Below, in pieces: positions 1 through 64,000 of a DNA stretch of 64,000 bases. Under the pieces are notes generated by a model that was given only the letters and a program-made list of their open reading frames with translations, was not told the DNA's origin and did no database searches. The stretch's first letter is position 1. Each line of letters starts with the position of its first letter. Source of the DNA: Shewanella pealeana ATCC 700345 (GTDB lineage: Bacteria; Pseudomonadota; Gammaproteobacteria; Enterobacterales; Shewanellaceae); NCBI RefSeq assembly GCF_000018285.1, contig NC_009901.1, forward strand, positions 557,001 to 621,000, written 5' to 3'. The position numbers and the translations under genes were made by a program.

Positions 1-707
1 AGCACCGCAGATGAGGTGTCTGCATAACGATTAGCGTTGAAGTTTAAGCTTAACTCGTTCGGTGCTTTTGCATTGCCTTTTGAACTGGCTTTTGATTGTA
101 GCGAGTGCTGGATACTTTGCCCTTGCCAAGAGTTGGCTATGTAATCCAGTGAAACCCAATCCTCCGCTTTTATCAATCTTGTATTTTGTTTGATAAAGAC
201 TGGGCTGGCACAAAGCACGTCCCTAAATTGTCCCACTTTGCGCTGTATTAAACTACTGGATGCCAATTTACCTACACGCACCGCGAGATCAATATCTTGC
301 CCAAGCAGATCGATACGGCGATCTTGCATTTGAATATGTGGTCTTATCATAGGGTTATTAGTGCAAAGGCTGGCAATAGCTGGCGCTATGATGCTATCAA
401 CCAAGGCGTGGGGGGAACTTATCTTAATAGGCCCTGCCAACTTATCAGCCGCTTCTCTTGCCTGTTGCCAGGCGAGGGCGGATATATCGCCAAGTTCACG
501 GCAGCGCTGATAAAAGTCTTTACCTGCCGGAGTGAGTTGCTGCCTGCGGGTGGTTCTATGCAGCAGCTGTACACCCACAGCGAGTTCTAAAGACTTAAGG
601 TGATGACTGACAACAGACTTAGACAGATCGAGTTTATCTGCAGCAGCACTGATAGAGCCACTATCGACTATCTGTTTAAATATCGCCATATGCCTTAGAT
701 GGTCCAT
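1..707 (-). CDS. LysR-family transcriptional regulator, 3' end outside window
   Basis: My own translation of the minus strand from the ATG at 707 stays open to base 1, giving about 235 residues without a stop. It begins MDHLRHMAIFKQIVDSGSIS and has the LysR winged-helix signature (AAADKLDLSKSVVSHHLKSLE, then LLHRTTRRQQLTPAG) at about residues 15-65. An effector-binding domain follows, with the usual DLAVRVG stretch near residue 140. The family usually runs to about 300 residues, so roughly the last 65 lie outside the window. It is transcribed away from the NTF2-like gene at 869, a common arrangement in which a LysR protein controls its divergent neighbour. That control is inference. The effector is unknown. 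Confidence 0.9.
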   Translation of the reverse strand, partial: MDHLRHMAIFKQIVDSGSISAAADKLDLSKSVVSHHLKSLELAVGVQLLHRTTRRQQLTPAGKDFYQRCRELGDISALAWQQAREAADKLAGPIKISSPHALVDSIIAPAIASLCTNNPMIRPHIQMQDRRIDLLGQDIDLAVRVGKLASSSLIQRKVGQFRDVLCASPVFIKQNTRLIKAEDWVSLDYIANSWQGQSIQHSLQSKASSKGNAKAPNELSLNFNANRYADTSSAV

Positions 708-868
708 GTTTTTACCTTGTTGAGCTTAGCTCGTGGTTAAAATGTTTAAACCATTGTCCTATTAATTGGAACAGTGATTGCTGCTTTACCTAGGTTATCA
801 ATGCTAATTATCGCTGTAAACTGATTGCATAGTTTGAAATTAAATCTATTTAAAGTGGAGTGGATCAG

Positions 869-1234
869 ATGTCACAGCAATTAATTGAAGCGGTAAAACG
901 TGCCAGCGAAACGTGGAAGAAAGGTTTTAATACACAAGATGCCGCGCTTTGCGCCGCCCAATATGAAGCTAATGCGCCAATGTTAGCTCGACCTTTTGGT
1001 GAGTTTGTTGGCACCGAAGCTATCCAAGCCTTTTGGCAGAACCTCATGGATCAAGGCTATAGCGATGTTGAATACACTAGCCCAGAGTTTAAAGTGCTAG
1101 ATGACAAGTCTGTATTACTGACCACTGCATGGAAAATGAATAAAGCCCATGGCGTGGTACATAAAGAGATATGGGTACTGCAAGATGATGGCACGGCTAA
1201 ACTGGCTGATGACGAATTTGAGGTATTAGGCTAG
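869..1234 (+). CDS. NTF2-like / SnoaL-fold family protein
   Basis: A 121-residue protein beginning MSQQLIEAVKRASETWKKGF. It has the layout of the NTF2-like superfamily (DUF4440/SnoaL type): an N-terminal helix, a CAAQYEANAPM segment, and a closing beta sheet (LLTTAWKMNKAHGVVHKEIWVLQDDG). I chose the ATG at 869 because GGAG at 857-860 lies 8 bases upstream; an in-frame GTG at 860 overlaps that ribosome site and is less likely. Members of this fold bind small ligands or act as isomerases and hydrolases, so the fold does not give a substrate. It sits divergent to the LysR gene at 1-707 and may be its target. Confidence 0.75.
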   Translation: MSQQLIEAVKRASETWKKGFNTQDAALCAAQYEANAPMLARPFGEFVGTEAIQAFWQNLMDQGYSDVEYTSPEFKVLDDKSVLLTTAWKMNKAHGVVHKEIWVLQDDGTAKLADDEFEVLG

Positions 1235-1676
1235 TTGTTAGAGCTATTATAGATTTTCAATTGAAAGTTTATGAGTGTGAGCCTAGTTAACTCTTTTATT
1301 AGGTTTGCACTTAGCATCTGAAATCATGGGTTATTGTTGTCTATGATTTTAATTATATTTATTTTTACCGTATGACACCTGCTTAATTTATTATTAATTG
1401 GTGTTTTTTCTATTTCTTCGCTTTAGCTTTTTCTGTCTAGTCTTTAACTTACTACCCATTGTTTTTCCATTGATTTTTATGTGTTGAATAGCCATCTGGT
1501 TAACTTAATTAAATATTAAAAGTTAAATGTATTGTGTTTGCTTGTTTATTAAATTTAAGTCTCATATCAATAAAGTTAATTGTTGGGGAATTAATCACAT
1601 AAATAAACACCTACTACTTATAAGGTATTTAAGGGGGAGTAAAAGGTCACGACTTAATTATAGTTATGGAGTGATG
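1235..1676. other. AT-rich intergenic region upstream of the multiheme cytochrome
   Basis: About 440 bases with no convincing gene. The reading frame of the downstream cytochrome stays open back to 1527, but that stretch does not resemble a protein start and lies before the ribosome site and signal peptide. The region is strongly AT-rich and probably holds the cytochrome promoter; I could not pick a specific regulator site. Confidence 0.5.
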
Positions 1677-3740
1677 ATGAGAAAATTTAATAAATGCAAA
1701 GCGGCGCTTATTGTCGCCGCGGCTTTCGGTCTAGCAGCCTGTAGCGACGGTAAAGATGGTAGTGACGGTGAAGATGGCACCAGCCCATTACCGCCGATAG
1801 TCGAAGCTACAGAGATCACCAATGTTGAAGTGCTAAGTCATACTCTTGAAGAGGGCGCAGTGCGCTTTGAGTTTGAAGTGACTAACGAAGAAGGCTTGCT
1901 GGTTAGCGGTCTTGAAAAAGTGAATGCAGAAGTTGCAGAGTTAACTGATAAAGGTATTGCTCGTAGTCGCCCAGAATTTGAGGGCACCATTGCCGGTGGT
2001 AGTGCATCAGAGGAGACCGATGGTGCTAGCCTGACCATGACTGCAGATGGTCGTTATGAATTTCTAGCACCAATGCCAGCAGTTAATGCAGGTACTGAAG
2101 GTATAATCCGACTGGCCGTTGGTGGCGGTGAGAAGATCGCTAAATCAAACTACATTCTAGTCGACAAGTCAGAGGGCCTTCATACGACCTCTACGGCAAC
2201 CTGCCATACTTGTCATGTCGACTACGCCGCATCGAACTTAAAACATCCAAGCTATACCGCAATTAATACCGATGGTGAAACCGATCTGGTCGCAGGTTGT
2301 ATGGTCTGCCACGGAAACGTGGTGCGCGATGACGGCGGATACGCGCGTAATTCAATGCAGAAGATTGGTCATATCAATCATCAGAAATTTGAAAAGGATT
2401 TCGAGCCAGCTAACTGTTACAGCTGTCATGCTGAGCCTATCACTAAGGTAAACAGTATGAGTACTTGTACTGACTGTCATGATGCCGCAGGTGTAGGTTC
2501 TGCTGCGGTTGCAATGACCTACAGCACATTCGATGAGTCAGATGATGTGCGCTTGTTCCATAAGAAGGTGGGTGAGCGAGCCGATATTAGAGCGCAGCAT
2601 TACACAACCACTTCTGCGCCTTACACAAACAGCAGTTTGGAGTGGGATGACCATGAAACCACAGGTGGTTGGTGTACCGATATCGCACTGTTTAATACCG
2701 ATGCGGAAACCCCTGTTCAGCTCAATATTGCCCAGTTATATGCCGCAGGCACGTTAACTTATGCCGGAGCGTATATTCACGCATACCATAATGATTCCAT
2801 TGTGGGTCGCCCAAGCCCACGAGATTCAGGTGGTGTCACAAATAGTCAGTACGTTGAAAAGTCAGATGGCTCTAGAGCCGTGTGTTATGTGCGCCTTGAT
2901 GGCATCGATACCGGCTTCGCTAATGCCGGCTTTACTGCTAGCTCAAGGGTGACTTTCAAGCAGCAAGATGATGATGGCGGCTATGACGGTGTCTCACTCA
3001 CTAGTTACTCTGATGTTGTCGATAGCAACGAGGAAAAACTTCAAGAGTATGAGCGCCGTCATAGTGTCACTTTAGATAGCTGTACCACTTGTCACAACAA
3101 CGAAACCAACTATCACAAGAATGGTAGCTACAATGATGGTGGTCTAGATTGTGTGGCTTGCCATAACAATGGTCAAGATCGTGCAGGCCAGCGAGTGGTA
3201 GGCCTAGATGCTTTCGCAACTGACAGCTTCCGCATTAATGCGGGCTACACCATTGCTGCAATCAGTGGTGGTGAACAAGTTGGTTGGAAGGCCAATAGTG
3301 CGCCAGGCTTTGGTCCTTTAGTGCATGCCCAGCATTGGGGGCTGCAATCTGTTATTGGCTCGGAGATGAGTCGAGATAATGAGATTGCGGTAACCAATTC
3401 TGCGGCCAAGCTGAACGCCGATAACTGTGTCTCTTGTCATGCCGATGGCATCGATCTTAACGCGGTGCCGAATCAATACATGCTATCTAGAGCCTTCAAC
3501 GGTGGAGATGCTGGAGAGTCAGGTGTTGCCTCAAGTCCTATTACCGCTAACTGTTTTGCTTGTCATAACAACGACCAAGCGCTTAACCATATGATTTCAA
3601 ACGGTGGAGAGCTTAACCTTGAAGTTGATAAGACAAGTGATTGGTTTACTCAACCAACCTCTGAGTCTTGTGCGACTTGTCATGCAGAAGGGCGCTCGTA
3701 CGGGATCGAGAAGTATCACGTATTTGACCGTAAAGAATAA
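1677..3740 (+). CDS. OmcA/MtrC-family multiheme c-type cytochrome, outer-membrane lipoprotein
   Basis: A 687-residue lipoprotein with a lysine-rich start, a hydrophobic segment and an LAAC lipobox, followed by a short Gly-x-Asp-rich linker (GKDGSDGEDG) like those of Shewanella outer-membrane cytochromes. I count nine CXXCH motifs in two clusters: four before about residue 280 (CHTCH, CMVCH, CYSCH, CTDCH) and five after about residue 480 (CTTCH, CVACH, CVSCH, CFACH, CATCH). OmcA and MtrC carry ten, five per domain, so one N-terminal heme appears missing. Such proteins pass electrons to minerals or other extracellular acceptors, normally with an MtrA/MtrB conduit; none is encoded nearby. GGAG at 1668-1671 favours the ATG at 1677 over 1674. 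A terminator follows. Confidence 0.9.
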   Translation: MRKFNKCKAALIVAAAFGLAACSDGKDGSDGEDGTSPLPPIVEATEITNVEVLSHTLEEGAVRFEFEVTNEEGLLVSGLEKVNAEVAELTDKGIARSRPEFEGTIAGGSASEETDGASLTMTADGRYEFLAPMPAVNAGTEGIIRLAVGGGEKIAKSNYILVDKSEGLHTTSTATCHTCHVDYAASNLKHPSYTAINTDGETDLVAGCMVCHGNVVRDDGGYARNSMQKIGHINHQKFEKDFEPANCYSCHAEPITKVNSMSTCTDCHDAAGVGSAAVAMTYSTFDESDDVRLFHKKVGERADIRAQHYTTTSAPYTNSSLEWDDHETTGGWCTDIALFNTDAETPVQLNIAQLYAAGTLTYAGAYIHAYHNDSIVGRPSPRDSGGVTNSQYVEKSDGSRAVCYVRLDGIDTGFANAGFTASSRVTFKQQDDDGGYDGVSLTSYSDVVDSNEEKLQEYERRHSVTLDSCTTCHNNETNYHKNGSYNDGGLDCVACHNNGQDRAGQRVVGLDAFATDSFRINAGYTIAAISGGEQVGWKANSAPGFGPLVHAQHWGLQSVIGSEMSRDNEIAVTNSAAKLNADNCVSCHADGIDLNAVPNQYMLSRAFNGGDAGESGVASSPITANCFACHNNDQALNHMISNGGELNLEVDKTSDWFTQPTSESCATCHAEGRSYGIEKYHVFDRKE

Positions 3741-3789
3741 AAAGTAACGGCTAGCTTCTCCCTGCAAACAGCTAGCCCACTACTTTTTT

Positions 3790-3816
3790 GGGGCTCTTTT
3801 ATAGAGCCCTTTTTTT
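3790..3816 (+). terminator. Rho-independent terminator after the multiheme cytochrome
   Basis: GGGCTC and its complement GAGCCC form a stem around a short loop, followed by seven T. It lies 50 bases after the cytochrome stop codon. Confidence 0.85.
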
Positions 3817-4004
3817 AATGGTTTAGCCTACTAACCTATAAGCAAACGCTTATCACGAGTCCTTGGTTCGCTAGATGATTTCCACGCTGAGCCATTGCTC
3901 AGAACCATTCTTCTGTTATAGATATTTCAGTTTTTGTTTCTGCTTTTATTAAACTTAAATGCTAGACTGCGCTTCTACTAAGTTGTTTTTGGAGAGCATT
4001 TCTA

Positions 4005-4463
4005 ATGCTTTGGAAATCTTTGTCTTTTTCTGAGCTTTCATTGAACGAGCTATATGATCTACTCAAGCTCAGGGTCGATGTTTTTGTTGTTGAGCAAAAC
4101 TGTCCTTATCCGGAGCTTGATGATAAAGACCGCCAGAGCCAAACTCAGCACCTTCTTGGACTTAATGAACAAGGCGTAATCCAAGCTTATGCTAGGGTAT
4201 TGGCCCCCGGGGTGAGTTACCCAGATGCGAGTATTGGCCGAGTGATTGTTGCAGAGGCGGCGCGAGGGGCTGGAGTGGCTCATACCTTGATGCAAAAAGC
4301 GATAGCCATATCAACCAAGAAGTGGCCAGAGCATAATATCCAGCTGGGAGGCCAAGAGCATTTAAAAAGCTTCTATCAGCAATTGGGTTTTGAGCCAGTA
4401 TCAGAAATGTATCTTGAAGATGGGATCCCACATGTGGATATGTTGCTAACTTTAGATAAATAA
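4005..4463 (+). CDS. elaA: ElaA-type GNAT N-acetyltransferase
   Basis: A 152-residue single-domain GNAT protein. The N-terminus (residues 1-40, with LYDLLKLRVDVFVVEQNCPYPELD) is the ElaA hallmark. The acetyl-CoA site is the IGRVIVAEAARGAGVAHTLM stretch at about residues 75-96, and GFEPVSEMYLEDGIPHVDM closes the fold, also as in ElaA. It should transfer an acetyl group from acetyl-CoA to an unknown substrate in the cytoplasm. It is a single gene with its own terminator. GGAG about 10 bases upstream of the ATG supports the start. Confidence 0.88.
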   Translation: MLWKSLSFSELSLNELYDLLKLRVDVFVVEQNCPYPELDDKDRQSQTQHLLGLNEQGVIQAYARVLAPGVSYPDASIGRVIVAEAARGAGVAHTLMQKAIAISTKKWPEHNIQLGGQEHLKSFYQQLGFEPVSEMYLEDGIPHVDMLLTLDK

Positions 4464-4490
4464 TTTTAGCAAAAGACTGGTTGAAAATAT

Positions 4491-4516
4491 AAAGCGCACC
4501 TAAGTGCGCTTTTTTA
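4491..4516 (+). terminator. Terminator after elaA-like gene
   Basis: AAGCGCAC pairs with GTGCGCTT around a CTAA loop and is followed by a T run. It sits between the convergent genes ending at 4463 and 4549. Confidence 0.85.
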
Positions 4517-4548
4517 ATGTGTTTTACCCACCCTAAATAACGTTTACT

Positions 4549-4794
4549 CTAAGCTCTAAGCTTCACTTCAGGTTTATAGTCGACATCACCGTTTCTACTG
4601 ATCACTGCAAGTGTTTTATTCTGCATAATAAACGCTAGGGGGCCGTTAGACAGGTGGCGTACGAACAATAATCGAAAGCCAAATTTATGCAGATCATATA
4701 GGGCAATTTTTTGCTCGGCGCTCATTGCGTCCCAGTGAGCATCATGATTGAGTGGGGTCTTGCGCTTCTCTTTAGATTTTAATGCAATGAGCAT
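4549..4794 (-). CDS. Small conserved-looking hypothetical protein
   Basis: An 81-residue protein beginning MLIALKSKEKRKTPLNHDAHWDAMSAEQKIALYDL. The start at 4794 is supported by GAGAG just upstream; the frame is open further upstream, but without a comparable ribosome site. Basic at the N-terminus, then a short helical segment and a C-terminal part that looks like beta strands (FRLLFVRHLSNGPLAFIMQNKTLAVISRNGDV). No signal peptide, membrane segment or cysteine pair. I do not recognise the family and assign no function. Confidence 0.6.
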   Translation of the reverse strand: MLIALKSKEKRKTPLNHDAHWDAMSAEQKIALYDLHKFGFRLLFVRHLSNGPLAFIMQNKTLAVISRNGDVDYKPEVKLRA

Positions 4795-4971
4795 GCTTTT
4801 CTCTCTATAGGTAGCGTGTCTGTGCCAGTGAGGTTTAAGTATACAACAGCTCACTAATATAACTGGTTTTTCATTAAAAAATGCTAACTGAGTCCAATAA
4901 ATGTTTATTTTTAGTGATAAAAATGTTCAACTTTTTTTGGTGCGTCCTACTAATGTATTAAGGAATGAGTT

Positions 4972-5856
4972 GTGCTCAACTATATTGAACCTGTGTTTCG
5001 TCCTCCATCTGAGTGGAAGTCTCTGATCCTTCAAGTGACCAATGGTTGTAGCTGGAACCAATGCAGCTTTTGCGACATGTATACTCAGCCGCAGAAACGT
5101 TTTAGGGCTCAGAAGGCGGATAAGATAGAGCAAGATCTTATCTCGGTAGCTAACTCGCAAGCCCATATTAGCCGAGTCTTCTTAGCCGATGGCGACGCCA
5201 TGACGCTGCCCTTTGCGCGCCTTGAAGCGATCTGCTTATTGATTAAAAAATACCTACCCAATGTGACTCGCATTAGTAGTTACTGCTTGCCACGCAATAT
5301 CAATAATAAGACGCCTGAGCAGCTACAACGATTAAGAGAGCTTGGATTGAGCCTGCTGTATATCGGCTGCGAGAGCGGTGATGACGAGGTGCTTGAGCGG
5401 ATTAAAAAAGGCGAGACATTTGACTCCTCTTTGGCGGCGCTGCAAAAAATCAAAGCGGCGGGGATTAAAGCCTCGGTGATGATCTTAAATGGTTTAGCTG
5501 GGGTTGAGTTATCAAAACAACATGCCGAAAACTCAGCCAAGTTGATGAATGCAGCGCAGCCTGAATATCTGTCGACGCTAGTCGTGACTTTACCGCTGGG
5601 CACTGAGCGAATGGATGAGGCTTTTGGCGGGCATTTTCAGCTGCCGAATCAGGCTCAGCTGTTCGAAGAGATGCATATTCTTCTAAGTAAGCTAGAGCTT
5701 GAGAAAACCGTATTTCGCTCGGATCACGCCTCTAATTACTTAGTGCTCAAAGGTGTGCTAGGTAAAGACAAGCAAGCATTGCTGGCAGAAGTAGAGGCTG
5801 CAATGAACACGCCTGAGCAAATTCAGTTACGGCAAGAGTGGCAAAGAGGGCTTTAA
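4972..5856 (+). CDS. Radical SAM protein (COG1032-like)
   Basis: A 294-residue protein with a cysteine motif at residues 26, 31 and 34 (CSWNQCSFCDMY), spacing CX4CX2C, which occurs in a subset of radical SAM proteins in place of CX3CX2C. The three cysteines should hold the 4Fe-4S cluster that cleaves S-adenosylmethionine. Later landmarks of the radical SAM barrel are FLADGDAM (about residues 71-78) and LLYIGCESGDDEVLERIKKG (about 130-150). The substrate is unknown and no neighbour suggests one. The start is a GTG preceded by AAGGA. It ends 15 bases from a convergent LysR gene. Confidence 0.85.
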   Translation: MLNYIEPVFRPPSEWKSLILQVTNGCSWNQCSFCDMYTQPQKRFRAQKADKIEQDLISVANSQAHISRVFLADGDAMTLPFARLEAICLLIKKYLPNVTRISSYCLPRNINNKTPEQLQRLRELGLSLLYIGCESGDDEVLERIKKGETFDSSLAALQKIKAAGIKASVMILNGLAGVELSKQHAENSAKLMNAAQPEYLSTLVVTLPLGTERMDEAFGGHFQLPNQAQLFEEMHILLSKLELEKTVFRSDHASNYLVLKGVLGKDKQALLAEVEAAMNTPEQIQLRQEWQRGL

Positions 5857-5871
5857 ATTGAGCCTGTTGAC

Positions 5872-6810
5872 TCAGGAGTTGCCGCTTTGCAGCTGTAGTT
5901 GGCTGACAATATCCAAGCATTGATCTTTAAACCATTGGATCAATGGATCTTTGTGCACTCTTGCGTGCCAATAAAGGGTACTGTCTAGCTGGGGGAGCTC
6001 GGTGAGTACGACTCCCTTTAATTGTGAACGCCACTTCTCGGAATTGAGTACACGTTGGGGCAAAAAGCCTACGTGTTTTCCGCTGAGTAACCCCTGCAGC
6101 AAGACTAGAAACGAGCCTGTCGCAAAGGTGATCTTGCGTTGCAATTGATTCTGCAATGCTAACTGGGTGATTTCCTGCTCGACTAGGTTTGAAGCTGAAT
6201 ATTCGGCAGTATCATAAGCGAAAATCTGCGCCAGCGTTGGCTGTGCAATTTTTGCTAAGGGATGCGTTAAGCTATAGGCGGCGCAGTAATTATCTGTGCT
6301 GATATGGCGGCCATGAATATTTGCGGGTGGTGTGTCAGTTCCCGCAGCGGCAATATCAATTTCGCCTGACTCGAGTAAAGAAAATACATCTCTAGGCTTG
6401 TGCACAAACTCAAGTTCTACATTGGGCGCAAAAGTGAGGATCTTGTCTAGCATAATAGGGATCATGCTCTGGGTGAGGTCATCCATAAATGCAATGCGGA
6501 TCACCCCGTGACTTTCCATCGGATCGAAAGCGGTCTGCGAGATCAGTCGATCGCTCATCTGCAGCCACTCTGTGAGTGAGCCATATAATCTCAATGCCTT
6601 GCTAGTCGCACGAATGCCTTGGCCCTGTTTTACAAAAAGGGGGTCATCGAACATAGTGCGCAACTTCTTCAAGTTTTGGCTCATGGCAGGCTGGGATATG
6701 TCTAGCCTGTCTGCACTCTTAGATACGCTCTGTTCCTCAATTAGAATAGCTAGGCTCAGCAATAAGTTGAGGTCGCACTGTTGAATAATTTTTAAGTCAG
6801 TTGGATTCAT
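5872..6810 (-). CDS. LysR-family regulator (second of an overlapping pair)
   Basis: A 312-residue LysR protein. The winged helix is at about residues 14-75, with CDLNLLLSLAILIEEQSVSKSA and the FDDPLFVKQGQGIRATSKA segment typical of the LeuO/NodD-like branch; a full effector-binding domain follows. Its ATG overlaps the stop of the upstream LysR gene by 4 bases (TCAT at 6807-6810 on the plus strand), so the two are probably translationally coupled. Targets are unknown. Confidence 0.88.
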   Translation of the reverse strand: MNPTDLKIIQQCDLNLLLSLAILIEEQSVSKSADRLDISQPAMSQNLKKLRTMFDDPLFVKQGQGIRATSKALRLYGSLTEWLQMSDRLISQTAFDPMESHGVIRIAFMDDLTQSMIPIMLDKILTFAPNVELEFVHKPRDVFSLLESGEIDIAAAGTDTPPANIHGRHISTDNYCAAYSLTHPLAKIAQPTLAQIFAYDTAEYSASNLVEQEITQLALQNQLQRKITFATGSFLVLLQGLLSGKHVGFLPQRVLNSEKWRSQLKGVVLTELPQLDSTLYWHARVHKDPLIQWFKDQCLDIVSQLQLQSGNS

Positions 6811-7739
6811 AGGACTTGTTTTAAAGGAAAGTGTTTGTGAAAAAGCGTGACCAATTGACGTCTAAACCACTGCTGTAGTTCAGGGGCTCTTTGGTGACGA
6901 TCCCAACAGATTTTAAGCTCGAGATTGATTGGCGAGCCGAGCCAGTCGAACTCCTTTGTCTCATGTTCAGGTAAAATGTCCATGGCGAAGTGGGGCAGCA
7001 AGGTAACGGTATTATTGGTTTGCAGTGCATATAGCAGGGTACTTAAAGAGTTGCTCGTTAAGGCGTATGCCGCATCGAGTGCATCTAAGTGTTCTAGCGC
7101 TTCAATCGAATGCAGTTGGTTATGCTCTTGAAATTGATAGCGTAAGAGCTTTATCGCATCCTTATTCGCGTGAAGGTTTTGCTTGTTAGTCGCTCTGTGA
7201 GTGACCATCTGCCAAGGTGCAAGGCCTATGGGTTCACTAACAATCGGGCTTGGTACATTGTCGTAGAAGCCGATAACCACATCAGCTTGTCCTCGCCTGA
7301 GAAGCTGAAAACCATTGGCGTTTTGCGAGATGTATTCTAGCTCTATGCCGGGGGCTTTCTCACTCATCAGCTCTATTAATGGTGCGATAATTAGCTGTGC
7401 GGTGACATCGTTCATGATAAAACGTATACGACCTTGGGCAGTCTTGGGGCTGAAGTGTTCGGCTTCTAAGATTCGAGCTGTTTTATCTAGCAGAGGCGTT
7501 AACTCTAATGCAATGGCTTGAGCCTTATTGGTTAAGGTCATGCCATTATTGCTTTTGAGCAGCAGTGGATCGTTAAACATTAGGCGCAAGCGTTTTAGCA
7601 TCTGGCTCATGGCTGATTGAGACTGGCCGAGTTGCTTAGCTGCATTGGAAACATGAGCCTCATTGAGTAGTACTGCGAGTGCTAATAGTAGGTTTAAATC
7701 GCAATTTTTAAGTCGTGCAAGATTGAGCTGAGTGAGCAT
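6807..7739 (-). CDS. LysR-family regulator (first of an overlapping pair)
   Basis: A 310-residue LysR protein with the same architecture as its downstream neighbour: NCDLNLLLALAVLLNEAHVSNAAKQLGQSQSAMSQMLKRLR at about residues 12-52, then FNDPLLLKSNNGMTLTNKA. The two clearly share ancestry in the DNA-binding part but differ widely in the ligand domain, which suggests an old tandem duplication with separated effectors. Two coupled LysR genes with no obvious structural partner is unusual; heteromer formation is possible but unproven. Confidence 0.88.
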   Translation of the reverse strand: MLTQLNLARLKNCDLNLLLALAVLLNEAHVSNAAKQLGQSQSAMSQMLKRLRLMFNDPLLLKSNNGMTLTNKAQAIALELTPLLDKTARILEAEHFSPKTAQGRIRFIMNDVTAQLIIAPLIELMSEKAPGIELEYISQNANGFQLLRRGQADVVIGFYDNVPSPIVSEPIGLAPWQMVTHRATNKQNLHANKDAIKLLRYQFQEHNQLHSIEALEHLDALDAAYALTSNSLSTLLYALQTNNTVTLLPHFAMDILPEHETKEFDWLGSPINLELKICWDRHQRAPELQQWFRRQLVTLFHKHFPLKQVL

Positions 7740-8037
7740 TACCTAATCCTCTTCAAGAACTTGACTATAAACGATAGAAATCAGCTTGAATAGGCTATGT
7801 TTACATGAATCAATGTGAAGTGAGTGAAGCCATCCTTGGCTTGGCCTATCCCTGTTTTTGCCCAACGTTAGGGCAACTTGTCCTGTATCTTTCCTTAGTG
7901 TTAGTGGGGTCTGACCGTCCTAGCCAAAGCCACTCTCACCCCCTTAAATCGGTAAGACTTATGGGATCCTAGCGTATCGTTTCGCAATCCTAGCGAGGTC
8001 GGGTCCATATCGACGATACTCAATTTTTAGCTGTCTA

Positions 8038-9078
8038 TTAAGAAGCTTGTACTTTTTCTTGGCTTGTTAAGGTTACGATTACACGGCGCTCTAGTGCGCG
8101 GTCTTTACGTAAATTAGCGTGAGCATCCTGCTCGCCAACGGCTTGAGTGTCGATCTTCTTCACTTCTACACCGTGAGAAACTAAGTAGGCTTCTACGTGC
8201 TGTACACGTTTTTCAGATAGCTTAAGGTTATATTGGCTATCACCTTGGTTATCTGATTGACCGTTAAGTAAGATCACATCTTGATCTTTACTCTTTGAAA
8301 GCTTGATAACTTGGTCTAGCTTGGCCTTGGCTGTGCTATTAAGCTCTGAAGAATCAAACCCAAATAGTACGGCTACACTGCTCTTTTCGGTGTGAATTTC
8401 ATACTTAGGCTCAGGCTTTGGCTCTGGACGAGGCATAGGTTTAGTCTGCTTCTCAATCACGGCAGGTAGTACAACTGCTGTTGTTGTCGCAGCCTTCACT
8501 CCGAAGCGATAAGTCAGCTGTAGACCCACTGTCTGTGCGTCCATGTTTGCCGTGTTCCATGCTGTTTCATCGATTTTGGCAAAACGACGGTACTTAGCAG
8601 AAATCGCCAAAGAATCTGTGATGTTGTAACCCACACCTGCACCAAAGTAAGGGGCTGTATCCATCGCGCTAACATACTTATCGGCACTCATCTGGTGTGC
8701 TAGGTGATATTGATAAGCACCAGCTTCACCAGTTAAGAACCATTTTTCTGATAGCGGTAAAGTACCCACAACACCCAGAGTAAAGCCGTCAACGTCTATT
8801 TTCTGGCTACCGTCTAAACCACCCCACATGTGAGTATCATCGGTAGCACCCAGATCTTGCCAGCCAGCTTCGAAGGCTAAATATTTGTTTAGTTGATAAC
8901 CTACTAGGGCATTCCAAGCTAAATCGCTGCCGTCGCCTAGGTGGCTAGCGGCGTCAACTGACTCATAGTTGCTTTGGCCTGCACCTGCACCTATGTACCA
9001 AGTGTTATCAACATCGGCTGCATTGGCGTAACCGCAAGTACCTATTAATGCGAGTGCAATTAGTGTCTTGTTCATCAT
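8038..9078 (-). CDS. ompA: OmpA-family outer membrane porin/anchor
   Basis: A 346-residue protein with a signal peptide (residues 1-20, ending GYANA), an 8-strand-type beta barrel (about 21-195, rich in alternating aromatic residues), a proline hinge (PMPRPEPKPEPKY), and a C-terminal peptidoglycan-binding OmpA domain (about 235-340). Landmarks in that domain are LFGFDSSELN, YNLKLSEKRVQHVEAYL and DRALERRV. It ties the outer membrane to the cell wall. The ribosome site GGAG lies 5 bases from the ATG at 9078. It is transcribed alone. Confidence 0.9.
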   Translation of the reverse strand: MMNKTLIALALIGTCGYANAADVDNTWYIGAGAGQSNYESVDAASHLGDGSDLAWNALVGYQLNKYLAFEAGWQDLGATDDTHMWGGLDGSQKIDVDGFTLGVVGTLPLSEKWFLTGEAGAYQYHLAHQMSADKYVSAMDTAPYFGAGVGYNITDSLAISAKYRRFAKIDETAWNTANMDAQTVGLQLTYRFGVKAATTTAVVLPAVIEKQTKPMPRPEPKPEPKYEIHTEKSSVAVLFGFDSSELNSTAKAKLDQVIKLSKSKDQDVILLNGQSDNQGDSQYNLKLSEKRVQHVEAYLVSHGVEVKKIDTQAVGEQDAHANLRKDRALERRVIVTLTSQEKVQAS

Positions 9079-9317
9079 GTTATCTCCGTTGAGTTTTAAT
9101 TAGTCTCTCATTTCAATGGAGCGCATTTTGAGGGATTAGCTAAATTAGAGCGATAGAGTAAATACAATAATGATTATTTGATTTACTTATGCTCAATGTT
9201 TATTTTTGCCCTGAAAAGCGACAAAACGCGAGGTTGCAGGCTTTTGATATAAGTGATTTGGATGATGAATAAAATGAATACTTAGCGGATATAGGGCACC
9301 GCTAAGTATCGATCAGG

Positions 9318-10154
9318 TTAGTGCTCTTGGATATGGATCTGTTTTACCGGGCAAGGGATCTCGATATTCGCCTGTTTTAATGCTTTAAATAGTTCGGCAT
9401 TAGTTTGGTACTTGTCTTGAAAGTAAGTGTCGGTAGACACCCAGTAACGAATGCCTATTTCAATACCTATACTATTAAAGTCATTGATACCGACTTGGGC
9501 TTTATCGCCTTCAAAGACTCTAGGGCTATCGGCTAGTACTTTAGCTAACATGCCTACCACTTCGTCAGTATTAGACTGATAACTGATATTAAACTTGGTT
9601 TCGACCAGTTTATTGGCAAAAGAGTTATGTAAGATCTCGCCGACAATATGCTTATTGGGGATGTTGATCTCCTCTCCCTCTTCGTTAGTCAGCACCGTCA
9701 TACCGAGGTGGATATTTTTAACTAATCCGCCAACTCCTTTTATCTCGATGGTGTTACCCACAATAAAAGGTCGAGTGACAATAATGGTAATGCCAGCCGC
9801 GTAGTTAGCTAACATGCCCTGTAATGCCAAACCTGCACCTAGAGAGGCTGCACCTATTGCTGCGACCATAGGGGTGACACTGATCCCCAACTTGCCTAAG
9901 GCAATAATACCTACCATCACAATAACTAAGATGCGCACGAAGTTGCTGGTAAAGTTACTGAGGGTGATATCTATCTCGTGCTTTTCAAAAATACGCGTGA
10001 CAAGGTTAGCCGCTTTGGCTGCTAGCCATAGACCAATCAGGAAGATAATGATGGCACCTAGAATACTAAAGCTATATTGCACCAGAAATTCGGTGATGGC
10101 GGTGTAAGCGTTTTGCAGTTGTGCGATCTCTTGGTCTAGGCCTTGCTCATTCAT
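9318..10154 (-). CDS. MscS-family small-conductance mechanosensitive channel
   Basis: About 278 residues from the ATG at 10154, chosen because GAGGAT precedes it; an in-frame start at 10184 lacks this. Three membrane segments fit the MscS plan, the third being the pore helix (AAIGAASLGAGLALQGMLANYAAGI) with the Gly/Ala packing pattern of the family. The beta domain follows (VGNTIEIKGVGGLVKNIHLGMTVL, then INIPNKHIVGEIL). It should open under membrane tension to release solutes during osmotic downshock. Length matches E. coli MscS (286 residues). Confidence 0.92.
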   Translation of the reverse strand: MNEQGLDQEIAQLQNAYTAITEFLVQYSFSILGAIIIFLIGLWLAAKAANLVTRIFEKHEIDITLSNFTSNFVRILVIVMVGIIALGKLGISVTPMVAAIGAASLGAGLALQGMLANYAAGITIIVTRPFIVGNTIEIKGVGGLVKNIHLGMTVLTNEEGEEINIPNKHIVGEILHNSFANKLVETKFNISYQSNTDEVVGMLAKVLADSPRVFEGDKAQVGINDFNSIGIEIGIRYWVSTDTYFQDKYQTNAELFKALKQANIEIPCPVKQIHIQEH

Positions 10155-10366
10155 GGATCTATCCTCTATGACAACCTTTATCAATTAGCTTACTGAAAAT
10201 AAACAGTTTTGTAACTCAGTTTTTGCGCAGTTGTGAGCTGCTATGAGGACATTTTTGACACTGAGCGACTTAGCGTGAAGAGGATCAAGCTTTGTTGCTA
10301 AGTTTACTGTTGCTCTTTAGAGAATAGGTTACTCTTTCTGCTAATTCTAATTTGCCGAGTCCTGTT

Positions 10367-10825
10367 ATGAGAGCACTTATCTTCGTTTTATCTAGTATGT
10401 TAGCCACGTCAGCGTGGGCGAATACCTATCAAGTTGGCGATCAAATCCTTGATATCAAGTTGCAAGATCAACACGAAGCACAATACCAAGTTGATAGCAC
10501 TACAACTCGGGTTTTATTTAGCAGCAGCATGGATGGCGGAACCGTTATTCAAGAGACTTTAGAAGCCGATCCTGAATTAGTTAAAGATTCAACTTTGATT
10601 TATGTGGCTGACATTAGTGGTATGCCGTCGTTGATTGCTCGTTTTGTTGCCTTACCTCAGTTTAAAAAGTTTCCATACAGAGTGGCACTGGACAACGAAG
10701 GTGAACAGACTAAGCCGTTACCTGCTCAAAAAGATCAGGCGACGCTAATTGAGCTCAATAATAATCAGATCACTAACATCAGCTACTATGAGACTGCCGA
10801 TGCTCTGTTAGCAGAGTTGAAATAG
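10367..10825 (+). CDS. Periplasmic protein with YtfJ/thioredoxin-like fold, no CXXC
   Basis: A 152-residue protein with a signal peptide (MRALIFVLSSMLATSAWA). The remainder (TYQVGDQILDIKL, TRVLFSSSMDGGTVIQETLEADPELV, STLIYVADISGMPSLIARFVALPQFKKFPYRVALDNEGE) follows the order of a thioredoxin-like fold and resembles the layout of YtfJ. There are no cysteines, so a redox role is unlikely. The YtfJ link is my inference from layout, not from clear identity. A bidirectional terminator follows. Confidence 0.65.
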   Translation: MRALIFVLSSMLATSAWANTYQVGDQILDIKLQDQHEAQYQVDSTTTRVLFSSSMDGGTVIQETLEADPELVKDSTLIYVADISGMPSLIARFVALPQFKKFPYRVALDNEGEQTKPLPAQKDQATLIELNNNQITNISYYETADALLAELK

Positions 10826-10844
10826 TAGAGATTTAATAAAACTT

Positions 10845-10869
10845 AAAAAGGGCGCTTAGCGCCCTTTTT
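10845..10869. terminator. Bidirectional terminator between convergent genes
   Basis: GGGCGC pairs with GCGCCC around a TTA loop, with A5 before and T5 after, so it can serve both the plus gene ending at 10825 and the minus gene ending at 10896. Confidence 0.88.
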
Positions 10870-10895
10870 GCTTCTTGATGCTATGTTGAACAGTT

Positions 10896-11111
10896 TTAAG
10901 CAGAACGCCCCTTCAAAATATCGTAGATCTCTTCTTTTAAATGCAGCTTCTGTACTTTTAGTTCATGCACCTCTGAGGTGTAGTCGCTAGCGATGTTTTT
11001 CTCCAGGTTTTTTATCTCCTCATCAAGTTGGTTATGCTTGTTAAACTTCTTCTGAAAGTGTGTGTCAGATGTCTTTAGCTGGCTGATAAGTTCACGGTAT
11101 TCTGGAAACAT
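10896..11111 (-). CDS. YdcH-like (DUF465) small coiled-coil protein
   Basis: A 71-residue, highly charged, almost fully helical protein (MFPEYRELISQLKTSDTHF, then NKHNQLDEEIKNLE and HELKVQKLHLKEEIYDIL). This matches the DUF465/YdcH family in length, the FPEYRELIS start and the LKxxKLxLKDEIY-like end. Function in the family is not established. AAGGA lies 8 bases before the ATG. Confidence 0.85.
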   Translation of the reverse strand: MFPEYRELISQLKTSDTHFQKKFNKHNQLDEEIKNLEKNIASDYTSEVHELKVQKLHLKEEIYDILKGRSA

Positions 11112-11607
11112 GCAGGCGTCCTTCTTGCTGGTTTTATTGCGGATTGTTCATTTGCTTCAGTTCTAAACTAACGCGATTTACTATGGCTAAATGTGATATC
11201 GATCAAATAGTGAGCGATTAGATTTGTAAGCTAGAACAGTGTGATTCTTATGCTGTCATCACTCCCCAAAAAGTCCTCAGATGAGCAGCTCTTAAGCGCG
11301 ATATGTTAAGGCATCTAGCGAGTCAAAATATATAACTAAGCTATTGCTAATGTTAGTGTTATTTCATGTAAGTAACAGCTTCAAGCCTTGATTCTAACTT
11401 GTATCTATAGCTCTCTATTTGTCTGGCGCAATGCTGGCTAGCTGCTATATTCTAGCTCAGAGTGCTGATTGATTTAGTAACTAGATTACGACAAATCATT
11501 TACTCTTGGCGGGAAAAGTGTGATCGGCTTAACCTTTTTAGCAGCGAGACTAAGTTAAAGTCGTTTTAATTCGATTTATAAATTCAAAAATGAAAGGGGT
11601 TTTCACG
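11112..11607. other. Intergenic region upstream of udp
   Basis: About 500 bases between divergent genes with no supported gene. It should hold promoters for the YdcH-like gene and udp. I looked for a CytR/CRP-type palindrome and did not find a convincing one. Confidence 0.5.
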
Positions 11608-12366
11608 ATGTCTGATGTATTTCATTTAGGCTTAACTAAAGAGATGTTAGATGGTGCCAGCTTAGCGATTGTGCCAGGGGATCCAGAGCGTGTTAAACGT
11701 ATCGCCGAGTTGATGGAGAATGCGACATTTTTAGCGAGTCATCGTGAATATACCAGTTATTTAGCCTATATAGATGGCAAACCTGTGGTCGTATGTTCAA
11801 CCGGGATCGGCGGTCCATCGACCTCAATTGCCGTTGAAGAGTTAGCGCAGCTTGGTGTACGTACCTTCCTACGTGTGGGTACCACAGGCGCGATTCAGCC
11901 ACATGTGAATGTGGGTGATGTGATCGTAACGCAAGCTTCTGTTCGCTTAGACGGTGCTAGCCTGCATTTTGCGCCGATGGAGTATCCTGCGGTAGCAAAC
12001 TTTGAGTGTACAACCGCTATGGTCGCAGCGAGTCGTGAAGCGGGTCTTGAGCCTCATATTGGTATTACCGCGTCATCAGATACCTTCTACCCAGGTCAAG
12101 AGCGTTACGACACGGTTTCGGGTCGTATTACGCGTCAGTTCAAGGGCTCTATGCAAGAGTGGCAAGATCTTGGTGTGCTGAACTATGAGATGGAATCTTC
12201 GACGCTATTTACCATGTGTGCGTCACAGGGGTGGCGTGCGGCATGTGTTGCAGGGGTTATTGTTAACCGTACTCAGCAAGAGATCCCTGATGAAGCGACA
12301 ATGAAGAAAACTGAAGTCAGTGCGGTATCGATTGTGGTTGCAGCAGCTAAGAAGCTACTAGCATAA
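11608..12366 (+). CDS. udp: Uridine phosphorylase
   Basis: A 252-residue protein nearly collinear with E. coli Udp (253 residues): [31 protein letters not shown] at the start, [20 protein letters not shown] at about 70-90, the phosphate and nucleoside site [15 protein letters not shown], and [13 protein letters not shown] near 195. It converts uridine and phosphate to uracil and ribose-1-phosphate. I chose the ATG at 11608, 8 bases after AAAGGGG, because it matches the family start; an ATG at 11590 lies upstream of that site. It converges on a Tsx-like nucleoside porin gene, a sensible salvage pairing. Confidence 0.95.
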
Positions 12367-12399
12367 CCAATTTCACTTGAGTTCTGTTCAATAAAAAAA

Positions 12400-12419
12400 G
12401 GCGCTATAAGCGCCTTTTT
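12400..12419. terminator. Bidirectional terminator between udp and the Tsx-like gene
   Basis: GGCGCT pairs with AGCGCC around ATA, flanked by A7 and T5, serving both convergent genes. Confidence 0.9.
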
Positions 12420-12439
12420 CATTGGAATCGAAACCGATT

Positions 12440-13192
12440 CTAGAAATGGTATTTAGCGATCACCGAATAGGTGTTTTGGTCCATACCATCTACGCCATAT
12501 TTGTTTTTCCAGTAATCGTATTCGATACCAACAAATAGCTTATTCTTCTGCTGGTCGCCTAGCACGACAGCACCTAAGTCATACTTAAGCTGTGGGTTGA
12601 AGTGGAAGTTAGTCTCATAACTCGCTTCATCTGTGGCAAATACCCAGTCAATGTAACCATCGAATACGATATTTGAATTGCCAACTGGGAAGTCCATTCT
12701 AAATGATGGTGTTAACTGCCAGCCGTCACTGATGTTGTCACTGCCCATCGCGTGTCTACGGTAAGTGTTTAGCTGGAAGTAGCTAAAGTATGGGATCTTA
12801 ATATCCATACCGACACCGTATAGGAAACTCTCGACTGGGCCTTCACCTTCTTCTAAAGCCAGTGCTAGCGATAGATCGGTAACTGGGCCAAAACCTACGG
12901 TTTTACCTAATATTTTACCTGCACTGAAGCGAGTTGAGATTTCGCCATAGGTGCTATTGTCTTTACCGCCGTTTGAGCCATTGAAATAAGTCACGTCCTG
13001 AAACGCAAACCAGTCGCCATATTTCCAATCACCAGCGGTTTCAAAGGTAACTGCTGTTTGTTTATCTGAAGGTGCTAAATCGTAATTTTCACCATATAAG
13101 CCAGTGACACTCACATCCCACCAGTTAACCATATTATCTGCCATTGCAGTCGGGCTGACTAGCAAAGCTAAACATAGTAATTTTTTGTTCAT
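12440..13192 (-). CDS. Tsx/OmpK-family nucleoside-specific outer membrane channel
   Basis: A 250-residue beta-barrel protein with signal peptide (MNKKLLCLALLVSPTAMA) and the Tsx family features NMVNWWDVSVTGLYG at the mature N-terminus, GDWFAFQDVTYFNG near residue 60, and a C-terminal strand ending YSVIAKYHF, with the terminal Phe needed for barrel insertion. Tsx-type proteins pass nucleosides through the outer membrane; uridine phosphorylase next door supports this. AAAGG lies about 9 bases before the ATG. Confidence 0.87.
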   Translation of the reverse strand: MNKKLLCLALLVSPTAMADNMVNWWDVSVTGLYGENYDLAPSDKQTAVTFETAGDWKYGDWFAFQDVTYFNGSNGGKDNSTYGEISTRFSAGKILGKTVGFGPVTDLSLALALEEGEGPVESFLYGVGMDIKIPYFSYFQLNTYRRHAMGSDNISDGWQLTPSFRMDFPVGNSNIVFDGYIDWVFATDEASYETNFHFNPQLKYDLGAVVLGDQQKNKLFVGIEYDYWKNKYGVDGMDQNTYSVIAKYHF

Positions 13193-13581
13193 CGTAAAAC
13201 CTTTTATTTTTATGAGACCTCTAGGTACAGTAAATTGGAATTATACCTATAGGCATTTAATCGTTATTTTGCTGGCGGGGAATATAGGCGCAAAGTGAAT
13301 AATGTTCAAAGGATTTGTGGGGATTTTTAAGTTTGGCATAGGGTTTGGCTTGTAAGTCATTGATTACTGGTTTTTTAACTGAGATTTTTACTTTGACTAT
13401 TGTCTTTAAAAGAGAACTGTAGCGGTGAAAAATTGAAACCCATTAGATTGATGGCTGCTTGCCTAGTGGAGTTTTGTCGCCTGTGCTACAGTCGTTGTTG
13501 GATATTCGATGACATATTATGTCGCACAAAAGATGTTCAGCTGATATAGTCACCACAGACTCTTTCATTTCAGGGGGAAAT

Positions 13582-14061
13582 ATGGAGTTTTCAAATCCAA
13601 TCATAATTTGGGCATGTATCGGAGTTATTCTCGTACTCGCTGAGATCATTCTACCGGGTGGTATTGTGATTCTTTTAGGCGCGGCATGCTTAGTGGTCGC
13701 AAGTGCCTTGGCTATAGGTTTAGTCGAAGGAATAGTACAAAGCTTAACGCTTTGGTTTATCTCATCTATGGTGCTATTGCTGACCTTTCGTCAAGTCACT
13801 CAGAAGTTAATTGGCGGTGACGCTCATATCGGCAACACTGATGAAGAGTTGGATATTTACGATCAGCTCGCCATCGTCAAACAAACCATAGGTCCGGCGC
13901 AGCAGATGGGACGGGTTGAATTTCAAGGCTGTGAATGGTCCGCATTAGGGGATGGTAGCGAGATTGCTGCTGGCTCCCAAGTTAGGGTTATCTGCAGAGA
14001 TAATATTGCGTTAGTGGTTGAGCCTATTAAGGCTGAAGACGAGCACTACGTCGAAAAGTAA
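13582..14061 (+). CDS. NfeD-family membrane protein
   Basis: A 159-residue protein with three hydrophobic segments (about residues 5-25, 28-50 and 54-72) followed by an OB-fold C-terminal domain (about 95-150: LAIVKQTIGPAQQMGRVEFQGCEWSALGDG). This is the short NfeD form that partners stomatin-like SPFH proteins in membrane microdomains. The ATG at 13582 follows a strong AGGGGG site. Two SPFH genes lie immediately downstream, the usual NfeD operon partner. Confidence 0.88.
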   Translation: MEFSNPIIIWACIGVILVLAEIILPGGIVILLGAACLVVASALAIGLVEGIVQSLTLWFISSMVLLLTFRQVTQKLIGGDAHIGNTDEELDIYDQLAIVKQTIGPAQQMGRVEFQGCEWSALGDGSEIAAGSQVRVICRDNIALVVEPIKAEDEHYVEK

Positions 14062-14089
14062 TTAGTTAACGTCAGGAAGGAATCTCTCT

Positions 14090-15019
14090 ATGTTCGCATT
14101 TACACTCTTTGTTTTATTTGTCTTTTTTATCCTCTATAAATTGTTGCTCATTGTGCCTATGCGCGAGGTCAACGTGATTGAGCGCTTAGGTAAGTTTCGC
14201 ACAGTGCTACAGCCCGGTTTTCACTTTCTGATCCCGTTTTTCGATCGGGTCGCCTATAAGCATGAGATCCGTGAGCAGGTACTCGATGTGCCACCACAAA
14301 GCTGTATCTCAAAAGATAACACTCAGCTAGAGGTCGATGGTTTAGTTTACCTCAAGGTGATGGACGGTAAGCTTGCCAGTTATGGTATTGAAGACTATCG
14401 ACGCGCGGCGGTAAACCTAGCGCAAACTACCATGCGTTCAGAGATAGGTAAATTAAGCCTAAGTCAGACATTTTCGGAGCGAGACAGCCTGAATGAGTCG
14501 ATAGTACGAGAGATCGATAAGGCATCGGATCCTTGGGGGATCAAGGTGTTGCGTTACGAGATCAAGAACATCACGCCCTCACGTAAAGTCATTCACACCC
14601 TAGAGAAGCAGATGGAAGCGGAGCGAAGCAAGCGCGCCGAGATCACCCTAGCGAATGCAGAAAAGGCGGCGATGATTAATTTGTCTGAAGGTGAGCGCCA
14701 AGAAGCGATTAATCTATCGGAAGGTGAGAAACAGCGCCGTATTAACGAGGCTAAGGGTACGGCACAAGAGATTGCTATCATCGCCCGGGCTAAGGCTGAA
14801 GGCATGGAGCTTGTTTCTGCCGCGCTTGCCAAAGAGGGCGGCCATGAAGCGATGAATATGCAGCTTAAAGAGCAGTTTATTACTCAGGTTGGCAAGATAT
14901 TGGCTGAGGCCGATGTGTCAGTGGTGCCGGCTGAATTGGCTAAAATTGAAGGATTCTTTGAAGGCATGGAGCAGGTTACTCACGCTGTGTCTGCCAACTC
15001 AGTGAAGGGAGCACGCTAA
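14090..15019 (+). CDS. SPFH/stomatin-like (QmcA/paraslipin) protein, first copy
   Basis: A 309-residue protein with one N-terminal membrane segment (about residues 2-22) and an SPFH domain (VNVIERLGKFRTVLQPGFHFLIPFFDRVAYKHEIREQVLDVPPQ, about 27-70). A long charged coiled-coil follows, with repeats such as NLSEGERQEAINLSEGEKQRRINEA near 200-225. The family organises membrane microdomains and quality control. Its stop overlaps the start of the second SPFH gene (TAATG at 15017-15021), so the two are translationally coupled. Confidence 0.9.
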   Translation: MFAFTLFVLFVFFILYKLLLIVPMREVNVIERLGKFRTVLQPGFHFLIPFFDRVAYKHEIREQVLDVPPQSCISKDNTQLEVDGLVYLKVMDGKLASYGIEDYRRAAVNLAQTTMRSEIGKLSLSQTFSERDSLNESIVREIDKASDPWGIKVLRYEIKNITPSRKVIHTLEKQMEAERSKRAEITLANAEKAAMINLSEGERQEAINLSEGEKQRRINEAKGTAQEIAIIARAKAEGMELVSAALAKEGGHEAMNMQLKEQFITQVGKILAEADVSVVPAELAKIEGFFEGMEQVTHAVSANSVKGAR

Positions 15020-15957
15020 TGATGATTTCTGGAATTGATACCGATCTAATTGTAATGGGCATTTGGGGCCTTATCTTTGCTATTTTCGTGGTTAAGCTGT
15101 TTCAATCGATTCGATTAGTACCGACAAAATCGGCTTATATCGTGGAGCGCTTAGGTAAATATCACTCAACCTTAGATGCAGGCTTTCACGCCTTAGTGCC
15201 ATTCGTCGATAAAGTGGCTTATATACACGATCTAAAAGAGGAGACGATTGATGTGCCTCCTCAAGAGTGCTTCTCATGTGATGAGGTCAATGTCGAAGTC
15301 GATGGGGTCATCTACATCTCAGTAATAGACCCTGTTAAGGCGAGCTACGGCGTGACTGACTATCGTTATGCGGCAATCCAGTTAGCACAAACAACCACCC
15401 GTAGTGTAATCGGTACCCTAGATCTAGATCGCACCTTCGAGGAGCGTGATGTGATTAGCGCCAAAGTGGTCGAAGTGCTGGATCAAGCGGGCGCCATGTG
15501 GGGCATTCGTGTTCACCGTTATGAGATTAAGAATATCACTCCGCCAGAAACGGTAAAAAATGCCATGGAGATGCAGGTCAACGCCGAGCGTGAACGCCGT
15601 GCTTTACTGGCAAAGAGTGAAGGTGATAAGCAGAGTAAGATTAACCGCTCAGAAGGTATTAAAGCGGAAACCATTAATCACTCCGAAGGTGAAATGCAGC
15701 GCCGTATTAACGAGGCTGAGGGTAAGGGCGAGGAGATCTTAACCATTGCACGAGCCACGGCTGAATCGATTGAGCGTATGGCTACCGTGATTGCGGCGCC
15801 AGGCGGCAAGAATGTGGTGCGTATGCAACTCGGCGCGCAGTACCTTAAGCAGCTTGATGGAGTCAGTACTGGTCAGAGTAAGGTGATTCTGCCCGGCAAC
15901 ATGATGGACTTCGATCACTGGATGAATAGCATTGGTCTAGAAGAAGATAAAGACTAG
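15019..15957 (+). CDS. SPFH/stomatin-like protein, second copy
   Basis: A 312-residue paralogue of the preceding protein: N-terminal membrane helix (about 10-30), SPFH domain starting PTKSAYIVERLGKYHSTLDAGFHALVPFVDKVAY, and the same NRSEGIKAETINHSEGEMQRRINEA coiled-coil repeat. Strong similarity to the neighbour indicates a tandem duplication; the pair may form hetero-oligomers with NfeD. The ATG at 15022 is an alternative start two codons in. Confidence 0.9.
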   Translation: MMISGIDTDLIVMGIWGLIFAIFVVKLFQSIRLVPTKSAYIVERLGKYHSTLDAGFHALVPFVDKVAYIHDLKEETIDVPPQECFSCDEVNVEVDGVIYISVIDPVKASYGVTDYRYAAIQLAQTTTRSVIGTLDLDRTFEERDVISAKVVEVLDQAGAMWGIRVHRYEIKNITPPETVKNAMEMQVNAERERRALLAKSEGDKQSKINRSEGIKAETINHSEGEMQRRINEAEGKGEEILTIARATAESIERMATVIAAPGGKNVVRMQLGAQYLKQLDGVSTGQSKVILPGNMMDFDHWMNSIGLEEDKD

Positions 15958-16067
15958 TCGATTCTGTTTATAACCTAAAATATCTATGCTAGATCCTATA
16001 CTGGGGTCTAGCATTTTTATTTCAGGTAGTGATTTGATTTTATTCTGATTAACTTAAGAGAGATTTT

Positions 16068-16481
16068 ATGGCATTCGATGATAAGTTTAGGCTCAGCAGT
16101 CACGCCGTGATCTTAAAACAGGGTGTCAGTGAACCGAGTGTCTTATTGTTAAAGGCTAACTACGGCGAATGTGCTTGGGGCTTACCTGGCGGGGCATTGG
16201 ACCCAGGCGAGACGATTCATGAAGCGCTGCTACGTGAATGCCAAGAAGAGTTAGGTGTTCGGGTGCAGGTTAAGTGTCTTACCGGCGTTTACTACCATCA
16301 AGTATATGACTCACAGGCATTTATTTTCTTGTGTGAACTCGATGACCCTTACAACATATGCCTAAGTGAAGAGCATAGCGAATACCAATACACTCCAGTT
16401 TCAAAGTTATCTGAAATACAACATCAGAGAGTGGAAGATTGCCTTGGCTATGATGGCATCGTTGTAAGTCGTAAGTTCTGA
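16068..16481 (+). CDS. Nudix hydrolase
   Basis: A 137-residue protein with a complete Nudix box at about residues 41-64 (GGALDPGETIHEALLRECQEELGV) carrying the REXXEE metal-binding core. It should hydrolyse a nucleoside diphosphate linked to another moiety in the cytoplasm; the substrate cannot be read from the box. AGAGA precedes the ATG. Its last about 35 codons (from EYQYTPVSKLSEIQ) appear again twice downstream as imperfect DNA copies. Confidence 0.9.
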   Translation: MAFDDKFRLSSHAVILKQGVSEPSVLLLKANYGECAWGLPGGALDPGETIHEALLRECQEELGVRVQVKCLTGVYYHQVYDSQAFIFLCELDDPYNICLSEEHSEYQYTPVSKLSEIQHQRVEDCLGYDGIVVSRKF

Positions 16482-16538
16482 TGGCACTTGCTGTAATTCA
16501 CTTCCCTGAGACCAGCTTATTGCTCAGTAAATTACATT

Positions 16539-16814
16539 GCGAATATCAACATTTACTCTCGACACTTTCAAAACTATCTAAGGTACAAAAACAGAGGGTG
16601 GAAGACTGCCTTAACTATGATGGTGTGGTTGTAAGCCGTAAGTTCTGATGGGCTTTATGGCGCTTGCATTCATAAATTTCTCTGAAACCGCTTCTTTCTC
16701 TGCTAAAAAAGAGCGTTGCGAATATCAACATTTACTCTCGACACTTTCAAAACTATCTAAGGTACAAAAACAGAGGGTGAAAGACTGTCTTAGCTATGAT
16801 GGTATCGTTGTAAG
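16539..16814 (+). repeat. Two imperfect tandem copies of the Nudix gene 3' end
   Basis: Copies starting at 16539 and 16718 match each other almost base for base over about 90 bases and resemble the gene end that starts at 16378. All three begin GCGAATA and run through a segment encoding EYQ, then KLSxxQxQRVxDCLxYDGxVVS. Copy spacing is about 161 and 179 bases, so the unit includes downstream non-coding DNA. The last copy runs up to the convergent GGDEF/EAL gene end. An open frame across the third copy (16648-16857) has no independent sign of being a gene. Confidence 0.85.
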
Positions 16815-16815
16815 C

Positions 16816-18906
16816 CTACATAGCTGTCAGTGGGATCGGCAACTCTTGAGTCGCTAAGTTTTCGTGGAGCTCTTTGTAGTGAGTACCTATTTTGAGCAAC
16901 TCAGTTAGAGGTACCGCCTTACTGATTAGAAAGCCTTGAGCATAATCACACATCATAAAGCTAAGCTCATCTAATTGCTCTTGAGTCTCGACCCCTTCGG
17001 CAATGACTCTGATCCCCAAAGCGTGAGCCATCTCGATAGTAGCGATGATCAGCTCGTTACTCTTACCGTCTTTGTTCATATCACTAATGAAGCTGCGATC
17101 AATCTTGAGGATCTGGAACGGATAGGTTCTTAAGTAGCTTAGTGAGGAGTAACCAGTACCAAAATCATCCATTGAGATACAAAAACCCGCATTGCTTAGT
17201 TGCTTAAGGGCATCCAAAGTATAGGCGTGGCCACTCAGCAGTACACCTTCGGTAATTTCAAGTTCTAGATCATCGGGGCGCATGCCAAATTTGTAAACTT
17301 GATCTGTAATGAGCTGGACCAGATTTGGATTTCTAAACTGTCTTGGTGAAAGGTTAATGGCGACTCGAAACTTGTCATTAAACAACTTCTGCCAGGTGCG
17401 TGCAGCCTCTAGCGCGCATTTAAGAATAAACTCTCCCATTGGCTCAATCACTCCTGTTTGCTCGGCAATAGGAATGAACTCGGCAGGTGATACGTTCCCT
17501 AGGGTTGGATTATTCCAACGTAGCAGGGCTTCGGCCCCCATGATACTGCCATCTCGGATATCGAGTTGAATTTGAAAGTGAGCTTGTAGCTCTCCCCGTT
17601 CTAAGGCTCCGTGGATCTGCTCTTCAATCGCAAGGCGGCGTGATACCTCTTTATTCATCGCATGGGTGAAGTAGGAGTAGGTATTTCGGCCAATACTTTT
17701 GGTGTGATACATGGCCGAGTCGGCATTTCGTAACAGCTCTGATGATGTTTCGCCGTCATTAGGGTAGATGGCGATACCAATACTGGCGGTAAGCACTAGC
17801 TGCCGATTATCGATATAGAAAGGCTTTCTAAAGCCGCCAATGAGATTCTCGGCTAGGGGTTGGGCGTCGCTAGCGCTCGATAGACCATCCAGCAATATGA
17901 TAAATTCATCGCCTCCTAAACGGCCAACGGTATCTTCGGATCGGGTGGCATTCAGCAAGCGCTTTGATGCACTGATCAGTAGTTGGTCACCTGCTTCATG
18001 GCCTAAGGAATCATTAATCTTCTTAAAGTCATCTAAATCGAGAAAGATAACTGCAATCATCTGACCGCTTCTCTCACTAGCTTCGACTAATTGTTCGAGT
18101 CGTTTTAGCGCTAAAAATCTGTTAGGTAGCTCAGTTAAGGTATCGTAGTGGGCTTGATGGCGAATAAGTGCTTCCGCTTCGAGACGCTCACTATTGTCAT
18201 AAAAAGAGATCACCGCACCGTTTCTGTTGTGCTGTAGTACTAGAGGTTGTGATTTGTAATCAACAGGGAAGCTACTGCCGTCGGCTCGCCAAAAAATATC
18301 CTCTTTAACCTCTCCATTACTGAGTGGAAGCGTTGCTTCTGTGCAAGAGTGGTTTTGATAGATCAGCTCGTGCATATTGAAGTTCAGTAGTTGCTCTGGG
18401 CTGGTGTATCCGAGTAATTGAGCACATATCGGGTTGGCAAAAATGCACTTTCCTTTATCGTCGATGGCATAAATGGCAACCGCTGCCGACTCTAAAACAG
18501 CCTTAAGCAGTGGATCATTTGTCTGCATTTCCTCTTGGTTTTTCTCTTGGTTCTGCTCCTGAACAGTTTTGAACTGCTTGTGTTTACTGCATTGTTCTCG
18601 CTTTTCTTTTAATTGCTTTAATGAGTGGAACTTAGCGATATTAGAGCGAGCGTTAGCGGATTGTCCAATGTCAGTCGAGCTCTCGTCATCTAGCTCTTGT
18701 ATCTGGGAGGGCTGGTGATAAAAATGCAGCCAAAGCGTGCCGAGGAGTGCGACATTAGCCAATAAGAGTAAGGGGATAATGATCTGGATTTCAGGGGATT
18801 GTGATGGAGAGCTAAATATCCAAAGCATACCCAGTGCAACGGTTAAAATCGTCATAAGAAGGCAAAGGAGCCATGGATTTTTTGAAATTTTTTTGCTGAT
18901 TTGCAT
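16816..18906 (-). CDS. PAS-GGDEF-EAL membrane protein (cyclic-di-GMP turnover)
   Basis: A 696-residue protein with two N-terminal membrane helices (about 12-32 and 40-62), a charged linker, a PAS domain (about 132-240), a GGDEF domain with intact GGDEF at 331-335, and an EAL domain with EAL at 459-461 and DDFGTGYSSLSYL downstream. The signature residues of both catalytic halves are present, so it could make or degrade cyclic-di-GMP; many such tandem proteins use one activity. The PAS domain suggests control by a ligand or redox state. A possible 50-codon reading frame lies just upstream on the same strand. Confidence 0.93.
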   Translation of the reverse strand: MQISKKISKNPWLLCLLMTILTVALGMLWIFSSPSQSPEIQIIIPLLLLANVALLGTLWLHFYHQPSQIQELDDESSTDIGQSANARSNIAKFHSLKQLKEKREQCSKHKQFKTVQEQNQEKNQEEMQTNDPLLKAVLESAAVAIYAIDDKGKCIFANPICAQLLGYTSPEQLLNFNMHELIYQNHSCTEATLPLSNGEVKEDIFWRADGSSFPVDYKSQPLVLQHNRNGAVISFYDNSERLEAEALIRHQAHYDTLTELPNRFLALKRLEQLVEASERSGQMIAVIFLDLDDFKKINDSLGHEAGDQLLISASKRLLNATRSEDTVGRLGGDEFIILLDGLSSASDAQPLAENLIGGFRKPFYIDNRQLVLTASIGIAIYPNDGETSSELLRNADSAMYHTKSIGRNTYSYFTHAMNKEVSRRLAIEEQIHGALERGELQAHFQIQLDIRDGSIMGAEALLRWNNPTLGNVSPAEFIPIAEQTGVIEPMGEFILKCALEAARTWQKLFNDKFRVAINLSPRQFRNPNLVQLITDQVYKFGMRPDDLELEITEGVLLSGHAYTLDALKQLSNAGFCISMDDFGTGYSSLSYLRTYPFQILKIDRSFISDMNKDGKSNELIIATIEMAHALGIRVIAEGVETQEQLDELSFMMCDYAQGFLISKAVPLTELLKIGTHYKELHENLATQELPIPLTAM

Positions 18907-18964
18907 GCATCACATCCAGAGTTTGATAATGAAACTTTATCTCTTTTGGCTAAACGAAGTCGGC

Positions 18965-19117
18965 TTAAGCGAGTTCATGAGAGTAAGCTGATTGCGATCT
19001 GAAGGAGAAACCCCAAAGGCTATGTGGGCAAGCTGAGCTGGAGGGAGTTTGCTGGGCTAATGCTGGCAGGGCTAATGTTTTCTGAGCTAACGTTTGCAGA
19101 GCTATTGAAGAATTCAT
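18965..19117 (-). CDS. Possible small upstream ORF before the GGDEF/EAL gene
   Basis: Fifty codons beginning MNSSIALQTLAQKTLALPALAQQ, preceded by AAAGGA 7 bases from the ATG, which is a better ribosome site than that of the downstream gene. It ends 58 bases before the GGDEF/EAL start on the same strand. It has no recognisable domain. It may be a leader peptide or a short unannotated protein; it could also be chance. Confidence 0.4.
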   Translation of the reverse strand: MNSSIALQTLAQKTLALPALAQQTPSSSACPHSLWGFSFRSQSAYSHELA

Positions 19118-19329
19118 ATTTAGTCCTTTATAAAGTTCAGAAATCAAATCCGTTGATCACATTGGTATTAAGTATAGGACTTAAATCAACAAATGGTAAA
19201 TAAGCTTAAGTGTAACAAAACGTCAGTTTGAGCCTTAAAAAGTTTTCATAGATAAATCAGATGCTAATCAATGTGATCTTATTTAGAATTGTGCTCATTA
19301 GTGCAATTAATTGAGTAAAAGAGTTAACT

Positions 19330-19683
19330 ATGACAATTGAAAGAATTGAAACTGCCGCTCGCATGAGCCGTATCGTTAAGCATAATGGCACCATCTATCT
19401 ATGTGGTCAGGTAGCTAAAGATGCCGAGCAAGATATTACCGAGCAAACCCGCACTATGCTTGAAAAGGTCGACACTCTACTCGAGCAAGCGGGCAGCGAT
19501 AGAGAGCACATCTTATCGGCAACTATTTACATTAAAGATATGCAGTACTTTGCTGAAATGAACGCAGTTTGGGATGCATGGGTTCCTGAAGGTTTCGCAC
19601 CCGCTCGCGCATGTGTTGAAGCAAAGATGGCTCGCGATGCATTATTAGTTGAAATTTCTGTGGTGGCTGCCGAGAAAGCATAA
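19330..19683 (+). CDS. RidA-family (YjgF/YER057c) protein
   Basis: A 117-residue protein with the RidA fold and signatures: [56 protein letters not shown] and, near the C-terminus, [23 protein letters not shown], with the family arginine of the active site. RidA proteins hydrolyse reactive enamine/imine intermediates such as 2-aminoacrylate. This one has the short N-terminus of a RidA subgroup rather than the exact E. coli RidA sequence, so the substrate is uncertain. Confidence 0.88.
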
Positions 19684-19840
19684 GTTTATACCAATCAGTA
19701 TATGAAGAGTTCAATCGCCGAAGTGACTCCTCGCTTCGGCGATTCCATTTCTTAACGATTTCCCCCTGCTAGTTTCGCTTATTCTATCCCCGAGAACCTC
19801 GCTTCTGTTATACTGCCCGCCTGATTTTTTGGAGGCAATA

Positions 19841-22006
19841 ATGGACGTATCTTCTTTACTAGACGGCCTAAACGACAAGCAGCGAGAAGCTGTTGGTGCA
19901 CCGCAATCCAGCATGTTGGTATTGGCGGGTGCGGGTAGTGGCAAAACGCGGGTGCTCACCCACAGAATTGCCTGGTTGATGCAGGTTGAACAGCAAAGCC
20001 CTTATGCAATTTTAGCGGTAACCTTTACCAATAAAGCGGCAAAAGAGATGCGTGAGCGTGTTGAAAAAGTTGCTGGTGGCAATATGAGCCGCATGTGGAT
20101 CGGTACTTTCCACGGCTTAGCCCACCGCTTGCTGCGTACCCATTATAAAGATGCCAATCTGCCTGAGAGCTTCCAGATCTTAGATTCAGACGATCAACTG
20201 CGTCTGATCAAACGTATTCTAAAAAGCCTTAACTTGGACGAGAAGCAGTATCCGCCAAGACAAGCTCAAGGCTACATCAATGGTAAGAAAGACTTAGGTC
20301 TACGCCCGTCGCATATCGATGCGGGCGGCTTCCCGATTGAGCAAAATTTACTGAAGATCTATCAGATCTATCAAGATTCATGCGATCGCGCAGGTTTAGT
20401 CGATTTTGCGGAAATCTTACTCAGAGCCCATGAGCTTTGGCTCAACAAGCCGCATATTCTGGATCATTACCAAGACAGGTTTAAGCATATTCTGGTAGAC
20501 GAGTTCCAAGACACTAACGCCATTCAATACGCATGGATCCGTGTACTTGCGGGTTCTACTGCCAATGTGATGATAGTCGGTGATGACGACCAGTCTATCT
20601 ACGGCTGGCGCGGCGCTCAGGTGGAGAACTTGCATAAGTTCTTGGCCGACTTCCCAGCGGCGCAAACTATTCGTTTGGAACAGAACTATCGTTCGAGCGG
20701 TAATATTCTAAATGCCTCGAACGAGCTGATTGCCAATAACCCAGATCGTATGGGTAAAAAACTTTGGACCGACGACAAAGACGGTGAGCCAATTGGCCTT
20801 TACTGTGCCTTTAACGAAATGGATGAGGCGCGCTTTATCGTTGGCCGCATTACCGATTGGCAAGATGAGGGGGGCAAGTTAGAAGATTGCGCCATTCTTT
20901 ATCGTTCCAACGCTCAGTCCCGCGTACTGGAAGAAGCCTTATTGCATAAAGGCATCGCTTATCGTATCTATGGCGGCCTGCGCTTCTTCGAACGCCAAGA
21001 GATTAAAGACGCCATGGGTTACCTGCGACTTATCAATAACAAGAATGATGATGCTGCCTTTGAGCGTGTGGTGAATACCCCAACTCGTGGTATTGGCGAT
21101 CGCACTCTAGATATCATTCGTACCACTGCACGCCAGCAAGAGATGACCCTGTGGGAAGCGAGTCTTCGCTTACTGGAGGAGAAGGTCCTTAACGGCCGTG
21201 CCGCCAATGCCGTACGGGGTTTTATGGACTTGATTGTCGCCATGAGAATGGACACCGACGAGCAATCTTTGCACCGTATGACAGACCATGTGATCCAAAC
21301 ATCGGGTCTAAAGGCGATGTATGAGGCCGAGAAGAGTGAAAAGGCCCGTGCACGTGTAGAGAACTTAGAAGAATTAGTTACAGCTGCTCGCAGCTTTGTG
21401 ATGCCTGAAGAGATCGAAGACATGGGCGAGCTCAATGCCTTCCTGTCTCACGCAGCGCTAGAAGCGGGTGAAGGCCAGGCTGATGAGTTTACCGATGCGG
21501 TGCAGTTAATGACACTACACTCGGCAAAGGGTCTTGAGTTCCCAATGGTGTTTATGGCGGGTGTCGAAGAAGGCTTGTTCCCGAGCCAGATGGCTATCGA
21601 TGAAGGTGACCGTCTCGATGAGGAGCGCCGTCTCTGTTATGTGGGTATGACCCGTGCCATGCAGAAGCTGTATATCACCTACGCCGAGTCGAGACGCATT
21701 TATGGCCGTGAAAGCTTCGCGAGACCTTCACGTTTTGTAAAGGAAATTCCTGAGCAATATGTGCAGGAGATTCGTATGCGTACTCAGGTTTCAGCGCCAG
21801 CAGTCAGCAGTCGCTTTAGTAAGCAAGATAATGCCTTCAATGATTCAGGCTTTAAGATTGGTCAGCGTGTGATGCACCCTAAATTTGGTGAGGGCACTGT
21901 GACCAATTATGAAGGAAGTGGTGCACAGGCGCGGATTCAGGTTAACTTTTTCGATGTTGGTAGTAAGTGGTTAGTCATCGCTTACGCGCGCTTGGAATCG
22001 TTATAA
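19841..22006 (+). CDS. uvrD: DNA helicase II UvrD
   Basis: A 721-residue superfamily 1A helicase, matching E. coli UvrD (720) in length and order: Walker A AGAGSGKT near residue 30, VDEFQDTN, GDDDQSIYGWRGA, QNYRSS, TLHSAKGLEFPMVF and EERRLCYVGMTRA. The C-terminal Tudor-like domain (IGQRVMHPKFGEGTVTNYEG to the end) couples it to RNA polymerase in E. coli. It unwinds 3'-5' in nucleotide excision and mismatch repair. GGAGG at 19831 fixes the ATG at 19841. I saw no LexA box just upstream. Confidence 0.96.
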   Translation: MDVSSLLDGLNDKQREAVGAPQSSMLVLAGAGSGKTRVLTHRIAWLMQVEQQSPYAILAVTFTNKAAKEMRERVEKVAGGNMSRMWIGTFHGLAHRLLRTHYKDANLPESFQILDSDDQLRLIKRILKSLNLDEKQYPPRQAQGYINGKKDLGLRPSHIDAGGFPIEQNLLKIYQIYQDSCDRAGLVDFAEILLRAHELWLNKPHILDHYQDRFKHILVDEFQDTNAIQYAWIRVLAGSTANVMIVGDDDQSIYGWRGAQVENLHKFLADFPAAQTIRLEQNYRSSGNILNASNELIANNPDRMGKKLWTDDKDGEPIGLYCAFNEMDEARFIVGRITDWQDEGGKLEDCAILYRSNAQSRVLEEALLHKGIAYRIYGGLRFFERQEIKDAMGYLRLINNKNDDAAFERVVNTPTRGIGDRTLDIIRTTARQQEMTLWEASLRLLEEKVLNGRAANAVRGFMDLIVAMRMDTDEQSLHRMTDHVIQTSGLKAMYEAEKSEKARARVENLEELVTAARSFVMPEEIEDMGELNAFLSHAALEAGEGQADEFTDAVQLMTLHSAKGLEFPMVFMAGVEEGLFPSQMAIDEGDRLDEERRLCYVGMTRAMQKLYITYAESRRIYGRESFARPSRFVKEIPEQYVQEIRMRTQVSAPAVSSRFSKQDNAFNDSGFKIGQRVMHPKFGEGTVTNYEGSGAQARIQVNFFDVGSKWLVIAYARLESL

Positions 22007-22018
22007 TCGTGATGGTTG

Positions 22019-22051
22019 AATAAGGCTGAGCTTAGACTCAGCCTTATTTTT
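22019..22051 (+). terminator. Terminator after uvrD
   Basis: AAGGCTGAG pairs with CTCAGCCTT around a six-base loop, followed by ATTTTT. Confidence 0.88.
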
Positions 22052-22167
22052 AGCCGAAAAAAAACACGCTGTTCTTATTTATCTCGATACTGGTTGAATA
22101 CTGTTACAGCTCAGTCATAATGCGGTTACAAAATTAAAGGCCGAAGACGTTGTAGGAGAGCCTAATC

Positions 22168-23034
22168 ATGAATTTAAGGGATAAACTAGACGTTTATATG
22201 CGACTCGCGCGTATGGACCGTCCCATTGGTACTTTGTTGTTATTATGGCCCTGTTTAATGGCCTTAACTTTTGCTGCGGGTGGCTTACCCGATCTAAAGG
22301 TGTTTATTATTTTTGTGATTGGCGTATTTTCGATGCGGGCTTGCGGCTGCATTATTAACGACTATGCCGATAGAAAGCTCGACGCCCATGTTGAGCGTAC
22401 CAAAGGTAGGCCGTTAGCCAGCGGCGAAGTCAGTAGCAAAGAAGCCTTACTACTATTTGTTGTTATGGCACTGTTTTCCTTTGGCTTAGTGTTAATGCTA
22501 AACCCACTCGTGGTGCAGCTATCCGTTATCGGTATCATTCTTACCATCATCTATCCCTTTACTAAACGCTATACCAATATGCCGCAGATGTTTCTCGGCA
22601 CGGTATGGAGCTGGTCCATTCCCATGGCTTATGCCGCGCAAACGGGAACGGTTCCGGTCGAGGCCTGGTGGTTATTTGCGGCTAACTGGTGCTGGACGGT
22701 GGCATACGACACCATGTATGCCATGGTGGATCGCGATGACGATTTAAAGGTGGGGATCAAGTCGACGGCGATTCTATTTGGGCGCTATGACAGACAGATT
22801 ATAGGTCTATTCCAGCTTGCGGCACTGAGCTGCTTTATTATTGCTGGCATGGTTGCTGATCGCGGCGCTATTTATGCTGTCGGTATCTTGGCCTTTATCG
22901 GTTTTGGCCTGTACCAACAAAAGCTAATCAATGGACGCGAACGGGCACCATGTTTTACCGCTTTTCTCAATAATAACTGGGCAGGCATGGTGTTATTTAC
23001 CGCGCTGATGCTGGATTATTTAGTGTTAGGTTAG
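22168..23034 (+). CDS. ubiA: 4-hydroxybenzoate octaprenyltransferase
   Basis: A 288-residue polytopic membrane protein with both Asp-rich prenyl-diphosphate motifs: NDYADRKLD at about 64-72 and [13 protein letters not shown] near 190. The start [29 protein letters not shown] is the UbiA hallmark. It prenylates 4-hydroxybenzoate in ubiquinone synthesis at the inner membrane. ubiC, often beside it in enterobacteria, is not here. AGGAG lies 9 bases upstream of the ATG. Confidence 0.96.
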
Positions 23035-23055
23035 CCCCTCGCTTACTTAGCCCTT

Positions 23056-23087
23056 AAAAAGCGCCTCTAGCATGAGGCGCTTTTTTT
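23056..23087 (+). terminator. Terminator after ubiA
   Basis: AAAAAGCGCCTC pairs with GAGGCGCTTTTT around TAGCAT, with a T7 run. Confidence 0.9.
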
Positions 23088-23297
23088 ATGCTTAACATTC
23101 ATCGATATTTAAATCTTGCTGTGCTCAATCCAACTTTCGTATACGACCTTGCTGAAGATCCCTGACTATAATTATTATCGGCACAGCTTTAAAGGTTCAC
23201 AGAAGTGACATTTAGGTTAGCTATGCTCAACTAAAGGCAATAGCGAATTGTCATTGGTTATAAGCGACAAATGGATTTGATAGATACGGAGGGAGGG

Positions 23298-23828
23298 ATG
23301 TCAGCTTGGATTACCGCTTATGAAGCGGGGCAGTGGGCGCATTATGAATTAGGATTACTCCTTATTGCGGCGTCTGTTTTGCTTATTTGGTTACTGGTTT
23401 GCCACTTCAAGGCACAAGGTTTTCTGCGCTGGAGTTTGGCAGTTTTTAGCTGCGTTACTTTGGTCGGCTTGTGCTTAACCAGTCGAGTGGACGCCCTACA
23501 AATTAGCTCATTGCTAACCAAGGGCAAAAATATTGAAGTGCTGGATGGCATTTACCGCTATGGCGAGTATCGCTTTCCTCACCATAGCGCCCATGGCATA
23601 GATTTTCGTGAAATTTATATCGGCCAGCGTATGTTAAAGCTCTATCATGGAGGGTACTTAGCCCATAGTCGCTGCTATCGTGACTTCTATAACGGCAATC
23701 GATTTAGTGGCAATACCGAGCTGCGTCTATACATACATTGGTATGAGCACGAGCTAGTGTATAAGCGTACAAAGGTGGTGATCAAAACCCCCTGCATCCT
23801 AAAAATCGAGCAACGACTCAGCAGCTAA
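23298..23828 (+). CDS. Membrane-anchored hypothetical protein
   Basis: A 176-residue protein from the ATG at 23298 (GGAGGGAGGG just upstream). Two hydrophobic segments (about residues 18-38 and 44-63) anchor a C-terminal part that is basic and rich in Tyr/His (YRYGEYRFPHHSAHGIDFREIYIGQRMLKLYHGG). Its topology resembles small inner-membrane proteins with a folded extramembrane tail. I do not recognise the family. Confidence 0.65.
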   Translation: MSAWITAYEAGQWAHYELGLLLIAASVLLIWLLVCHFKAQGFLRWSLAVFSCVTLVGLCLTSRVDALQISSLLTKGKNIEVLDGIYRYGEYRFPHHSAHGIDFREIYIGQRMLKLYHGGYLAHSRCYRDFYNGNRFSGNTELRLYIHWYEHELVYKRTKVVIKTPCILKIEQRLSS

Positions 23829-23894
23829 CTTGCATTTTATACTTGTACTGCGAGTTTGCATTTTGGCTTGCCATGCAGACGACTGCGATTTTAG

Positions 23895-24914
23895 TTAGAA
23901 CTTCTCTGTAGTGATTGGTGATTTAGGTGTTAACTGCTGTGAACTCTTTAACTTCTTGCTGTCGGCAGTATCTATCGAACTCTGAAGCATCCTCCCTTGC
24001 TTAGTGTTAAACAGCCAATCCATGCCATGAATCGCCGTGGTCGCAAAAGCTGTGGCGTGGTGAGCCTCATCGATAATCAATAGCTTGCTGCTAAATGCTG
24101 GGCTGCTGATCTCAAGGTTGTTTAGTAATGCCTTAAAGTGCTGTGCATCGGCCACCATATTGTACTGAGAATCTCCGTCTTCACCATTATGCTCAAGGGC
24201 GCCAATACCAATAAAGACATTGGCATCTATCTTGTTAAGTGAGGCGATATTCTTTGCAAATTGAGTCAGAAACCAGCGTTCATGCCACCAAAAAGATGGG
24301 CTGCCTATCAGGTAATTAGTAAACAGATCTGGCTGTTTTAATAGAATATAAGCGCCAAATAGGCCACCTAAAGAGTTACCAACATAGGTTCGTTGAGCGG
24401 GATCCGTGCGGTAATTCTGCTCTATATAGGGGATGATTTTGCTCTTAAAAAAGTGTAAATGTCTATCTGCCCCGCCAGTGACTTTTTCCCAACTCGCGTC
24501 TACCGTAGGGGTGTAGTCCCTGACTCGGCTATGATCGCTTCTCAGGCCAAGCTCCCATGAGATCCCGACGATAATCGCAGGCGTCATTTGCTTTGAATTC
24601 ATAGGAAAGCGGGTTACGCCAGACATGATCTGAAAGGTATACATGGCATCGGTAAGATAAATCACCGGATAATTAATGTCTTTGTTTGCAGAAGATTTGT
24701 AACCTTTTGGCAGCTTGACATAGAGCCGATAGGTGCGTGCTTCATCGTTAATTTGCACTGTATGACTACGGGGAATGCTAAAAGGTGTGGTTAAGTGTGC
24801 AGTTGCTTCGATAACGGGTTTATTTGCCATACACCTAGTAGGAAAAAAGCTTGCTAACAGTATGGTGCAAAGCATGAGTCTAAGTAATGGGGCATTGCAG
24901 TTTAGGGATGACAT
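23895..24914 (-). CDS. Secreted alpha/beta hydrolase, putative esterase (COG2819-like)
   Basis: A 339-residue protein with an N-terminal signal peptide (about 1-30, ending CMA) and an esterase-D/Fes-like alpha/beta hydrolase fold: YPVIYLTDAMYTF at about 80, the nucleophile elbow GNSLGG (serine near 193), FTNYLIGSPSFWWHE, and a late DEAHHATAF with a candidate catalytic His. Members cleave carboxyl esters, including siderophore esters; no iron-uptake gene lies nearby, so the substrate is open. Confidence 0.82.
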   Translation of the reverse strand: MSSLNCNAPLLRLMLCTILLASFFPTRCMANKPVIEATAHLTTPFSIPRSHTVQINDEARTYRLYVKLPKGYKSSANKDINYPVIYLTDAMYTFQIMSGVTRFPMNSKQMTPAIIVGISWELGLRSDHSRVRDYTPTVDASWEKVTGGADRHLHFFKSKIIPYIEQNYRTDPAQRTYVGNSLGGLFGAYILLKQPDLFTNYLIGSPSFWWHERWFLTQFAKNIASLNKIDANVFIGIGALEHNGEDGDSQYNMVADAQHFKALLNNLEISSPAFSSKLLIIDEAHHATAFATTAIHGMDWLFNTKQGRMLQSSIDTADSKKLKSSQQLTPKSPITTEKF

Positions 24915-25131
24915 TGTCGTCTCTACTTATCCATAAGTTGTGGCAATAGCTTAACCTTTTCTTCGGGGGAAATCTCTTACATTTAGCGCAACAAATAACC
25001 ATTTTCGATGGCTGAGTTTATCGCTGGCGATAAATGGAAGTGGCTAAATATTATCCATGGCGCTTGTTTTGTGGCAATGGAGTCACTATATCTGTTATTA
25101 CAAAGATTTAACAAGTCTCAAGGAGCTGAGA

Positions 25132-26238
25132 ATGCGTCGTAGCGTTAAATATCGATTACTGTTTTTGCTGAGTGCTATTATGATTTATTGCGCCGGTTTT
25201 CAGTGGTTACCAGAGTCAATGGAGGCTGGAAATGCACTAGGACTAACTATTGCCGCGACTATTGGCTACTTTGTCTTACTGCCAGCCATTTATGCTTACA
25301 GCATTATCCACGTGGGTCAGCAAAAGTGGTGGAAGATGATCGTTATTTTAAGCCTAAGTAGTTTGATGGCTAGGCTAAGTTTCCCCGCAGAACTCGCGAG
25401 TTACTTTGAGTTTATTGCTTGGTTACGCTACCCGATTATTGCCGTGCTTTTGGTCATTGAATTGTATTTGATGGTCAGTATTGTAAAAGGCCTTTGGCAG
25501 GCGCGTTCTTTAAAGGGCGACCCTCGTCTGCATATTATCGATAAGTACCGAGGTGAGGATGAAAAGAAGCAAACCTTAGCATTAGTTTTAGCATCTGAGC
25601 CAGCGAGCTGGTATTACGCAATTCCTTGGTTTTCTCGTAACCATAGCAATATTTTAGCAAATATTAACCTGTATTCGGCCAAGCTGTGGCATTGGTTTTT
25701 ACTCATAACTGCAGCGCTCTGCGTATCGGCGTTAAGCTATATTGTTATTGCAAGTTGGAGTGAGTTGGTCGCCCTTATTGTATCTAGCATCCTTGCCTAT
25801 AGCTTGGTGGCAGTGACGGCTAATTACCGGATCTCACGTCATTTCTCGGTTTATATCCAAGACAATAAGTTAGTACTTAATAACTCTATGTGGGGCTTCT
25901 TGGCGGTAAAACTCGATGATATTGAATCGATAAAACAAGGGAAGTGGGCTAAGACCTTAGCCAATAAAGGTAATAGCACTCAATCGGACATGCTCATTTT
26001 TGGTCGTGGAAAAACTGCCAATATATTGCTGACATTTAAGCAGCCACAAACTTATTTTGGTGCGTTAGGTCAGTTACCCGAAAAGGTTGAAAAGATATAT
26101 CTAGTGGTGGATACACCCAAGGAGTTACAGCAGCACTTACACCCTTTATTGAGTGCACAGGCATTTAGTACTGAGGAGTTAAGTAAAGAAGCGTCATCCG
26201 ATGATTCAGAAAAAGAGCGCCTAAATAAAGCCAGTTAG
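25132..26238 (+). CDS. Polytopic membrane protein of unknown function
   Basis: A 368-residue protein from the ATG at 25132, where AGGAG lies 6 bases upstream; the frame is open further up without such a site. Roughly six hydrophobic segments, four in residues 8-130 and two near 200-245, precede a soluble C-terminal part (about 255-340, VYIQDNKLVLNNSMWGFLAVKLDDIESIKQGKW) that looks like a PH-like beta domain. The tail is rich in Ser/Glu. I do not recognise the family. Confidence 0.7.
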   Translation: MRRSVKYRLLFLLSAIMIYCAGFQWLPESMEAGNALGLTIAATIGYFVLLPAIYAYSIIHVGQQKWWKMIVILSLSSLMARLSFPAELASYFEFIAWLRYPIIAVLLVIELYLMVSIVKGLWQARSLKGDPRLHIIDKYRGEDEKKQTLALVLASEPASWYYAIPWFSRNHSNILANINLYSAKLWHWFLLITAALCVSALSYIVIASWSELVALIVSSILAYSLVAVTANYRISRHFSVYIQDNKLVLNNSMWGFLAVKLDDIESIKQGKWAKTLANKGNSTQSDMLIFGRGKTANILLTFKQPQTYFGALGQLPEKVEKIYLVVDTPKELQQHLHPLLSAQAFSTEELSKEASSDDSEKERLNKAS

Positions 26239-26313
26239 AAGGTGTAGTAAGCAGAGCCCTTGGCTCTGCTTACTTCTTCTTAAAAGCGGACGCTAATAAG
26301 TAGGGACAAAAGC

Positions 26314-26892
26314 TTATGCTTTAACTAACTTTTCTAGATCCGCAGGGCGGTAGTAAACGGATTTTAATACCTTACCTTGGCGAACTATTTTACCTGCCAT
26401 ATCGACGTCTTTAGCGCACTTGGCGATGATGAAGTCGCCCTTGGTGCTGCCAACAATCTCAACACCCTGCTTGGCATAGAAAGCTATGGTCTCTTCAAGC
26501 TCTTGCTCGTTACGGCAAACCTTGCTCATATTGCTCGAGTGCACTTCATCCCAACAAGTGACAAAGTCGATTTCACGATTCTTGGCAACGTGCAGTAGTA
26601 GATCGATCACGTAGCTTATCTCGAGTCTATCTGTTACCTGAGTCGCGCCTAGGTGCACCAAGCGCCCCATCAACACATACACCGAATCGACGATAGCATC
26701 GGCTTGTTCTACACGACTGTCAGCTTCTGCCAGCTCGGTGAGCTCCTCAATTGCAAGCGATGTGTGCAGCGTATCGGCTTTATCATCTAGCGTGCTGATA
26801 TCCTCGTTCGGCAGGTCGAAAGTCATGCGGAACTCTCGAATATCACGATATAGGTGATCGTATAGTGGCTGATCCAAAGCGGATAGTTTCAT
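26314..26892 (-). CDS. MazG/HisE-like nucleotide pyrophosphohydrolase
   Basis: A 192-residue protein with the all-alpha NTP pyrophosphohydrolase motif EELTELAEADSRVEQADAIVDSVYVLMG at about residues 48-75; the spaced Glu and Asp residues bind magnesium. A basic C-terminal part (about 125-192) with GDFIIAKCAKDVDMAGKIVRQGKVLKSVYYRP is extra to the minimal fold. It probably clears non-canonical nucleotides or acts on a phosphoribosyl nucleotide, but its position outside a his operon argues against a role as HisE. Confidence 0.75.
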   Translation of the reverse strand: MKLSALDQPLYDHLYRDIREFRMTFDLPNEDISTLDDKADTLHTSLAIEELTELAEADSRVEQADAIVDSVYVLMGRLVHLGATQVTDRLEISYVIDLLLHVAKNREIDFVTCWDEVHSSNMSKVCRNEQELEETIAFYAKQGVEIVGSTKGDFIIAKCAKDVDMAGKIVRQGKVLKSVYYRPADLEKLVKA

Positions 26893-27043
26893 CGGTAATA
26901 TGCCTTTGCTGCTGAATAAGATTAACAGCCGCCATACTAAAGAAATGATGCGCTAAATGAAAGTCACTCAGTCAGGAGGATTTTGGTATTCATTGGCAGT
27001 TTTCCCATAGAGAGTGCAAATAAAGAATCGATTTATTAACGCC

Positions 27044-27259
27044 TTAATTGAGCTTATTGGCAAGGTGGCTGATGATCTGATCTTGGATCTGTTTGATTAA
27101 GTTTTGGCTATGTTGATGGTCAATATCGAGTGCCTGCCAGCCATCGGTTGCCATGATCGACAATTGAGAGATGTTGATGCTACCCGTTAGATCAAGATCA
27201 CCTGCGAGCTTAACTATTCCTACGCTGGTATTGAGCCGACTAATACTAAAACTGGCCAT
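27044..27259 (-). CDS. Small hypothetical protein
   Basis: Seventy-one residues beginning MASFSISRLNTSVGIVKLAGDLDLTGSINIS. AGGG lies about 7 bases upstream of the ATG. No signal peptide or cysteine. The N-terminal half could form a beta sheet and the C-terminal half a helix (HSQNLIKQIQDQIISHLANKLN). It is not recognised. Confidence 0.5.
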   Translation of the reverse strand: MASFSISRLNTSVGIVKLAGDLDLTGSINISQLSIMATDGWQALDIDHQHSQNLIKQIQDQIISHLANKLN

Positions 27260-27665
27260 GATCTACCCTGTTGCAATTGCCTGTTGTCAACATAGGGGCA
27301 TATCGAATAACTTGCAACAAAGTTTGCCGGGTTGTTGTATTTTTGTGCGGGTGGATGTCTTGGTATGAATTTTTATCATCAGTCGTGTCTTCTGTGGGAA
27401 ATGCGGCTTAAGTGCATGTTTAATCACTATTCCCCATTTGCTTGAATAGCTAGGCTGTTTTGTTGCGCAAGAATAGCTATTTCCTTAGGCAAGCTCAGCT
27501 TGGGCGCTAGACGCTATTGTTAACTTTATGTAAGGATGAGGTTTCCACCTAAGGATCTTGATTTATTTTTCAGCGTGAAAATCGATTTAATTTTAAAGAT
27601 TTAATTCTAGAAGTTCTATTTTAGAAAGAGTGCTTAGGTCATAAGAATAATAAAAAGGATGCTAC
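27260..27665. other. Intergenic region upstream of nhaC
   Basis: About 400 bases with no supported gene or clear repeat. It probably holds the nhaC promoter and, on the other strand, that of the small gene ending at 27044. Confidence 0.45.
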
Positions 27666-29195
27666 ATGAGCTCAAACAATGATCTTCAACAGTCTGAACC
27701 AGTGACTATGGAGCCTCTGCAAGATAGCAAACATACCACCCCAACATTACTTGATGCACTTCTACCTATTATCGCTTTAGTGATAATGCTCACAGCTGCC
27801 GTCTACCTATTCTCATCCGACAGCTCTTATGGGGCAAACCAGATAGCCTTGATTATGGCTGGCTGTATCGGGTTATTGATAGGTTGGAAGAATGGTTATA
27901 GCTGGGCGGAAATGGAGCAAGGCATCGTCCGCAGTATCGGTGTCGCCACCGGGGCAATACTCATTCTATTTACCGTTGGTTCCCTCATTGGCAGCTGGAT
28001 CCTTGCTGGCACGGTCCCGACCATGATCTATTACGGCATGTTGGTGCTAAATCCTGAATATTTTTATGCGGCTTGTTGTTTGTTATGTGCGGTTGTCGCC
28101 ATCAGTATCGGTAGCTCATGGACGGTCGCAGGTACGTTAGGTATCGCCTTGGTCGGCGTGGCGTCAGCCATGGGACTCAGTGTCGAAATCACCGCTGGTG
28201 CCATCATTAGTGGTGCGTACTTTGGCGATAAGATGTCTCCTATGTCAGACACCACAAATTTAGCGCCAGCCGTTGCAGGAACCGATATTTTTAGCCATAT
28301 CCGACATATGGTTTGGACCACAGTGCCAAGTATCATCATTGCCATGATCTGTTTTCTATTGTTAGGTTTTAATAATCAGGCAGTTATAGACAACAATAAC
28401 TTTGAGCAGACCTTATCCCTAATTCAGACGCAGTTTAATCCTGGAGTTCACCTGCTGTTACCACTGTTAGTCGTGTTTATCTTAGCCTGGAAAAAAATCC
28501 CCGCCTTTCCAACAGTCATCATAGGCACTATAGCTGGAGCTATCTGCGCGGTGCTGTTTCAGTTTGATAACGTCGTGAATTTTGCAGGTGATGACAGCCT
28601 AAGCCCAGTGGTTGCTTTGGTAAAAGGGGTCTGGGTGGCAATGTTTAATGGCTATACGGCGAGCACGGGTGACGAGGTGCTGGATAACCTACTGAGCCGC
28701 GGCGGCATGAGTAGCATGATCAATACCGTGTGGTTGATCCTATGCGCGATGACCTTCGGTGGCATCATGGAAGTGACAGGCCTGCTTAAGCGCATTTTGC
28801 AAAGTGTTTTAGGCTTAGTGAAATCTAGCGGCAGCTTGATTATAACCACGCTAGCAAGTTGTATTGGCGCCAACCTTATCACCGCCGATCAGTTTATCGC
28901 TATCGTGCTTCCGGGGAGAATGCTTAAGGTGGAGTACACCAAACGCGGCTTAGCACCGGTTAATTTGAGTCGTGCTCTTGAGGATTCAGCCACCATTACC
29001 AGTCCGCTTATTCCGTGGAATACCTGTGGCGCCTACATGGCGAGTACTCTAGGCGTTGCGACGGTGGCATATCTTCCATACGCATTTTTCAATTTAGTTT
29101 GTCCGCTGATCAGCGCCGCCTATGCTAAATATGACTTTAAAGTTGAGCGTTTACCTCAAGCAGAAGTACCACAAACCGAGCAGGCGGTAGCTTAA
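27666..29195 (+). CDS. nhaC: NhaC-family Na+/H+ antiporter
   Basis: A 509-residue inner-membrane protein with roughly twelve hydrophobic segments. Family landmarks are SSWTVAGTLGIALVGVASAMG, GAYFGDKMSPMSDTTNLAPAVAGTDIFSHIRHMVWTT (about residues 180-215) and LEDSATITSPLIPWNTCGAYM near 440. It exchanges external protons for internal sodium (NhaC) or related solutes such as malate/lactate in some relatives. AAGGA lies 7 bases before the ATG. It is a single gene. Confidence 0.92.
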   Translation: MSSNNDLQQSEPVTMEPLQDSKHTTPTLLDALLPIIALVIMLTAAVYLFSSDSSYGANQIALIMAGCIGLLIGWKNGYSWAEMEQGIVRSIGVATGAILILFTVGSLIGSWILAGTVPTMIYYGMLVLNPEYFYAACCLLCAVVAISIGSSWTVAGTLGIALVGVASAMGLSVEITAGAIISGAYFGDKMSPMSDTTNLAPAVAGTDIFSHIRHMVWTTVPSIIIAMICFLLLGFNNQAVIDNNNFEQTLSLIQTQFNPGVHLLLPLLVVFILAWKKIPAFPTVIIGTIAGAICAVLFQFDNVVNFAGDDSLSPVVALVKGVWVAMFNGYTASTGDEVLDNLLSRGGMSSMINTVWLILCAMTFGGIMEVTGLLKRILQSVLGLVKSSGSLIITTLASCIGANLITADQFIAIVLPGRMLKVEYTKRGLAPVNLSRALEDSATITSPLIPWNTCGAYMASTLGVATVAYLPYAFFNLVCPLISAAYAKYDFKVERLPQAEVPQTEQAVA

Positions 29196-29226
29196 GCTGG
29201 CACATTACTTTGGTAGAAGGTAAGGC

Positions 29227-29261
29227 AAAAAAAAGCCTTGTCGGCTAGGAATCGACAAGGC
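29227..29261 (-). terminator. Minus-strand terminator for the heme-lyase operon
   Basis: GCCTTGTCG (29235-29243) pairs with CGACAAGGC (29253-29261) and is bordered at its left by eight A, which read as eight U on the minus strand. It would therefore end transcription coming from the minus genes at 29492-32494. Confidence 0.82.
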
Positions 29262-29377
29262 ACTTGGCGTAGCTATTAATCGAATTATTAATAAGCCAAA
29301 TCTCACCATGGAGAGGGTGAAAGTCATAACCCATCGAAATGGGCGTTTAGCAAGGAAAGCAAGGTTAAAATCATTTC

Positions 29378-29433
29378 AGAACCTAGAACCTAGAACCTAG
29401 AACCTAGAACCTAGAACCTAGAACCTAGAACCT
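29378..29433. repeat. Tandem heptanucleotide repeat, 8 units of AGAACCT
   Basis: Eight exact copies of the 7-base unit AGAACCT between the minus-strand terminator and the downstream end of the thioredoxin-like gene. Such a tract is prone to slippage. It is not in a coding region. Confidence 0.97.
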
Positions 29434-29437
29434 AGGC

Positions 29438-29503
29438 TTAACGCTTCGCGACTAATGTTAATTACTAACGCTTCGCGGCTATTGTTAACTTCTAACGCTT
29501 CGC
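29438..29503. repeat. Three copies of a short palindrome with a TTC loop
   Basis: AACGCTTCGCG occurs at about 29440, 29468 and 29495, spaced about 28 bases. Each contains CGC-TTC-GCG. The right-most copy is the coding end of the thioredoxin-like gene; the others lie downstream of its stop, so the gene end appears copied. Confidence 0.9.
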
Positions 29504-30076
29504 GTACTTCGCCGTTAGCTTTTCAAGGTACGGTTGCACTTCTTTGTCGCCCCAATCTAGGTAACCACGTAGGAAGCCCACTAGGTTGCCAGAACCGTCA
29601 AACACATAAGTTGCAGGCACCACATCGGCTGGCATAATTTGGTCGATGGTTTTCTTCGGGTCTAGCCAAGTCTGGTAGTGACCAAGCTCATGGCGCTCTA
29701 AGAAGGCTTGTACCTTGTCACTCTCTTCATCGATAGAGATAGGCACTACGACCAAGTCGTTATTCTTGTTAACTTGACGGATATTCTCCATCTGCGGAAT
29801 TTCTTTGATACATGGCGCACACCAAGTAGCCCATAGGTTGACCAGTACCAATTTGCCTTTATATTGCTTGAGGCTAATTTGCTTGCCTTTGGTATCGGTA
29901 AACATCACTTCAGGCACTGAGCGCGCCGATTGCATCTCGATAAAGCGCGACATAATCAGTGGTTTTTCAATGGCTTTGCCTGTGTTGTACACCTTGGTTG
30001 ATGCAACTTGAGCTTGGGCTGGCATAAGTAGAGATGAGAGAACCAATAAGCCGCTCAGTAAATGTGTTTTATTCAT
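29492..30076 (-). CDS. Thioredoxin-like CcmG/DsbE/ResA-type protein of the sulfite reductase maturation operon
   Basis: A 194-residue periplasmic thioredoxin-fold protein with a cleavable signal (MNKTHLLSGLLVLSSLLMPAQA) and the active site WCAPC (Cys86, Cys89). In CcmG-type proteins this motif keeps apocytochrome heme-site cysteines reduced. The GFLRGYLDWG region is typical of the CcmG/ResA class. Its start overlaps the end of the CcmH-like gene by 8 bases. With CcmF- and CcmH-like partners it forms a dedicated heme-attachment module, like the sirEFG accessory genes described in S. oneidensis. Confidence 0.85.
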   Translation of the reverse strand: MNKTHLLSGLLVLSSLLMPAQAQVASTKVYNTGKAIEKPLIMSRFIEMQSARSVPEVMFTDTKGKQISLKQYKGKLVLVNLWATWCAPCIKEIPQMENIRQVNKNNDLVVVPISIDEESDKVQAFLERHELGHYQTWLDPKKTIDQIMPADVVPATYVFDGSGNLVGFLRGYLDWGDKEVQPYLEKLTAKYAKR

Positions 30077-30515
30077 AGGTATTAGCCTTAATATCTTGAT
30101 GTTTACGTTGTTCACGGATCCAAATCACCGCGAAAGCAATAATGCCAAATAGAAGAAGCAATGGTCCAAACCAAAGCAGGGCGGTAGCGGCCGAAAAGCT
30201 AGGTTGATATCTGATTTTCTCGCCATAGCGTTGTACTAAAAAATCGATGATCTCAGCTTTGGATTCACCCTGATCTAGCATCAAAAATATCTGTCCCTTA
30301 AGCTCGCTGGCGATAGGCGCACCTGAGTCAAACAGATTCTGATTGACCGACATAGGGCAGCGTAGCTCATGGGCGATTTCAAATCCTAAATCGCGGATCT
30401 GGTCTGGGGTGTAATGGATTTTGTCGCTGGCCGCCTGCGCGGAAAGGCTTAGGCACAGCAAGATGGCAAAGGCTGCCAATAAGCGCATTAGCGTCGACGT
30501 GTACGAGTTGCTCAT
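30069..30515 (-). CDS. CcmH/NrfF-like heme-lyase subunit with a single motif cysteine
   Basis: A 148-residue protein with signal peptide (1-29), a three-helix CcmH domain and a C-terminal membrane helix (about 112-135), the NrfF/CcmH layout. The usual motif LRCxxCQNQ is here LRCPMSVNQN: Cys53 is kept, but the second Cys is Ser56. I checked the DNA and TCG encodes that serine. CcmH normally uses two cysteines to take over apocytochrome disulfides, so this protein may act by one cysteine. It overlaps the CcmF-like gene by 4 bases. Confidence 0.86.
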   Translation of the reverse strand: MSNSYTSTLMRLLAAFAILLCLSLSAQAASDKIHYTPDQIRDLGFEIAHELRCPMSVNQNLFDSGAPIASELKGQIFLMLDQGESKAEIIDFLVQRYGEKIRYQPSFSAATALLWFGPLLLLFGIIAFAVIWIREQRKHQDIKANTYE

Positions 30516-32494
30516 GCTAGCTCCTTGGCGCTGTATGTATTTGCGTATTGCGTCGTCGCGACAGATGAATCAACAGCAGTGCGTTGCTGACGCAAGCTAT
30601 AAAGCCCTGACATCGCGGCAATAAAACCACCTAGCATCATCATTAGGCCACCAATCCAAATCCAGCAAGCAAGCGGCTTATGGCTAATACGTACTAGGTA
30701 TTCGGTTTCACTCAGTTGCTGGCCGCTCGATACATACAGATCCCGCACTAAATTACGCATGATGCCCGCTTGAGTCGTCTCCATGGCGTTAGTCTTAAAG
30801 GTTTGTCTTTGCGGGGTGATATAGCCAATAAACTTATCATCCACATCGGTCACGCGAATATTAGCCTGAATCGCGGTGTAGCTGCTTGATTCAACATCGA
30901 CAGTATCTTCATAGACGAAGGTGTAGCCAGCCACGACCTTGCCTTGACCCGGCCCCATTCTGAGTAACTCCTCCGTTTCAAAGTTGGATACGGCTGTAGC
31001 GCCGATAATTGTGACAGCCACACCAAGGTGAGCGATCAACATGGCCGACTTGTTAGCGATAACGGCTAATCCTTGCTGGCGTAGGTTAAACATTAAGTAG
31101 CCAAGAGTTAGTAATATCCAGCTAGCTGAAGTAGCACCCATCCATACCCAAGGGTTGAAACCACCACGGGTTTGTAGTGCAACCAATACGCCAATGCTTG
31201 CCGCTGCGGCGAATAGGCCTGCAAGAAGGTATAAACGATGACTAGATTGCTGACATTTAATCAAAGGTGCGGCGCCCATCAATAGTACGGCAACAAAGGT
31301 CAGTGGCACGAAGATGCTGTTAAAGTAGGGCGCGCCAACCGATAGGGTTCCTAGATTCAATAGTTCGAATAACAGTGGATAGAAGGTACCGAGTAGCACA
31401 GAGATAGCGGCCACGATTAAGACGATGTTGCCGAGCAACATCACGCTATCTCGTGAGACGAGGGCAAAGTCAGATTTAGACTTAATCAAATGAGCCTTTA
31501 AGGCAAACAGGGTTAAGGCGCCACACACAAAAACACCCAATAGGAATAGAATCGACATGCCGCGAGTAGGGTCTGAAGCAAAGGCGTGTACAGACTGCAC
31601 GATTCCAGATCGCACTAAGAAGGTGCCTAATAAGCTCAATGAGAATGCCAGTAAACACAGCAATAGGGTAGTGATCTTAAAACTGCTACGCTGCTGACTC
31701 AGAACAACGCTATGTAATAGCGCGGTTGCCACAAGCCAGGGAATAAACGAGGCGTTTTCCACCGGATCCCAGAACCACCATCCTCCCCAACCAAGTTCGT
31801 TATAAGCCCACCAAGAACCAAAGGCATTGCCGCCAGTTAAAAATACCCAAGCCATAAGTACCCAAGGGCGCAGGTAGCCAGCATGTTGTTGAGTAAACTT
31901 GCCACCAAGTAGCGCTGCAATCGCGGCGGCAAAAGTGACTGTCAGGCCAACATAGCCGAGGAATAGCATGGGTGGATGAAAGATCAAGCCTATGTCTTGT
32001 AAAATCGGGTTAAGGTCGCGCCCCTCGATTGGGAAGTTGGGGAGCAAGCGGGCAAAAGGGTTTGAAGTGAACAGCATAAACAGGTTAAAGCCTGCAATCA
32101 CAAACGCCAGTATGGCGATCATGCGGCCGATAAATAGTGGGTCTTGATAGCGCGACGAGAATACAATCAAGCAGCCCCAAATTGCGATAGACACTACCCA
32201 AAACAGCATCGAGCCTTCATGGCTACCCCAAACCGCAGCCACCTTATATAGGATCGCTAGCTGAGTATTAGAGTGGTTGGCTACATAAGCCACCGAGAAG
32301 TCATCGAGTAAAAACGAAACAAGTAAACATAATATAGAAGCGCTAATGGTCACCGTCATTAATGCGGTTAATGTTTTTACATAACTAAATAAGTAATGGT
32401 TTTTAGTATATGACGCATAGAGCGGAATAAACGCAAGTAACACCGCCGTGACTGTGCTAATGATAAGGAAAATAAGTCCTAGCTCTGGGATCAT
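30512..32494 (-). CDS. CcmF/NrfE-type cytochrome c heme lyase, likely specific for SirA
   Basis: A 660-residue inner-membrane protein with many membrane helices and the WWD heme-handling domain at about residues 228-247 (WWAYNELGWGGWWFWDPVEN). HPPMLFLGYVGLTVTFA near 175 and FLVRSGIVQSVHAFA near 300 are further family landmarks. The C-terminal periplasmic part includes FVYEDTVDVESSSYTAIQANIRV. It begins a three-gene minus-strand operon divergent from sirA. In Wolinella a dedicated lyase attaches the CX15CH heme of the SirA homologue MccA, so this protein probably serves the CX15CH site. Confidence 0.9.
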   Translation of the reverse strand: MIPELGLIFLIISTVTAVLLAFIPLYASYTKNHYLFSYVKTLTALMTVTISASILCLLVSFLLDDFSVAYVANHSNTQLAILYKVAAVWGSHEGSMLFWVVSIAIWGCLIVFSSRYQDPLFIGRMIAILAFVIAGFNLFMLFTSNPFARLLPNFPIEGRDLNPILQDIGLIFHPPMLFLGYVGLTVTFAAAIAALLGGKFTQQHAGYLRPWVLMAWVFLTGGNAFGSWWAYNELGWGGWWFWDPVENASFIPWLVATALLHSVVLSQQRSSFKITTLLLCLLAFSLSLLGTFLVRSGIVQSVHAFASDPTRGMSILFLLGVFVCGALTLFALKAHLIKSKSDFALVSRDSVMLLGNIVLIVAAISVLLGTFYPLLFELLNLGTLSVGAPYFNSIFVPLTFVAVLLMGAAPLIKCQQSSHRLYLLAGLFAAAASIGVLVALQTRGGFNPWVWMGATSASWILLTLGYLMFNLRQQGLAVIANKSAMLIAHLGVAVTIIGATAVSNFETEELLRMGPGQGKVVAGYTFVYEDTVDVESSSYTAIQANIRVTDVDDKFIGYITPQRQTFKTNAMETTQAGIMRNLVRDLYVSSGQQLSETEYLVRISHKPLACWIWIGGLMMMLGGFIAAMSGLYSLRQQRTAVDSSVATTQYANTYSAKELA

Positions 32495-33050
32495 CTTATT
32501 AACTTCTCTATTCGTTTACGTTTATAAGTTCAAAAAGCCTGTATGAAAACTATTCTTTATAATTTAGCTTTTTACTATTGTTGATATTGAACTTAGCTAC
32601 TTATTTAAATTGTTTAGACTACTGTTTATTAACCAGCGGTCAATTTAGATGCTTTAGCAACGACTGTTCTACGTTATTGAACTCAAGGGTAGGGTATATT
32701 AGCTAAGTGTTTTGTGACCTCTCTATCCTTTATCGAACCCGGTATCCTTTCTGATATTTTTTCACGTCTAAATGGATTTTTTTTAGGTCTTTTTAGATAT
32801 CAAAAAATGCTATTACAAGTGAAAAACGCACTTGGTATTCGTGTGCAAGTTGTTGTATTTAAATTGTTTTCAGCGATTTTTTACTATCTGTGATTTTCAA
32901 GCTCTCATTTCTTGCGGTAGCGCGTATTTTTTGCAAAAAAGATATGGAAAATAGCTGCAACTCGATTGTTTAGTTGTTCAGCTTAACAAGAGAGTGCCTA
33001 AGTTGAATGATGATGAAAATACTATAACTAGGTTATAACTAGGAGTGATG
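32495..33050. promoter_or_regulatory. Divergent control region between heme-lyase operon and sirA
   Basis: About 550 AT-rich bases. A block at 32943-32973 (TGGAAAATAGC, then TTGTTTAG 8-9 bases on) recurs upstream of the second sirA at 59519-59549. At 32790-32803, TTTTT-AGAT-ATCAA matches an FNR/EtrA-like palindrome in 8 of 10 positions, a weak match. The sirA ribosome site AGGAG is at 33041-33045. Confidence 0.55.
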
Positions 33051-35087
33051 ATGAAAAGTTGGAAACTTAAAGCAGTCGCGAGTGTACTGTTTTGTTTCGG
33101 CGCAATAGGTAACGCTAGTGCTGCTGGTGATAAGTACAATAGCATCCCAGAAATGGGTGCATCTGCTAAGAATGCAATTGCAAACTATGCTGGTACAGAA
33201 GAAAGAACAGGTGTTAAATCGCTACACGATTATATTGTTCAAGAAGATGAGTTGTTTGATTTCTTATTTCAAAACCATCCAATGTTCAAATATCAAGAAG
33301 AAGGTAACTTAATTGGTGATTACCATATTAGTGACCGTGGTGAAGAATATTTAGATACTGGCGGAAGCCAGGCATACAGTAAGCGTGTAGGTCGTCCAAG
33401 TGCAGTTCAGTACCGTCTAGGTGCTAAATCAACGTTGGATTTCCCAAACAATTTCGTAGGTCCAGAGAAGTGTGGTGAGTGTCACGCGACTCAGTTTGAG
33501 AAATGGCAACGTTCGCGCCACGCAAACGTAGTGCGTTTCCCAAGCGAAATTACCGATAAAGAAGTACCAAATGGCGATTTGAATGCAAAGCTATACGGTA
33601 GTGATGCATCAATGCTTCCAGACGGTATTCGTGCTAACGACGTGTACGCCATTATTGGTACACCACGTACTAAGTACGGTTTCCTAGATTCATGGTTGGT
33701 TCGTGGTACTTACCACGTTCGTGACGGTTTGTTATCTGAAGGTACAGGCAAGATGGTTGCCGGTGCTAACCAGTTCTCTCGTGGTTGGGCTGAATGGCTA
33801 ACTCCAGAGATGGCGAAGAAGATTAACAAAGCAATTCCAGAGTTCCCAGTAACGCTAGAAGAGTTTGGCGCTACAGGTTCTCACCAGTGGGGTATGACTT
33901 CATACGGTGCTAAGTACGAGAAAGAGATGCTTTTCCAACCTGGTAGCTCTTACTGTGAAATGTGCCACACGTATAAGTTTGACTTCCAAAACAAGCAAGA
34001 GTTCTTCGATGCACTTGGCGACGCTAAGAAGCTACAAGAGCACACTATCTCTAAGGGTATCTCTTGTGAAGAGTGTCATGGCGCGGGCGGTCACTTAGAT
34101 GGCGGTACTGGCGGCATGCAGTCTAACTGTGAACGTTGTCACCAGCGTTTCTTCTTCGTTGATGCACTAGCTGATACAGAGCAAGCGCAAGAGAAGATGG
34201 AATACGCATTTGGCGTATACATGAAGTCTGCTTGTCCATCTTGTGGTACTGAAGGTTCACAAATGTTTGCTTCTTCTCATTACGAGAAAGGTATGCGTTG
34301 TACAACTTGTCACGATCCACACGAAGTGACTGATGGCGACTTCCTATCAGGTTTCTCTAAGCCAATGCTGAAGAAAGACTGTGTTGATTGTCACGAAGCG
34401 CAAGCGATGATCGCTGACAACACAGACACACACAGCAACCAAACGTGTCAAAGCTGTCACATGCCTAACATGGGTAGCTGTGAAAACTTCGCTGCGATTC
34501 AGTTCCCTGATAGCGCAGGTTTCGACGCGGTACGTCGTTCACACATGTGGAAGATTGATATCGACCCAGAGCGTAAGACATTGAACCCTCCTGAAGGTCA
34601 ACCACGTGATTCAGGCGTGAAAGGCTGGACTGTGGCTAAGAACGAAGAAGGTCATAACTACTTAGACTTAATGTGGACTTGTGCTCGTACAGCGATTTCT
34701 GACAAAGACGTAGTGGATAACAAGGGTTGTCACAGCCCATTCCAGTCTGAGCTAGAAACTGGCCTACATTACGACGACCAGCTAGAGATCTACGGCGAAG
34801 TGATGAAGATGCAAACGCCTGTTAAAGACGTTTACGCCAAAGTTGAACAAGCTCTTGAGCGCATCGATACGCTACTAGAAGTGACTAAGCTGTCTACTGC
34901 AGACAAGACTGAAGTGCTAATGCTAGCTGAGAAAGCGCAAGAAACTATCGACCTAATCAAGAAAGATGGTTCATGGGGTGTTCATGGCTTCCGTTACAGC
35001 CAGAAGCGTCTAGACGCAGCCCTAACTTATGTTACCCAAGCTCAGAACATTCTAGACGGTGTTGGTTACAGCGCTAAAAAGATGTAA
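33051..35087 (+). CDS. sirA: Octaheme sulfite reductase SirA (MccA family), copy 1
   Basis: A 678-residue periplasmic protein with a Sec signal (about 1-26, ending ASA). Heme motifs: CXXCH at about residues 141, 302, 339, 360, 417, 444 and 466, plus an unusual CX15CH at 544-561, giving eight hemes as in MccA. Non-heme cysteines occur in CPSC (about 395-398) and SCENF (477); since MccA holds copper through cysteines at a heme, these are candidate ligands. It reduces sulfite to sulfide. AGGAG at 33041 favours the ATG at 33051 over 33048. A 60-base gap with a strong hairpin separates it from the rhodanese gene. Confidence 0.95.
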
Positions 35088-35101
35088 TTGAGTTAATACC
35101 G

Positions 35102-35131
35102 ACCTCAACCTAGGTGCGCTTAGGTTGAGGT
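35102..35131 (+). other. Intercistronic stem-loop after sirA copy 1
   Basis: ACCTCAACCTA pairs perfectly with TAGGTTGAGGT (11 bp) around an 8-base loop. No T run follows, so it is more likely an RNA-stabilising or processing hairpin than a terminator. Confidence 0.85.
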
Positions 35132-35147
35132 AACTAAGAGAGAAACT

Positions 35148-35576
35148 ATGAATAGAGTACTGGGAAGTGTCGTTTTCACCGTCTTGTTATCAATGCTATC
35201 GGCGGGCAGTTATGCCGGTGGCGGTCAGGAGATGGCCCCTGCTAAATATTATGATGAACCGCTTAATACGATCACCATGATAGAAGCAGAAACCTTAGTG
35301 GGCAAAGAGGGAGTTTACTTCTTCGACGTCAATACATTGGAGTTATGGGCAGAAGGATTCATTCCAGGCGCTGTTTATTTCAACGTAAAAAATTGGAAAG
35401 ACTTACTGCCAAAAAACAAAGACGCACAGTTGGTTCTCTACTGTGCAAACCGTCTTTGTAATGCCAGTGAAATTGCTGCTCGACACGTGATGAAATTGGG
35501 TTATACCAATGTTCGTCAAATGCCAGATGGAATTTACGGCTGGCGTTTATCGAATCGAGTAACAGAAAAGCCATAA
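35148..35576 (+). CDS. Periplasmic rhodanese-like protein of the sir operon, copy 1
   Basis: A 142-residue protein with a signal peptide (about 1-23) and one rhodanese domain: VYFFDVNTLELWAEGFIPGAVYFN, then the active loop YCANRLCNASEIAA (catalytic Cys at about 105, second Cys at about 110) and GYTNVRQMPDGIYGWR. Rhodaneses carry sulfane sulfur on that cysteine. Export and position directly after sirA suggest sulfur handling beside sulfite reduction, for example of sulfide or persulfide. That role is inference. Confidence 0.88.
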   Translation: MNRVLGSVVFTVLLSMLSAGSYAGGGQEMAPAKYYDEPLNTITMIEAETLVGKEGVYFFDVNTLELWAEGFIPGAVYFNVKNWKDLLPKNKDAQLVLYCANRLCNASEIAARHVMKLGYTNVRQMPDGIYGWRLSNRVTEKP

Positions 35577-35613
35577 CGGATTATGTTTATTTATTTTTAG
35601 TGAGATTGATTGT

Positions 35614-36417
35614 ATGAAAAAGCTTAAAAAAAGTGTCTTGGCCGTTGTGTCTTGTCTAACCCTATCAGTATCAGCGTCGTGTTTTGCTAATAGCGACCTC
35701 ACCACTGACGTTGAAAAGGAGTCGTACAGTATAGGTGCGTCATTTGGTCACCATATCTCTAGTCAGGTATATGGCCAAACTCAGCTCGGCGCAGAAGTCG
35801 ATATGGGGCAAGTTGTAAACGGTTTACTCGATGCGTTACAAGACGAAACAAAAATGTCTAAAGAGGAAATCGTGACTTACCTTAATCAGCGCGCAGAGAC
35901 GTTAAATGCGGCTAAGCAGGTCAAGTTAGATGCACTCACTGCTAAGAATCTAGCAGCGGGTGAAGCTTTCATGGCTGAAAATGCTAAAAACAGTGGCGTT
36001 AAACAGACCGAGTCAGGACTGCAGTATGAAGTGATCACCCTAGGTGAAGGCACAATGCCGCAAGGCAACGATGTTGTTACCGTTCACTACAAGGGCACCT
36101 TGATTGATGGCACTGAGTTTGACAGCACTTATGACCGTGACGAACCAAACCGTTTCTCTTTAGTTACCGTTATTGAAGGCTGGCAAGAAGCTCTTGCACT
36201 AATGCCTCAAGGGTCAAAATTTAAGTTAACGATTCCACCTGCACTCGCTTACGGTGACCGTGTTGTTGGCATGATTCAGCCTCACTCTACTTTGGTATTT
36301 GAAGTTGAATTAGTCAAAGTTGAAGCGCCTGGTGAAGGTGCTCACGGCATGGGACTAAGTGGCATGGGTATGGGTGGCATGATGGGCGGCTCTATGGGCG
36401 CCAATCCACACAATTAA
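35614..36417 (+). CDS. FKBP-type peptidyl-prolyl isomerase with Met/Gly/His tail, copy 1
   Basis: A 267-residue periplasmic protein with signal peptide (1-25), an FkpA/Mip-like N-terminal dimerisation domain (about 28-120) and an FKBP domain (about 135-237; VTVHYKGTLIDGTEFDSTYDR, VIEGWQEAL, PPALAYGDR). The tail (241-267) is Met, Gly and His rich (HGMGLSGMGMGGMMGG). In Wolinella the mccB gene next to mccA also encodes a prolyl isomerase. The tail looks like a copper-binding sequence, consistent with a heme-copper reductase; this is inference. Confidence 0.9.
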   Translation: MKKLKKSVLAVVSCLTLSVSASCFANSDLTTDVEKESYSIGASFGHHISSQVYGQTQLGAEVDMGQVVNGLLDALQDETKMSKEEIVTYLNQRAETLNAAKQVKLDALTAKNLAAGEAFMAENAKNSGVKQTESGLQYEVITLGEGTMPQGNDVVTVHYKGTLIDGTEFDSTYDRDEPNRFSLVTVIEGWQEALALMPQGSKFKLTIPPALAYGDRVVGMIQPHSTLVFEVELVKVEAPGEGAHGMGLSGMGMGGMMGGSMGANPHN

Positions 36418-36448
36418 ATTTAATATTAATTATTGATATAGAGCCAAG

Positions 36449-37186
36449 ATGAATACATTGCTACTCAGTATTTCAGCTATCTTATTTTGTTCGTTTGCAT
36501 TGCTTGTTTGCCATCACTTTAGATATGGCAGGGGCATTCAAGATCTAGAAAATGAGATTGGAGATTGTTTTGGCTCTAATTATTACGTTACCAAAAGTGA
36601 CGCTAATTCAAACAATAATTACCCCTTTGGATTCATAGGACTATTTCTAATCAGCGTTACTGTTTTCCTATATTTGACGTTAGGCCGATATCAAGACTTA
36701 GACTCAGCCATGGCTGACTACAACATTGATTATCTGCTTGTCGCCGATATCAACAAGGGACAGAAGCTTGCCGAAGAGAACCCTGCAGATCCACTAGTGT
36801 TATTAAGCTTAGCCCAGTCGTATATCGATGGTGGCTTATACAATGATGCACTCGAAACCTTAGACAAGTTGCTGATAATTAACAGCGATAACAGCGAGGC
36901 CTTAGGGTTAAAAGCGACGTCCATGTACTACCGAGATGATCGCGTAATCAACATGGATACCTCTTTAGTGATCGCGAGGGCGCTAGCTCAACATCACGAA
37001 GAGTTTAATACCCGCTTACTCATTGCCAATGATGCTTACCTCAATGGTGACTATCAGAAGGCAATCGATAACTGGAATATCGTGTTAACCAATAAGGTGC
37101 AAGTGTTTAATCGTGACGCTATTAATTTCGCAATTGAAAAGTCGAAGAACAAATTAACGCAAGTTGATGCCGATGTTGCTCATTAA
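36449..37186 (+). CDS. CcmI/NrfG-like membrane TPR protein, copy 1
   Basis: A 245-residue protein with a membrane helix at the N-terminus (about 3-22), a second at about 61-80, and a periplasmic TPR region (about 100-240; PLVLLSLAQSYIDGGLYNDALETLDKLL, then LLIANDAYLNGDYQKAIDNW). This is the plan of CcmI and NrfG, which hold apocytochrome for the heme lyase. With the divergent CcmF, CcmH and CcmG-like genes it would complete the lyase for SirA. Confidence 0.82.
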   Translation: MNTLLLSISAILFCSFALLVCHHFRYGRGIQDLENEIGDCFGSNYYVTKSDANSNNNYPFGFIGLFLISVTVFLYLTLGRYQDLDSAMADYNIDYLLVADINKGQKLAEENPADPLVLLSLAQSYIDGGLYNDALETLDKLLIINSDNSEALGLKATSMYYRDDRVINMDTSLVIARALAQHHEEFNTRLLIANDAYLNGDYQKAIDNWNIVLTNKVQVFNRDAINFAIEKSKNKLTQVDADVAH

Positions 37187-37263
37187 CGCTTAAGTAAACG
37201 CCAGACAGAATATTAAATTAAAAAAATAAAGTGTCGGTTTTAAACCGATAATCGGAGGATGCT

Positions 37264-37971
37264 GTGAGTGAAAATCTAGAGAGACGGAGGTTCCTTAAAT
37301 GTCTAGGAGCCAGCTCTTTGATATTGGCACCGCTAGGGTGTAGCTCGGTCAAAGACAAGGAAGATACCAACAAGCCGCACTATGTAATGGTTTTCGACCA
37401 AAACAAATGTGTTGGTTGCGGTGAGTGTAAGGATGCTTGTAATAAAGCTAACCACTTACCAGAAGGTAAATCTCGCCTATTAATGGAAGAGCAATCAAGC
37501 GCCGTCGAGGGTCAACCTTGTCCACACTGTGGTAAAACCGGTGACTGTGGTTGTCAGCGTAAGTTTGTGCGTGTTTCATGTCAGCAATGTAAGAATGCTC
37601 CTTGCGTAACAGTTTGCCCAACAGGCGCTGCACATCGTGATGAGAAGACCGGCATTGTGACTATGGATGCGGCGAAATGTGCTGGTTGTAAGTACTGTAT
37701 CGGTGCTTGCCCATATGACGCACGTTTCATCAATAAAGAAACTGACGTCGCCGATAACTGTGACTTCTGCCTAAACAGCAAACTTGCCATCGGCGAGTTA
37801 CCTGCTTGTGTGCAGCAGTGCCGTTACGACGCGCTGATCTTTGGTGATGCAAATGATCCAACTTCATACGTGAGTAAGCTATTGGCAGTGAAGGACTCGG
37901 TACGTATTAAGCCGGGCTTCGGTACTGAGCCTAGCCTGCGTTACATCCCTATTGTGAAGCTAGGAGTATAG
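37264..37971 (+). CDS. sirC: SirC, NrfC-like four-cluster Fe-S protein, copy 1
   Basis: A 235-residue protein with a Tat-type signal (ERRRFLKCLGASSLI). Four cysteine groups hold 4Fe-4S clusters: CVGCGECKDAC (from 49), CQQCKNAPCVTVC, CAGCKYCIGAC and CDFC with PACVQQC. An extra CPHCGKTGDCGC insertion lies near residue 85. With SirD it should pass electrons from the quinol pool to SirA. The start is a GTG after GGAGG. It ends 2 bases before sirD. Confidence 0.93.
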   Translation: MSENLERRRFLKCLGASSLILAPLGCSSVKDKEDTNKPHYVMVFDQNKCVGCGECKDACNKANHLPEGKSRLLMEEQSSAVEGQPCPHCGKTGDCGCQRKFVRVSCQQCKNAPCVTVCPTGAAHRDEKTGIVTMDAAKCAGCKYCIGACPYDARFINKETDVADNCDFCLNSKLAIGELPACVQQCRYDALIFGDANDPTSYVSKLLAVKDSVRIKPGFGTEPSLRYIPIVKLGV

Positions 37972-37973
37972 TC

Positions 37974-38921
37974 ATGGACGGTAATATTGAATTTACAATG
38001 GGCCTGTCACAAGGCATCGCTTGGCCTTGGCCGATTGCGGTTTACCTGTTCTTTGCTGGTATCTCTGGTGGTGCATTAGCGGTTGCGCTGTTCATTCGTT
38101 TCTACAAAAAACAAACTGAAAACACCCCTTTCTTAAAGGCGGCGTCTTTAGTTTCTTTAGTGACGATTGCACTGGGTATGTTGTGTCTAGTTATCGACTT
38201 GACTAACCCGCTGTTCTTCTGGCGAATCTTGGTGTTCTACAACCTAAACTCTGTAATGTCTGTGGGTGTTCTTGTCCTAAATGCATACATTCCTTTGGTA
38301 GCGTTGGTGACACTGTTCGCGTTTGAAGAAGAGATTAAGGCATGTAAGCCACTGCATTTCTTGTTGCCTGTTATCGACAAGTTACGCGTTATTCGTGCGC
38401 CATCTGAAAAGCTAGTACTGGTACTTGCTATGTCAGTGTGTGCCTATACCGGCTTCTTGATCTCAGCCTTGATCCGTTTCCCAATTATCAATACCTCAGT
38501 ATTGCCTGCGCTATTTGTTGCGTCAGGTCTTTCTGCCGGTGCTGCCGCTGCAAAAATGGTTGCAGTATCAGTATTTAAAGAAGACCTACACAGCAAAGAC
38601 ATGCACACATTACATGCCATTGAGTGGCCAGTAATGGCTGCCGAAGCTCTGTTCTTATTCATGATCATCATGTCTCTAGCAACAGGTAATGCAGGCGCAC
38701 AAAGTGCATTCGCAGCTTTCCATAGCGGCGTATGGGCAAATGTGTTCTGGATTGGTGTAGTGGGTACCGGTTTTGTTGGTCCACTACTGCTTAACTTCGC
38801 CACAGGTAAAGCCTTCAGCCATTCGGCTAAAGCGTTTTTCATGTCAGGCATGTGTGCGGTTGTTGGCATGATGTGCCTGCGTTTATTCATCATTTACGCA
38901 GGCCAGTTAAATGCCATCTAG
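37974..38921 (+). CDS. sirD: SirD, NrfD-like quinol dehydrogenase membrane subunit
   Basis: A 315-residue inner-membrane protein with about eight to nine helices, beginning with the NrfD hallmark WPWPIAVYLFFAGISGGALAVALFIRF and followed by FFWRILVFYNLNSVMSVGVLVLNAYIP. It oxidises menaquinol and feeds SirC. The ATG follows the sirC stop by 2 bases, so the two are coupled. Confidence 0.93.
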   Translation: MDGNIEFTMGLSQGIAWPWPIAVYLFFAGISGGALAVALFIRFYKKQTENTPFLKAASLVSLVTIALGMLCLVIDLTNPLFFWRILVFYNLNSVMSVGVLVLNAYIPLVALVTLFAFEEEIKACKPLHFLLPVIDKLRVIRAPSEKLVLVLAMSVCAYTGFLISALIRFPIINTSVLPALFVASGLSAGAAAAKMVAVSVFKEDLHSKDMHTLHAIEWPVMAAEALFLFMIIMSLATGNAGAQSAFAAFHSGVWANVFWIGVVGTGFVGPLLLNFATGKAFSHSAKAFFMSGMCAVVGMMCLRLFIIYAGQLNAI

Positions 38922-39271
38922 TGAGGTTTTTTGCAGTAGCGCTAACGCCCCTACGTTAGCTCTACTGTCGATTAATCTGACGTTAAATAAGTAGAGAGTC
39001 AGCGGCTCCTCACTCCCCAGACCGGTTGAGCATTAGCTTAGCGCGGGAGTGAGTGACCAAAGGCTCAATACAAATAATGTTAGCCGCAATGAGCTGAGGA
39101 AGTCGAAGCATAAGGTCTTTGAGCGCTTTCCCTATGGGCGCTTAGTGATGTATTCGCCTTTGCTCCTAAGCCATTAATTAGGCTAACTGTGAGTAAGCTA
39201 GCCCTTCGAATGTCGTCCCTGCAAGGCCGTCGAAGGGCTAGCCTGAAAGCAAGATGGATCCTGGAGATAAA
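38922..39271 (+). other. Hairpin-rich spacer between sirD and nosL
   Basis: Three perfect or near-perfect inverted repeats occur in 330 bases: 38935-38966 (GCTAACG with CGTTAGC, extended by AGTAG/CTACT), 39009-39053 (CTCACTCCC with GGGAGTGAG) and 39197-39242 (13-bp arms around 20 bases). None has a T run. They could control read-through into or stability of the nos part. Confidence 0.75.
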
Positions 39272-39760
39272 ATGAAAAAGCTAATCTGTTTGTTATTCCT
39301 AATACCTTTGCTCAGCGCTTGCGGCGACAGTAGCGCCGATACCAAGCAATACACGGCCGAGGCCATTAATGAGCATGACCGTTGCCACTTGTGCGGCATG
39401 ATGATCACCAAGTATCCAGGCCCTAAAGGCCAAGTTCATCTTAAAGGGCAAACTGTCGTACCTAAATTCTGCTCGACTCGCGATATGTTTAACTTCGCGC
39501 TGCAAGCAGAAAACAAGCGTCAGATTGAAGCGTTATTTGTCCACGATGTTGCAGCGACAGACTGGGAGCAGCCAAAAGACGCAGCCTTCACCGAGGCAAC
39601 TCAAGCATGGTACGTCTACGGCACCATTAAAAAGGCCGTAATGGGACCTGCGGTGGCCAGTTTTAAGAACCAAGAAGATGCAGTTAAGTTTGCCCAAGAG
39701 TTTGGCGGCGCCGTTCTACCTTATGAAAAGATTGATATCGCCCTGTTAGCTGGTGAGTAA
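39272..39760 (+). CDS. nosL: NosL-like copper chaperone lipoprotein
   Basis: A 162-residue lipoprotein (lipobox LLSAC, Cys17) with the NosL signature CHLCGMMITKYPGPKGQV (Cys38, Cys41). NosL binds Cu(I) and delivers it to nitrous oxide reductase; no nosZ is present here, so the target is probably the copper of SirA. The ATG at 39272 has GGAG upstream. Downstream genes complete a NosDFY exporter. Confidence 0.93.
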   Translation: MKKLICLLFLIPLLSACGDSSADTKQYTAEAINEHDRCHLCGMMITKYPGPKGQVHLKGQTVVPKFCSTRDMFNFALQAENKRQIEALFVHDVAATDWEQPKDAAFTEATQAWYVYGTIKKAVMGPAVASFKNQEDAVKFAQEFGGAVLPYEKIDIALLAGE

Positions 39761-39829
39761 TGGCTCATTGCCATTACGAATAAATTAAGTCCGGTAAGTG
39801 ATTGCCTGTGATGATGACTTACCAATCTA

Positions 39830-41170
39830 ATGAATCTATTTATGAAAAATGCCACCTCTGCTCAAGTGCTACCACTATTATGCAAGGCAGCAAAACAAGT
39901 CTGCCTTAGCGCTTGTCTCTCTCTACTCTTAAGCCCTGTTAGTCTAGCGGCTACTTATTCGGTGGCGAGCGCTGCAAGCCTCAAGCAACAGCTGCTAGAC
40001 GCCATCGCCGGTGACACCATAGTGTTAAGCGCTGGCGAATATAGTGGTCATTTTGAGATCCATCAGGCCATCACCTTAACAGGTGAGAAGGGCGCAATTA
40101 TTGATGCAGAGGGCCGTGGTAGTGCTATCACGATCTTTAGCTCAGATGTGACCATCTCAAATTTACAAATTCAGCACTGGGGCGGCGATCTTTATGAGCT
40201 CGACTCAGGCATCTTACTGCAAGACAAAGCTAACCGAGTACGTATCGAGTCCAGCCAGTTTAAAGGTGACGGCTTTGGGATCTACTCTGAAAATGCCAGC
40301 CATATTACAGTGGCGAACAATATTATCTCAGGTAACCCCGCACTTTATAAGCTCGACAGAGGCGACGGTGTATACCTCAAAGGGGTCGATGCCCCTGTGG
40401 TGCATGGTAACCAAATCTCCCATGTGAGAGACGGCGTTTATCTCGAAACCAGCACCAACAGCCTAGTGTTCGATAACCGCTTCCACTCTGCACAATACGG
40501 TATTCACTACATGTACACCAAGCATGACGAGGCCTATGGTAATCGGGTGGATAGCGTCGATGGTGGCTACGCCATCATGAGCTCTGAGTCTGTTAATCTG
40601 CATCAAAATCAGGCATCTAACACTATCGACTTTGGCGTGCTGCTCAACATCAGTAACCACTGCATCGTCAGTAATAACCGCTTATCTCAGGCCCATAACC
40701 CCCAAGGTACCGCCGAGCTGGGTAACGAAGGTAAAGGCATCTTTATTTACGGTGCTCGCGACAATGAAGTGAGCCATAACTTGTTCTCAACCAGTGATAT
40801 CGGCATCTACATGGCCATGGGCGGCGAGAAGAATAAGGTTTACGGCAATCAGTTTGTTAATAACAAGACTCAGGTGAAATACGTCGGCGACTCGCTGCTT
40901 GAGTGGAGCCATCAAGGACGAGGCAATTACTGGAGTGGCCATATGGGCTGGGACAGTAATCACGACGGTATTGCCGATAAGGCATACAGACCGAACGATC
41001 ATCTCGATAAACTTTTCTGGCTCTATCCTGAGGCGCGCTTCTTAATGAATAGCCCTGTGGTGGCACTGCTGCGCTGGGTGCAAGGTCAGTTTGAGTTTGG
41101 CCCGGCAACGGGGATTGTCGATAGCTTTCCTCTACTGGGTATGAGCAATGTCGATAGGGGGCCATTTTGA
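39830..41170 (+). CDS. nosD: NosD-like periplasmic copper-handling beta-helix protein
   Basis: A 446-residue protein with a long signal region (cleavage near residue 40, before TYSV) and a right-handed parallel beta helix made of repeated NNIISG, HGNQI, VFDNRF, NEVSHNLF-type coils (about 100-360). NosD works with the NosFY transporter in making copper sites. No good ribosome site precedes 39830; an ATG 12 bases on is possible. It overlaps nosF by 4 bases. Confidence 0.92.
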   Translation: MNLFMKNATSAQVLPLLCKAAKQVCLSACLSLLLSPVSLAATYSVASAASLKQQLLDAIAGDTIVLSAGEYSGHFEIHQAITLTGEKGAIIDAEGRGSAITIFSSDVTISNLQIQHWGGDLYELDSGILLQDKANRVRIESSQFKGDGFGIYSENASHITVANNIISGNPALYKLDRGDGVYLKGVDAPVVHGNQISHVRDGVYLETSTNSLVFDNRFHSAQYGIHYMYTKHDEAYGNRVDSVDGGYAIMSSESVNLHQNQASNTIDFGVLLNISNHCIVSNNRLSQAHNPQGTAELGNEGKGIFIYGARDNEVSHNLFSTSDIGIYMAMGGEKNKVYGNQFVNNKTQVKYVGDSLLEWSHQGRGNYWSGHMGWDSNHDGIADKAYRPNDHLDKLFWLYPEARFLMNSPVVALLRWVQGQFEFGPATGIVDSFPLLGMSNVDRGPF

Positions 41171-42147
41171 TGAAAGTGGCGATGAACGCTGCAACCCAAG
41201 TGCACGGGGTTAATCATAAAAGCAGGGCTGAGAATACAATGTCACAACTCGCAATACAGCTAACCGATGTTAGCCTTAGATATAACGATTTTATCGCACT
41301 AGATAGCGTCAGCTTTGAGGTCGAAGCAGGCCATACGCTGGCGCTACTTGGTCACAACGGTGCGGGTAAGTCTAGCCTGATTAAAATCATTCTTGGGCTG
41401 ATCCCACCGACCTCAGGAACCGTGACTATTCTGGGCCAAAGCGCCCAGGAGAGTCAGGCTCATAACTGTGTACGCCTCGGTTACCTGCCTGAGGATGCCA
41501 GCTTCTATGACAAGTTAACAGGCTGTGAGGTACTCAGTTATTTTGCCGCGCTAAAAGGTATCAGCCAGCGCCGAGTCGAGACGTTGATCGAAGAGTTTGG
41601 CCTCGAATACGCCCAGCATCGCCAGCTAAAAACCTACTCAAAAGGCATGAAACAACGTCTCGGAGTCGCGCAGGCGATTTTGGCAGAGCCTAAAATTTTG
41701 CTGCTCGATGAGCCGACCGTCGGACTCGATCCACAGGCATCGCAGTTCCTATATGGCAAGATTAATCAACTTAAACAGGCAGGCTGCGCCGTGGTGATCT
41801 CGACTCACGAGCTATCTCTGGTGGAGTCTCATCTGGATCGGGCGTTGATTATGGCCAAAGGTAAGCGGGTCGCATTAGGCACCAGCAGTGAACTGAGTCG
41901 CGGCAGTACATTAAAAACCAGTATCAAGTTTACTGAGCTCAGCGAAAGAGTTAAGTCTAACGCCTTTCTCCAGCAATTTTACTGCGATGATTTACTGCAA
42001 TTTAGTGCCGCTCAAAAGCCAGAAATAGTGCAGCACCTCGTTTCTCAGTGCCAAATTTTTGATTTCGAAATCAAAGAGCCAAGGCTCGAAGACATTTATC
42101 ACGATTTAATGGGGCAGGCCTTAGGCTCCCCTGTAGGGCAGTCATAG
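41167..42147 (+). CDS. nosF: NosF-like ABC transporter ATPase
   Basis: A 326-residue ATPase with Walker A GHNGAGKSS (near 62-70), signature YSKGMKQR, Walker B ILLLDEP and the switch STHELSLVE. The first 24 residues are extra to most NosF proteins; MSQLAIQLTDVSLRY is the usual start, so the true start may be the later Met. NosF powers the NosY permease in copper-site assembly. Confidence 0.93.
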   Translation: MMKVAMNAATQVHGVNHKSRAENTMSQLAIQLTDVSLRYNDFIALDSVSFEVEAGHTLALLGHNGAGKSSLIKIILGLIPPTSGTVTILGQSAQESQAHNCVRLGYLPEDASFYDKLTGCEVLSYFAALKGISQRRVETLIEEFGLEYAQHRQLKTYSKGMKQRLGVAQAILAEPKILLLDEPTVGLDPQASQFLYGKINQLKQAGCAVVISTHELSLVESHLDRALIMAKGKRVALGTSSELSRGSTLKTSIKFTELSERVKSNAFLQQFYCDDLLQFSAAQKPEIVQHLVSQCQIFDFEIKEPRLEDIYHDLMGQALGSPVGQS

Positions 42148-42148
42148 A

Positions 42149-42994
42149 ATGTATATGAATAGACTTAAATCTCCGATTTTGATTATTGCCTATAAAGAGA
42201 TCTGCGACAGCTCACGCAATCGGTGGTTAACCTTTATGGGCAGTATATTTCTACTGCTTTCCTTAAGTGTCAGCTTCGCCGGTAGTGCAGTGACGGGCAG
42301 CCTATATTTGCCCGAGCTTAATAGCCTGATGAGTAGTCTTGCGACCATCTCTGTATTTATCATTCCGTTAGCGGCCATCTTGCTCTGTTACGATAGCTTC
42401 GTGGGTGAAGAGGAAGCGGGCACCTTGTTGTTATTACTGTCTTATCCATTGACGCGGTCGCAGATTATTTTTGGTAAGTTGCTTGGTCACATCACAGTGA
42501 TGCTAGTGGCAACCGGTTTTGCATTTGGACTGACAGCAGCCCTATTGTTGCTTGTTGGAGAGCAGTACCATAGCGGCGAATTAGTGGCGGCGTTTGCACA
42601 GTTTGTGCTGAGCAGTAATTTGCTAGCATTGACCTTTATTTTGTTGAGTTACATTGTCAGCCTTAAATGCACCGAAAAAGCCAAGGCTATCGGCTGTTTA
42701 CTGCTGCTGTGGTTTCTGTTTGTACTGATCTATGACTTGCTACTGTTAACTTTATTAGTGTCAGACTTCGCTTTTGTTAATCAGTTCCTGATTAACATTC
42801 TCATCGCCATGAGCCCGACTGATCTCTACCGCGCGATTAATCTCGTCGCGATTGAGGGAGAGGGGGCGAGTGGTAGTCTGGCTATGATAGCGACCACAGA
42901 TTGGGGACTGCCGGGAATGTACGGATTATTTATGTTGTGGATCGGCTCCTTGACGCTGATCTCGCATCGTATATTTAAGCGTAAACCGCTGTAA
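42149..42994 (+). CDS. nosY: NosY-like ABC transporter permease
   Basis: A 281-residue protein with six hydrophobic segments (about residues 28-50, 60-85, 105-130, 145-170, 180-205, 250-272) and the NosY/ABC2 loop SFVGEEEAGTLLLLLSYPLTRSQIIFGKLLG. It forms the membrane part with NosF. A terminator lies about 100 bases downstream. Confidence 0.93.
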   Translation: MYMNRLKSPILIIAYKEICDSSRNRWLTFMGSIFLLLSLSVSFAGSAVTGSLYLPELNSLMSSLATISVFIIPLAAILLCYDSFVGEEEAGTLLLLLSYPLTRSQIIFGKLLGHITVMLVATGFAFGLTAALLLLVGEQYHSGELVAAFAQFVLSSNLLALTFILLSYIVSLKCTEKAKAIGCLLLLWFLFVLIYDLLLLTLLVSDFAFVNQFLINILIAMSPTDLYRAINLVAIEGEGASGSLAMIATTDWGLPGMYGLFMLWIGSLTLISHRIFKRKPL

Positions 42995-43089
42995 GGGGGC
43001 GATTAAAATCAGCTTGATAAGTTGGAAAATAGATACCTATAAATAGGCAATATTATTAATGGCTAAATTTGTGAACACTGACGATGATT

Positions 43090-43112
43090 GGCCGCTCAAT
43101 AGCGGCCGTTTT
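43090..43112 (+). terminator. Terminator after nosY
   Basis: GGCCGCT pairs with AGCGGCC around CAAT, followed by GTTTT. It probably ends the sir-nos operon. Confidence 0.75.
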
Positions 43113-43201
43113 GAGTCGAAAATCACATTCTTCTTAAATACTTAGCTGTAGAATTTGCAGTCTATATATCAATTGCAGACAGTAAGTAGTAGAGGCCCAT
43201 T

Positions 43202-44485
43202 GTGTTAAAAATCACTCCTTATTTAGAGTTAGATACAGAAGCTAACCAGTTAGTCGATCATGTGAGTGGTAAAAAGGTTAGTCTGACCTTCTCTGAGTCT
43301 GCAGTACTACATCGCCTTTTGCTTTCTGCAAACCCCGTTTGTTCAAAAGAAGAGTTACTCAGCGCGGGTTGGCCAGACCGCGTGGTTGCCGTGACATCTT
43401 TAACCCAATGTATAAGTACCCTGCGTAAAAAGCTTGATGGCTATCGTGAGGTGCAGCTAAAGACGATTGCTCGTCGCGGTTATCAGCTACATATTTCGAC
43501 TCAATCCCATGTGAAAATGTTGGCAGTAAATGACGCCGAATCGATGCGCGCCGCGATTGTCGATGTGTCCTTGTTAGTCAAGATTTCAGGCATTGTTATT
43601 GCTTTACTACTACTGATACTTGCTTGGTATTTCAGTGATTACCATAAGATTAAGCAAAACCTATCCCGCTGGAGTGCCGACGAGCAATTTGAGCTGAAGG
43701 TTGGCGGCCTAAAGGGCGATACCCAGCTGTTGTATAAAGATAATGCCCCCCATTTACATCCGTTTATGTGGGAAAAACACCTTGAGCCAGACGATAACTT
43801 TATGACCTGTCATAAAGGTTTTAATGCATTCGCAGCCACCGATGGTGACAATTATTCAATGGCAATATGCCCAGGTACCGATGCTAAGCAATGTGCTGGT
43901 AAAGGCTTAATTAACATTACTTCGGTTGATTCAGAGCCAGCGTCTCTCAATATGCCTGAATTTGTTGAGCTGTCGACCGCGATGGAGCAACGCATCCGTT
44001 ACAATCGAGTGATGCTACCTGAAAGTACCGATACTAGTGGTGCTTTCTTAGAGCATAACTATCAAGCAGATGTGTATTTTCCGGTTAAAGGTGAGCTGCT
44101 TATTCGCGCCGATATCAATATGTCGCTGATCTATGACTCAGCAGATACTGGCGAGTTTTACTCATCGACCTGCATTACCGACCAAGACTGTTTGACTACG
44201 CCGATTAAGTACAAGGTACGTGGTAAGTTTAAGCAGTATTCAGGCAAGATAGATGAGCTAAATGTGGATGTGTTCCAGGTTAAAGTCGAACAAAAAGACT
44301 TAATTAAACCGGAGACATTGAATGACTCAGCGGTGCGTTTTTATCGCGATTTACGTAAGCGTGATATTAAAGATGAAGAGTTGTATTTTATTCGAGTTCA
44401 CCAGGATCATAAGACTGCGGTTTGGACCATTCCGCTGTTTGGCCAAGTTACGGCTTGGTACCATTATGAGAGATTCGATATTTAG
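43202..44485 (+). CDS. CadC/ToxR-like membrane-bound transcriptional regulator
   Basis: A 427-residue protein with an N-terminal OmpR-type winged helix (about 25-97; LTQCISTLRKKLDGYREVQLKTIARRGYQL), one membrane helix (about 122-145) and a long periplasmic domain (150-427) holding five cysteines (TCHK, ICPG, QCAG, TCIT, DCLT). Such proteins sense periplasmic signals and bind DNA directly. Directly after the sir-nos genes, it is a candidate sensor of sulfite, sulfide or copper, which is inference. The start is GTG, with AGAGG upstream. Confidence 0.87.
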   Translation: MLKITPYLELDTEANQLVDHVSGKKVSLTFSESAVLHRLLLSANPVCSKEELLSAGWPDRVVAVTSLTQCISTLRKKLDGYREVQLKTIARRGYQLHISTQSHVKMLAVNDAESMRAAIVDVSLLVKISGIVIALLLLILAWYFSDYHKIKQNLSRWSADEQFELKVGGLKGDTQLLYKDNAPHLHPFMWEKHLEPDDNFMTCHKGFNAFAATDGDNYSMAICPGTDAKQCAGKGLINITSVDSEPASLNMPEFVELSTAMEQRIRYNRVMLPESTDTSGAFLEHNYQADVYFPVKGELLIRADINMSLIYDSADTGEFYSSTCITDQDCLTTPIKYKVRGKFKQYSGKIDELNVDVFQVKVEQKDLIKPETLNDSAVRFYRDLRKRDIKDEELYFIRVHQDHKTAVWTIPLFGQVTAWYHYERFDI

Positions 44486-44570
44486 ATCGATATCTGGGCT
44501 CATATCGAGCTGAGCTGGTTGGTTAGACTGCGTCTAACGATTAGCATCATGGGACTGCGTCCCACTTTGG

Positions 44571-44596
44571 AAGCCCACGGTTATGTGGGCTTTTTT
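44571..44596 (+). terminator. Terminator after the CadC-like gene
   Basis: AAGCCCAC pairs with GTGGGCTT around GGTTAT, followed by T4. Confidence 0.87.
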
Positions 44597-44695
44597 GTGC
44601 CCGTAGCGTGGGCACGTTGCTTTGTGGTTTGAGCTATTAAGGCTGTGCCTGACTCGTGTTTTTCAGAGAAAGACAATCAAGCTGCGCTTGACCTT

Positions 44696-44970
44696 TAAGT
44701 TAGACTGCGTCTAACAATCAACGTCGTGGCGCTTCGCCCACACCCGAGTCAAGGGGGAAAGCGCTTGTCCCCCTTAACAAACCCTCAGCGCCCCAGACGA
44801 AGTTACATGCATTAGATACGGGCCTCATACTTATTCGAAATAGTCTAACGCTTCCGATGGGGCATCCTGCCCCGCGAAAGCTACGCCCACATCCATGTGG
44901 GCATCACGACTATTTCTTCAACGCACTTCGGCAACTTCGATGGGGAATGGGTGTTTTCTGTAGCGGCACG
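44696..44970 (+). repeat. Structured intergenic repeat, copy A
   Basis: Alignable with the reverse complement of 49141-49442. Contains TTAGAC-TGC-GTCTAA (44700-44714), GTGGCG-CTTC-GCCCAC, GGGGCA-TCC-TGCCCC (44859-44873) and GCCCACATCCATGTGGGC (44885-44902), ending in GATGGGGA and TTTTCTG. A further TTAGAC/GTCTAA hairpin sits at 44523-44537. Confidence 0.85.
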
Positions 44971-45625
44971 TGGAATTTTAATAACTTAAGAATACGTAAA
45001 TGGTGGTTTGAATTACTGTTGAGCAATTTTTTATGCGTTAAGTACATTATTAGAGATTATAGTGCTTTGATATATTGACGCTTTTAGTTACTATGAATTG
45101 GAATAGCCTAACGTTAGAGGGGGTTTTATGTTAGCCCAATTTTTGAAATGCCTCGTTCTGCGGGATGTTTGATAAGGTCAAACATCAACGAACAAGTTGA
45201 GGTTATTCTTAGAGAGTTTAGTGACGCTTTTAAGCGGTAATTGGGTCAGGCTCGATTATGCCGTGAGGCTAAACTGAAGTAGTATTAGTTGTTTGTATCA
45301 TAAGATCGAGTCTAGGACAGCAAACAGTTGGTAAGGCTAACTGGTTGAGTGACCCGCAGGCTGATACTACACCTCTCACCCTTATCATAGACCCCATCGT
45401 TAATGTCTTTTTAAAGGGAAATAAAATCCCCTCATTTTTAAATGCACTATTGAATCAATTTGATAAGAAGTGTGAATTAGTCAAACTAACAGGTACCCTA
45501 ATATTCCAGTTGGAATTACCGAGCTCTTGTTTAACAGAAAGTCGGATCCAGAGTAAGATATGTGAAAATACGGACAAAAGTTATTTCTCTTGCCCGAAAT
45601 TTGTGTGGTTATAAACTCAACTTTA

Positions 45626-46084
45626 TTAGTCAGGATTGCTAATAGCTAAATCGAATGATCTTGCAATAGGTATTCCCTTGGTTGACAGTTCTATTATCTT
45701 TGAGCGATATTTGCCAACTTCTAGGTTAGGCGGAAAACGTTCTTTATTGGCTTTCCAATATTCAAGCATAAGTGCTTTGGCGGCATTTGGTGATTTACTT
45801 TGTTGATCAAATACCGACTTTAACTCTTCTTGCGAAAAGCCTTGTTGAGAAAGATTGTTAGGGTTGTAGTCTCCTTCAGGGTCAAGTGTATGACTAAGCC
45901 CTTTATAGGCCTTTTTTTCACCATTTATATTCTTTATCAGATAGTTTGGAGAATGTCCTTCCCCTTTAATTCCGAAATAGACAGAGTCCTGCTCGTTTAG
46001 ATCAGAGTTTTCTATAACTCTCCACAGGTAGTCTAGTTGTTCAATTGTTTTTAGTGTTTCTAATGTCCAAATTATACCGCTCAT
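45626..46084 (-). CDS. Hypothetical protein, accessory region
   Basis: A 152-residue protein (MSGIIWTLETLKTIEQLDYLWRVIEN). Hydrophilic and mixed alpha/beta, with FGIKGEGHSPNYLIKNINGEKKAYKGLSH and, near the end, ALMLEYWKANKERFPPNLEVGKYRSKII. AAGG lies about 8 bases before the ATG. It follows the 119-residue gene by 52 bases on the same strand, so the two may be one operon. I do not recognise either; a toxin-antitoxin or defence role is possible but unsupported. Confidence 0.6.
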   Translation of the reverse strand: MSGIIWTLETLKTIEQLDYLWRVIENSDLNEQDSVYFGIKGEGHSPNYLIKNINGEKKAYKGLSHTLDPEGDYNPNNLSQQGFSQEELKSVFDQQSKSPNAAKALMLEYWKANKERFPPNLEVGKYRSKIIELSTKGIPIARSFDLAISNPD

Positions 46085-46136
46085 TAGTTTGCCTTATATT
46101 GATAAAAGGTAGCTGCATTGTGGTATTAAATGATTT

Positions 46137-46496
46137 TTATTTAATAGGTACATAACGTGAAGCAGTTTTAAAAACCCCACCTCGCAATACTGTCACAGAG
46201 TTTTTTTCAAGCTCGTACCCCAACTCTTTCATTACCTGTTTAGTCATACTACCTGCTAACTGTTTGAATCTGTCAAAAGTTGCTTTGTCAGCCGATTCAA
46301 CACGAAAAAATTCAAATTTTTCTCGTAAATAAGGTGATAAAGGCTCAAGTGCAGGCTTTCGCAAAAATGTTGCTGTTTCCATTCGTATTTGATTTTCTGG
46401 GGAACATAAAAAGTCCCAAAGAAGTTCAGCCTCAAAAGTTTTTGCTAGCTGAGTAAGAGCTGGTGAGGGGGTATAGTGAATGTCTAAGTTATTCAT
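46137..46496 (-). CDS. Hypothetical protein, accessory region
   Basis: A 119-residue, mainly helical protein (MNNLDIHYTPSPALTQLAKTFEAELLWDFLC) with AGAGA upstream of its ATG. The C-terminal part (VMKELGYELEKNSVTVLRGGVFKTASRYVPIK) is strand-like. It is AT-richer than the core genes, consistent with acquisition. First gene of the possible two-gene unit. Not recognised. Confidence 0.6.
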   Translation of the reverse strand: MNNLDIHYTPSPALTQLAKTFEAELLWDFLCSPENQIRMETATFLRKPALEPLSPYLREKFEFFRVESADKATFDRFKQLAGSMTKQVMKELGYELEKNSVTVLRGGVFKTASRYVPIK

Positions 46497-46733
46497 TTAA
46501 GGTCTCTTATTTTATGGTTGCCGTAACGTTGTATATATATTAGGTTTCTTTTGGTGGTGCAGTCAATAAGTATTTCAAAAAAAAGAAAGGTTTCATATGA
46601 GAAAGGTTACTTTTGGGTATAGCATAACCATAAGAGCCTAGCCAAATAAAAGCAAACCATAGACACCCATGATAAATGGCATGTTTTGTAGCCTCTTACT
46701 AAGCTTTCGTTATTGCTGAAGTAGGAGGTGGTT

Positions 46734-47135
46734 ATGCTTCTCCTTGTAAGCCTATCCCGGAAGTACACTCATTAGTTTGGAACTTTCTACTTAACAAGAA
46801 GCCCCTATTACCATTGCTGCAGCCGTGTAGTGCGGCGGGCTTTCTTGTGTGGTGATGATAAATACATAGGCAAGAGCTATGACCATAGCTGTGGATGGGG
46901 TGAGGAACAAATACTGAAGTTAACGGAGGTATTTGTGGTTGATGTCGCAGCCTGTTCGGTGACGAGTGATCATCAGCATGTGACACTTACTATTGCCCTT
47001 GAAATAGTTAATATCTGGCCAGACTGGAAATCTATTCGCGCGAAGGTAGCTAAAACATCAGGGAAGTCAGACTACATCAGCACACAGCAACGAGTGAATG
47101 CAGCTCTTAAGGAGGTGCAGCCCGCCAGGCAGTAG
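46734..47135 (+). pseudogene. Decayed REP-associated tyrosine (Y1/IS200-like) transposase, copy 1
   Basis: The old start at 46734 keeps AGGAGG, but the frame hits TAG after 13 codons. The family sequence then continues in another frame: SPYYHCCSRVVRRAFLCGDDKYIGKSYDHS, LTEVFVVDVAACSVTSDHQHVTL (an HxH-like metal pair where functional members read SNHYHV). The C-terminal part departs from the family and ends at 47135. It is preceded by a shared flank containing GCCAT-like REP palindromes. Confidence 0.82.
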
Positions 47136-47261
47136 CTTTAATGGGCAGTGAAAAACAGTATCAACCAAAAGGTATTTATCTTTCAGTTCAATTTATTCTA
47201 GTTGGCCATTAAATTTCTAGGCTGAGATGGTGCGATGGCCAACGGTGATTTTCCAACTATA

Positions 47262-47921
47262 TTATACGTTTGATTTGGTAAACGCGGCCTTCACGATTGT
47301 AAAGCCGACTAAGCCTAAAATCGCACCTGTTACTTTATCAATGTAATAAGCCAGCTTAGAAAATTTACTCCTGACTTTATCGCCAGACAAAAAAATTACA
47401 ATTGCTGAATCCCAAATAAACACTATGGAAGTCATCCAAATTCCCAGCATGATTTTAAATGTAAGGCTTACGTCTTTAGTTAACACAACCGTAAATAAGC
47501 TTAAATAAAATAGAATATTTTTTGGGTTTAAAATTGCAGACATAAAACCAATAATAAACTCCTTGAATAAAGTGGTCTCATTATGAGCCCCCCGATTTAC
47601 TTGAGAAGACAAACCAGCGTAATCGCTTTTTTTTGCACGTAAGGCTTGAATTGCTAAATATATTAAAAACAACCCTCCTGCAATTTTTAGCCCTACCATA
47701 ATATATACAGAACTCGCTAATAATGAACCCACGCCAATTAAGCATAATGCTATATATAATGCATTAGCAATTGATATGCCCAGTGCGACTCCTATGGCTT
47801 TTTTGCTTTCATTTTTAACGGCACTCTTTACAAGGATAACAAAATCAGGCCCTGGGCTAATTAATGCTAAAAAATGAGCAAAGGCAACAGTAGCAAAAAT
47901 TCCTATCAAGCTTATGTCCAT
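47262..47921 (-). CDS. LysE/RhtB-family amino acid exporter
   Basis: A 219-residue inner-membrane protein with about six hydrophobic segments. The family start is clear: AHFLALISPGPDFVILVKSAVKNESKKAIGVALGISIANALYI, with the SPGPD motif at about 22-27; GFMSAILNPKNILFYLSLF near 125 is the second signature. It exports an amino acid or related compound; the substrate is unknown. GGAG precedes the ATG. It lies between two transposase remnants. Confidence 0.9.
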   Translation of the reverse strand: MDISLIGIFATVAFAHFLALISPGPDFVILVKSAVKNESKKAIGVALGISIANALYIALCLIGVGSLLASSVYIMVGLKIAGGLFLIYLAIQALRAKKSDYAGLSSQVNRGAHNETTLFKEFIIGFMSAILNPKNILFYLSLFTVVLTKDVSLTFKIMLGIWMTSIVFIWDSAIVIFLSGDKVRSKFSKLAYYIDKVTGAILGLVGFTIVKAAFTKSNV

Positions 47922-48192
47922 CTAAAGTGACTCCATAAAAATAAAACACAAAAATTACAATAAAATATAACAGTGTATTAGCGCTAACTTCGATAATACT
48001 CTGCGGGGATTTGCGGTATCTCGTCTGGGTGGGAAGTTATTTATTTGCAATGATATTAGCAAGTTACCACTAAGATGGTTTTCGAGCAATATGCATTATG
48101 GATGGGAGCCATGATAATTTAGATAATCGAGATTACCTTCCGTCGTTAAGCGGCAGAAATTGCTGTTAAATTCCATAGTTTCAAACTATTAG

Positions 48193-48227
48193 TAGTGGTT
48201 AGTGGTTAGTGGTTAGTGGTTAGTGGT
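48193..48227. repeat. Tandem heptanucleotide repeat, 5 units of TAGTGGT
   Basis: Five exact 7-base units in non-coding DNA before the second transposase remnant. The unit length equals that of the repeat at 29378-29433 although the sequence differs. Confidence 0.95.
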
Positions 48228-48314
48228 TAAAGCCTAACCATAGACAGCCATGATAAATGGCATGTTTTGTTGCCCTCTCACTAAGCTTTAGTTATTACTG
48301 AAGTAGGAGGTCTT

Positions 48315-48913
48315 ATGCTTCTCCTTGTAAGCCAATCCCAGAAGTACGCTAATTAGTCTTGAACCCTCTATTTAACAAGAAGTCCCTATTACCATTGTTG
48401 TAGCCGTGTTGTTCGTCGGGCTTTCTTGTGTGGTGATGACAAATACACAGGTAAGAACTATGACCATCGCCGTGGTTGGGTAGAGTCGCAATTACTGAAG
48501 TTAACAGAGGTATTTGCCATTGATGTAGCAGCCTATGCACTCTTGGTGACAGAGAGGGAGTAACCATCTGCATGTAGTGCTTTATATCGACTTAGAAACA
48601 GTTAATCACTGGTCTGATAAAGAGGTGGTCGAACAGTGGCATTAATTTCTCACTGCAAGATTACCTAACACTTGTAGATGAAACAGGCCGAATCATTCGT
48701 GATGATAAACGAGGAGTCATTTCTCCTAGCGCAGAAAAGATATTGAATAGACTCAATATTCCAAGCGATAACTGGCTTAAGATCACCACCGAATTTGGTA
48801 AACTGTTTCATGGCCCTGTTGGTAATTTAGAGGAACTTACGGATTACTGCGAACACTTAGATAAGCGACGACGGCACTTCGCTAATAGTTGCCAATATTT
48901 ACAAGTTGGCTAA
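48315..48913 (+). pseudogene. Decayed REP-associated tyrosine transposase, copy 2
   Basis: It keeps AGGAGG and the ATG at 48315, with TAG after 13 codons as in copy 1. Then, in shifted frames: SPYYHCCSRVVRRAFLCGDDKYTGKNYDHRRGWVESQLLKLTEVFAIDVAAYA, a broken HLHV segment, and a nearly intact end (GRIIRDDKRGVISPSAEKILNRLNIPSDNWLKITTEFGKLFHGPVGN, YCEHLDKRRR). Several frameshifts make it inactive. Confidence 0.85.
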
Positions 48914-49140
48914 GAATTTCTAAACAAATCACTCGCTTTACCGTTCTACTTCGGTTGTTTTTCCACGCTCGCTTTTTAGCTTATTTACTCACGCTGCCTG
49001 AATTTCATCCGGTTAATCACTAGATTTCTTGCTCGCCATCAAATAATGCTTCATCTCATATTTTTAGTTCGAGAAAGACTCCGTTATAACGGTTATATTG
49101 TTGATTATTAATGGGTGGCTTTTATTAGTTTTTGTTTATT

Positions 49141-49442
49141 AGTTTGCTGCAGAAAACATCTGAATCCCCATCGGAGTTGCCGAAGTACATTGGAATCAAT
49201 CGCGTGATGCCGACAGGGATGTCGGCATAGCTTTCGCGGGGCAGGATGTCCCATCGGAAGCGTTAGCGATTTATCCATAAGTATGAGGATCAACAACTTC
49301 GTCGGGGCGGCTAGGGTGAAGCTGTAGTCCCCCTTTTGCCCGAGTGTGAGCTGGAAGCTCACGACTTTGAGCAGGCGTAGCCTGATGCATTACCAATGTG
49401 GGGCGAAGCGCCACGACTTTAGTTGTTAGACGAAGTCTAACT
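49141..49442 (-). repeat. Structured intergenic repeat, copy B (inverted relative to A)
   Basis: Its reverse complement aligns with 44696-44970. Hairpins kept: 49209-49226 (GCCGACAGGGATGTCGGC), 49238-49252 (GGGGCAGGATGTCCC), GTGAGCTGGAAGCTCAC and 49426-49440 (TTAGACGAAGTCTAA). Read-through of this block does not give a credible protein. Confidence 0.85.
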
Positions 49443-49456
49443 GGAAGAAATAATTA

Positions 49457-50014
49457 ATGATTAACCAAGAATATTACGTTTGGACTGAAGACTGTCAGTT
49501 TGGCTTACTCGATGCGGCCAATGAGTTTACAGAAACGGTTCAAAATAAAAGAGAGTTGCTGTCAGTAGATGAGGCTTTAGCGTACAAGATGACGACTCAA
49601 GGTGACAGTGAAGGGTTCGCGGATGTGTACTGCTCACCTAAGTATCTGCTGAGTGAAAAACTGTACGCTTTACTGCGTCCATTTGACTTAGAGTATGTGC
49701 AATTTATTCCTGCAAATATTGACCAGAAAGCTGAAAAATTTTACCTGTTAAAAGTCATCAATTTCATTTCACTCATTGATGAGAAAAAATCAAAAGTGAC
49801 CATAAAAAGGGGCAACATAAAAAATGTTGATAGGTTTTTATTATCAAGCGAGCTGGCTAATATCAATCTAACAGATAGATTGATATTTAAAGTTGGTCAT
49901 AGCCCGGTAACTGTGGTGCACAAATCAATAGTCGATTCCTTAAACACGCAGAATCTCCAAGGCGTGCATTTTATTCCTGTTACTGCTTGGAGTGCTTGGT
50001 TGGCGACCAAATAG
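49457..50014 (+). CDS. Probable Imm11/DUF1629-like immunity protein
   Basis: A 185-residue protein with no signal peptide. The order of DVYCSPKYLLSEKLYALLRPFDLEYVQFIPANI, then KVINFISLIDEKKSKV, and a closing KSIVDSLNTQNLQGVHFIPVTAWSAW matches the layout of DUF1629/Imm11 immunity proteins, whose C-terminus reads similarly (GxxFIPV). Such proteins neutralise polymorphic toxins, but no toxin gene adjoins it, so it may be an orphan. GGAAG precedes the ATG. Confidence 0.62.
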   Translation: MINQEYYVWTEDCQFGLLDAANEFTETVQNKRELLSVDEALAYKMTTQGDSEGFADVYCSPKYLLSEKLYALLRPFDLEYVQFIPANIDQKAEKFYLLKVINFISLIDEKKSKVTIKRGNIKNVDRFLLSSELANINLTDRLIFKVGHSPVTVVHKSIVDSLNTQNLQGVHFIPVTAWSAWLATK

Positions 50015-50119
50015 CTTAATGATAGACACCTATGTTAAATGCCTATGTTAAATGGTAGAGAACATAAACATTTTTAGCTCTTAAAGTATCAGCCGTAGGC
50101 TGATTTATTGTAGGAAAGT

Positions 50120-51490
50120 ATGACCAAATATTTAATTACTTTTTCAGTAATGTTTTCCATATTTGCATGTAGTAGTGATACCACTAGATTAAACCAAGCG
50201 CATATCCTTACATTGGATGATGTGAGGTTTGATAAAAATACAAATACGATAGTTCATTACACCGCTGATTATAAAGATATTGTTATCCCAAGTGATTTTA
50301 ATGGTGTACCAGTAACCTTTATTGAAGATAGAGCGTTTGCTAAAAATGCCCTCACCAGTATAACTCTCCCTGACTCGGTTACGGATATAGGAGAAGAGGC
50401 CTTTGCTGAGAACGCTTTAGTCAATGTCACCATTCCTGACTCGGTTACACGCATCGGAAATTGGGCGTTTGCTAAAAATGCCTTGATGAACGTTACCATT
50501 CCTCACTCTGTTACGCATATTGGAGATTGGGCGTTTATTAATAATGCCCTAACCAGCGTCACAGTGCCTAATTCCGTTACATATATAGGATTTAGGGCAT
50601 TTAAAAATAATGAGCTTGCAAGCGTTAGCATTCCTAACTCAGTTACCTATATGGGAAAGGAGTCGTTTAGTAACAATGCCCTGACAAGCATCACTATTCC
50701 AAGTTCCGTTAACTCTATCGCAGATGATGCGTTTGCTAATAATGCCCTAGTGAGCGTCACTATTCCTGATTCCGTTAACGCTATCGGAGATGATGCGTTT
50801 GCTAGCAACGCCCTGACGAGCGTCGTCATTCCTAATTCCGTTACCTTTATAGGAAAGCGTGCGTTTAGTCACAATGCCCTGACGAGCGTCACTATTTCTG
50901 CTTCCGTTAGCTCTATAGGAAGTGGCGTGTTTTCTGACAATGCACTGACGAGCATCACCATTCCCAACTCGGTTACGTCTATAGGGTTTGCCGCGTTTTC
51001 TCACAATGCTCTAACGAATGTCATCATCCCTGATTCCGTTACCTCTATTGGAAACAAGGCTTTTTTTTACAATGCACTGACGAGTATCACCATTCCTGAT
51101 TCCGTTACTTCTATAGGGTATGCAGCATTTTTTAAGAATGCCCTGACGAATATCACCATTCCCAGTTCTGTGACCTCTATAGGATATACAGCGTTTGCTA
51201 ACAATGCCCTGACGAGCATTACCATCCCCGATTCCGTTACCGTTATCGAAGATGAGACATTTATTAATAATGCTTTGACGAGCGTTACCATTCCAAGTTC
51301 GGTAACCTCTATAGGAATTGCAGCGTTTGCAAACAATACCCTGAGAAGCGTCACCATTCCTGATTCCGTTAACTCTATCGGAGATGATGCGTTTGGTAAC
51401 AATACCCTGACGTGCGCAACCATTCCTAATTCCGTTACCTCCATCGGAAGCAGGGCGTTTGATTGGAATGTTGCAATAATAAGGAAATAA
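50120..51490 (+). CDS. BspA-type leucine-rich repeat lipoprotein
   Basis: A 456-residue lipoprotein (lipobox FAC near residue 17) with seventeen repeats of 22 residues from about residue 73 to the end, each like AFANNALTSVTIPDSVTSIGDD. This is the LRR_5/BspA repeat. The repeat continues at the DNA level (66 bases), so copy number may change by recombination. It probably faces the cell surface or periplasm and binds another molecule; the partner is unknown. AGGAAAG precedes the ATG. Confidence 0.9.
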   Translation: MTKYLITFSVMFSIFACSSDTTRLNQAHILTLDDVRFDKNTNTIVHYTADYKDIVIPSDFNGVPVTFIEDRAFAKNALTSITLPDSVTDIGEEAFAENALVNVTIPDSVTRIGNWAFAKNALMNVTIPHSVTHIGDWAFINNALTSVTVPNSVTYIGFRAFKNNELASVSIPNSVTYMGKESFSNNALTSITIPSSVNSIADDAFANNALVSVTIPDSVNAIGDDAFASNALTSVVIPNSVTFIGKRAFSHNALTSVTISASVSSIGSGVFSDNALTSITIPNSVTSIGFAAFSHNALTNVIIPDSVTSIGNKAFFYNALTSITIPDSVTSIGYAAFFKNALTNITIPSSVTSIGYTAFANNALTSITIPDSVTVIEDETFINNALTSVTIPSSVTSIGIAAFANNTLRSVTIPDSVNSIGDDAFGNNTLTCATIPNSVTSIGSRAFDWNVAIIRK

Positions 51491-51535
51491 CCGCCCCCCA
51501 ATCGTAGACAGCTGGTAAGCCCCTAGAGCACCTAT

Positions 51536-51665
51536 TTCCCCATCGGAGTTGCCGAAGTACATTGGAAACTCTTTATAAACCAGAGTCAGGTGATGCCGAC
51601 ATGGATGTCGGCGTAGCTTTCGCGGGGTTGGCCGTTACTTGGCCTACATGTCATCACGGCTTTGT
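51536..51665 (-). repeat. Structured intergenic repeat, copy C (partial)
   Basis: In the same orientation as copy B: CCCCATCGGAGTTGCCGAAG, then GCCGACATGGATGTCGGC (51595-51612), GCTTTCGCGGGG, and a changed second stem GGCC-GTTACTT-GGCC (51630-51644). The rest of the unit is absent. Confidence 0.8.
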
Positions 51666-51892
51666 TCGACCGATAGCTCGCACTTTAGGTGTAGCCTCAT
51701 GACGCTTTATCAAGCGTCGCTTGATTGCTTAAAACAAAGTTTGTAGACCTAGGCTAACGTCAAGGCGAAAGCTGATCTGTGACACCACCGCATATCCTAT
51801 TACTTCGATTCGCATTTTCCTGTTCTGCACAGTACTCTTCTCTCCCGCTATCTATTTGTTTTCTTATTTGATTCCACCGCCAAGGATGCCAT

Positions 51893-54712
51893 ATGGCCCA
51901 GTTTGATAAGTATGTTTCTATCGTTGTCGATCCTCGCTCTCCTGAGAGTATTAGCAGTGCATTAGCTGAGTATCGTCAGCACATAGAGAAGGGTTCGGCG
52001 TTTCGCTTAACCATGAACCTGTTGCTCAATGTGCAGTTTGTTAAGTCTGGTGGGGTTGCACTGACTATCGAAGATGCTGGCGATAACCGCACTTTGGTAG
52101 AGCAGGCCATTAATGCCTGTCGCGATGAACAGAAGTTAAGCTATATCAGCGAACCTGTGCTGTTTGGCGCTGCATTGAACTTCCCTGAGTTGATGCCTGC
52201 GGTGGTTGAAACTGTCGAAGCCTTGGTGGCGTTCTCTCGTAGCCGCAACGATTCTAACGATCTCTGGATAGATGACTGCAATGCCTTTGGTATCGAAGCT
52301 CTGTATATGCTGATAGAAAGCGATGCTTCTTATAGCCCAATGCTTGCTCGCTTCCTTGTGCCTTACTGGGATACCCAGACCATGACCGCACCGCTGTGCT
52401 TGCTTAGCAATTTAGTTAGCAAGCATGGCTGGAGCCGTGATTTGATCAAGGCTTATGTCTGGTGTGATGGGGCTGAGGTGCGCCGTTATTTTTTTGAAGG
52501 AGAGGATTATGATGCGCGACAGCCAGACTTGTTAGCGCATTTCGAGTCTCATCCTGACGATTACAGTTACTTTAAAAGTGAGCTACTAGCACGACTGCAA
52601 ACTAGCCCCATATTGGTGTTTGCTGACGAATCGAACTCTTTGACTCAGATGTTGTTTGAGTACTACGGCACCATGGGCGCTTGGCCTGTGGGATGTGAGC
52701 GCTGGGATCTGCAAGAGCAGGTAGAATCCTCACAAGAAGAGTGGCAAGACAGGGTAAAGCAGCAGCTTATTTGCGGCGCTAAAGTTGAAGACGAAATCAT
52801 CGCCTTAGCGGCAATACTCACTGAAACTCACAACGAATCAGACTTTTTTGCTTTGGCAGAAGCTCAGTTAAATGGACTTGATAACGTTTATCAAGCTTGG
52901 ATGGAGCCAGCTGAAGTTGAAGCTGAGCAAGAATCCGAGGAGGAGAGTGACGTCGAGTCAGAGCCTGAAGTTGAACCTAGACACTGGGATGAAAAAGCCG
53001 GCCGCTCCTTCTTCAGCTGTCTCAATCCAAGACTCGAACTGTTGACTCAAAACCGCCTTGAACGCCTGAGTGATGAGCTTGGTTATCGCGATGGTCAAGA
53101 GATTGTAGAAGCCTTGCCTTATATGCCTGTGCATCTAGGAGGGAGTGCCTATCTTGCACAGCGTCTGCTCCAGCAGCCAAGTTTTGCGGAGCGTGATGCG
53201 ATTGAGCAATGGCTTGAGCAACACTTGAGTAAGCTGCTCACTGATTTTGTCCTCAAGTATTGCGATGTAGCAGAAGCTGATACTGAAGCACTGCGCCAGT
53301 GGCTGACGTATGTTGAAAAGCCAGGTGTCGAGGTGGAGGTTACTCAACAGAGCGACGCAAAAATGATCGAGCTAGTGCGTGCTGGCATGGCAAAAGATGG
53401 AGGTAAGTCTGGGCCTGATATTAGCGCGAAACAGGCGGCTTATTGGACCTTGTTTAGCTATGATGGTGGTCAACGCTACATGTTAACCAGCTTGTTATTA
53501 CAAAGTGCGAGTAAGTTAAATCAGTCTGCAGAAACAAATCAGTTTGAGCCATCGAGTCAGATTGTGCAGCTGGCTAAAAGGCATTGGCAACTCTGGCTAT
53601 CGATTGCGCCTCAACGTGTGATAAATCGCATCGTTAAATTTAAGGCCGATTACCCACTTTATGCGGCGATTAATGACCAAGATGCTGAGACTGCTTTATT
53701 CGATCTGTTACAGCAACACGGCGTATCTGACGCCACGCTGGAAGCCTTCACATTGATGACAGATCAGCAGGTGGCCGATTACCGCCCTGCGGACTCAAGG
53801 TTTGCCCGCCGCTACGCTGACAAAGTTGCGCAATATGCAGCATTAGATAGTGCTGATACCAGCATGATAGGGCGTCAGCAACTTAAGCAATTTGAGACGC
53901 TATTACGAGAGCTTGAGTATTGCCGTGAAGATCAGGTTTTGGAGTTTTTCCAGCATCTTAAGGCGGTGAATCCAAGTATTGCATTGCCGATAATGCCGAT
54001 GTTTGAAGTGGCTCTACTCAATACCTTAAAAGAAGATTTTGAGGACGATACTGCGCAAGCTGTGCATGACAAACTGATGGCTTACCTTGCCAGCGGTGAA
54101 GGCTTAGAGGCCTTGAGTCCACAGGCGCTGAAACTAGCAAAACTCCAAGGCTGGAATCCCTATCCAATGTATCGAGGTAAGCTTGGTCCTGCTGACTTTA
54201 TCTGGTTGCTACCAAATGAAATGGCAGAGCGTCTGGCACTGTTTTTAGCGCAGTTAGGTAAGCGTGGCTTGCATTGGTTGGGGCGAAGCTCGGTAGAAAA
54301 TGCCTATGTGGCAAGCCAGATCCAAAGTGGTGACATAGCAATGGCGGAGCGTTGGAGCCACCCTGAGGTGGGTAATGAGCGTCACCGAGACAGTGATATT
54401 GGCGATGCGCTCGATGTGGCTAAACAGAGCTGGGCACTAAATTGGCTCGATAGAGCCGGCGTACCAGCATCATCTTTGGTGTATTTTGCTGTGCATGAGG
54501 GCTACGAGCAGCAAGCATTTGTATGCAGGTTAGCGGCGGAAAATCGCTTGCCGGATATGCAGGACTGGCTAACGTCGAATGAGCGGGTGCAACTACTTGA
54601 AATGCTGCAAGGTGAAGAGTCACTGTCTGAGGCCTGCACCCAGAGTTTTTTACAGGACTGCTCCAGCGCAGTGAAGCAACTGGCTGGTAAGTTGTTTGGT
54701 AACAGAGCTTAA
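51893..54712 (+). CDS. Large protein of unknown function, 939 residues
   Basis: A soluble, mainly helical protein with no signal peptide or membrane segment. An acidic linker (about residues 340-365: EVEAEQESEEESDVESEPEVEP) splits it into two halves, both with helix-rich stretches that look like a repeat solenoid. AAGGA lies 6 bases before the ATG. No catalytic motif is visible. It borders the accessory region. I do not recognise it; it could be a scaffold or adaptor. Confidence 0.85.
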   Translation: MAQFDKYVSIVVDPRSPESISSALAEYRQHIEKGSAFRLTMNLLLNVQFVKSGGVALTIEDAGDNRTLVEQAINACRDEQKLSYISEPVLFGAALNFPELMPAVVETVEALVAFSRSRNDSNDLWIDDCNAFGIEALYMLIESDASYSPMLARFLVPYWDTQTMTAPLCLLSNLVSKHGWSRDLIKAYVWCDGAEVRRYFFEGEDYDARQPDLLAHFESHPDDYSYFKSELLARLQTSPILVFADESNSLTQMLFEYYGTMGAWPVGCERWDLQEQVESSQEEWQDRVKQQLICGAKVEDEIIALAAILTETHNESDFFALAEAQLNGLDNVYQAWMEPAEVEAEQESEEESDVESEPEVEPRHWDEKAGRSFFSCLNPRLELLTQNRLERLSDELGYRDGQEIVEALPYMPVHLGGSAYLAQRLLQQPSFAERDAIEQWLEQHLSKLLTDFVLKYCDVAEADTEALRQWLTYVEKPGVEVEVTQQSDAKMIELVRAGMAKDGGKSGPDISAKQAAYWTLFSYDGGQRYMLTSLLLQSASKLNQSAETNQFEPSSQIVQLAKRHWQLWLSIAPQRVINRIVKFKADYPLYAAINDQDAETALFDLLQQHGVSDATLEAFTLMTDQQVADYRPADSRFARRYADKVAQYAALDSADTSMIGRQQLKQFETLLRELEYCREDQVLEFFQHLKAVNPSIALPIMPMFEVALLNTLKEDFEDDTAQAVHDKLMAYLASGEGLEALSPQALKLAKLQGWNPYPMYRGKLGPADFIWLLPNEMAERLALFLAQLGKRGLHWLGRSSVENAYVASQIQSGDIAMAERWSHPEVGNERHRDSDIGDALDVAKQSWALNWLDRAGVPASSLVYFAVHEGYEQQAFVCRLAAENRLPDMQDWLTSNERVQLLEMLQGEESLSEACTQSFLQDCSSAVKQLAGKLFGNRA

Positions 54713-55324
54713 CGACTGACACTGCAAGGTGGCTTTATTGCGATAAAGTAGCGATAAAGTCACCCACCCGTAATCCCTTTAATAACCTAAACCTCAGCTG
54801 TAACTTGCCGCACAAAACTTAGCCATCCTTCTCTCTTTCCTAAATTAGCTCGCCGATTTTGGGTTTCATTTTGTTGACCACTAGTGATGTGATCTAGATC
54901 GCATAAAGTCACGCGCGGTTAACTTTTGTTGACTATGCCTGCCAGCTCTATATTACTTTAGTAACCCTTAAAGTTGATTTTGATAATTTTGACGCTATTA
55001 AATAGCTATCATTATTAACGCGGAGTGAGTTATTCGTCACGTAATCACTTGTAATTTAGAGCGTTGCAGCAGTTCTTATCTAATCTTGGCTTGTTTAGAT
55101 CAATAAAATCCACTGTTGGGCTTAGGTCACATTTTTTAACTTAGCAATCGGTAAAATGCTCGGCGAAGTAAACAAAACTTAACTGAAATCTGTTTTCTTC
55201 CTGCTGTTCAGCAATAGAAAAATAACGCTAGTGAACAAGATTGGAAGGCTCGCGACAGATTCACCGCTCCTGATTCCTGAGCTGTTGCAATCGGCACAGG
55301 CAAGGACACTAAAGGTAAAATTAA
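54713..55324. other. Intergenic region, 612 bases
   Basis: No supported gene. A hairpin near 54729-54763 (GGTG-CTTTAT with ATAAAG-CACC) lies just after the 939-residue gene and may end its transcript, though no T run follows. The rest is AT-rich and presumably carries the promoter of the transporter gene. Confidence 0.45.
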
Positions 55325-56329
55325 ATGAATATCACCAACAAAGATGTGGTTTTAGGCTGGACTGCTGCTATTGCAGTTGCCGTGATCTGGGGCGTAACGG
55401 GGGTAGTGTCTAAGCCATTATCTATGGCTGTGGATCCTATGACATTAGTATTTTTCCGCTACGTCACTGCAGTGATTGGCTTATCAATTATTTTCTTCTT
55501 TACCTCTCGCAGTAAAAGCCTAAGCAAAGATCTTGGTGGATCACTGAAAATCGATAAGAAAGATATCGTCAAAATTGCTCTTTGCGGCATTATTGGCCAA
55601 GGTGCCTTCTCACTGTTTAACTTTCTGTCTCTGTCGCACATAGGTGCAACTGAAAACGGCGTGATTCAAGGCATGCAGCCATTTGCTACCGTATTCTTCG
55701 GCATGCTGTTTATGAATTTCCGCATGAACAAAATGCAGTGGGGGGCTTTTATCGCTTCGGCTTTATGTATCTACGCCATGAGTGTGGGCCCAACTAACAG
55801 CATCGAAGGCGGCACACCATTATTAGGTTATGTCTTTGTAACTTGCTCTATGTTGTCACTTGCATGGACAGCGCACCTACGTGCTAGCTTGGCAGACAAA
55901 TATGGTTCTGTTGTGTCTATGCTGTATCAGTATATCTCTGTTGCAGTAACAGGTTTCTTTGTGGTGATGGCAATGGGTCTAGACTTAAGCCAAATCTTCA
56001 TCATCCTTGATAGCCCGCTATTACTTGGCCTGCTGATTTTCTTAGGCACTGGTATCTCTGGTGGTAGCTACTTAATTCAGTTGTACTCTTTCAAACGTAT
56101 CGGTGTTGAAAAAGCCACTATGGCACTAAACCTAATGCCACTCGTCGGTTACGTGGTAGCGGTACTGACACTGGGCGAGCAGATGGAACTGAGCAAAACG
56201 ATTATCGTATCTCTGATTGTGGTTGCTCTGTACATGTTCACTAAATGCGAGACAAAGCCGGAAGCTAAAGCTGAAGTTGGCAGTGACATTGATAAAGATT
56301 CGCAGACATTGAAGACGCAAAAAGCCTAA
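55325..56329 (+). CDS. EamA/DMT-superfamily transporter
   Basis: A 334-residue inner-membrane protein with ten hydrophobic segments in two EamA halves: VIWGVTGVVSKPLSMAVDPMTLVFFRYVTAVIGL at about 20-53, and SLAWTAHLRASLADKYG with the second half to about 305. ENGVIQGMQPFATVFFGMLF is characteristic of the first half. It moves a small metabolite in or out; the direction and substrate are unknown. The tail is charged and soluble. Confidence 0.88.
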   Translation: MNITNKDVVLGWTAAIAVAVIWGVTGVVSKPLSMAVDPMTLVFFRYVTAVIGLSIIFFFTSRSKSLSKDLGGSLKIDKKDIVKIALCGIIGQGAFSLFNFLSLSHIGATENGVIQGMQPFATVFFGMLFMNFRMNKMQWGAFIASALCIYAMSVGPTNSIEGGTPLLGYVFVTCSMLSLAWTAHLRASLADKYGSVVSMLYQYISVAVTGFFVVMAMGLDLSQIFIILDSPLLLGLLIFLGTGISGGSYLIQLYSFKRIGVEKATMALNLMPLVGYVVAVLTLGEQMELSKTIIVSLIVVALYMFTKCETKPEAKAEVGSDIDKDSQTLKTQKA

Positions 56330-56357
56330 CGCTAAACTCCAACCTATTATCACCCTC

Positions 56358-56394
56358 AATCCCCCGCAGGCTCACCACCACGGGGGATTTTTTA
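56358..56394 (+). terminator. Terminator after the EamA transporter gene
   Basis: AATCCCCCG pairs with CGGGGGATT around 14 bases, followed by a T run. Confidence 0.88.
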
Positions 56395-57098
56395 TTGGTA
56401 AAGGCTCTGATTAAGAATGCGTTACGGGTTAATTTAATGGATGAGATGCTAATAGCGGGCAAGGTTGATGCGAGTGAGCCTTTTAAGTTTGATATATTGA
56501 AACAGCTGATTATTGTCAGTCGAGGCACACATGTTATGCCAGCTAATTATTTACTCAGTCCAGGCAAAGGGCATAAGGTCACGTTAAGTTGTATTCCATT
56601 ATTGGAACATGTTTGAGTCAATTTAATTGGGGAGTTGTGCTGCAAGTTGATCCCCACCGGATCATGTTAGCGCTACGTACCATCAGTGACAGTAGGCGCT
56701 GAGCGTATGAGTGTAAAAAAATAGCTTTTATTTGCCGTAGCATGATAGAAGCGGCTTATAGAATATTGATATGAATCATTAATCTTGGAGTAACACTCCA
56801 ATTGAATGTTATTTACTCAAACTGACGAGTTTATTGACTTACTCGATGTTTTGCCATGGCCCGATGATTGTTCAACTTTGCGAAGTGAGAAAATTAAGCC
56901 CTTTCTTCGAAGTAGTAGTGATCAAGGGCTTCGGTTAACCGTGTAGCAGCGCTTCAATTCATTTCCTTCGTTAGCAGCAAGATGTCGTCTTTGATTATTT
57001 TTGAAAAAACACCTGATTGATTTCGTCTTTTTCTCGCAGTATTCGTCTTACTTAGCAAAGCCATTAACAGGCTCTTTGCCGAGCCGTAGAAACTTAAT
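56395..57098. other. Intergenic region, about 700 bases
   Basis: No convincing gene. Short open frames (for example 56395-56616) lack a ribosome site. I see no repeat or RNA gene. Confidence 0.4.
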
Positions 57099-57428
57099 AT
57101 GCAACTATTCTCTCTTGTTTCAATGACTGTCGATGGACAGCGGATCCTGATAAGCCCACAAGATGCTAATTTAGTAGAAGTGGCAGCTAAGCTGAAGATC
57201 AATATTCCAGCTCCTTGCCTTAAAAGTAAGCGTAAAAATGGTTGCTGCAAAGCCTGTTTAGTCGAGGTAGACGGAAAGAAAGCTTACGCCTGCACAACAA
57301 AACCGCTAGCGAACATGAACGTCACCGTACGCACTAGAGAGTTAGATAGTATTCGCAAGGCCTCGTTAAAGGCGTATAGGACTCAGGTGCGAACCGGGGC
57401 GGCAGCTGCGTGCCAGTGTTCAGGTTAA
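57099..57428 (+). CDS. Small 2Fe-2S ferredoxin-like protein
   Basis: A 109-residue protein with a plant-type ferredoxin fold. The cluster cysteines are in APCLKSKRKNGCCKACLVEVDGKKAYACTTKP (about 46-75), giving the C-x8-CCxxC...C pattern similar to the N-terminal domain of NuoG and formate dehydrogenase subunits. The last residues (AAACQCSG) add two cysteines. No strong ribosome site precedes the ATG at 57099; Met9 (57123) is an alternative. The partner enzyme is unknown. Confidence 0.7.
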   Translation: MQLFSLVSMTVDGQRILISPQDANLVEVAAKLKINIPAPCLKSKRKNGCCKACLVEVDGKKAYACTTKPLANMNVTVRTRELDSIRKASLKAYRTQVRTGAAAACQCSG

Positions 57429-57604
57429 TGCTAGTGAGCTGCTAAGGCTCGCGCGTAACAATCATCTTAAGGTGTAATGCTTGTTCTTGTAGGGCTATAG
57501 CGCTACAACAACGGCTGAAGGTTAATAGAGTGACATTTTAGCCTTTATGCTCTGATGCAGATGGTTATAGTTATATTGTTGTTCACTATTTTTCAGAGGT
57601 GCTA

Positions 57605-58147
57605 ATGAAACTTGAAAATATTTGGTCTGCTTATCGACGTCAATTGGAAGCATTCTTACACTCCAAAGTGTCCAATGCTGCTGATGTTGAAGATTTACTG
57701 CAGGAGATATTAATTAAAACCCACACTGGCCTTGATAGTCTGCAAAAAGGGGAGAGTATTCAAGCCTGGTTGTTTCAGATCGCCAATCGAACCACTATTG
57801 ATTTTTATAGAAAAAAAGCGCGTCTTAAAGAGTTAGATCCAGAAGAGTTATGGTATCAAGAGAAGCAGCAAGATATTAAGGCAGAGCTAATCCCCTGTAT
57901 CGAACCGTTTCTAACGGCGCTGCCTGATGATATGGCATCGTTACTGCGTGCTATCGACTTAGAGGGGAAGTCTCAAAAGGCATACGCGCAGGAGAAAGGG
58001 ATCAACTACACCACCCTTAAATCTAAAGTGCAAAAGAGCCGAGCAACACTAAGGGGGCTGTTTGAGGGGTGTTGTCATTACAGTTTAGATCCACAGGGTA
58101 ACCTTATCGACTTTGAACAAAAATCTGCGTCATGCAAAAAATGCTAA
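57605..58147 (+). CDS. sigZ: SigZ-like ECF sigma factor
   Basis: A 180-residue sigma-70 family protein with region 2 (about 12-75; DVEDLLQEILIKTHTGLDSLQKGESIQAWLFQIANRTTIDFYRKKAR) and region 4 (about 105-150; QKAYAQEKGINYTTLKSKVQKSRATLRG). The Cys-rich tail (EGCCHYSLDPQGNLIDFEQKS, then CKKC) is characteristic of SigZ. AGAGGT precedes the ATG at 57605. A GST-like gene follows 66 bases on, and no anti-sigma gene is seen. Confidence 0.87.
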   Translation: MKLENIWSAYRRQLEAFLHSKVSNAADVEDLLQEILIKTHTGLDSLQKGESIQAWLFQIANRTTIDFYRKKARLKELDPEELWYQEKQQDIKAELIPCIEPFLTALPDDMASLLRAIDLEGKSQKAYAQEKGINYTTLKSKVQKSRATLRGLFEGCCHYSLDPQGNLIDFEQKSASCKKC

Positions 58148-58213
58148 ATAACTTCGTCCTTTCTATGCCTGCATCGTCTTATAGGTAAATTCATTAACGA
58201 TATAGGTTTAAAA

Positions 58214-58927
58214 ATGTTGAAAATAGTAAGTTATGTCATATGTCCATTCGTGCAACGCATTACTGGTCTACTCGAGGCTAAGGGAGTGTCTTATCAAATT
58301 GAATACATTAGCCTTAAGGATAAGCCACAATGGTTTCTCGATATTGCACCTAACGGTCAAGTTCCTGTTCTGATCACAGAAGATAACATTGCACTGTCAG
58401 AGTCAGATGCGATCGCTGAATACCTAGATGATGAATATCCTTTGCTAAGACCTGAAGTTAATAAATCTGCTTGCCGTGCAAGACAGAGAGCCTGGGTGTA
58501 TCAAGCAAGCAAACTTTATCTTAAACAATGTAGTCATATGCAAAGTCCTACTCAGCAAGTCTTTGAGGAGCGACAAGAATACCTGCAAAATCAGTTTGCC
58601 AAGGTTGAGTCTTTTCTTAAAGACCACACCGATAGCCAATATTTCTGTGCCAACGTGATAGGTAACATCGATATTGCTTGGCTGCCTTTGTTTCACCGGG
58701 CGGCATTAGTGCAAAAGCACACTGGAATGAGATTATTTGAAAACTTTCCTCTGCTTCAGACATGGGCCGATAATATCATGGCGACAGGCCTTGCTGAGAA
58801 AACGGTTCATGACAGTTTTGAAGCGCGTTTTGTTAATTTCTACCTAAGTGATAAGACATATCTTGGTAGCGGAAACAAACGCAACAACCAGAGCTGCAAT
58901 ACTTCATCGACTTCTTGTTGTGCTTAA
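58214..58927 (+). CDS. Glutathione S-transferase family protein
   Basis: A 237-residue GST: thioredoxin-like N-terminal domain (1-80) with active site CPFVQR (Cys10) and the glutathione-binding NGQVPVLITEDNIALSESDAIAEYLD, then the all-helical C-terminal domain (about 90-205). The Cys site is typical of omega/beta-like GSTs. The tail is unusual, ending NTSSTSCCA after SCN. Pairing with SigZ suggests response to thiol or electrophile stress; this is inference. Confidence 0.87.
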   Translation: MLKIVSYVICPFVQRITGLLEAKGVSYQIEYISLKDKPQWFLDIAPNGQVPVLITEDNIALSESDAIAEYLDDEYPLLRPEVNKSACRARQRAWVYQASKLYLKQCSHMQSPTQQVFEERQEYLQNQFAKVESFLKDHTDSQYFCANVIGNIDIAWLPLFHRAALVQKHTGMRLFENFPLLQTWADNIMATGLAEKTVHDSFEARFVNFYLSDKTYLGSGNKRNNQSCNTSSTSCCA

Positions 58928-59644
58928 TCTCACTTATTAAGAAAGGCTGAGAAGGCTATGGGACCAAAATTTGGCCCCATAGCTTGGGTATTGACGCTGA
59001 CTGTACCGTTATCTTCTATCCGCTACTGTTAGGCTATGACGACATAAGGGAACAAGGAAAGGTCGTTTTTAGTCTAGTCTAACCTTATCTTTCATTGCAC
59101 TCTGGTACTGTCTCAATACTCATTTCTTCTAGGCTATATCTAGCCAAACCATCCCTAGGAGCAGTCCCTTAAACACCGTTAAAAGGTCTTTAGCCGCCTA
59201 TTGGTCATTAGGCCAGCTCGTTATTTACTATTTTGTTGTAACGTATCGGCTTACACCTAGCTCCTTATGTTTGTAAATGAGCAAGCCCTTATCTCTGCTG
59301 AGTTTGCGCGATTACGCTAACTGCTCTCGTTTGGTTTTTCATCGTTCTTTTGTAACTTTTTTGCGATTTAAAAAACGTAAAGTTGTGATTTTTATATCTA
59401 AAAAGATCTCTTGATAACTATTTAACTCGTTGTTTTCTTATGTAAATATCGTTTTTATATCTAATTGCTTCTAATGGATTTTTAACTGTGCTGTAGCGCA
59501 GGTTTTTACTGTTTTTTATGTGGAAAATAGCCCTTGCTCAGTTGTTTAGCTCAATCGGTGAACGGTTAGTTTCAAAAATGTGGGCTTAAAAAAAAAGCCT
59601 GCAATAAACAGTAAAAATAAAATAATGATAAGTAGGAGTGAATG
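58928..59644. promoter_or_regulatory. Control region upstream of sirA copy 2
   Basis: A long hairpin at 58955-58983 (GCTATGGG with CCCATAGC, continued by CCAAA/TTTGG) follows the GST gene without a T run. The block at 59519-59549 (TGGAAAATAGC, then TTGTTTAG) matches 32943-32973 upstream of sirA copy 1. TTGAT-AACT-ATTTA at 59411-59424 is a weak FNR-like match (8 of 10). AGGAG is at 59634-59638. Confidence 0.55.
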
Positions 59645-61675
59645 ATGAGACGGTGGAAACACAAGGTAGCATTAAGCGTGCTGTTTTGTTTTGGTGCCAT
59701 TGCCAATGCGAACGCTGCTGGAAAATACGACAGTATCCCTCAGATGGGTAAAACTGCTAAAGAGTCGATAGCTAATTATCAAGGAACGCAACAGATAAAC
59801 GGCGTGAAAACGCTGCAAGACTATATTGTTCAAGAAGATGAGTTATTTGATTACCTATTCGAAAATCACCCAATGTTTAAATATCAACAATCGGGTAACT
59901 TGATTGGTGATTACCATATCAGTGACCGTGGTGAAGAGTATTTAGATACGGGCCATAGCCCTGCATATAGTAAAAGTGTTGGTAAGCCACGAGCGGTACA
60001 ATATCGTTTAGGTGCCAAATCAATTCTAGATTATCCAAACAATTTCGTTGGTCCTGAGAAGTGTGCCGAATGTCATGCGACTCAATACGAGAAATGGCAG
60101 CGCTCGCGTCATGCTAAAACAATTCGTTTCCCTGGCGAACACCCAGAAGTGGATAACGATATTGAAAAAACCATGTACAACACCAAAGATACCTCAATCT
60201 TACCCGACGGTATTACCCCAGACATGATCTATGCAACTGTTGGTACGCCTCGTACTAAATACGGTTTCATCGATGCATGGCTCGTGCGTGGTACTTACCA
60301 TATCAGAGACGGTTTATTACGCGACGGCACTGGTAAAATGGTTGCTGGTGCAAACCAGTTCTCTCGTGGTTGGGCTGAATGGCTAACCCCTGAGATGTCT
60401 AAGAAAATTAACGATGTTATCCCTGATTTCCCAATTACCCTTGAAGGTTTTGGTGGTTCAGGTTCGCACCAGCAAGGCATGAGCTCTTATGGTGCTAAGT
60501 ATGAAAAAGAGATGTTGTTCCAACCAGCAAGTTCTTACTGTGAAGTTTGTCATACGTTCAAGTTTGACTTCCAAAGCAAGCAAGAGTTCTTCGATGCCTT
60601 AGGCGATCCTAAGAAGCTTCAAGAGCACACTATCTCTCGTGGTATCGCTTGTGAAGAGTGTCATGGCGCAGGTGGTCACTTAGATGGTGGTACTGGCGGC
60701 ATGCAGTCTAACTGTGAACGTTGTCACCAGCGTTTCCAGTATGACCCAACGTTAATGGATACTCCTGAAGCACAAGAGAAGGGTGAATACGCCTTTGGTG
60801 TGAAGATGAAGTCTCTATGTCCATCATGTGGTACTGAAGGTTCACAGATGTATAACTCTGTGCACTACGAGAAGGGCATGCGTTGTACTACATGTCACGA
60901 TCCACACGAAGTGACGGATGGTTCTTGGCAGTCTGGTTTCACTACACCAAAGCTGAAGAAAGACTGTAAAGATTGTCACGAAGCACAAACGTTGATTGCT
61001 GAAAATTCAGATACTCACAACCAGCAAACATGTCAAAGCTGTCACATGCCTAACATGGGTAGCTGTGAAAACTTCAAGGCATTGCAGTTCCCTGACCAAG
61101 CAGGCTTCGACGCAGTACGTAAGTCTCATATGTGGAAGATTGAAGTCGACCCTACTCTGAAGACGTTGAACCCACCTGAAGGTGAGTCTCGTGCCGGTGG
61201 CCCAAGCGGTGTTAAAGGTTGGACAGTGGCTAAGAACGAAGAAGGTCGCAACTACTTAGACTTGATGTGGTCTTGTGCTCGTACCTCTATCTCTGACCAC
61301 GATGTGGTTGAGAACAAAGGTTGTCACAGCCAGTTCCAGTCTGAACTAGAAAAAGGCCTACATTACGAAGATCAGTTAGAGATCTACGGTGAAGTTCAGA
61401 AGATGCAAACGCCTGTTAAGGAAGTCTTCACAAAGGTTGAGCAAGCACTTGTACGCATCGACCAGCTATTAGAAGTGACTAAGTTGTCTACTGAAGACAA
61501 GACTCAAGTACTAATGCTAGCTGAGAAAGCGCAAGAGACTGTTGATCTAATCAAGAAAGATGGTTCTTGGGGGGTTCATGGCTTCCGTTACAGCCAGAAG
61601 CGTCTAGATGCTGCACTAACGTATGTTACGCAAGCGCAAAACATTCTAGATGGAACAGGTTACGCAGCTAAGTAA
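59645..61675 (+). CDS. sirA: Octaheme sulfite reductase SirA (MccA family), copy 2
   Basis: A 676-residue paralogue of the first SirA, with a Sec signal ending ANAA. The same eight heme sites are kept in the same order: CAECH, CEVCH, CEECH, CERCH, CTTCH, CKDCH, CQSCH and a CX15CH (CARTSISDH to GCH). The non-heme CPSC and SCENF cysteines are also kept. Differences cluster in surface loops, for example an [13 protein letters not shown] segment and FQYDPTLM. The start at 59645 is 6 bases after AGGAG. No heme-lyase genes lie upstream of this copy, so it may use those at 29492-32494. Confidence 0.95.
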
Positions 61676-61691
61676 GCCGCCTAACTTAATC

Positions 61692-61728
61692 GCCTCGGCC
61701 GCCATTGCAGTGCAATGACTGCCGAGGC
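61692..61728 (+). other. Intercistronic stem-loop after sirA copy 2
   Basis: GCCTCGGC pairs with GCCGAGGC and encloses CATTGCA-G-TGCAATG, a second stem. It lies in the same place as the hairpin after sirA copy 1 but with unrelated sequence; no T run follows. Confidence 0.83.
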
Positions 61729-61741
61729 AATAGAGAGAAAA

Positions 61742-62173
61742 ATGATGAAAAAAGCACTTGGTCAAATCTTAGTAACTCTTTCCTTACTCGCAAGCTCTGC
61801 CAGCTGTTTGGCTGGTAGTGGTTCAGATATGGGACCTGCTCATCGTTATGAGCACCAACTTAACACTATCAGCATGATGGAAGCTGGGACTTTAGTGGGT
61901 AAGGAAGGCGTCTACTTCTTTGATGTGAATACGCTGGAGCTATGGGCTGAAGGTTACATTCCAGGTGCGATTTACTTCAACGTTAAAGATTGGAAGAAGT
62001 TACTGCCGGCGAACAAAGATGCGCTGATGGTGTTCTATTGCGCCAACCGTTTGTGTAACGCCAGTGAAGTCGCGGCTCATTCGGTGATGAAAATGGGTTA
62101 TACCAACGTCAAACAAATGCCTGATGGTATTTACGGATGGCGCTTGGCAAACCGTGTAACGGAAAGACCATAA
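61742..62173 (+). CDS. Periplasmic rhodanese-like protein of the sir operon, copy 2
   Basis: About 143 residues from the ATG at 61742 (GAGAG four bases before; the next ATG at 61745 is also possible). Signal peptide (about 1-25), then the same single rhodanese domain as copy 1, with YCANRLCNASEVAA as active loop and MPDGIYGWRLANRVTERP at the end. The paralogue keeps both loop cysteines. Confidence 0.88.
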   Translation: MMKKALGQILVTLSLLASSASCLAGSGSDMGPAHRYEHQLNTISMMEAGTLVGKEGVYFFDVNTLELWAEGYIPGAIYFNVKDWKKLLPANKDALMVFYCANRLCNASEVAAHSVMKMGYTNVKQMPDGIYGWRLANRVTERP

Positions 62174-62232
62174 CAGCTGGATGTTGGGTATAAAAATTAC
62201 GTAAAACTAATTTATTCAAAGAGATAACCATT

Positions 62233-63018
62233 ATGAAAATATTTACAAAAACTACCCTAGCTGTTGTGACAAGTTTCACTCTATTTATGTCAGCCAACTC
62301 AATGGCCGCAACCGAGCTGACTTCTGATGTGCAAAAAGAGTCTTACAGTATCGGTGCTTCTTTAGGTAAATACATCTCGGGCCAAATTTATAGCCAAACT
62401 GAGTTGGGTGCTGAAGTCGATGTAGACCTTGTCATTGAAGGTGTGGTGGATGCTCTTAAAAATAACTCACAGTTTTCAGATGAAGAAATTCTCACCTATT
62501 TAAATCAGCGTGCAGAGCAGTTAAATACAGCTCGCGAAGCTGCAGAGGCCAAAATTGCCTTAGCAAACCTTACAGCGGGTAATAAGTATTTAGCAGAAAA
62601 CGAAAAGAAAGATGGCGTTATGGTCACCGAGTCTGGTCTGCAGTATGAAGTGATTAGCGAAGGGAAAGGCCGTAAGCCAAACCCACAAGATGTGGTAACT
62701 GTGCACTATAAAGGTTTCCTTATCGACGGCACAGAGTTTGATGACTCACACAAGCGCAATGAGCCAAATCGCTTTGCATTAATGAGCGTGATTGAAGGCT
62801 GGCAAGAAGGCATTCCGTTGATGAAAGAAGGTTCAACTTACAAGTTTGCCATTCCTGCAGCGCTGGCCTACGGCGAAAAGCAAGTCGGTATTATTCCGCC
62901 AAGCTCTACTCTAGTTTTTGAAGTTGAGCTAGTTAAAGTTGAAGCTCCTGGCCAAAACTCACACGGCATGGGCCTTAGTGGTATGGGCATGGGCGGTATG
63001 ATGGGCGGCGGTCACTAA
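62233..63018 (+). CDS. FKBP-type peptidyl-prolyl isomerase with Met/Gly tail, copy 2
   Basis: A 261-residue paralogue of the copy-1 isomerase: signal peptide ending SMAA, an FkpA/Mip-like N-terminal domain (about 28-120), an FKBP domain (VTVHYKGFLIDGTEFDDSHKR, VIEGWQEGI, PAALAYGEK), and the same tail HGMGLSGMGMGGMMGG ending GGH. The tail is almost unchanged between the copies while other parts differ. Confidence 0.9.
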   Translation: MKIFTKTTLAVVTSFTLFMSANSMAATELTSDVQKESYSIGASLGKYISGQIYSQTELGAEVDVDLVIEGVVDALKNNSQFSDEEILTYLNQRAEQLNTAREAAEAKIALANLTAGNKYLAENEKKDGVMVTESGLQYEVISEGKGRKPNPQDVVTVHYKGFLIDGTEFDDSHKRNEPNRFALMSVIEGWQEGIPLMKEGSTYKFAIPAALAYGEKQVGIIPPSSTLVFEVELVKVEAPGQNSHGMGLSGMGMGGMMGGGH

Positions 63019-63103
63019 TCGCTGCTGCTAGCAAATTAATTTAGCTAGTGTTTATTAAGTTTTAAGTTGTTGTTTTAGTAAGTTTCGTTTGTAGAGAGTC
63101 ACT

Positions 63104-63817
63104 ATGAATAGTTTAGCTATCGGCATTGCTGTCACCTTATGTGCAGTTATCACCCTAATTTGGCGTCATCATCACTCTAGTCAAAAGCATGGTGTAACCC
63201 TGATAGTTAAGCCTTTCGATGATGGAATTGATGAGCACTCTGTCAACATTAAGGTACCTACGGTGCTATCTGTAGTGCTCTTTACAACGACACTATTAAT
63301 TTACGTACAATTAGGCCATTTCAATGGTTGGAATAAAGGAGTAGTCGACACAAATATTGATTACCTGATCACCGCAGAAATCAATAGAAATGCAAAAAAA
63401 GTCAATGAACAACCTAATAATGAAATTGCATTATTAAATTTGGCTCAATCCTATGTGGATGGCGGCCTGTATAGCGAATCGGTTCAAACCTTCGATACCT
63501 TACTCAAGCTCACGGGCGATGATGCCAACATTATTGGCATGAAAGCTAATGCCATGTATTACCGCGACAACAGAGAGATGAGTTTAGACATTGACTTAGT
63601 TATCGCCAGAGCCTTAGCACTCGACGAATACGAACCGCAATCTCGTTTATTACTTGCTACCCACGCTTACCTTAGCGGCGAGTTTGAAAAGGCCATCGAG
63701 CAATGGCAGAAACTACTCGAAAGCAAACAGCCAAACGTTAACCGAGCTGCAATTAATAATGCAATTTTAAGAGCCGAGCAAAAAATAGCTAATCGTTCAG
63801 TGGCTGCATCTGAGTAA
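63104..63817 (+). CDS. CcmI/NrfG-like membrane TPR protein, copy 2
   Basis: A 237-residue protein with an N-terminal helix (about 3-22), a second membrane helix (about 52-70) and periplasmic TPR repeats (NEIALLNLAQSYVDGGLYSESVQTFDTLL, LLLATHAYLSGEFEKAIEQW). It matches copy 1 in order and in the MYYRDNR loop. It probably presents apo-SirA to the heme lyase. Confidence 0.82.
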   Translation: MNSLAIGIAVTLCAVITLIWRHHHSSQKHGVTLIVKPFDDGIDEHSVNIKVPTVLSVVLFTTTLLIYVQLGHFNGWNKGVVDTNIDYLITAEINRNAKKVNEQPNNEIALLNLAQSYVDGGLYSESVQTFDTLLKLTGDDANIIGMKANAMYYRDNREMSLDIDLVIARALALDEYEPQSRLLLATHAYLSGEFEKAIEQWQKLLESKQPNVNRAAINNAILRAEQKIANRSVAASE

Positions 63818-63879
63818 AGTCACGTAAAACCTAATAAGTATAAATATATCAGCAAAATAGCTGATAGCTGGAGGATGCT

Positions 63880-64000
63880 GTGAGTGAAAATATAGAGAGA
63901 CGGAGGTTCCTTAAATGCTTAGGAGCCAGCTCTTTGATAATAGCGCCCTTAGGGTGTAGCTCTGTCAAAGAGGGAGAGTCAGATGCAAACAAGCCCCATT
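63880..64000 (+). CDS. sirC: SirC copy 2, cut by window end
   Basis: A GTG start at 63880 after GGAGG, and about 40 codons before the edge. The N-terminus reads ERRRFLKCLGASSLIIAPLGCSSVKEGE, a Tat signal almost identical to the first SirC, also at the DNA level. The remaining cluster cysteines lie outside the window. Confidence 0.9.
   Translation, partial: MSENIERRRFLKCLGASSLIIAPLGCSSVKEGESDANKPH

Follow-up and report, generated by a model that had tools for sequence, protein, structure and literature searches.

The closest described relative of the genes treated here is the NosDFY-NosL machine of nitrous oxide reductase (NosZ), represented, for Pseudomonas stutzeri, by the structures of the 7o0y and 7osf series. 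To our knowledge, NosZ is the only client of NosDFY. Because NosZ holds both copper and sulfide, it is hard to settle through this client which of the two NosDFY carries. The active site of MccA, the sulfite reductase of Wolinella succinogenes (4rkm), has one copper and is not known to contain sulfide; its two cysteine copper ligands are C399 and C495, and the site is reportedly a heme-copper site, going by the title of Hermann 2015 as cited. A second NosDFY client with such a site would separate the two cargoes.

The sirAIGCDJKLM operon of Shewanella oneidensis MR-1 is described in PMC6976685, and PMC5955497 gives the names nosL to SO0485 and nosY to SO0488, which follow sirD by locus number and whose transcripts rise with that of sirA; part of the text of each paper was available. 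The S. oneidensis arrangement is already published there as gene names and expression, and a role of nosLDFY in loading SirA with copper was not found in the accessible literature outside subscription papers. The presence of nos genes without nosZ in Shewanella has been called curious (PMC9415397) and has been linked to N2O (PMC2886065). SirA as the client would explain it, and the presence of nosD, nosF, nosY or nosL is unsafe evidence for N2O reduction, in the Sutterellaceae included.

The window analysed is a stretch of 64,000 nucleotides from Shewanella pealeana ATCC 700345. Judging from sequence comparison, its nosLDFY genes very probably encode a copper-assembly machine that has switched client and is dedicated to SirA. 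The operon order is that reported for S. oneidensis (PMC6976685, available text), and the features are as follows.

29492..32494, minus strand: sirE (CcmF-like heme lyase; PF16327/PF01578), sirF (CcmH-like; PF03918) and sirH (thioredoxin-like; PF00578), divergent, in the same place in relatives and also supported by the available text of PMC6976685
33045..35087, plus strand: sirA, MccA-type octaheme sulfite reductase, the proposed client
35148..35576, plus strand: rhodanese (PF00581), named sirB in S. oneidensis (PMC5955497)
35614..36417, plus strand: FKBP-type peptidyl-prolyl isomerase (PF00254), sirI by the naming of PMC5955497
36449..37186, plus strand: sirG, NrfG/CcmI-like TPR protein (NF007692 below its cut-off; TPR)
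37264..37971, plus strand: sirC, NrfC-like iron-sulfur protein (TIGR03149 best, under its cut-off; PF13247)
37974..38921, plus strand: sirD, NrfD-like membrane protein (PF03916)
39197..39242, plus strand: hairpin with conserved apical CCCTGCAAGG, directly 5' of nosL, candidate cis-acting RNA element
39272..39760, plus strand: nosL, copper(I)-chaperone lipoprotein family (PF05573, solved NosL relatives)
39830..41170, plus strand: nosD, beta-helix protein of the periplasm that belongs to the NosDFY machine, sir-type clade
41167..42147, plus strand: nosF, ABC ATPase (PF00005), sir-type clade; start unsure, an ATG at 41239 also being possible
42149..42994, plus strand: nosY, ABC-2 type membrane permease of NosDFY, sir-type clade
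43089..43108, plus strand: terminator-like hairpin after nosY
43202..44485, plus strand: sirR, ToxR/CadC-type regulator (PF00486), in the same position in relatives; its role in S. oneidensis is treated in PMC6976685 (available text)

The preliminary description had placed nosLDFY after sirD at 39272-42994. Open reading frames and family profiles confirm the order nosL, nosD, nosF, nosY downstream of sirD, and the coordinates are correct, with the nosL ATG at 39272 behind GGAG and the nosY stop at 42994. Gaps are 332 bp between sirD and nosL (measured to a longer ORF start at 39254), 69 between nosL and nosD, -4 between nosD and nosF, 1 between nosF and nosY, and 207 between nosY and sirR. The nosL product exceeds the PF05573 cut-off (150 bits against 24), the nosD product that of TIGR04247 (383 bits, cut-off 300), with a match to PF05048 as well, and the nosY product that of PF12679 (92 bits against 27). 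Searched by phmmer against solved structures, NosL matches 7og7 (E 6.7e-35) and 7osf (1.3e-34), NosD matches chain A of 7o0y (E 2.8e-92), and NosY matches chain D of 7o0y (E 8.9e-54). With NosD over its curated cut-off and nosF and nosY adjacent, the genes are classed as encoding a NosDFY complex. All four families, and the CxM motif of NosL named in PMC6530538 (available text), are shared with the nitrous oxide reductase system, from which the locus differs in gene order (L-D-F-Y here, D-F-Y-L there), in standing without NosZ, and in separate clades of NosD, NosF and NosY. In NosL, numbered from the ORF that starts at 39254, the motif is C47-G-M49, accompanied by a conserved M130; among sir-type NosL rows with letters at the site, CxM occurs in 84/84 and M(G) in 85/85.

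Neither TIGR04246 nor TIGR04244 detects NosZ in the 5.17 Mb single-contig genome. The earlier statement that the window holds no nosZ is thereby borne out and extends to the whole genome, where a nosZ would have spoken against SirA as the client; the genome offers no NosZ to mark these genes as a NosZ maturation system. Across 117 Shewanella genomes, TIGR04244 places NosZ over its cut-off in 12 and gives weak partial matches in 7 more. PF18764, tried as a NosZ probe, matched nothing anywhere and was not counted.

SirA matches MccA (4rkm) with E 2.1e-231 by phmmer against solved structures and is homologous over 3-670. It has seven CXXCH heme sites plus the CX15CH site also seen in MccA (C546-X15-C562-H563), which is unvarying. 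The conserved non-heme cysteines put forward earlier as candidate copper ligands can now be named: C400 and C479 align with C399 and C495 of MccA and are kept in 88/88 SirA rows with letters there, partial rows being counted as gaps.

We infer that copper is the cargo, that it is passed toward SirA in the order given here, and that SirA holds it as MccA does. NosL, a periplasmic lipoprotein, would bind copper(I) tightly and then hand it over to the NosD-NosFY complex, which would place the copper at the expense of ATP consumed on the cytoplasmic side. In SirA, one copper(I) would come to lie between C400 and C479, beside the heme of the active site. The hemes would be attached by SirEFG and Ccm, in a branch of the maturation pathway distinct from copper loading; like the dedicated heme lyases of NrfEFG type, SirEFG serves the maturation of a specific client and is encoded in the same cluster (PMC6976685, available text), but an NrfEFG-type lyase attaches heme, whereas the proposed cargo of NosLDFY is copper.

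The earlier proposal that the Nos genes deliver copper to SirA draws support from presence, copy number, neighbourhood and trees, which strongly support SirA as the client of this type of nosLDFY, while the transfer itself is deduced. Among the 105 Shewanella genomes without NosZ, NosD is found in 60/61 with SirA against 0/44 without it, and NosL in 61/61 against 0/44, although Fisher p-values overstate independence because the surveyed genomes are related. In the sole genome with SirA and neither NosZ nor NosD (G060), sirA and sirR are both frameshifted, and neighbouring genes are lost or truncated. In 73/73 carriers among the 117 Shewanella genomes, the number of NosL copies is the sum of those of SirA and NosZ; for NosD the same holds in 67/73. 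Genomes with two sirA have two NosL also, or three where NosZ is present, and the six genomes with both SirA and NosZ hold two separate sets, with one NosD beside each enzyme. These figures bear on whether NosLDFY instead salvages copper for all cuproenzymes, such as cytochrome oxidase, and keeps it available to them while the periplasm fills with sulfide made by SirA. Sulfide binds copper strongly as a matter of general chemistry, and from their place within the sir operon the genes would be expected to be expressed when sulfide is made. Salvage of this kind is nonetheless very improbable given the 44 Shewanella genomes without SirA and NosZ, none of which has NosL or a NosD over cut-off, the additional NosL of two-sirA genomes, and the coexistence of NosZ-type and sir-type NosD in six genomes.

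The association of SirA with nosLDFY reaches Ferrimonas and Sutterellaceae. NosD is over cut-off in 19 of 20 non-Shewanella genomes with SirA, NosL in 18 and NosZ in 1, the last having a separate NosD next to NosZ. In 398 Pseudomonadota, NosD occurs in 64, NosZ in 59 and SirA in 3; of the five that have NosD but not NosZ, three are those with SirA, one is an orphan and one is a genome of 65% completeness. When SirA was searched for more widely in these genomes, just one further genus (G375) was added, a pattern scan of genome contigs matched only Shewanella, Ferrimonas, one Marinobacter-titled record and Sutterellaceae/Burkholderiales, and a search of plasmids gave no SirA match. One counter-case is a Parasutterella MAG (L158/G136) with an intact sir operon and both ligand cysteines, in which NosD and NosL were not found. 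Some Sutterellaceae have lone extra NosL genes away from sir or nos genes. The match of one NosL per SirA is a Shewanella rule, since tandems of the Ferrimonas type (L140/G119, L141/G120, L257/G375) have one nosL for two sirA.

Downstream of sirA, nosLDFY stand in order in 63/74 loci. In Shewanella, NosL follows every sirA, yet NosDFY can serve two sirA copies jointly. This difference, together with a rhodanese gene in the same operon and the sulfide supply for the CuZ cluster proposed for NosDFY in PMC6530538 (available text), would suit a machine that moves a sulfur species such as sulfide or persulfide, exporting or supplying it in the periplasm where sulfite is reduced; the rhodanese would be its partner, and NosL alone would deal with copper. 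We regard such a sulfur cargo as improbable: NosD and NosL track SirA, NosF and NosY accompany NosD in the same 63/74 loci, and one sir-type NosD is still kept in five two-sirA genomes. The MccA site is a heme-copper site with a single copper and no known sulfide ligand, so that SirA as client would favour copper over sulfide as the cargo of NosDFY.

For the NosD tree, 79/115 rows were used after removal of near copies and short rows, and the NosF, NosY and NosL trees were treated likewise. The 48 sir-type NosD rows, drawn from 80 collected with near copies dropped, form one clade (100/100) nested within NosZ-type NosD, which points to one single client change of the machine. Sir-type NosF and NosY also form clades (100 and 99, from quick trees), so that none of the three groups with its NosZ-linked homologues; in the NosL tree the two types are not cleanly separated (2 changes). 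H226, M228 and M250 of NosD are conserved in both types, while an N to D179 and an R to Q222 change are fixed between 26 clade-I NosZ-type and 78 sir-type rows. That nosLDFY might be a functionless remnant of a lost nos operon has a precedent in one real orphan nosDFYL (G500, L256), but this orphan falls in the NosZ-type clade, outside the sir clade. With frames mostly open, distinct NosD, NosF and NosY clades in Shewanella, Ferrimonas and Sutterellaceae, and nosLDFY retained where sirCD are lost, a remnant is exceedingly improbable.

The hairpin before nosL is conserved across relatives and covarying. Invariance of its apical core is by construction, because the elements were picked by that core. 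An Rfam search of the sirD-nosL gap gave nothing up to E 0.1, and RNAalifold on a plain MAFFT alignment recovered just a 3-bp apical stem because stem registers differ between groups. A model was built on one homogeneous group, 13 of 43 elements, in which three pairs are changed on both sides, a number reached in 21/500 shuffles; the score for further pair types was matched in 105/500. As this covariation is modest, the arm-swap test was given more weight. Searched up to E 0.5, the 13-element model misses the hairpin of the window itself, the case for which is a perfect 13-bp repeat and the shared core. As a tentative generalization, about which we are doubtful, NosDFY may be neither specific to nitrous oxide reduction nor a supplier of sulfide, but a machine of general use that inserts copper(I) at the cost of ATP and has client-specific branches; the sir branch would have switched to a mononuclear heme-copper site, and the previously undescribed hairpin RNA before its nosL would tune the copper arm apart from sirA. 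Terminator-like hairpins number 7 on both strands, against 3.9 expected by chance; a weaker one lies at 38865, inside the end of sirD.

The window also contains part of a second sir operon (L071), whose sirA is absent from the preliminary description.

59642..61675, plus strand: second sirA, 80% identical to the first
61715..63817, plus strand: rhodanese, FKBP and sirG of the second operon

This operon begins 26.6 kb downstream, runs past the window end, and has its own nosLDFY.

The first sir operon of Shewanella pealeana ATCC 700345 reads sirA, rhodanese, FKBP, sirG, sirC, sirD, nosL, nosD, nosF, nosY, with the Nos genes following sirD as the preliminary description had stated. A terminator-like hairpin and then sirR lie 3' of nosY, and sirE, sirF and sirH are divergent, upstream of the operon. 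NosL, NosD, NosF and NosY are full-length family members by family profiles and solved-structure matches. Named relatives of this SirA at 94% identity or above are Shewanella in every case. The nosZ gene, first remarked as missing from the window, was not found genome-wide either: neither TIGR04246 nor TIGR04244 finds NosZ in the single-contig 5.17 Mb genome. TIGR04244 does work in Shewanella, where 12 of the 117 genomes score above its cut-off for NosZ. Features discussed here are as follows.

33045..35087, forward strand, sirA of the first operon
39197-39242, hairpin 5' of nosL, a 13-bp inverted repeat around CGTCCCTGCAAGG
39272..42994, nosLDFY
59642-61675, second sirA, in an operon that crosses the window edge; the rest was read on locus L071

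The second operon has the order sirA, rhodanese, FKBP, sirG, sirC, sirD, nosL, nosD, nosF, nosY, sirR. Compared with its counterpart in the first operon, SirA is 79-80% identical, SirC 89% and SirD 78%, while NosL is 67%, NosD 52%, NosF 59% and NosY 57% identical. NosD of this operon (window 59642-63817 plus L071), at 52% identity, has diverged far more than SirA, at 80%.

The phylogenetic profile was built on 117 Shewanella genomes drawn evenly from a larger group, with SirA called at E up to 1e-30 and NosD and NosZ called over cut-off. SirA occurs in 67, NosD in 72, NosL in 73 and NosZ in 12, and every genome of the 117 with NosL, or with NosD over cut-off, also has SirA or NosZ. In all 73 carriers the NosL copy number is the sum of those of SirA and NosZ; for NosD this holds in 67 of the 73. 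The 105 genomes lacking NosZ divide into 60 with SirA and NosD, one with SirA only, none with NosD only, and 44 with neither (Fisher p 5.6e-29, relatedness ignored). The proposal that SirA is the partner of nosLDFY is strongly supported by copy number and by the presence of NosD in 60 of 61 SirA-positive and 0 of 44 SirA-negative genomes without NosZ. In the sole genome with SirA but no NosD (G060), sirA and sirR are each in two frames, the sirG and FKBP matches are truncated, rhodanese has no match, and sirD-nosL-sirR remains with nosDFY gone.

Two sirA copies occur in 23 Shewanella genomes, accompanied by two sir-type NosD in 18 and by one in five. In four of those five (G063, G092, G094, G110), where the operons could be read, one operon has nosL but lacks nosDFY, so in Shewanella NosL accompanies every copy of the enzyme, and one NosDFY can be shared by two SirA copies. 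Such sharing stops at the client boundary: SirA and NosZ occur together in six genomes (G019, G033, G070, G094, G099, G113), and each of these has one NosD adjoining NosZ and another adjoining SirA. Three Shewanella sir operons (L086, L087, L122) carry a strongly divergent NosD/NosY pair; in L122 the NosD end branch is 1.9 and NosY scores 72 bits.

Across 74 sir loci, nosL, nosD, nosF and nosY follow sirA in that order in 63, a count that takes in L122 (nosY weak), L130 (nosL split) and L152 (nosD split). Seven of the other 11 are truncated where the contig or locus stops (L106, L129, L139, L140, L156, L157, L160), and two (L103, L161) are nosL-only operons. The sir operon of Duodenibacillus massiliensis (L145, genome G123) retains only a divergent nosD; nosL-nosL-nosF-nosY lies about 375 kb away, at L296 9484-12207. 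No NosD or NosL was found for the sir operon of a Parasutterella MAG (L158, genome G136), which is intact with conserved copper-ligand cysteines; either the exception is real or a contig is missing. Several clades have lost sirCD and retained nosLDFY.

Among 20 SirA genomes outside Shewanella, NosD is over cut-off in 19 and NosL is found in 18, being missed in G136 and in G135, whose contig starts shortly 5' of nosD. NosZ, searched with TIGR04246 only, is present in one, where a second NosD adjoins it; four more give weak partial matches under the cut-off. The copy rule is looser here: Ferrimonas-type tandem sir operons (L140, L141, L257) share one nosL between two sirA, whereas Shewanella sirA copies each own one. 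A wider set of 398 Pseudomonadota genomes contains SirA in 3, NosD in 64 and NosZ in 59 (53 over cut-off). Five have NosD without NosZ: three with SirA (G000, G026, G375), G309, which is 65% complete, and G500, in which an orphan nosDFYL of NosZ type (L256 7050-10724), without NosZ or SirA, adjoins glutaminase (PF04960) and DcaP-like porin (PF19577) genes. The association of sir with nosLDFY is real, conserved and dedicated. Lone extra NosL genes occur in Sutterella (L300, L301, L302); in the surrounding 10-14 kb we recognised neither nos nor sir genes. A record titled Marinobacter nauticus (L138) has a Ferrimonas-like sir operon, from a mislabelled genome or by transfer.

In a NosD tree of 79 rows out of 115, with near copies removed and some long branches flagged (L122, L145, clade-II rows), a branch with support 100/100 sets the 48 sir rows apart from all others. 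This clade sits inside proteobacterial NosZ-type NosD, and its stem measures 1.15 changes per column. Its sister comprises 12 rows from the same taxonomic order, 11 NosZ-linked (some from Shewanella) plus the G500 orphan; both orphan NosD place in NosZ-type clades. Quick trees of NosF (support 100) and NosY (99) agree with the split, and the NosL tree does not cleanly separate the two types. The simplest history from these sequences would be a single recruitment of nosLDFY from a gammaproteobacterial nos cluster, after which the genes may have travelled along with the sir operon into Ferrimonas and Sutterellaceae, or into ancestors of these groups.

The copper ligands of MccA (structure 4rkm) we take to be C399 and C495, which match chain positions 411 and 507 minus a 12-residue offset. 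SirA C400 and C479 align with them and do not vary among the 88 rows that have letters at these positions (two partial rows have gaps), so the conserved SirA cysteines proposed as candidate ligands can now be named. C397 is also conserved; the MccA residue there is not cysteine. The CxM motif and a second Met are present in every sir NosL row with letters there, and the CxM Cys is replaced by Asp in 3 of 25 NosZ-type rows. NosD R177, R200, H226, M228 and M250 are kept in both types, while fixed differences run from N in the NosZ type to D179 in the sir type and from R to Q222 (26 vs 78 rows). Such residues may point to the route that copper takes and to what determines the client.

SirA is very probably a new client for the known NosLDFY machine. 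In the likely order of events, Ccm and SirEFG would attach heme to SirA, NosL would capture copper(I), NosD would take it over, and copper(I) would be inserted next to the active-site heme, driven by ATP. Portions of PMC6530538 report attomolar copper affinity for P. denitrificans NosL and expect NosDFY to supply sulfide. So tight a chaperone would make sense because SirA produces sulfide exactly where copper is to be placed. A client whose copper site is not known to hold sulfide argues for copper as the NosDFY cargo; we infer that copper is carried, or at least that NosDFY must do more than supply sulfide.

The arrangement is already known; its function in loading SirA was not found in print. 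PMC6976685 names a sirAIGCDJKLM operon, and the words nos and copper are absent from the main text as accessible. Excerpts of PMC5955497 treat SO0485 nosL and SO0488 nosY as copper genes, grouped with sulfite respiration and rising with sirA. In the available part of PMC9415397, nosDFYL without nosZ (SHEWT2_04146-04149) is called curious, sirA is SHEWT2_02032 and SHEWT2_04142, and no link is drawn between them; a section of PMC2886065 ties the MR-1 nos genes to N2O. Among the matches listed in the open literature, subscription papers being outside this scope, we recognised no proposal joining SirA, copper and Nos.

The conserved hairpin directly upstream of nosL has the apical sequence CCCTGCAAGG. 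Of 84 leaders examined in front of sir nosL genes, 48 contain its core, some operons being counted twice under two locus identifiers; by our own reading of the misses this is 48/64 in Shewanella and 0/20 elsewhere. The core is kept also where sirG, not sirD, precedes nosL. The 64-kb window has a single instance of it and 400 kb sampled from the S. pealeana genome have none, and no Rfam match was found in the sirD-nosL gap. The stems fall into 10 sequence groups, with pairing mostly retained across Shewanella. Of 41 distinct elements, 33 reach a stem score of 7; among chimeras that join dissimilar arms 147 of 1392 do so, and among shuffles 93 of 2000. In a 13-row model 96.4% of the cells are paired, a value equalled by 0 of 500 shuffles, with slid versions at 48.5% or below and counts of double changes only modest. 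At E up to 0.5 the model gives 35 matches in 92 sources, all in sir nosL leaders, and does not match the window's own leader; 44 background sources give one weak match (L270, 23 bits). A T run follows the hairpin in the Shewanella sp. ANA-3/S. profunda group, where it may therefore act as a partial terminator or attenuator. Our best guess is that the hairpin is a candidate cis element setting nosLDFY output apart from sirA-D. Elsewhere in the window, 50120-51490 encodes a BspA-type leucine-rich repeat protein (PF13306, 345 bits) with many short repeats.
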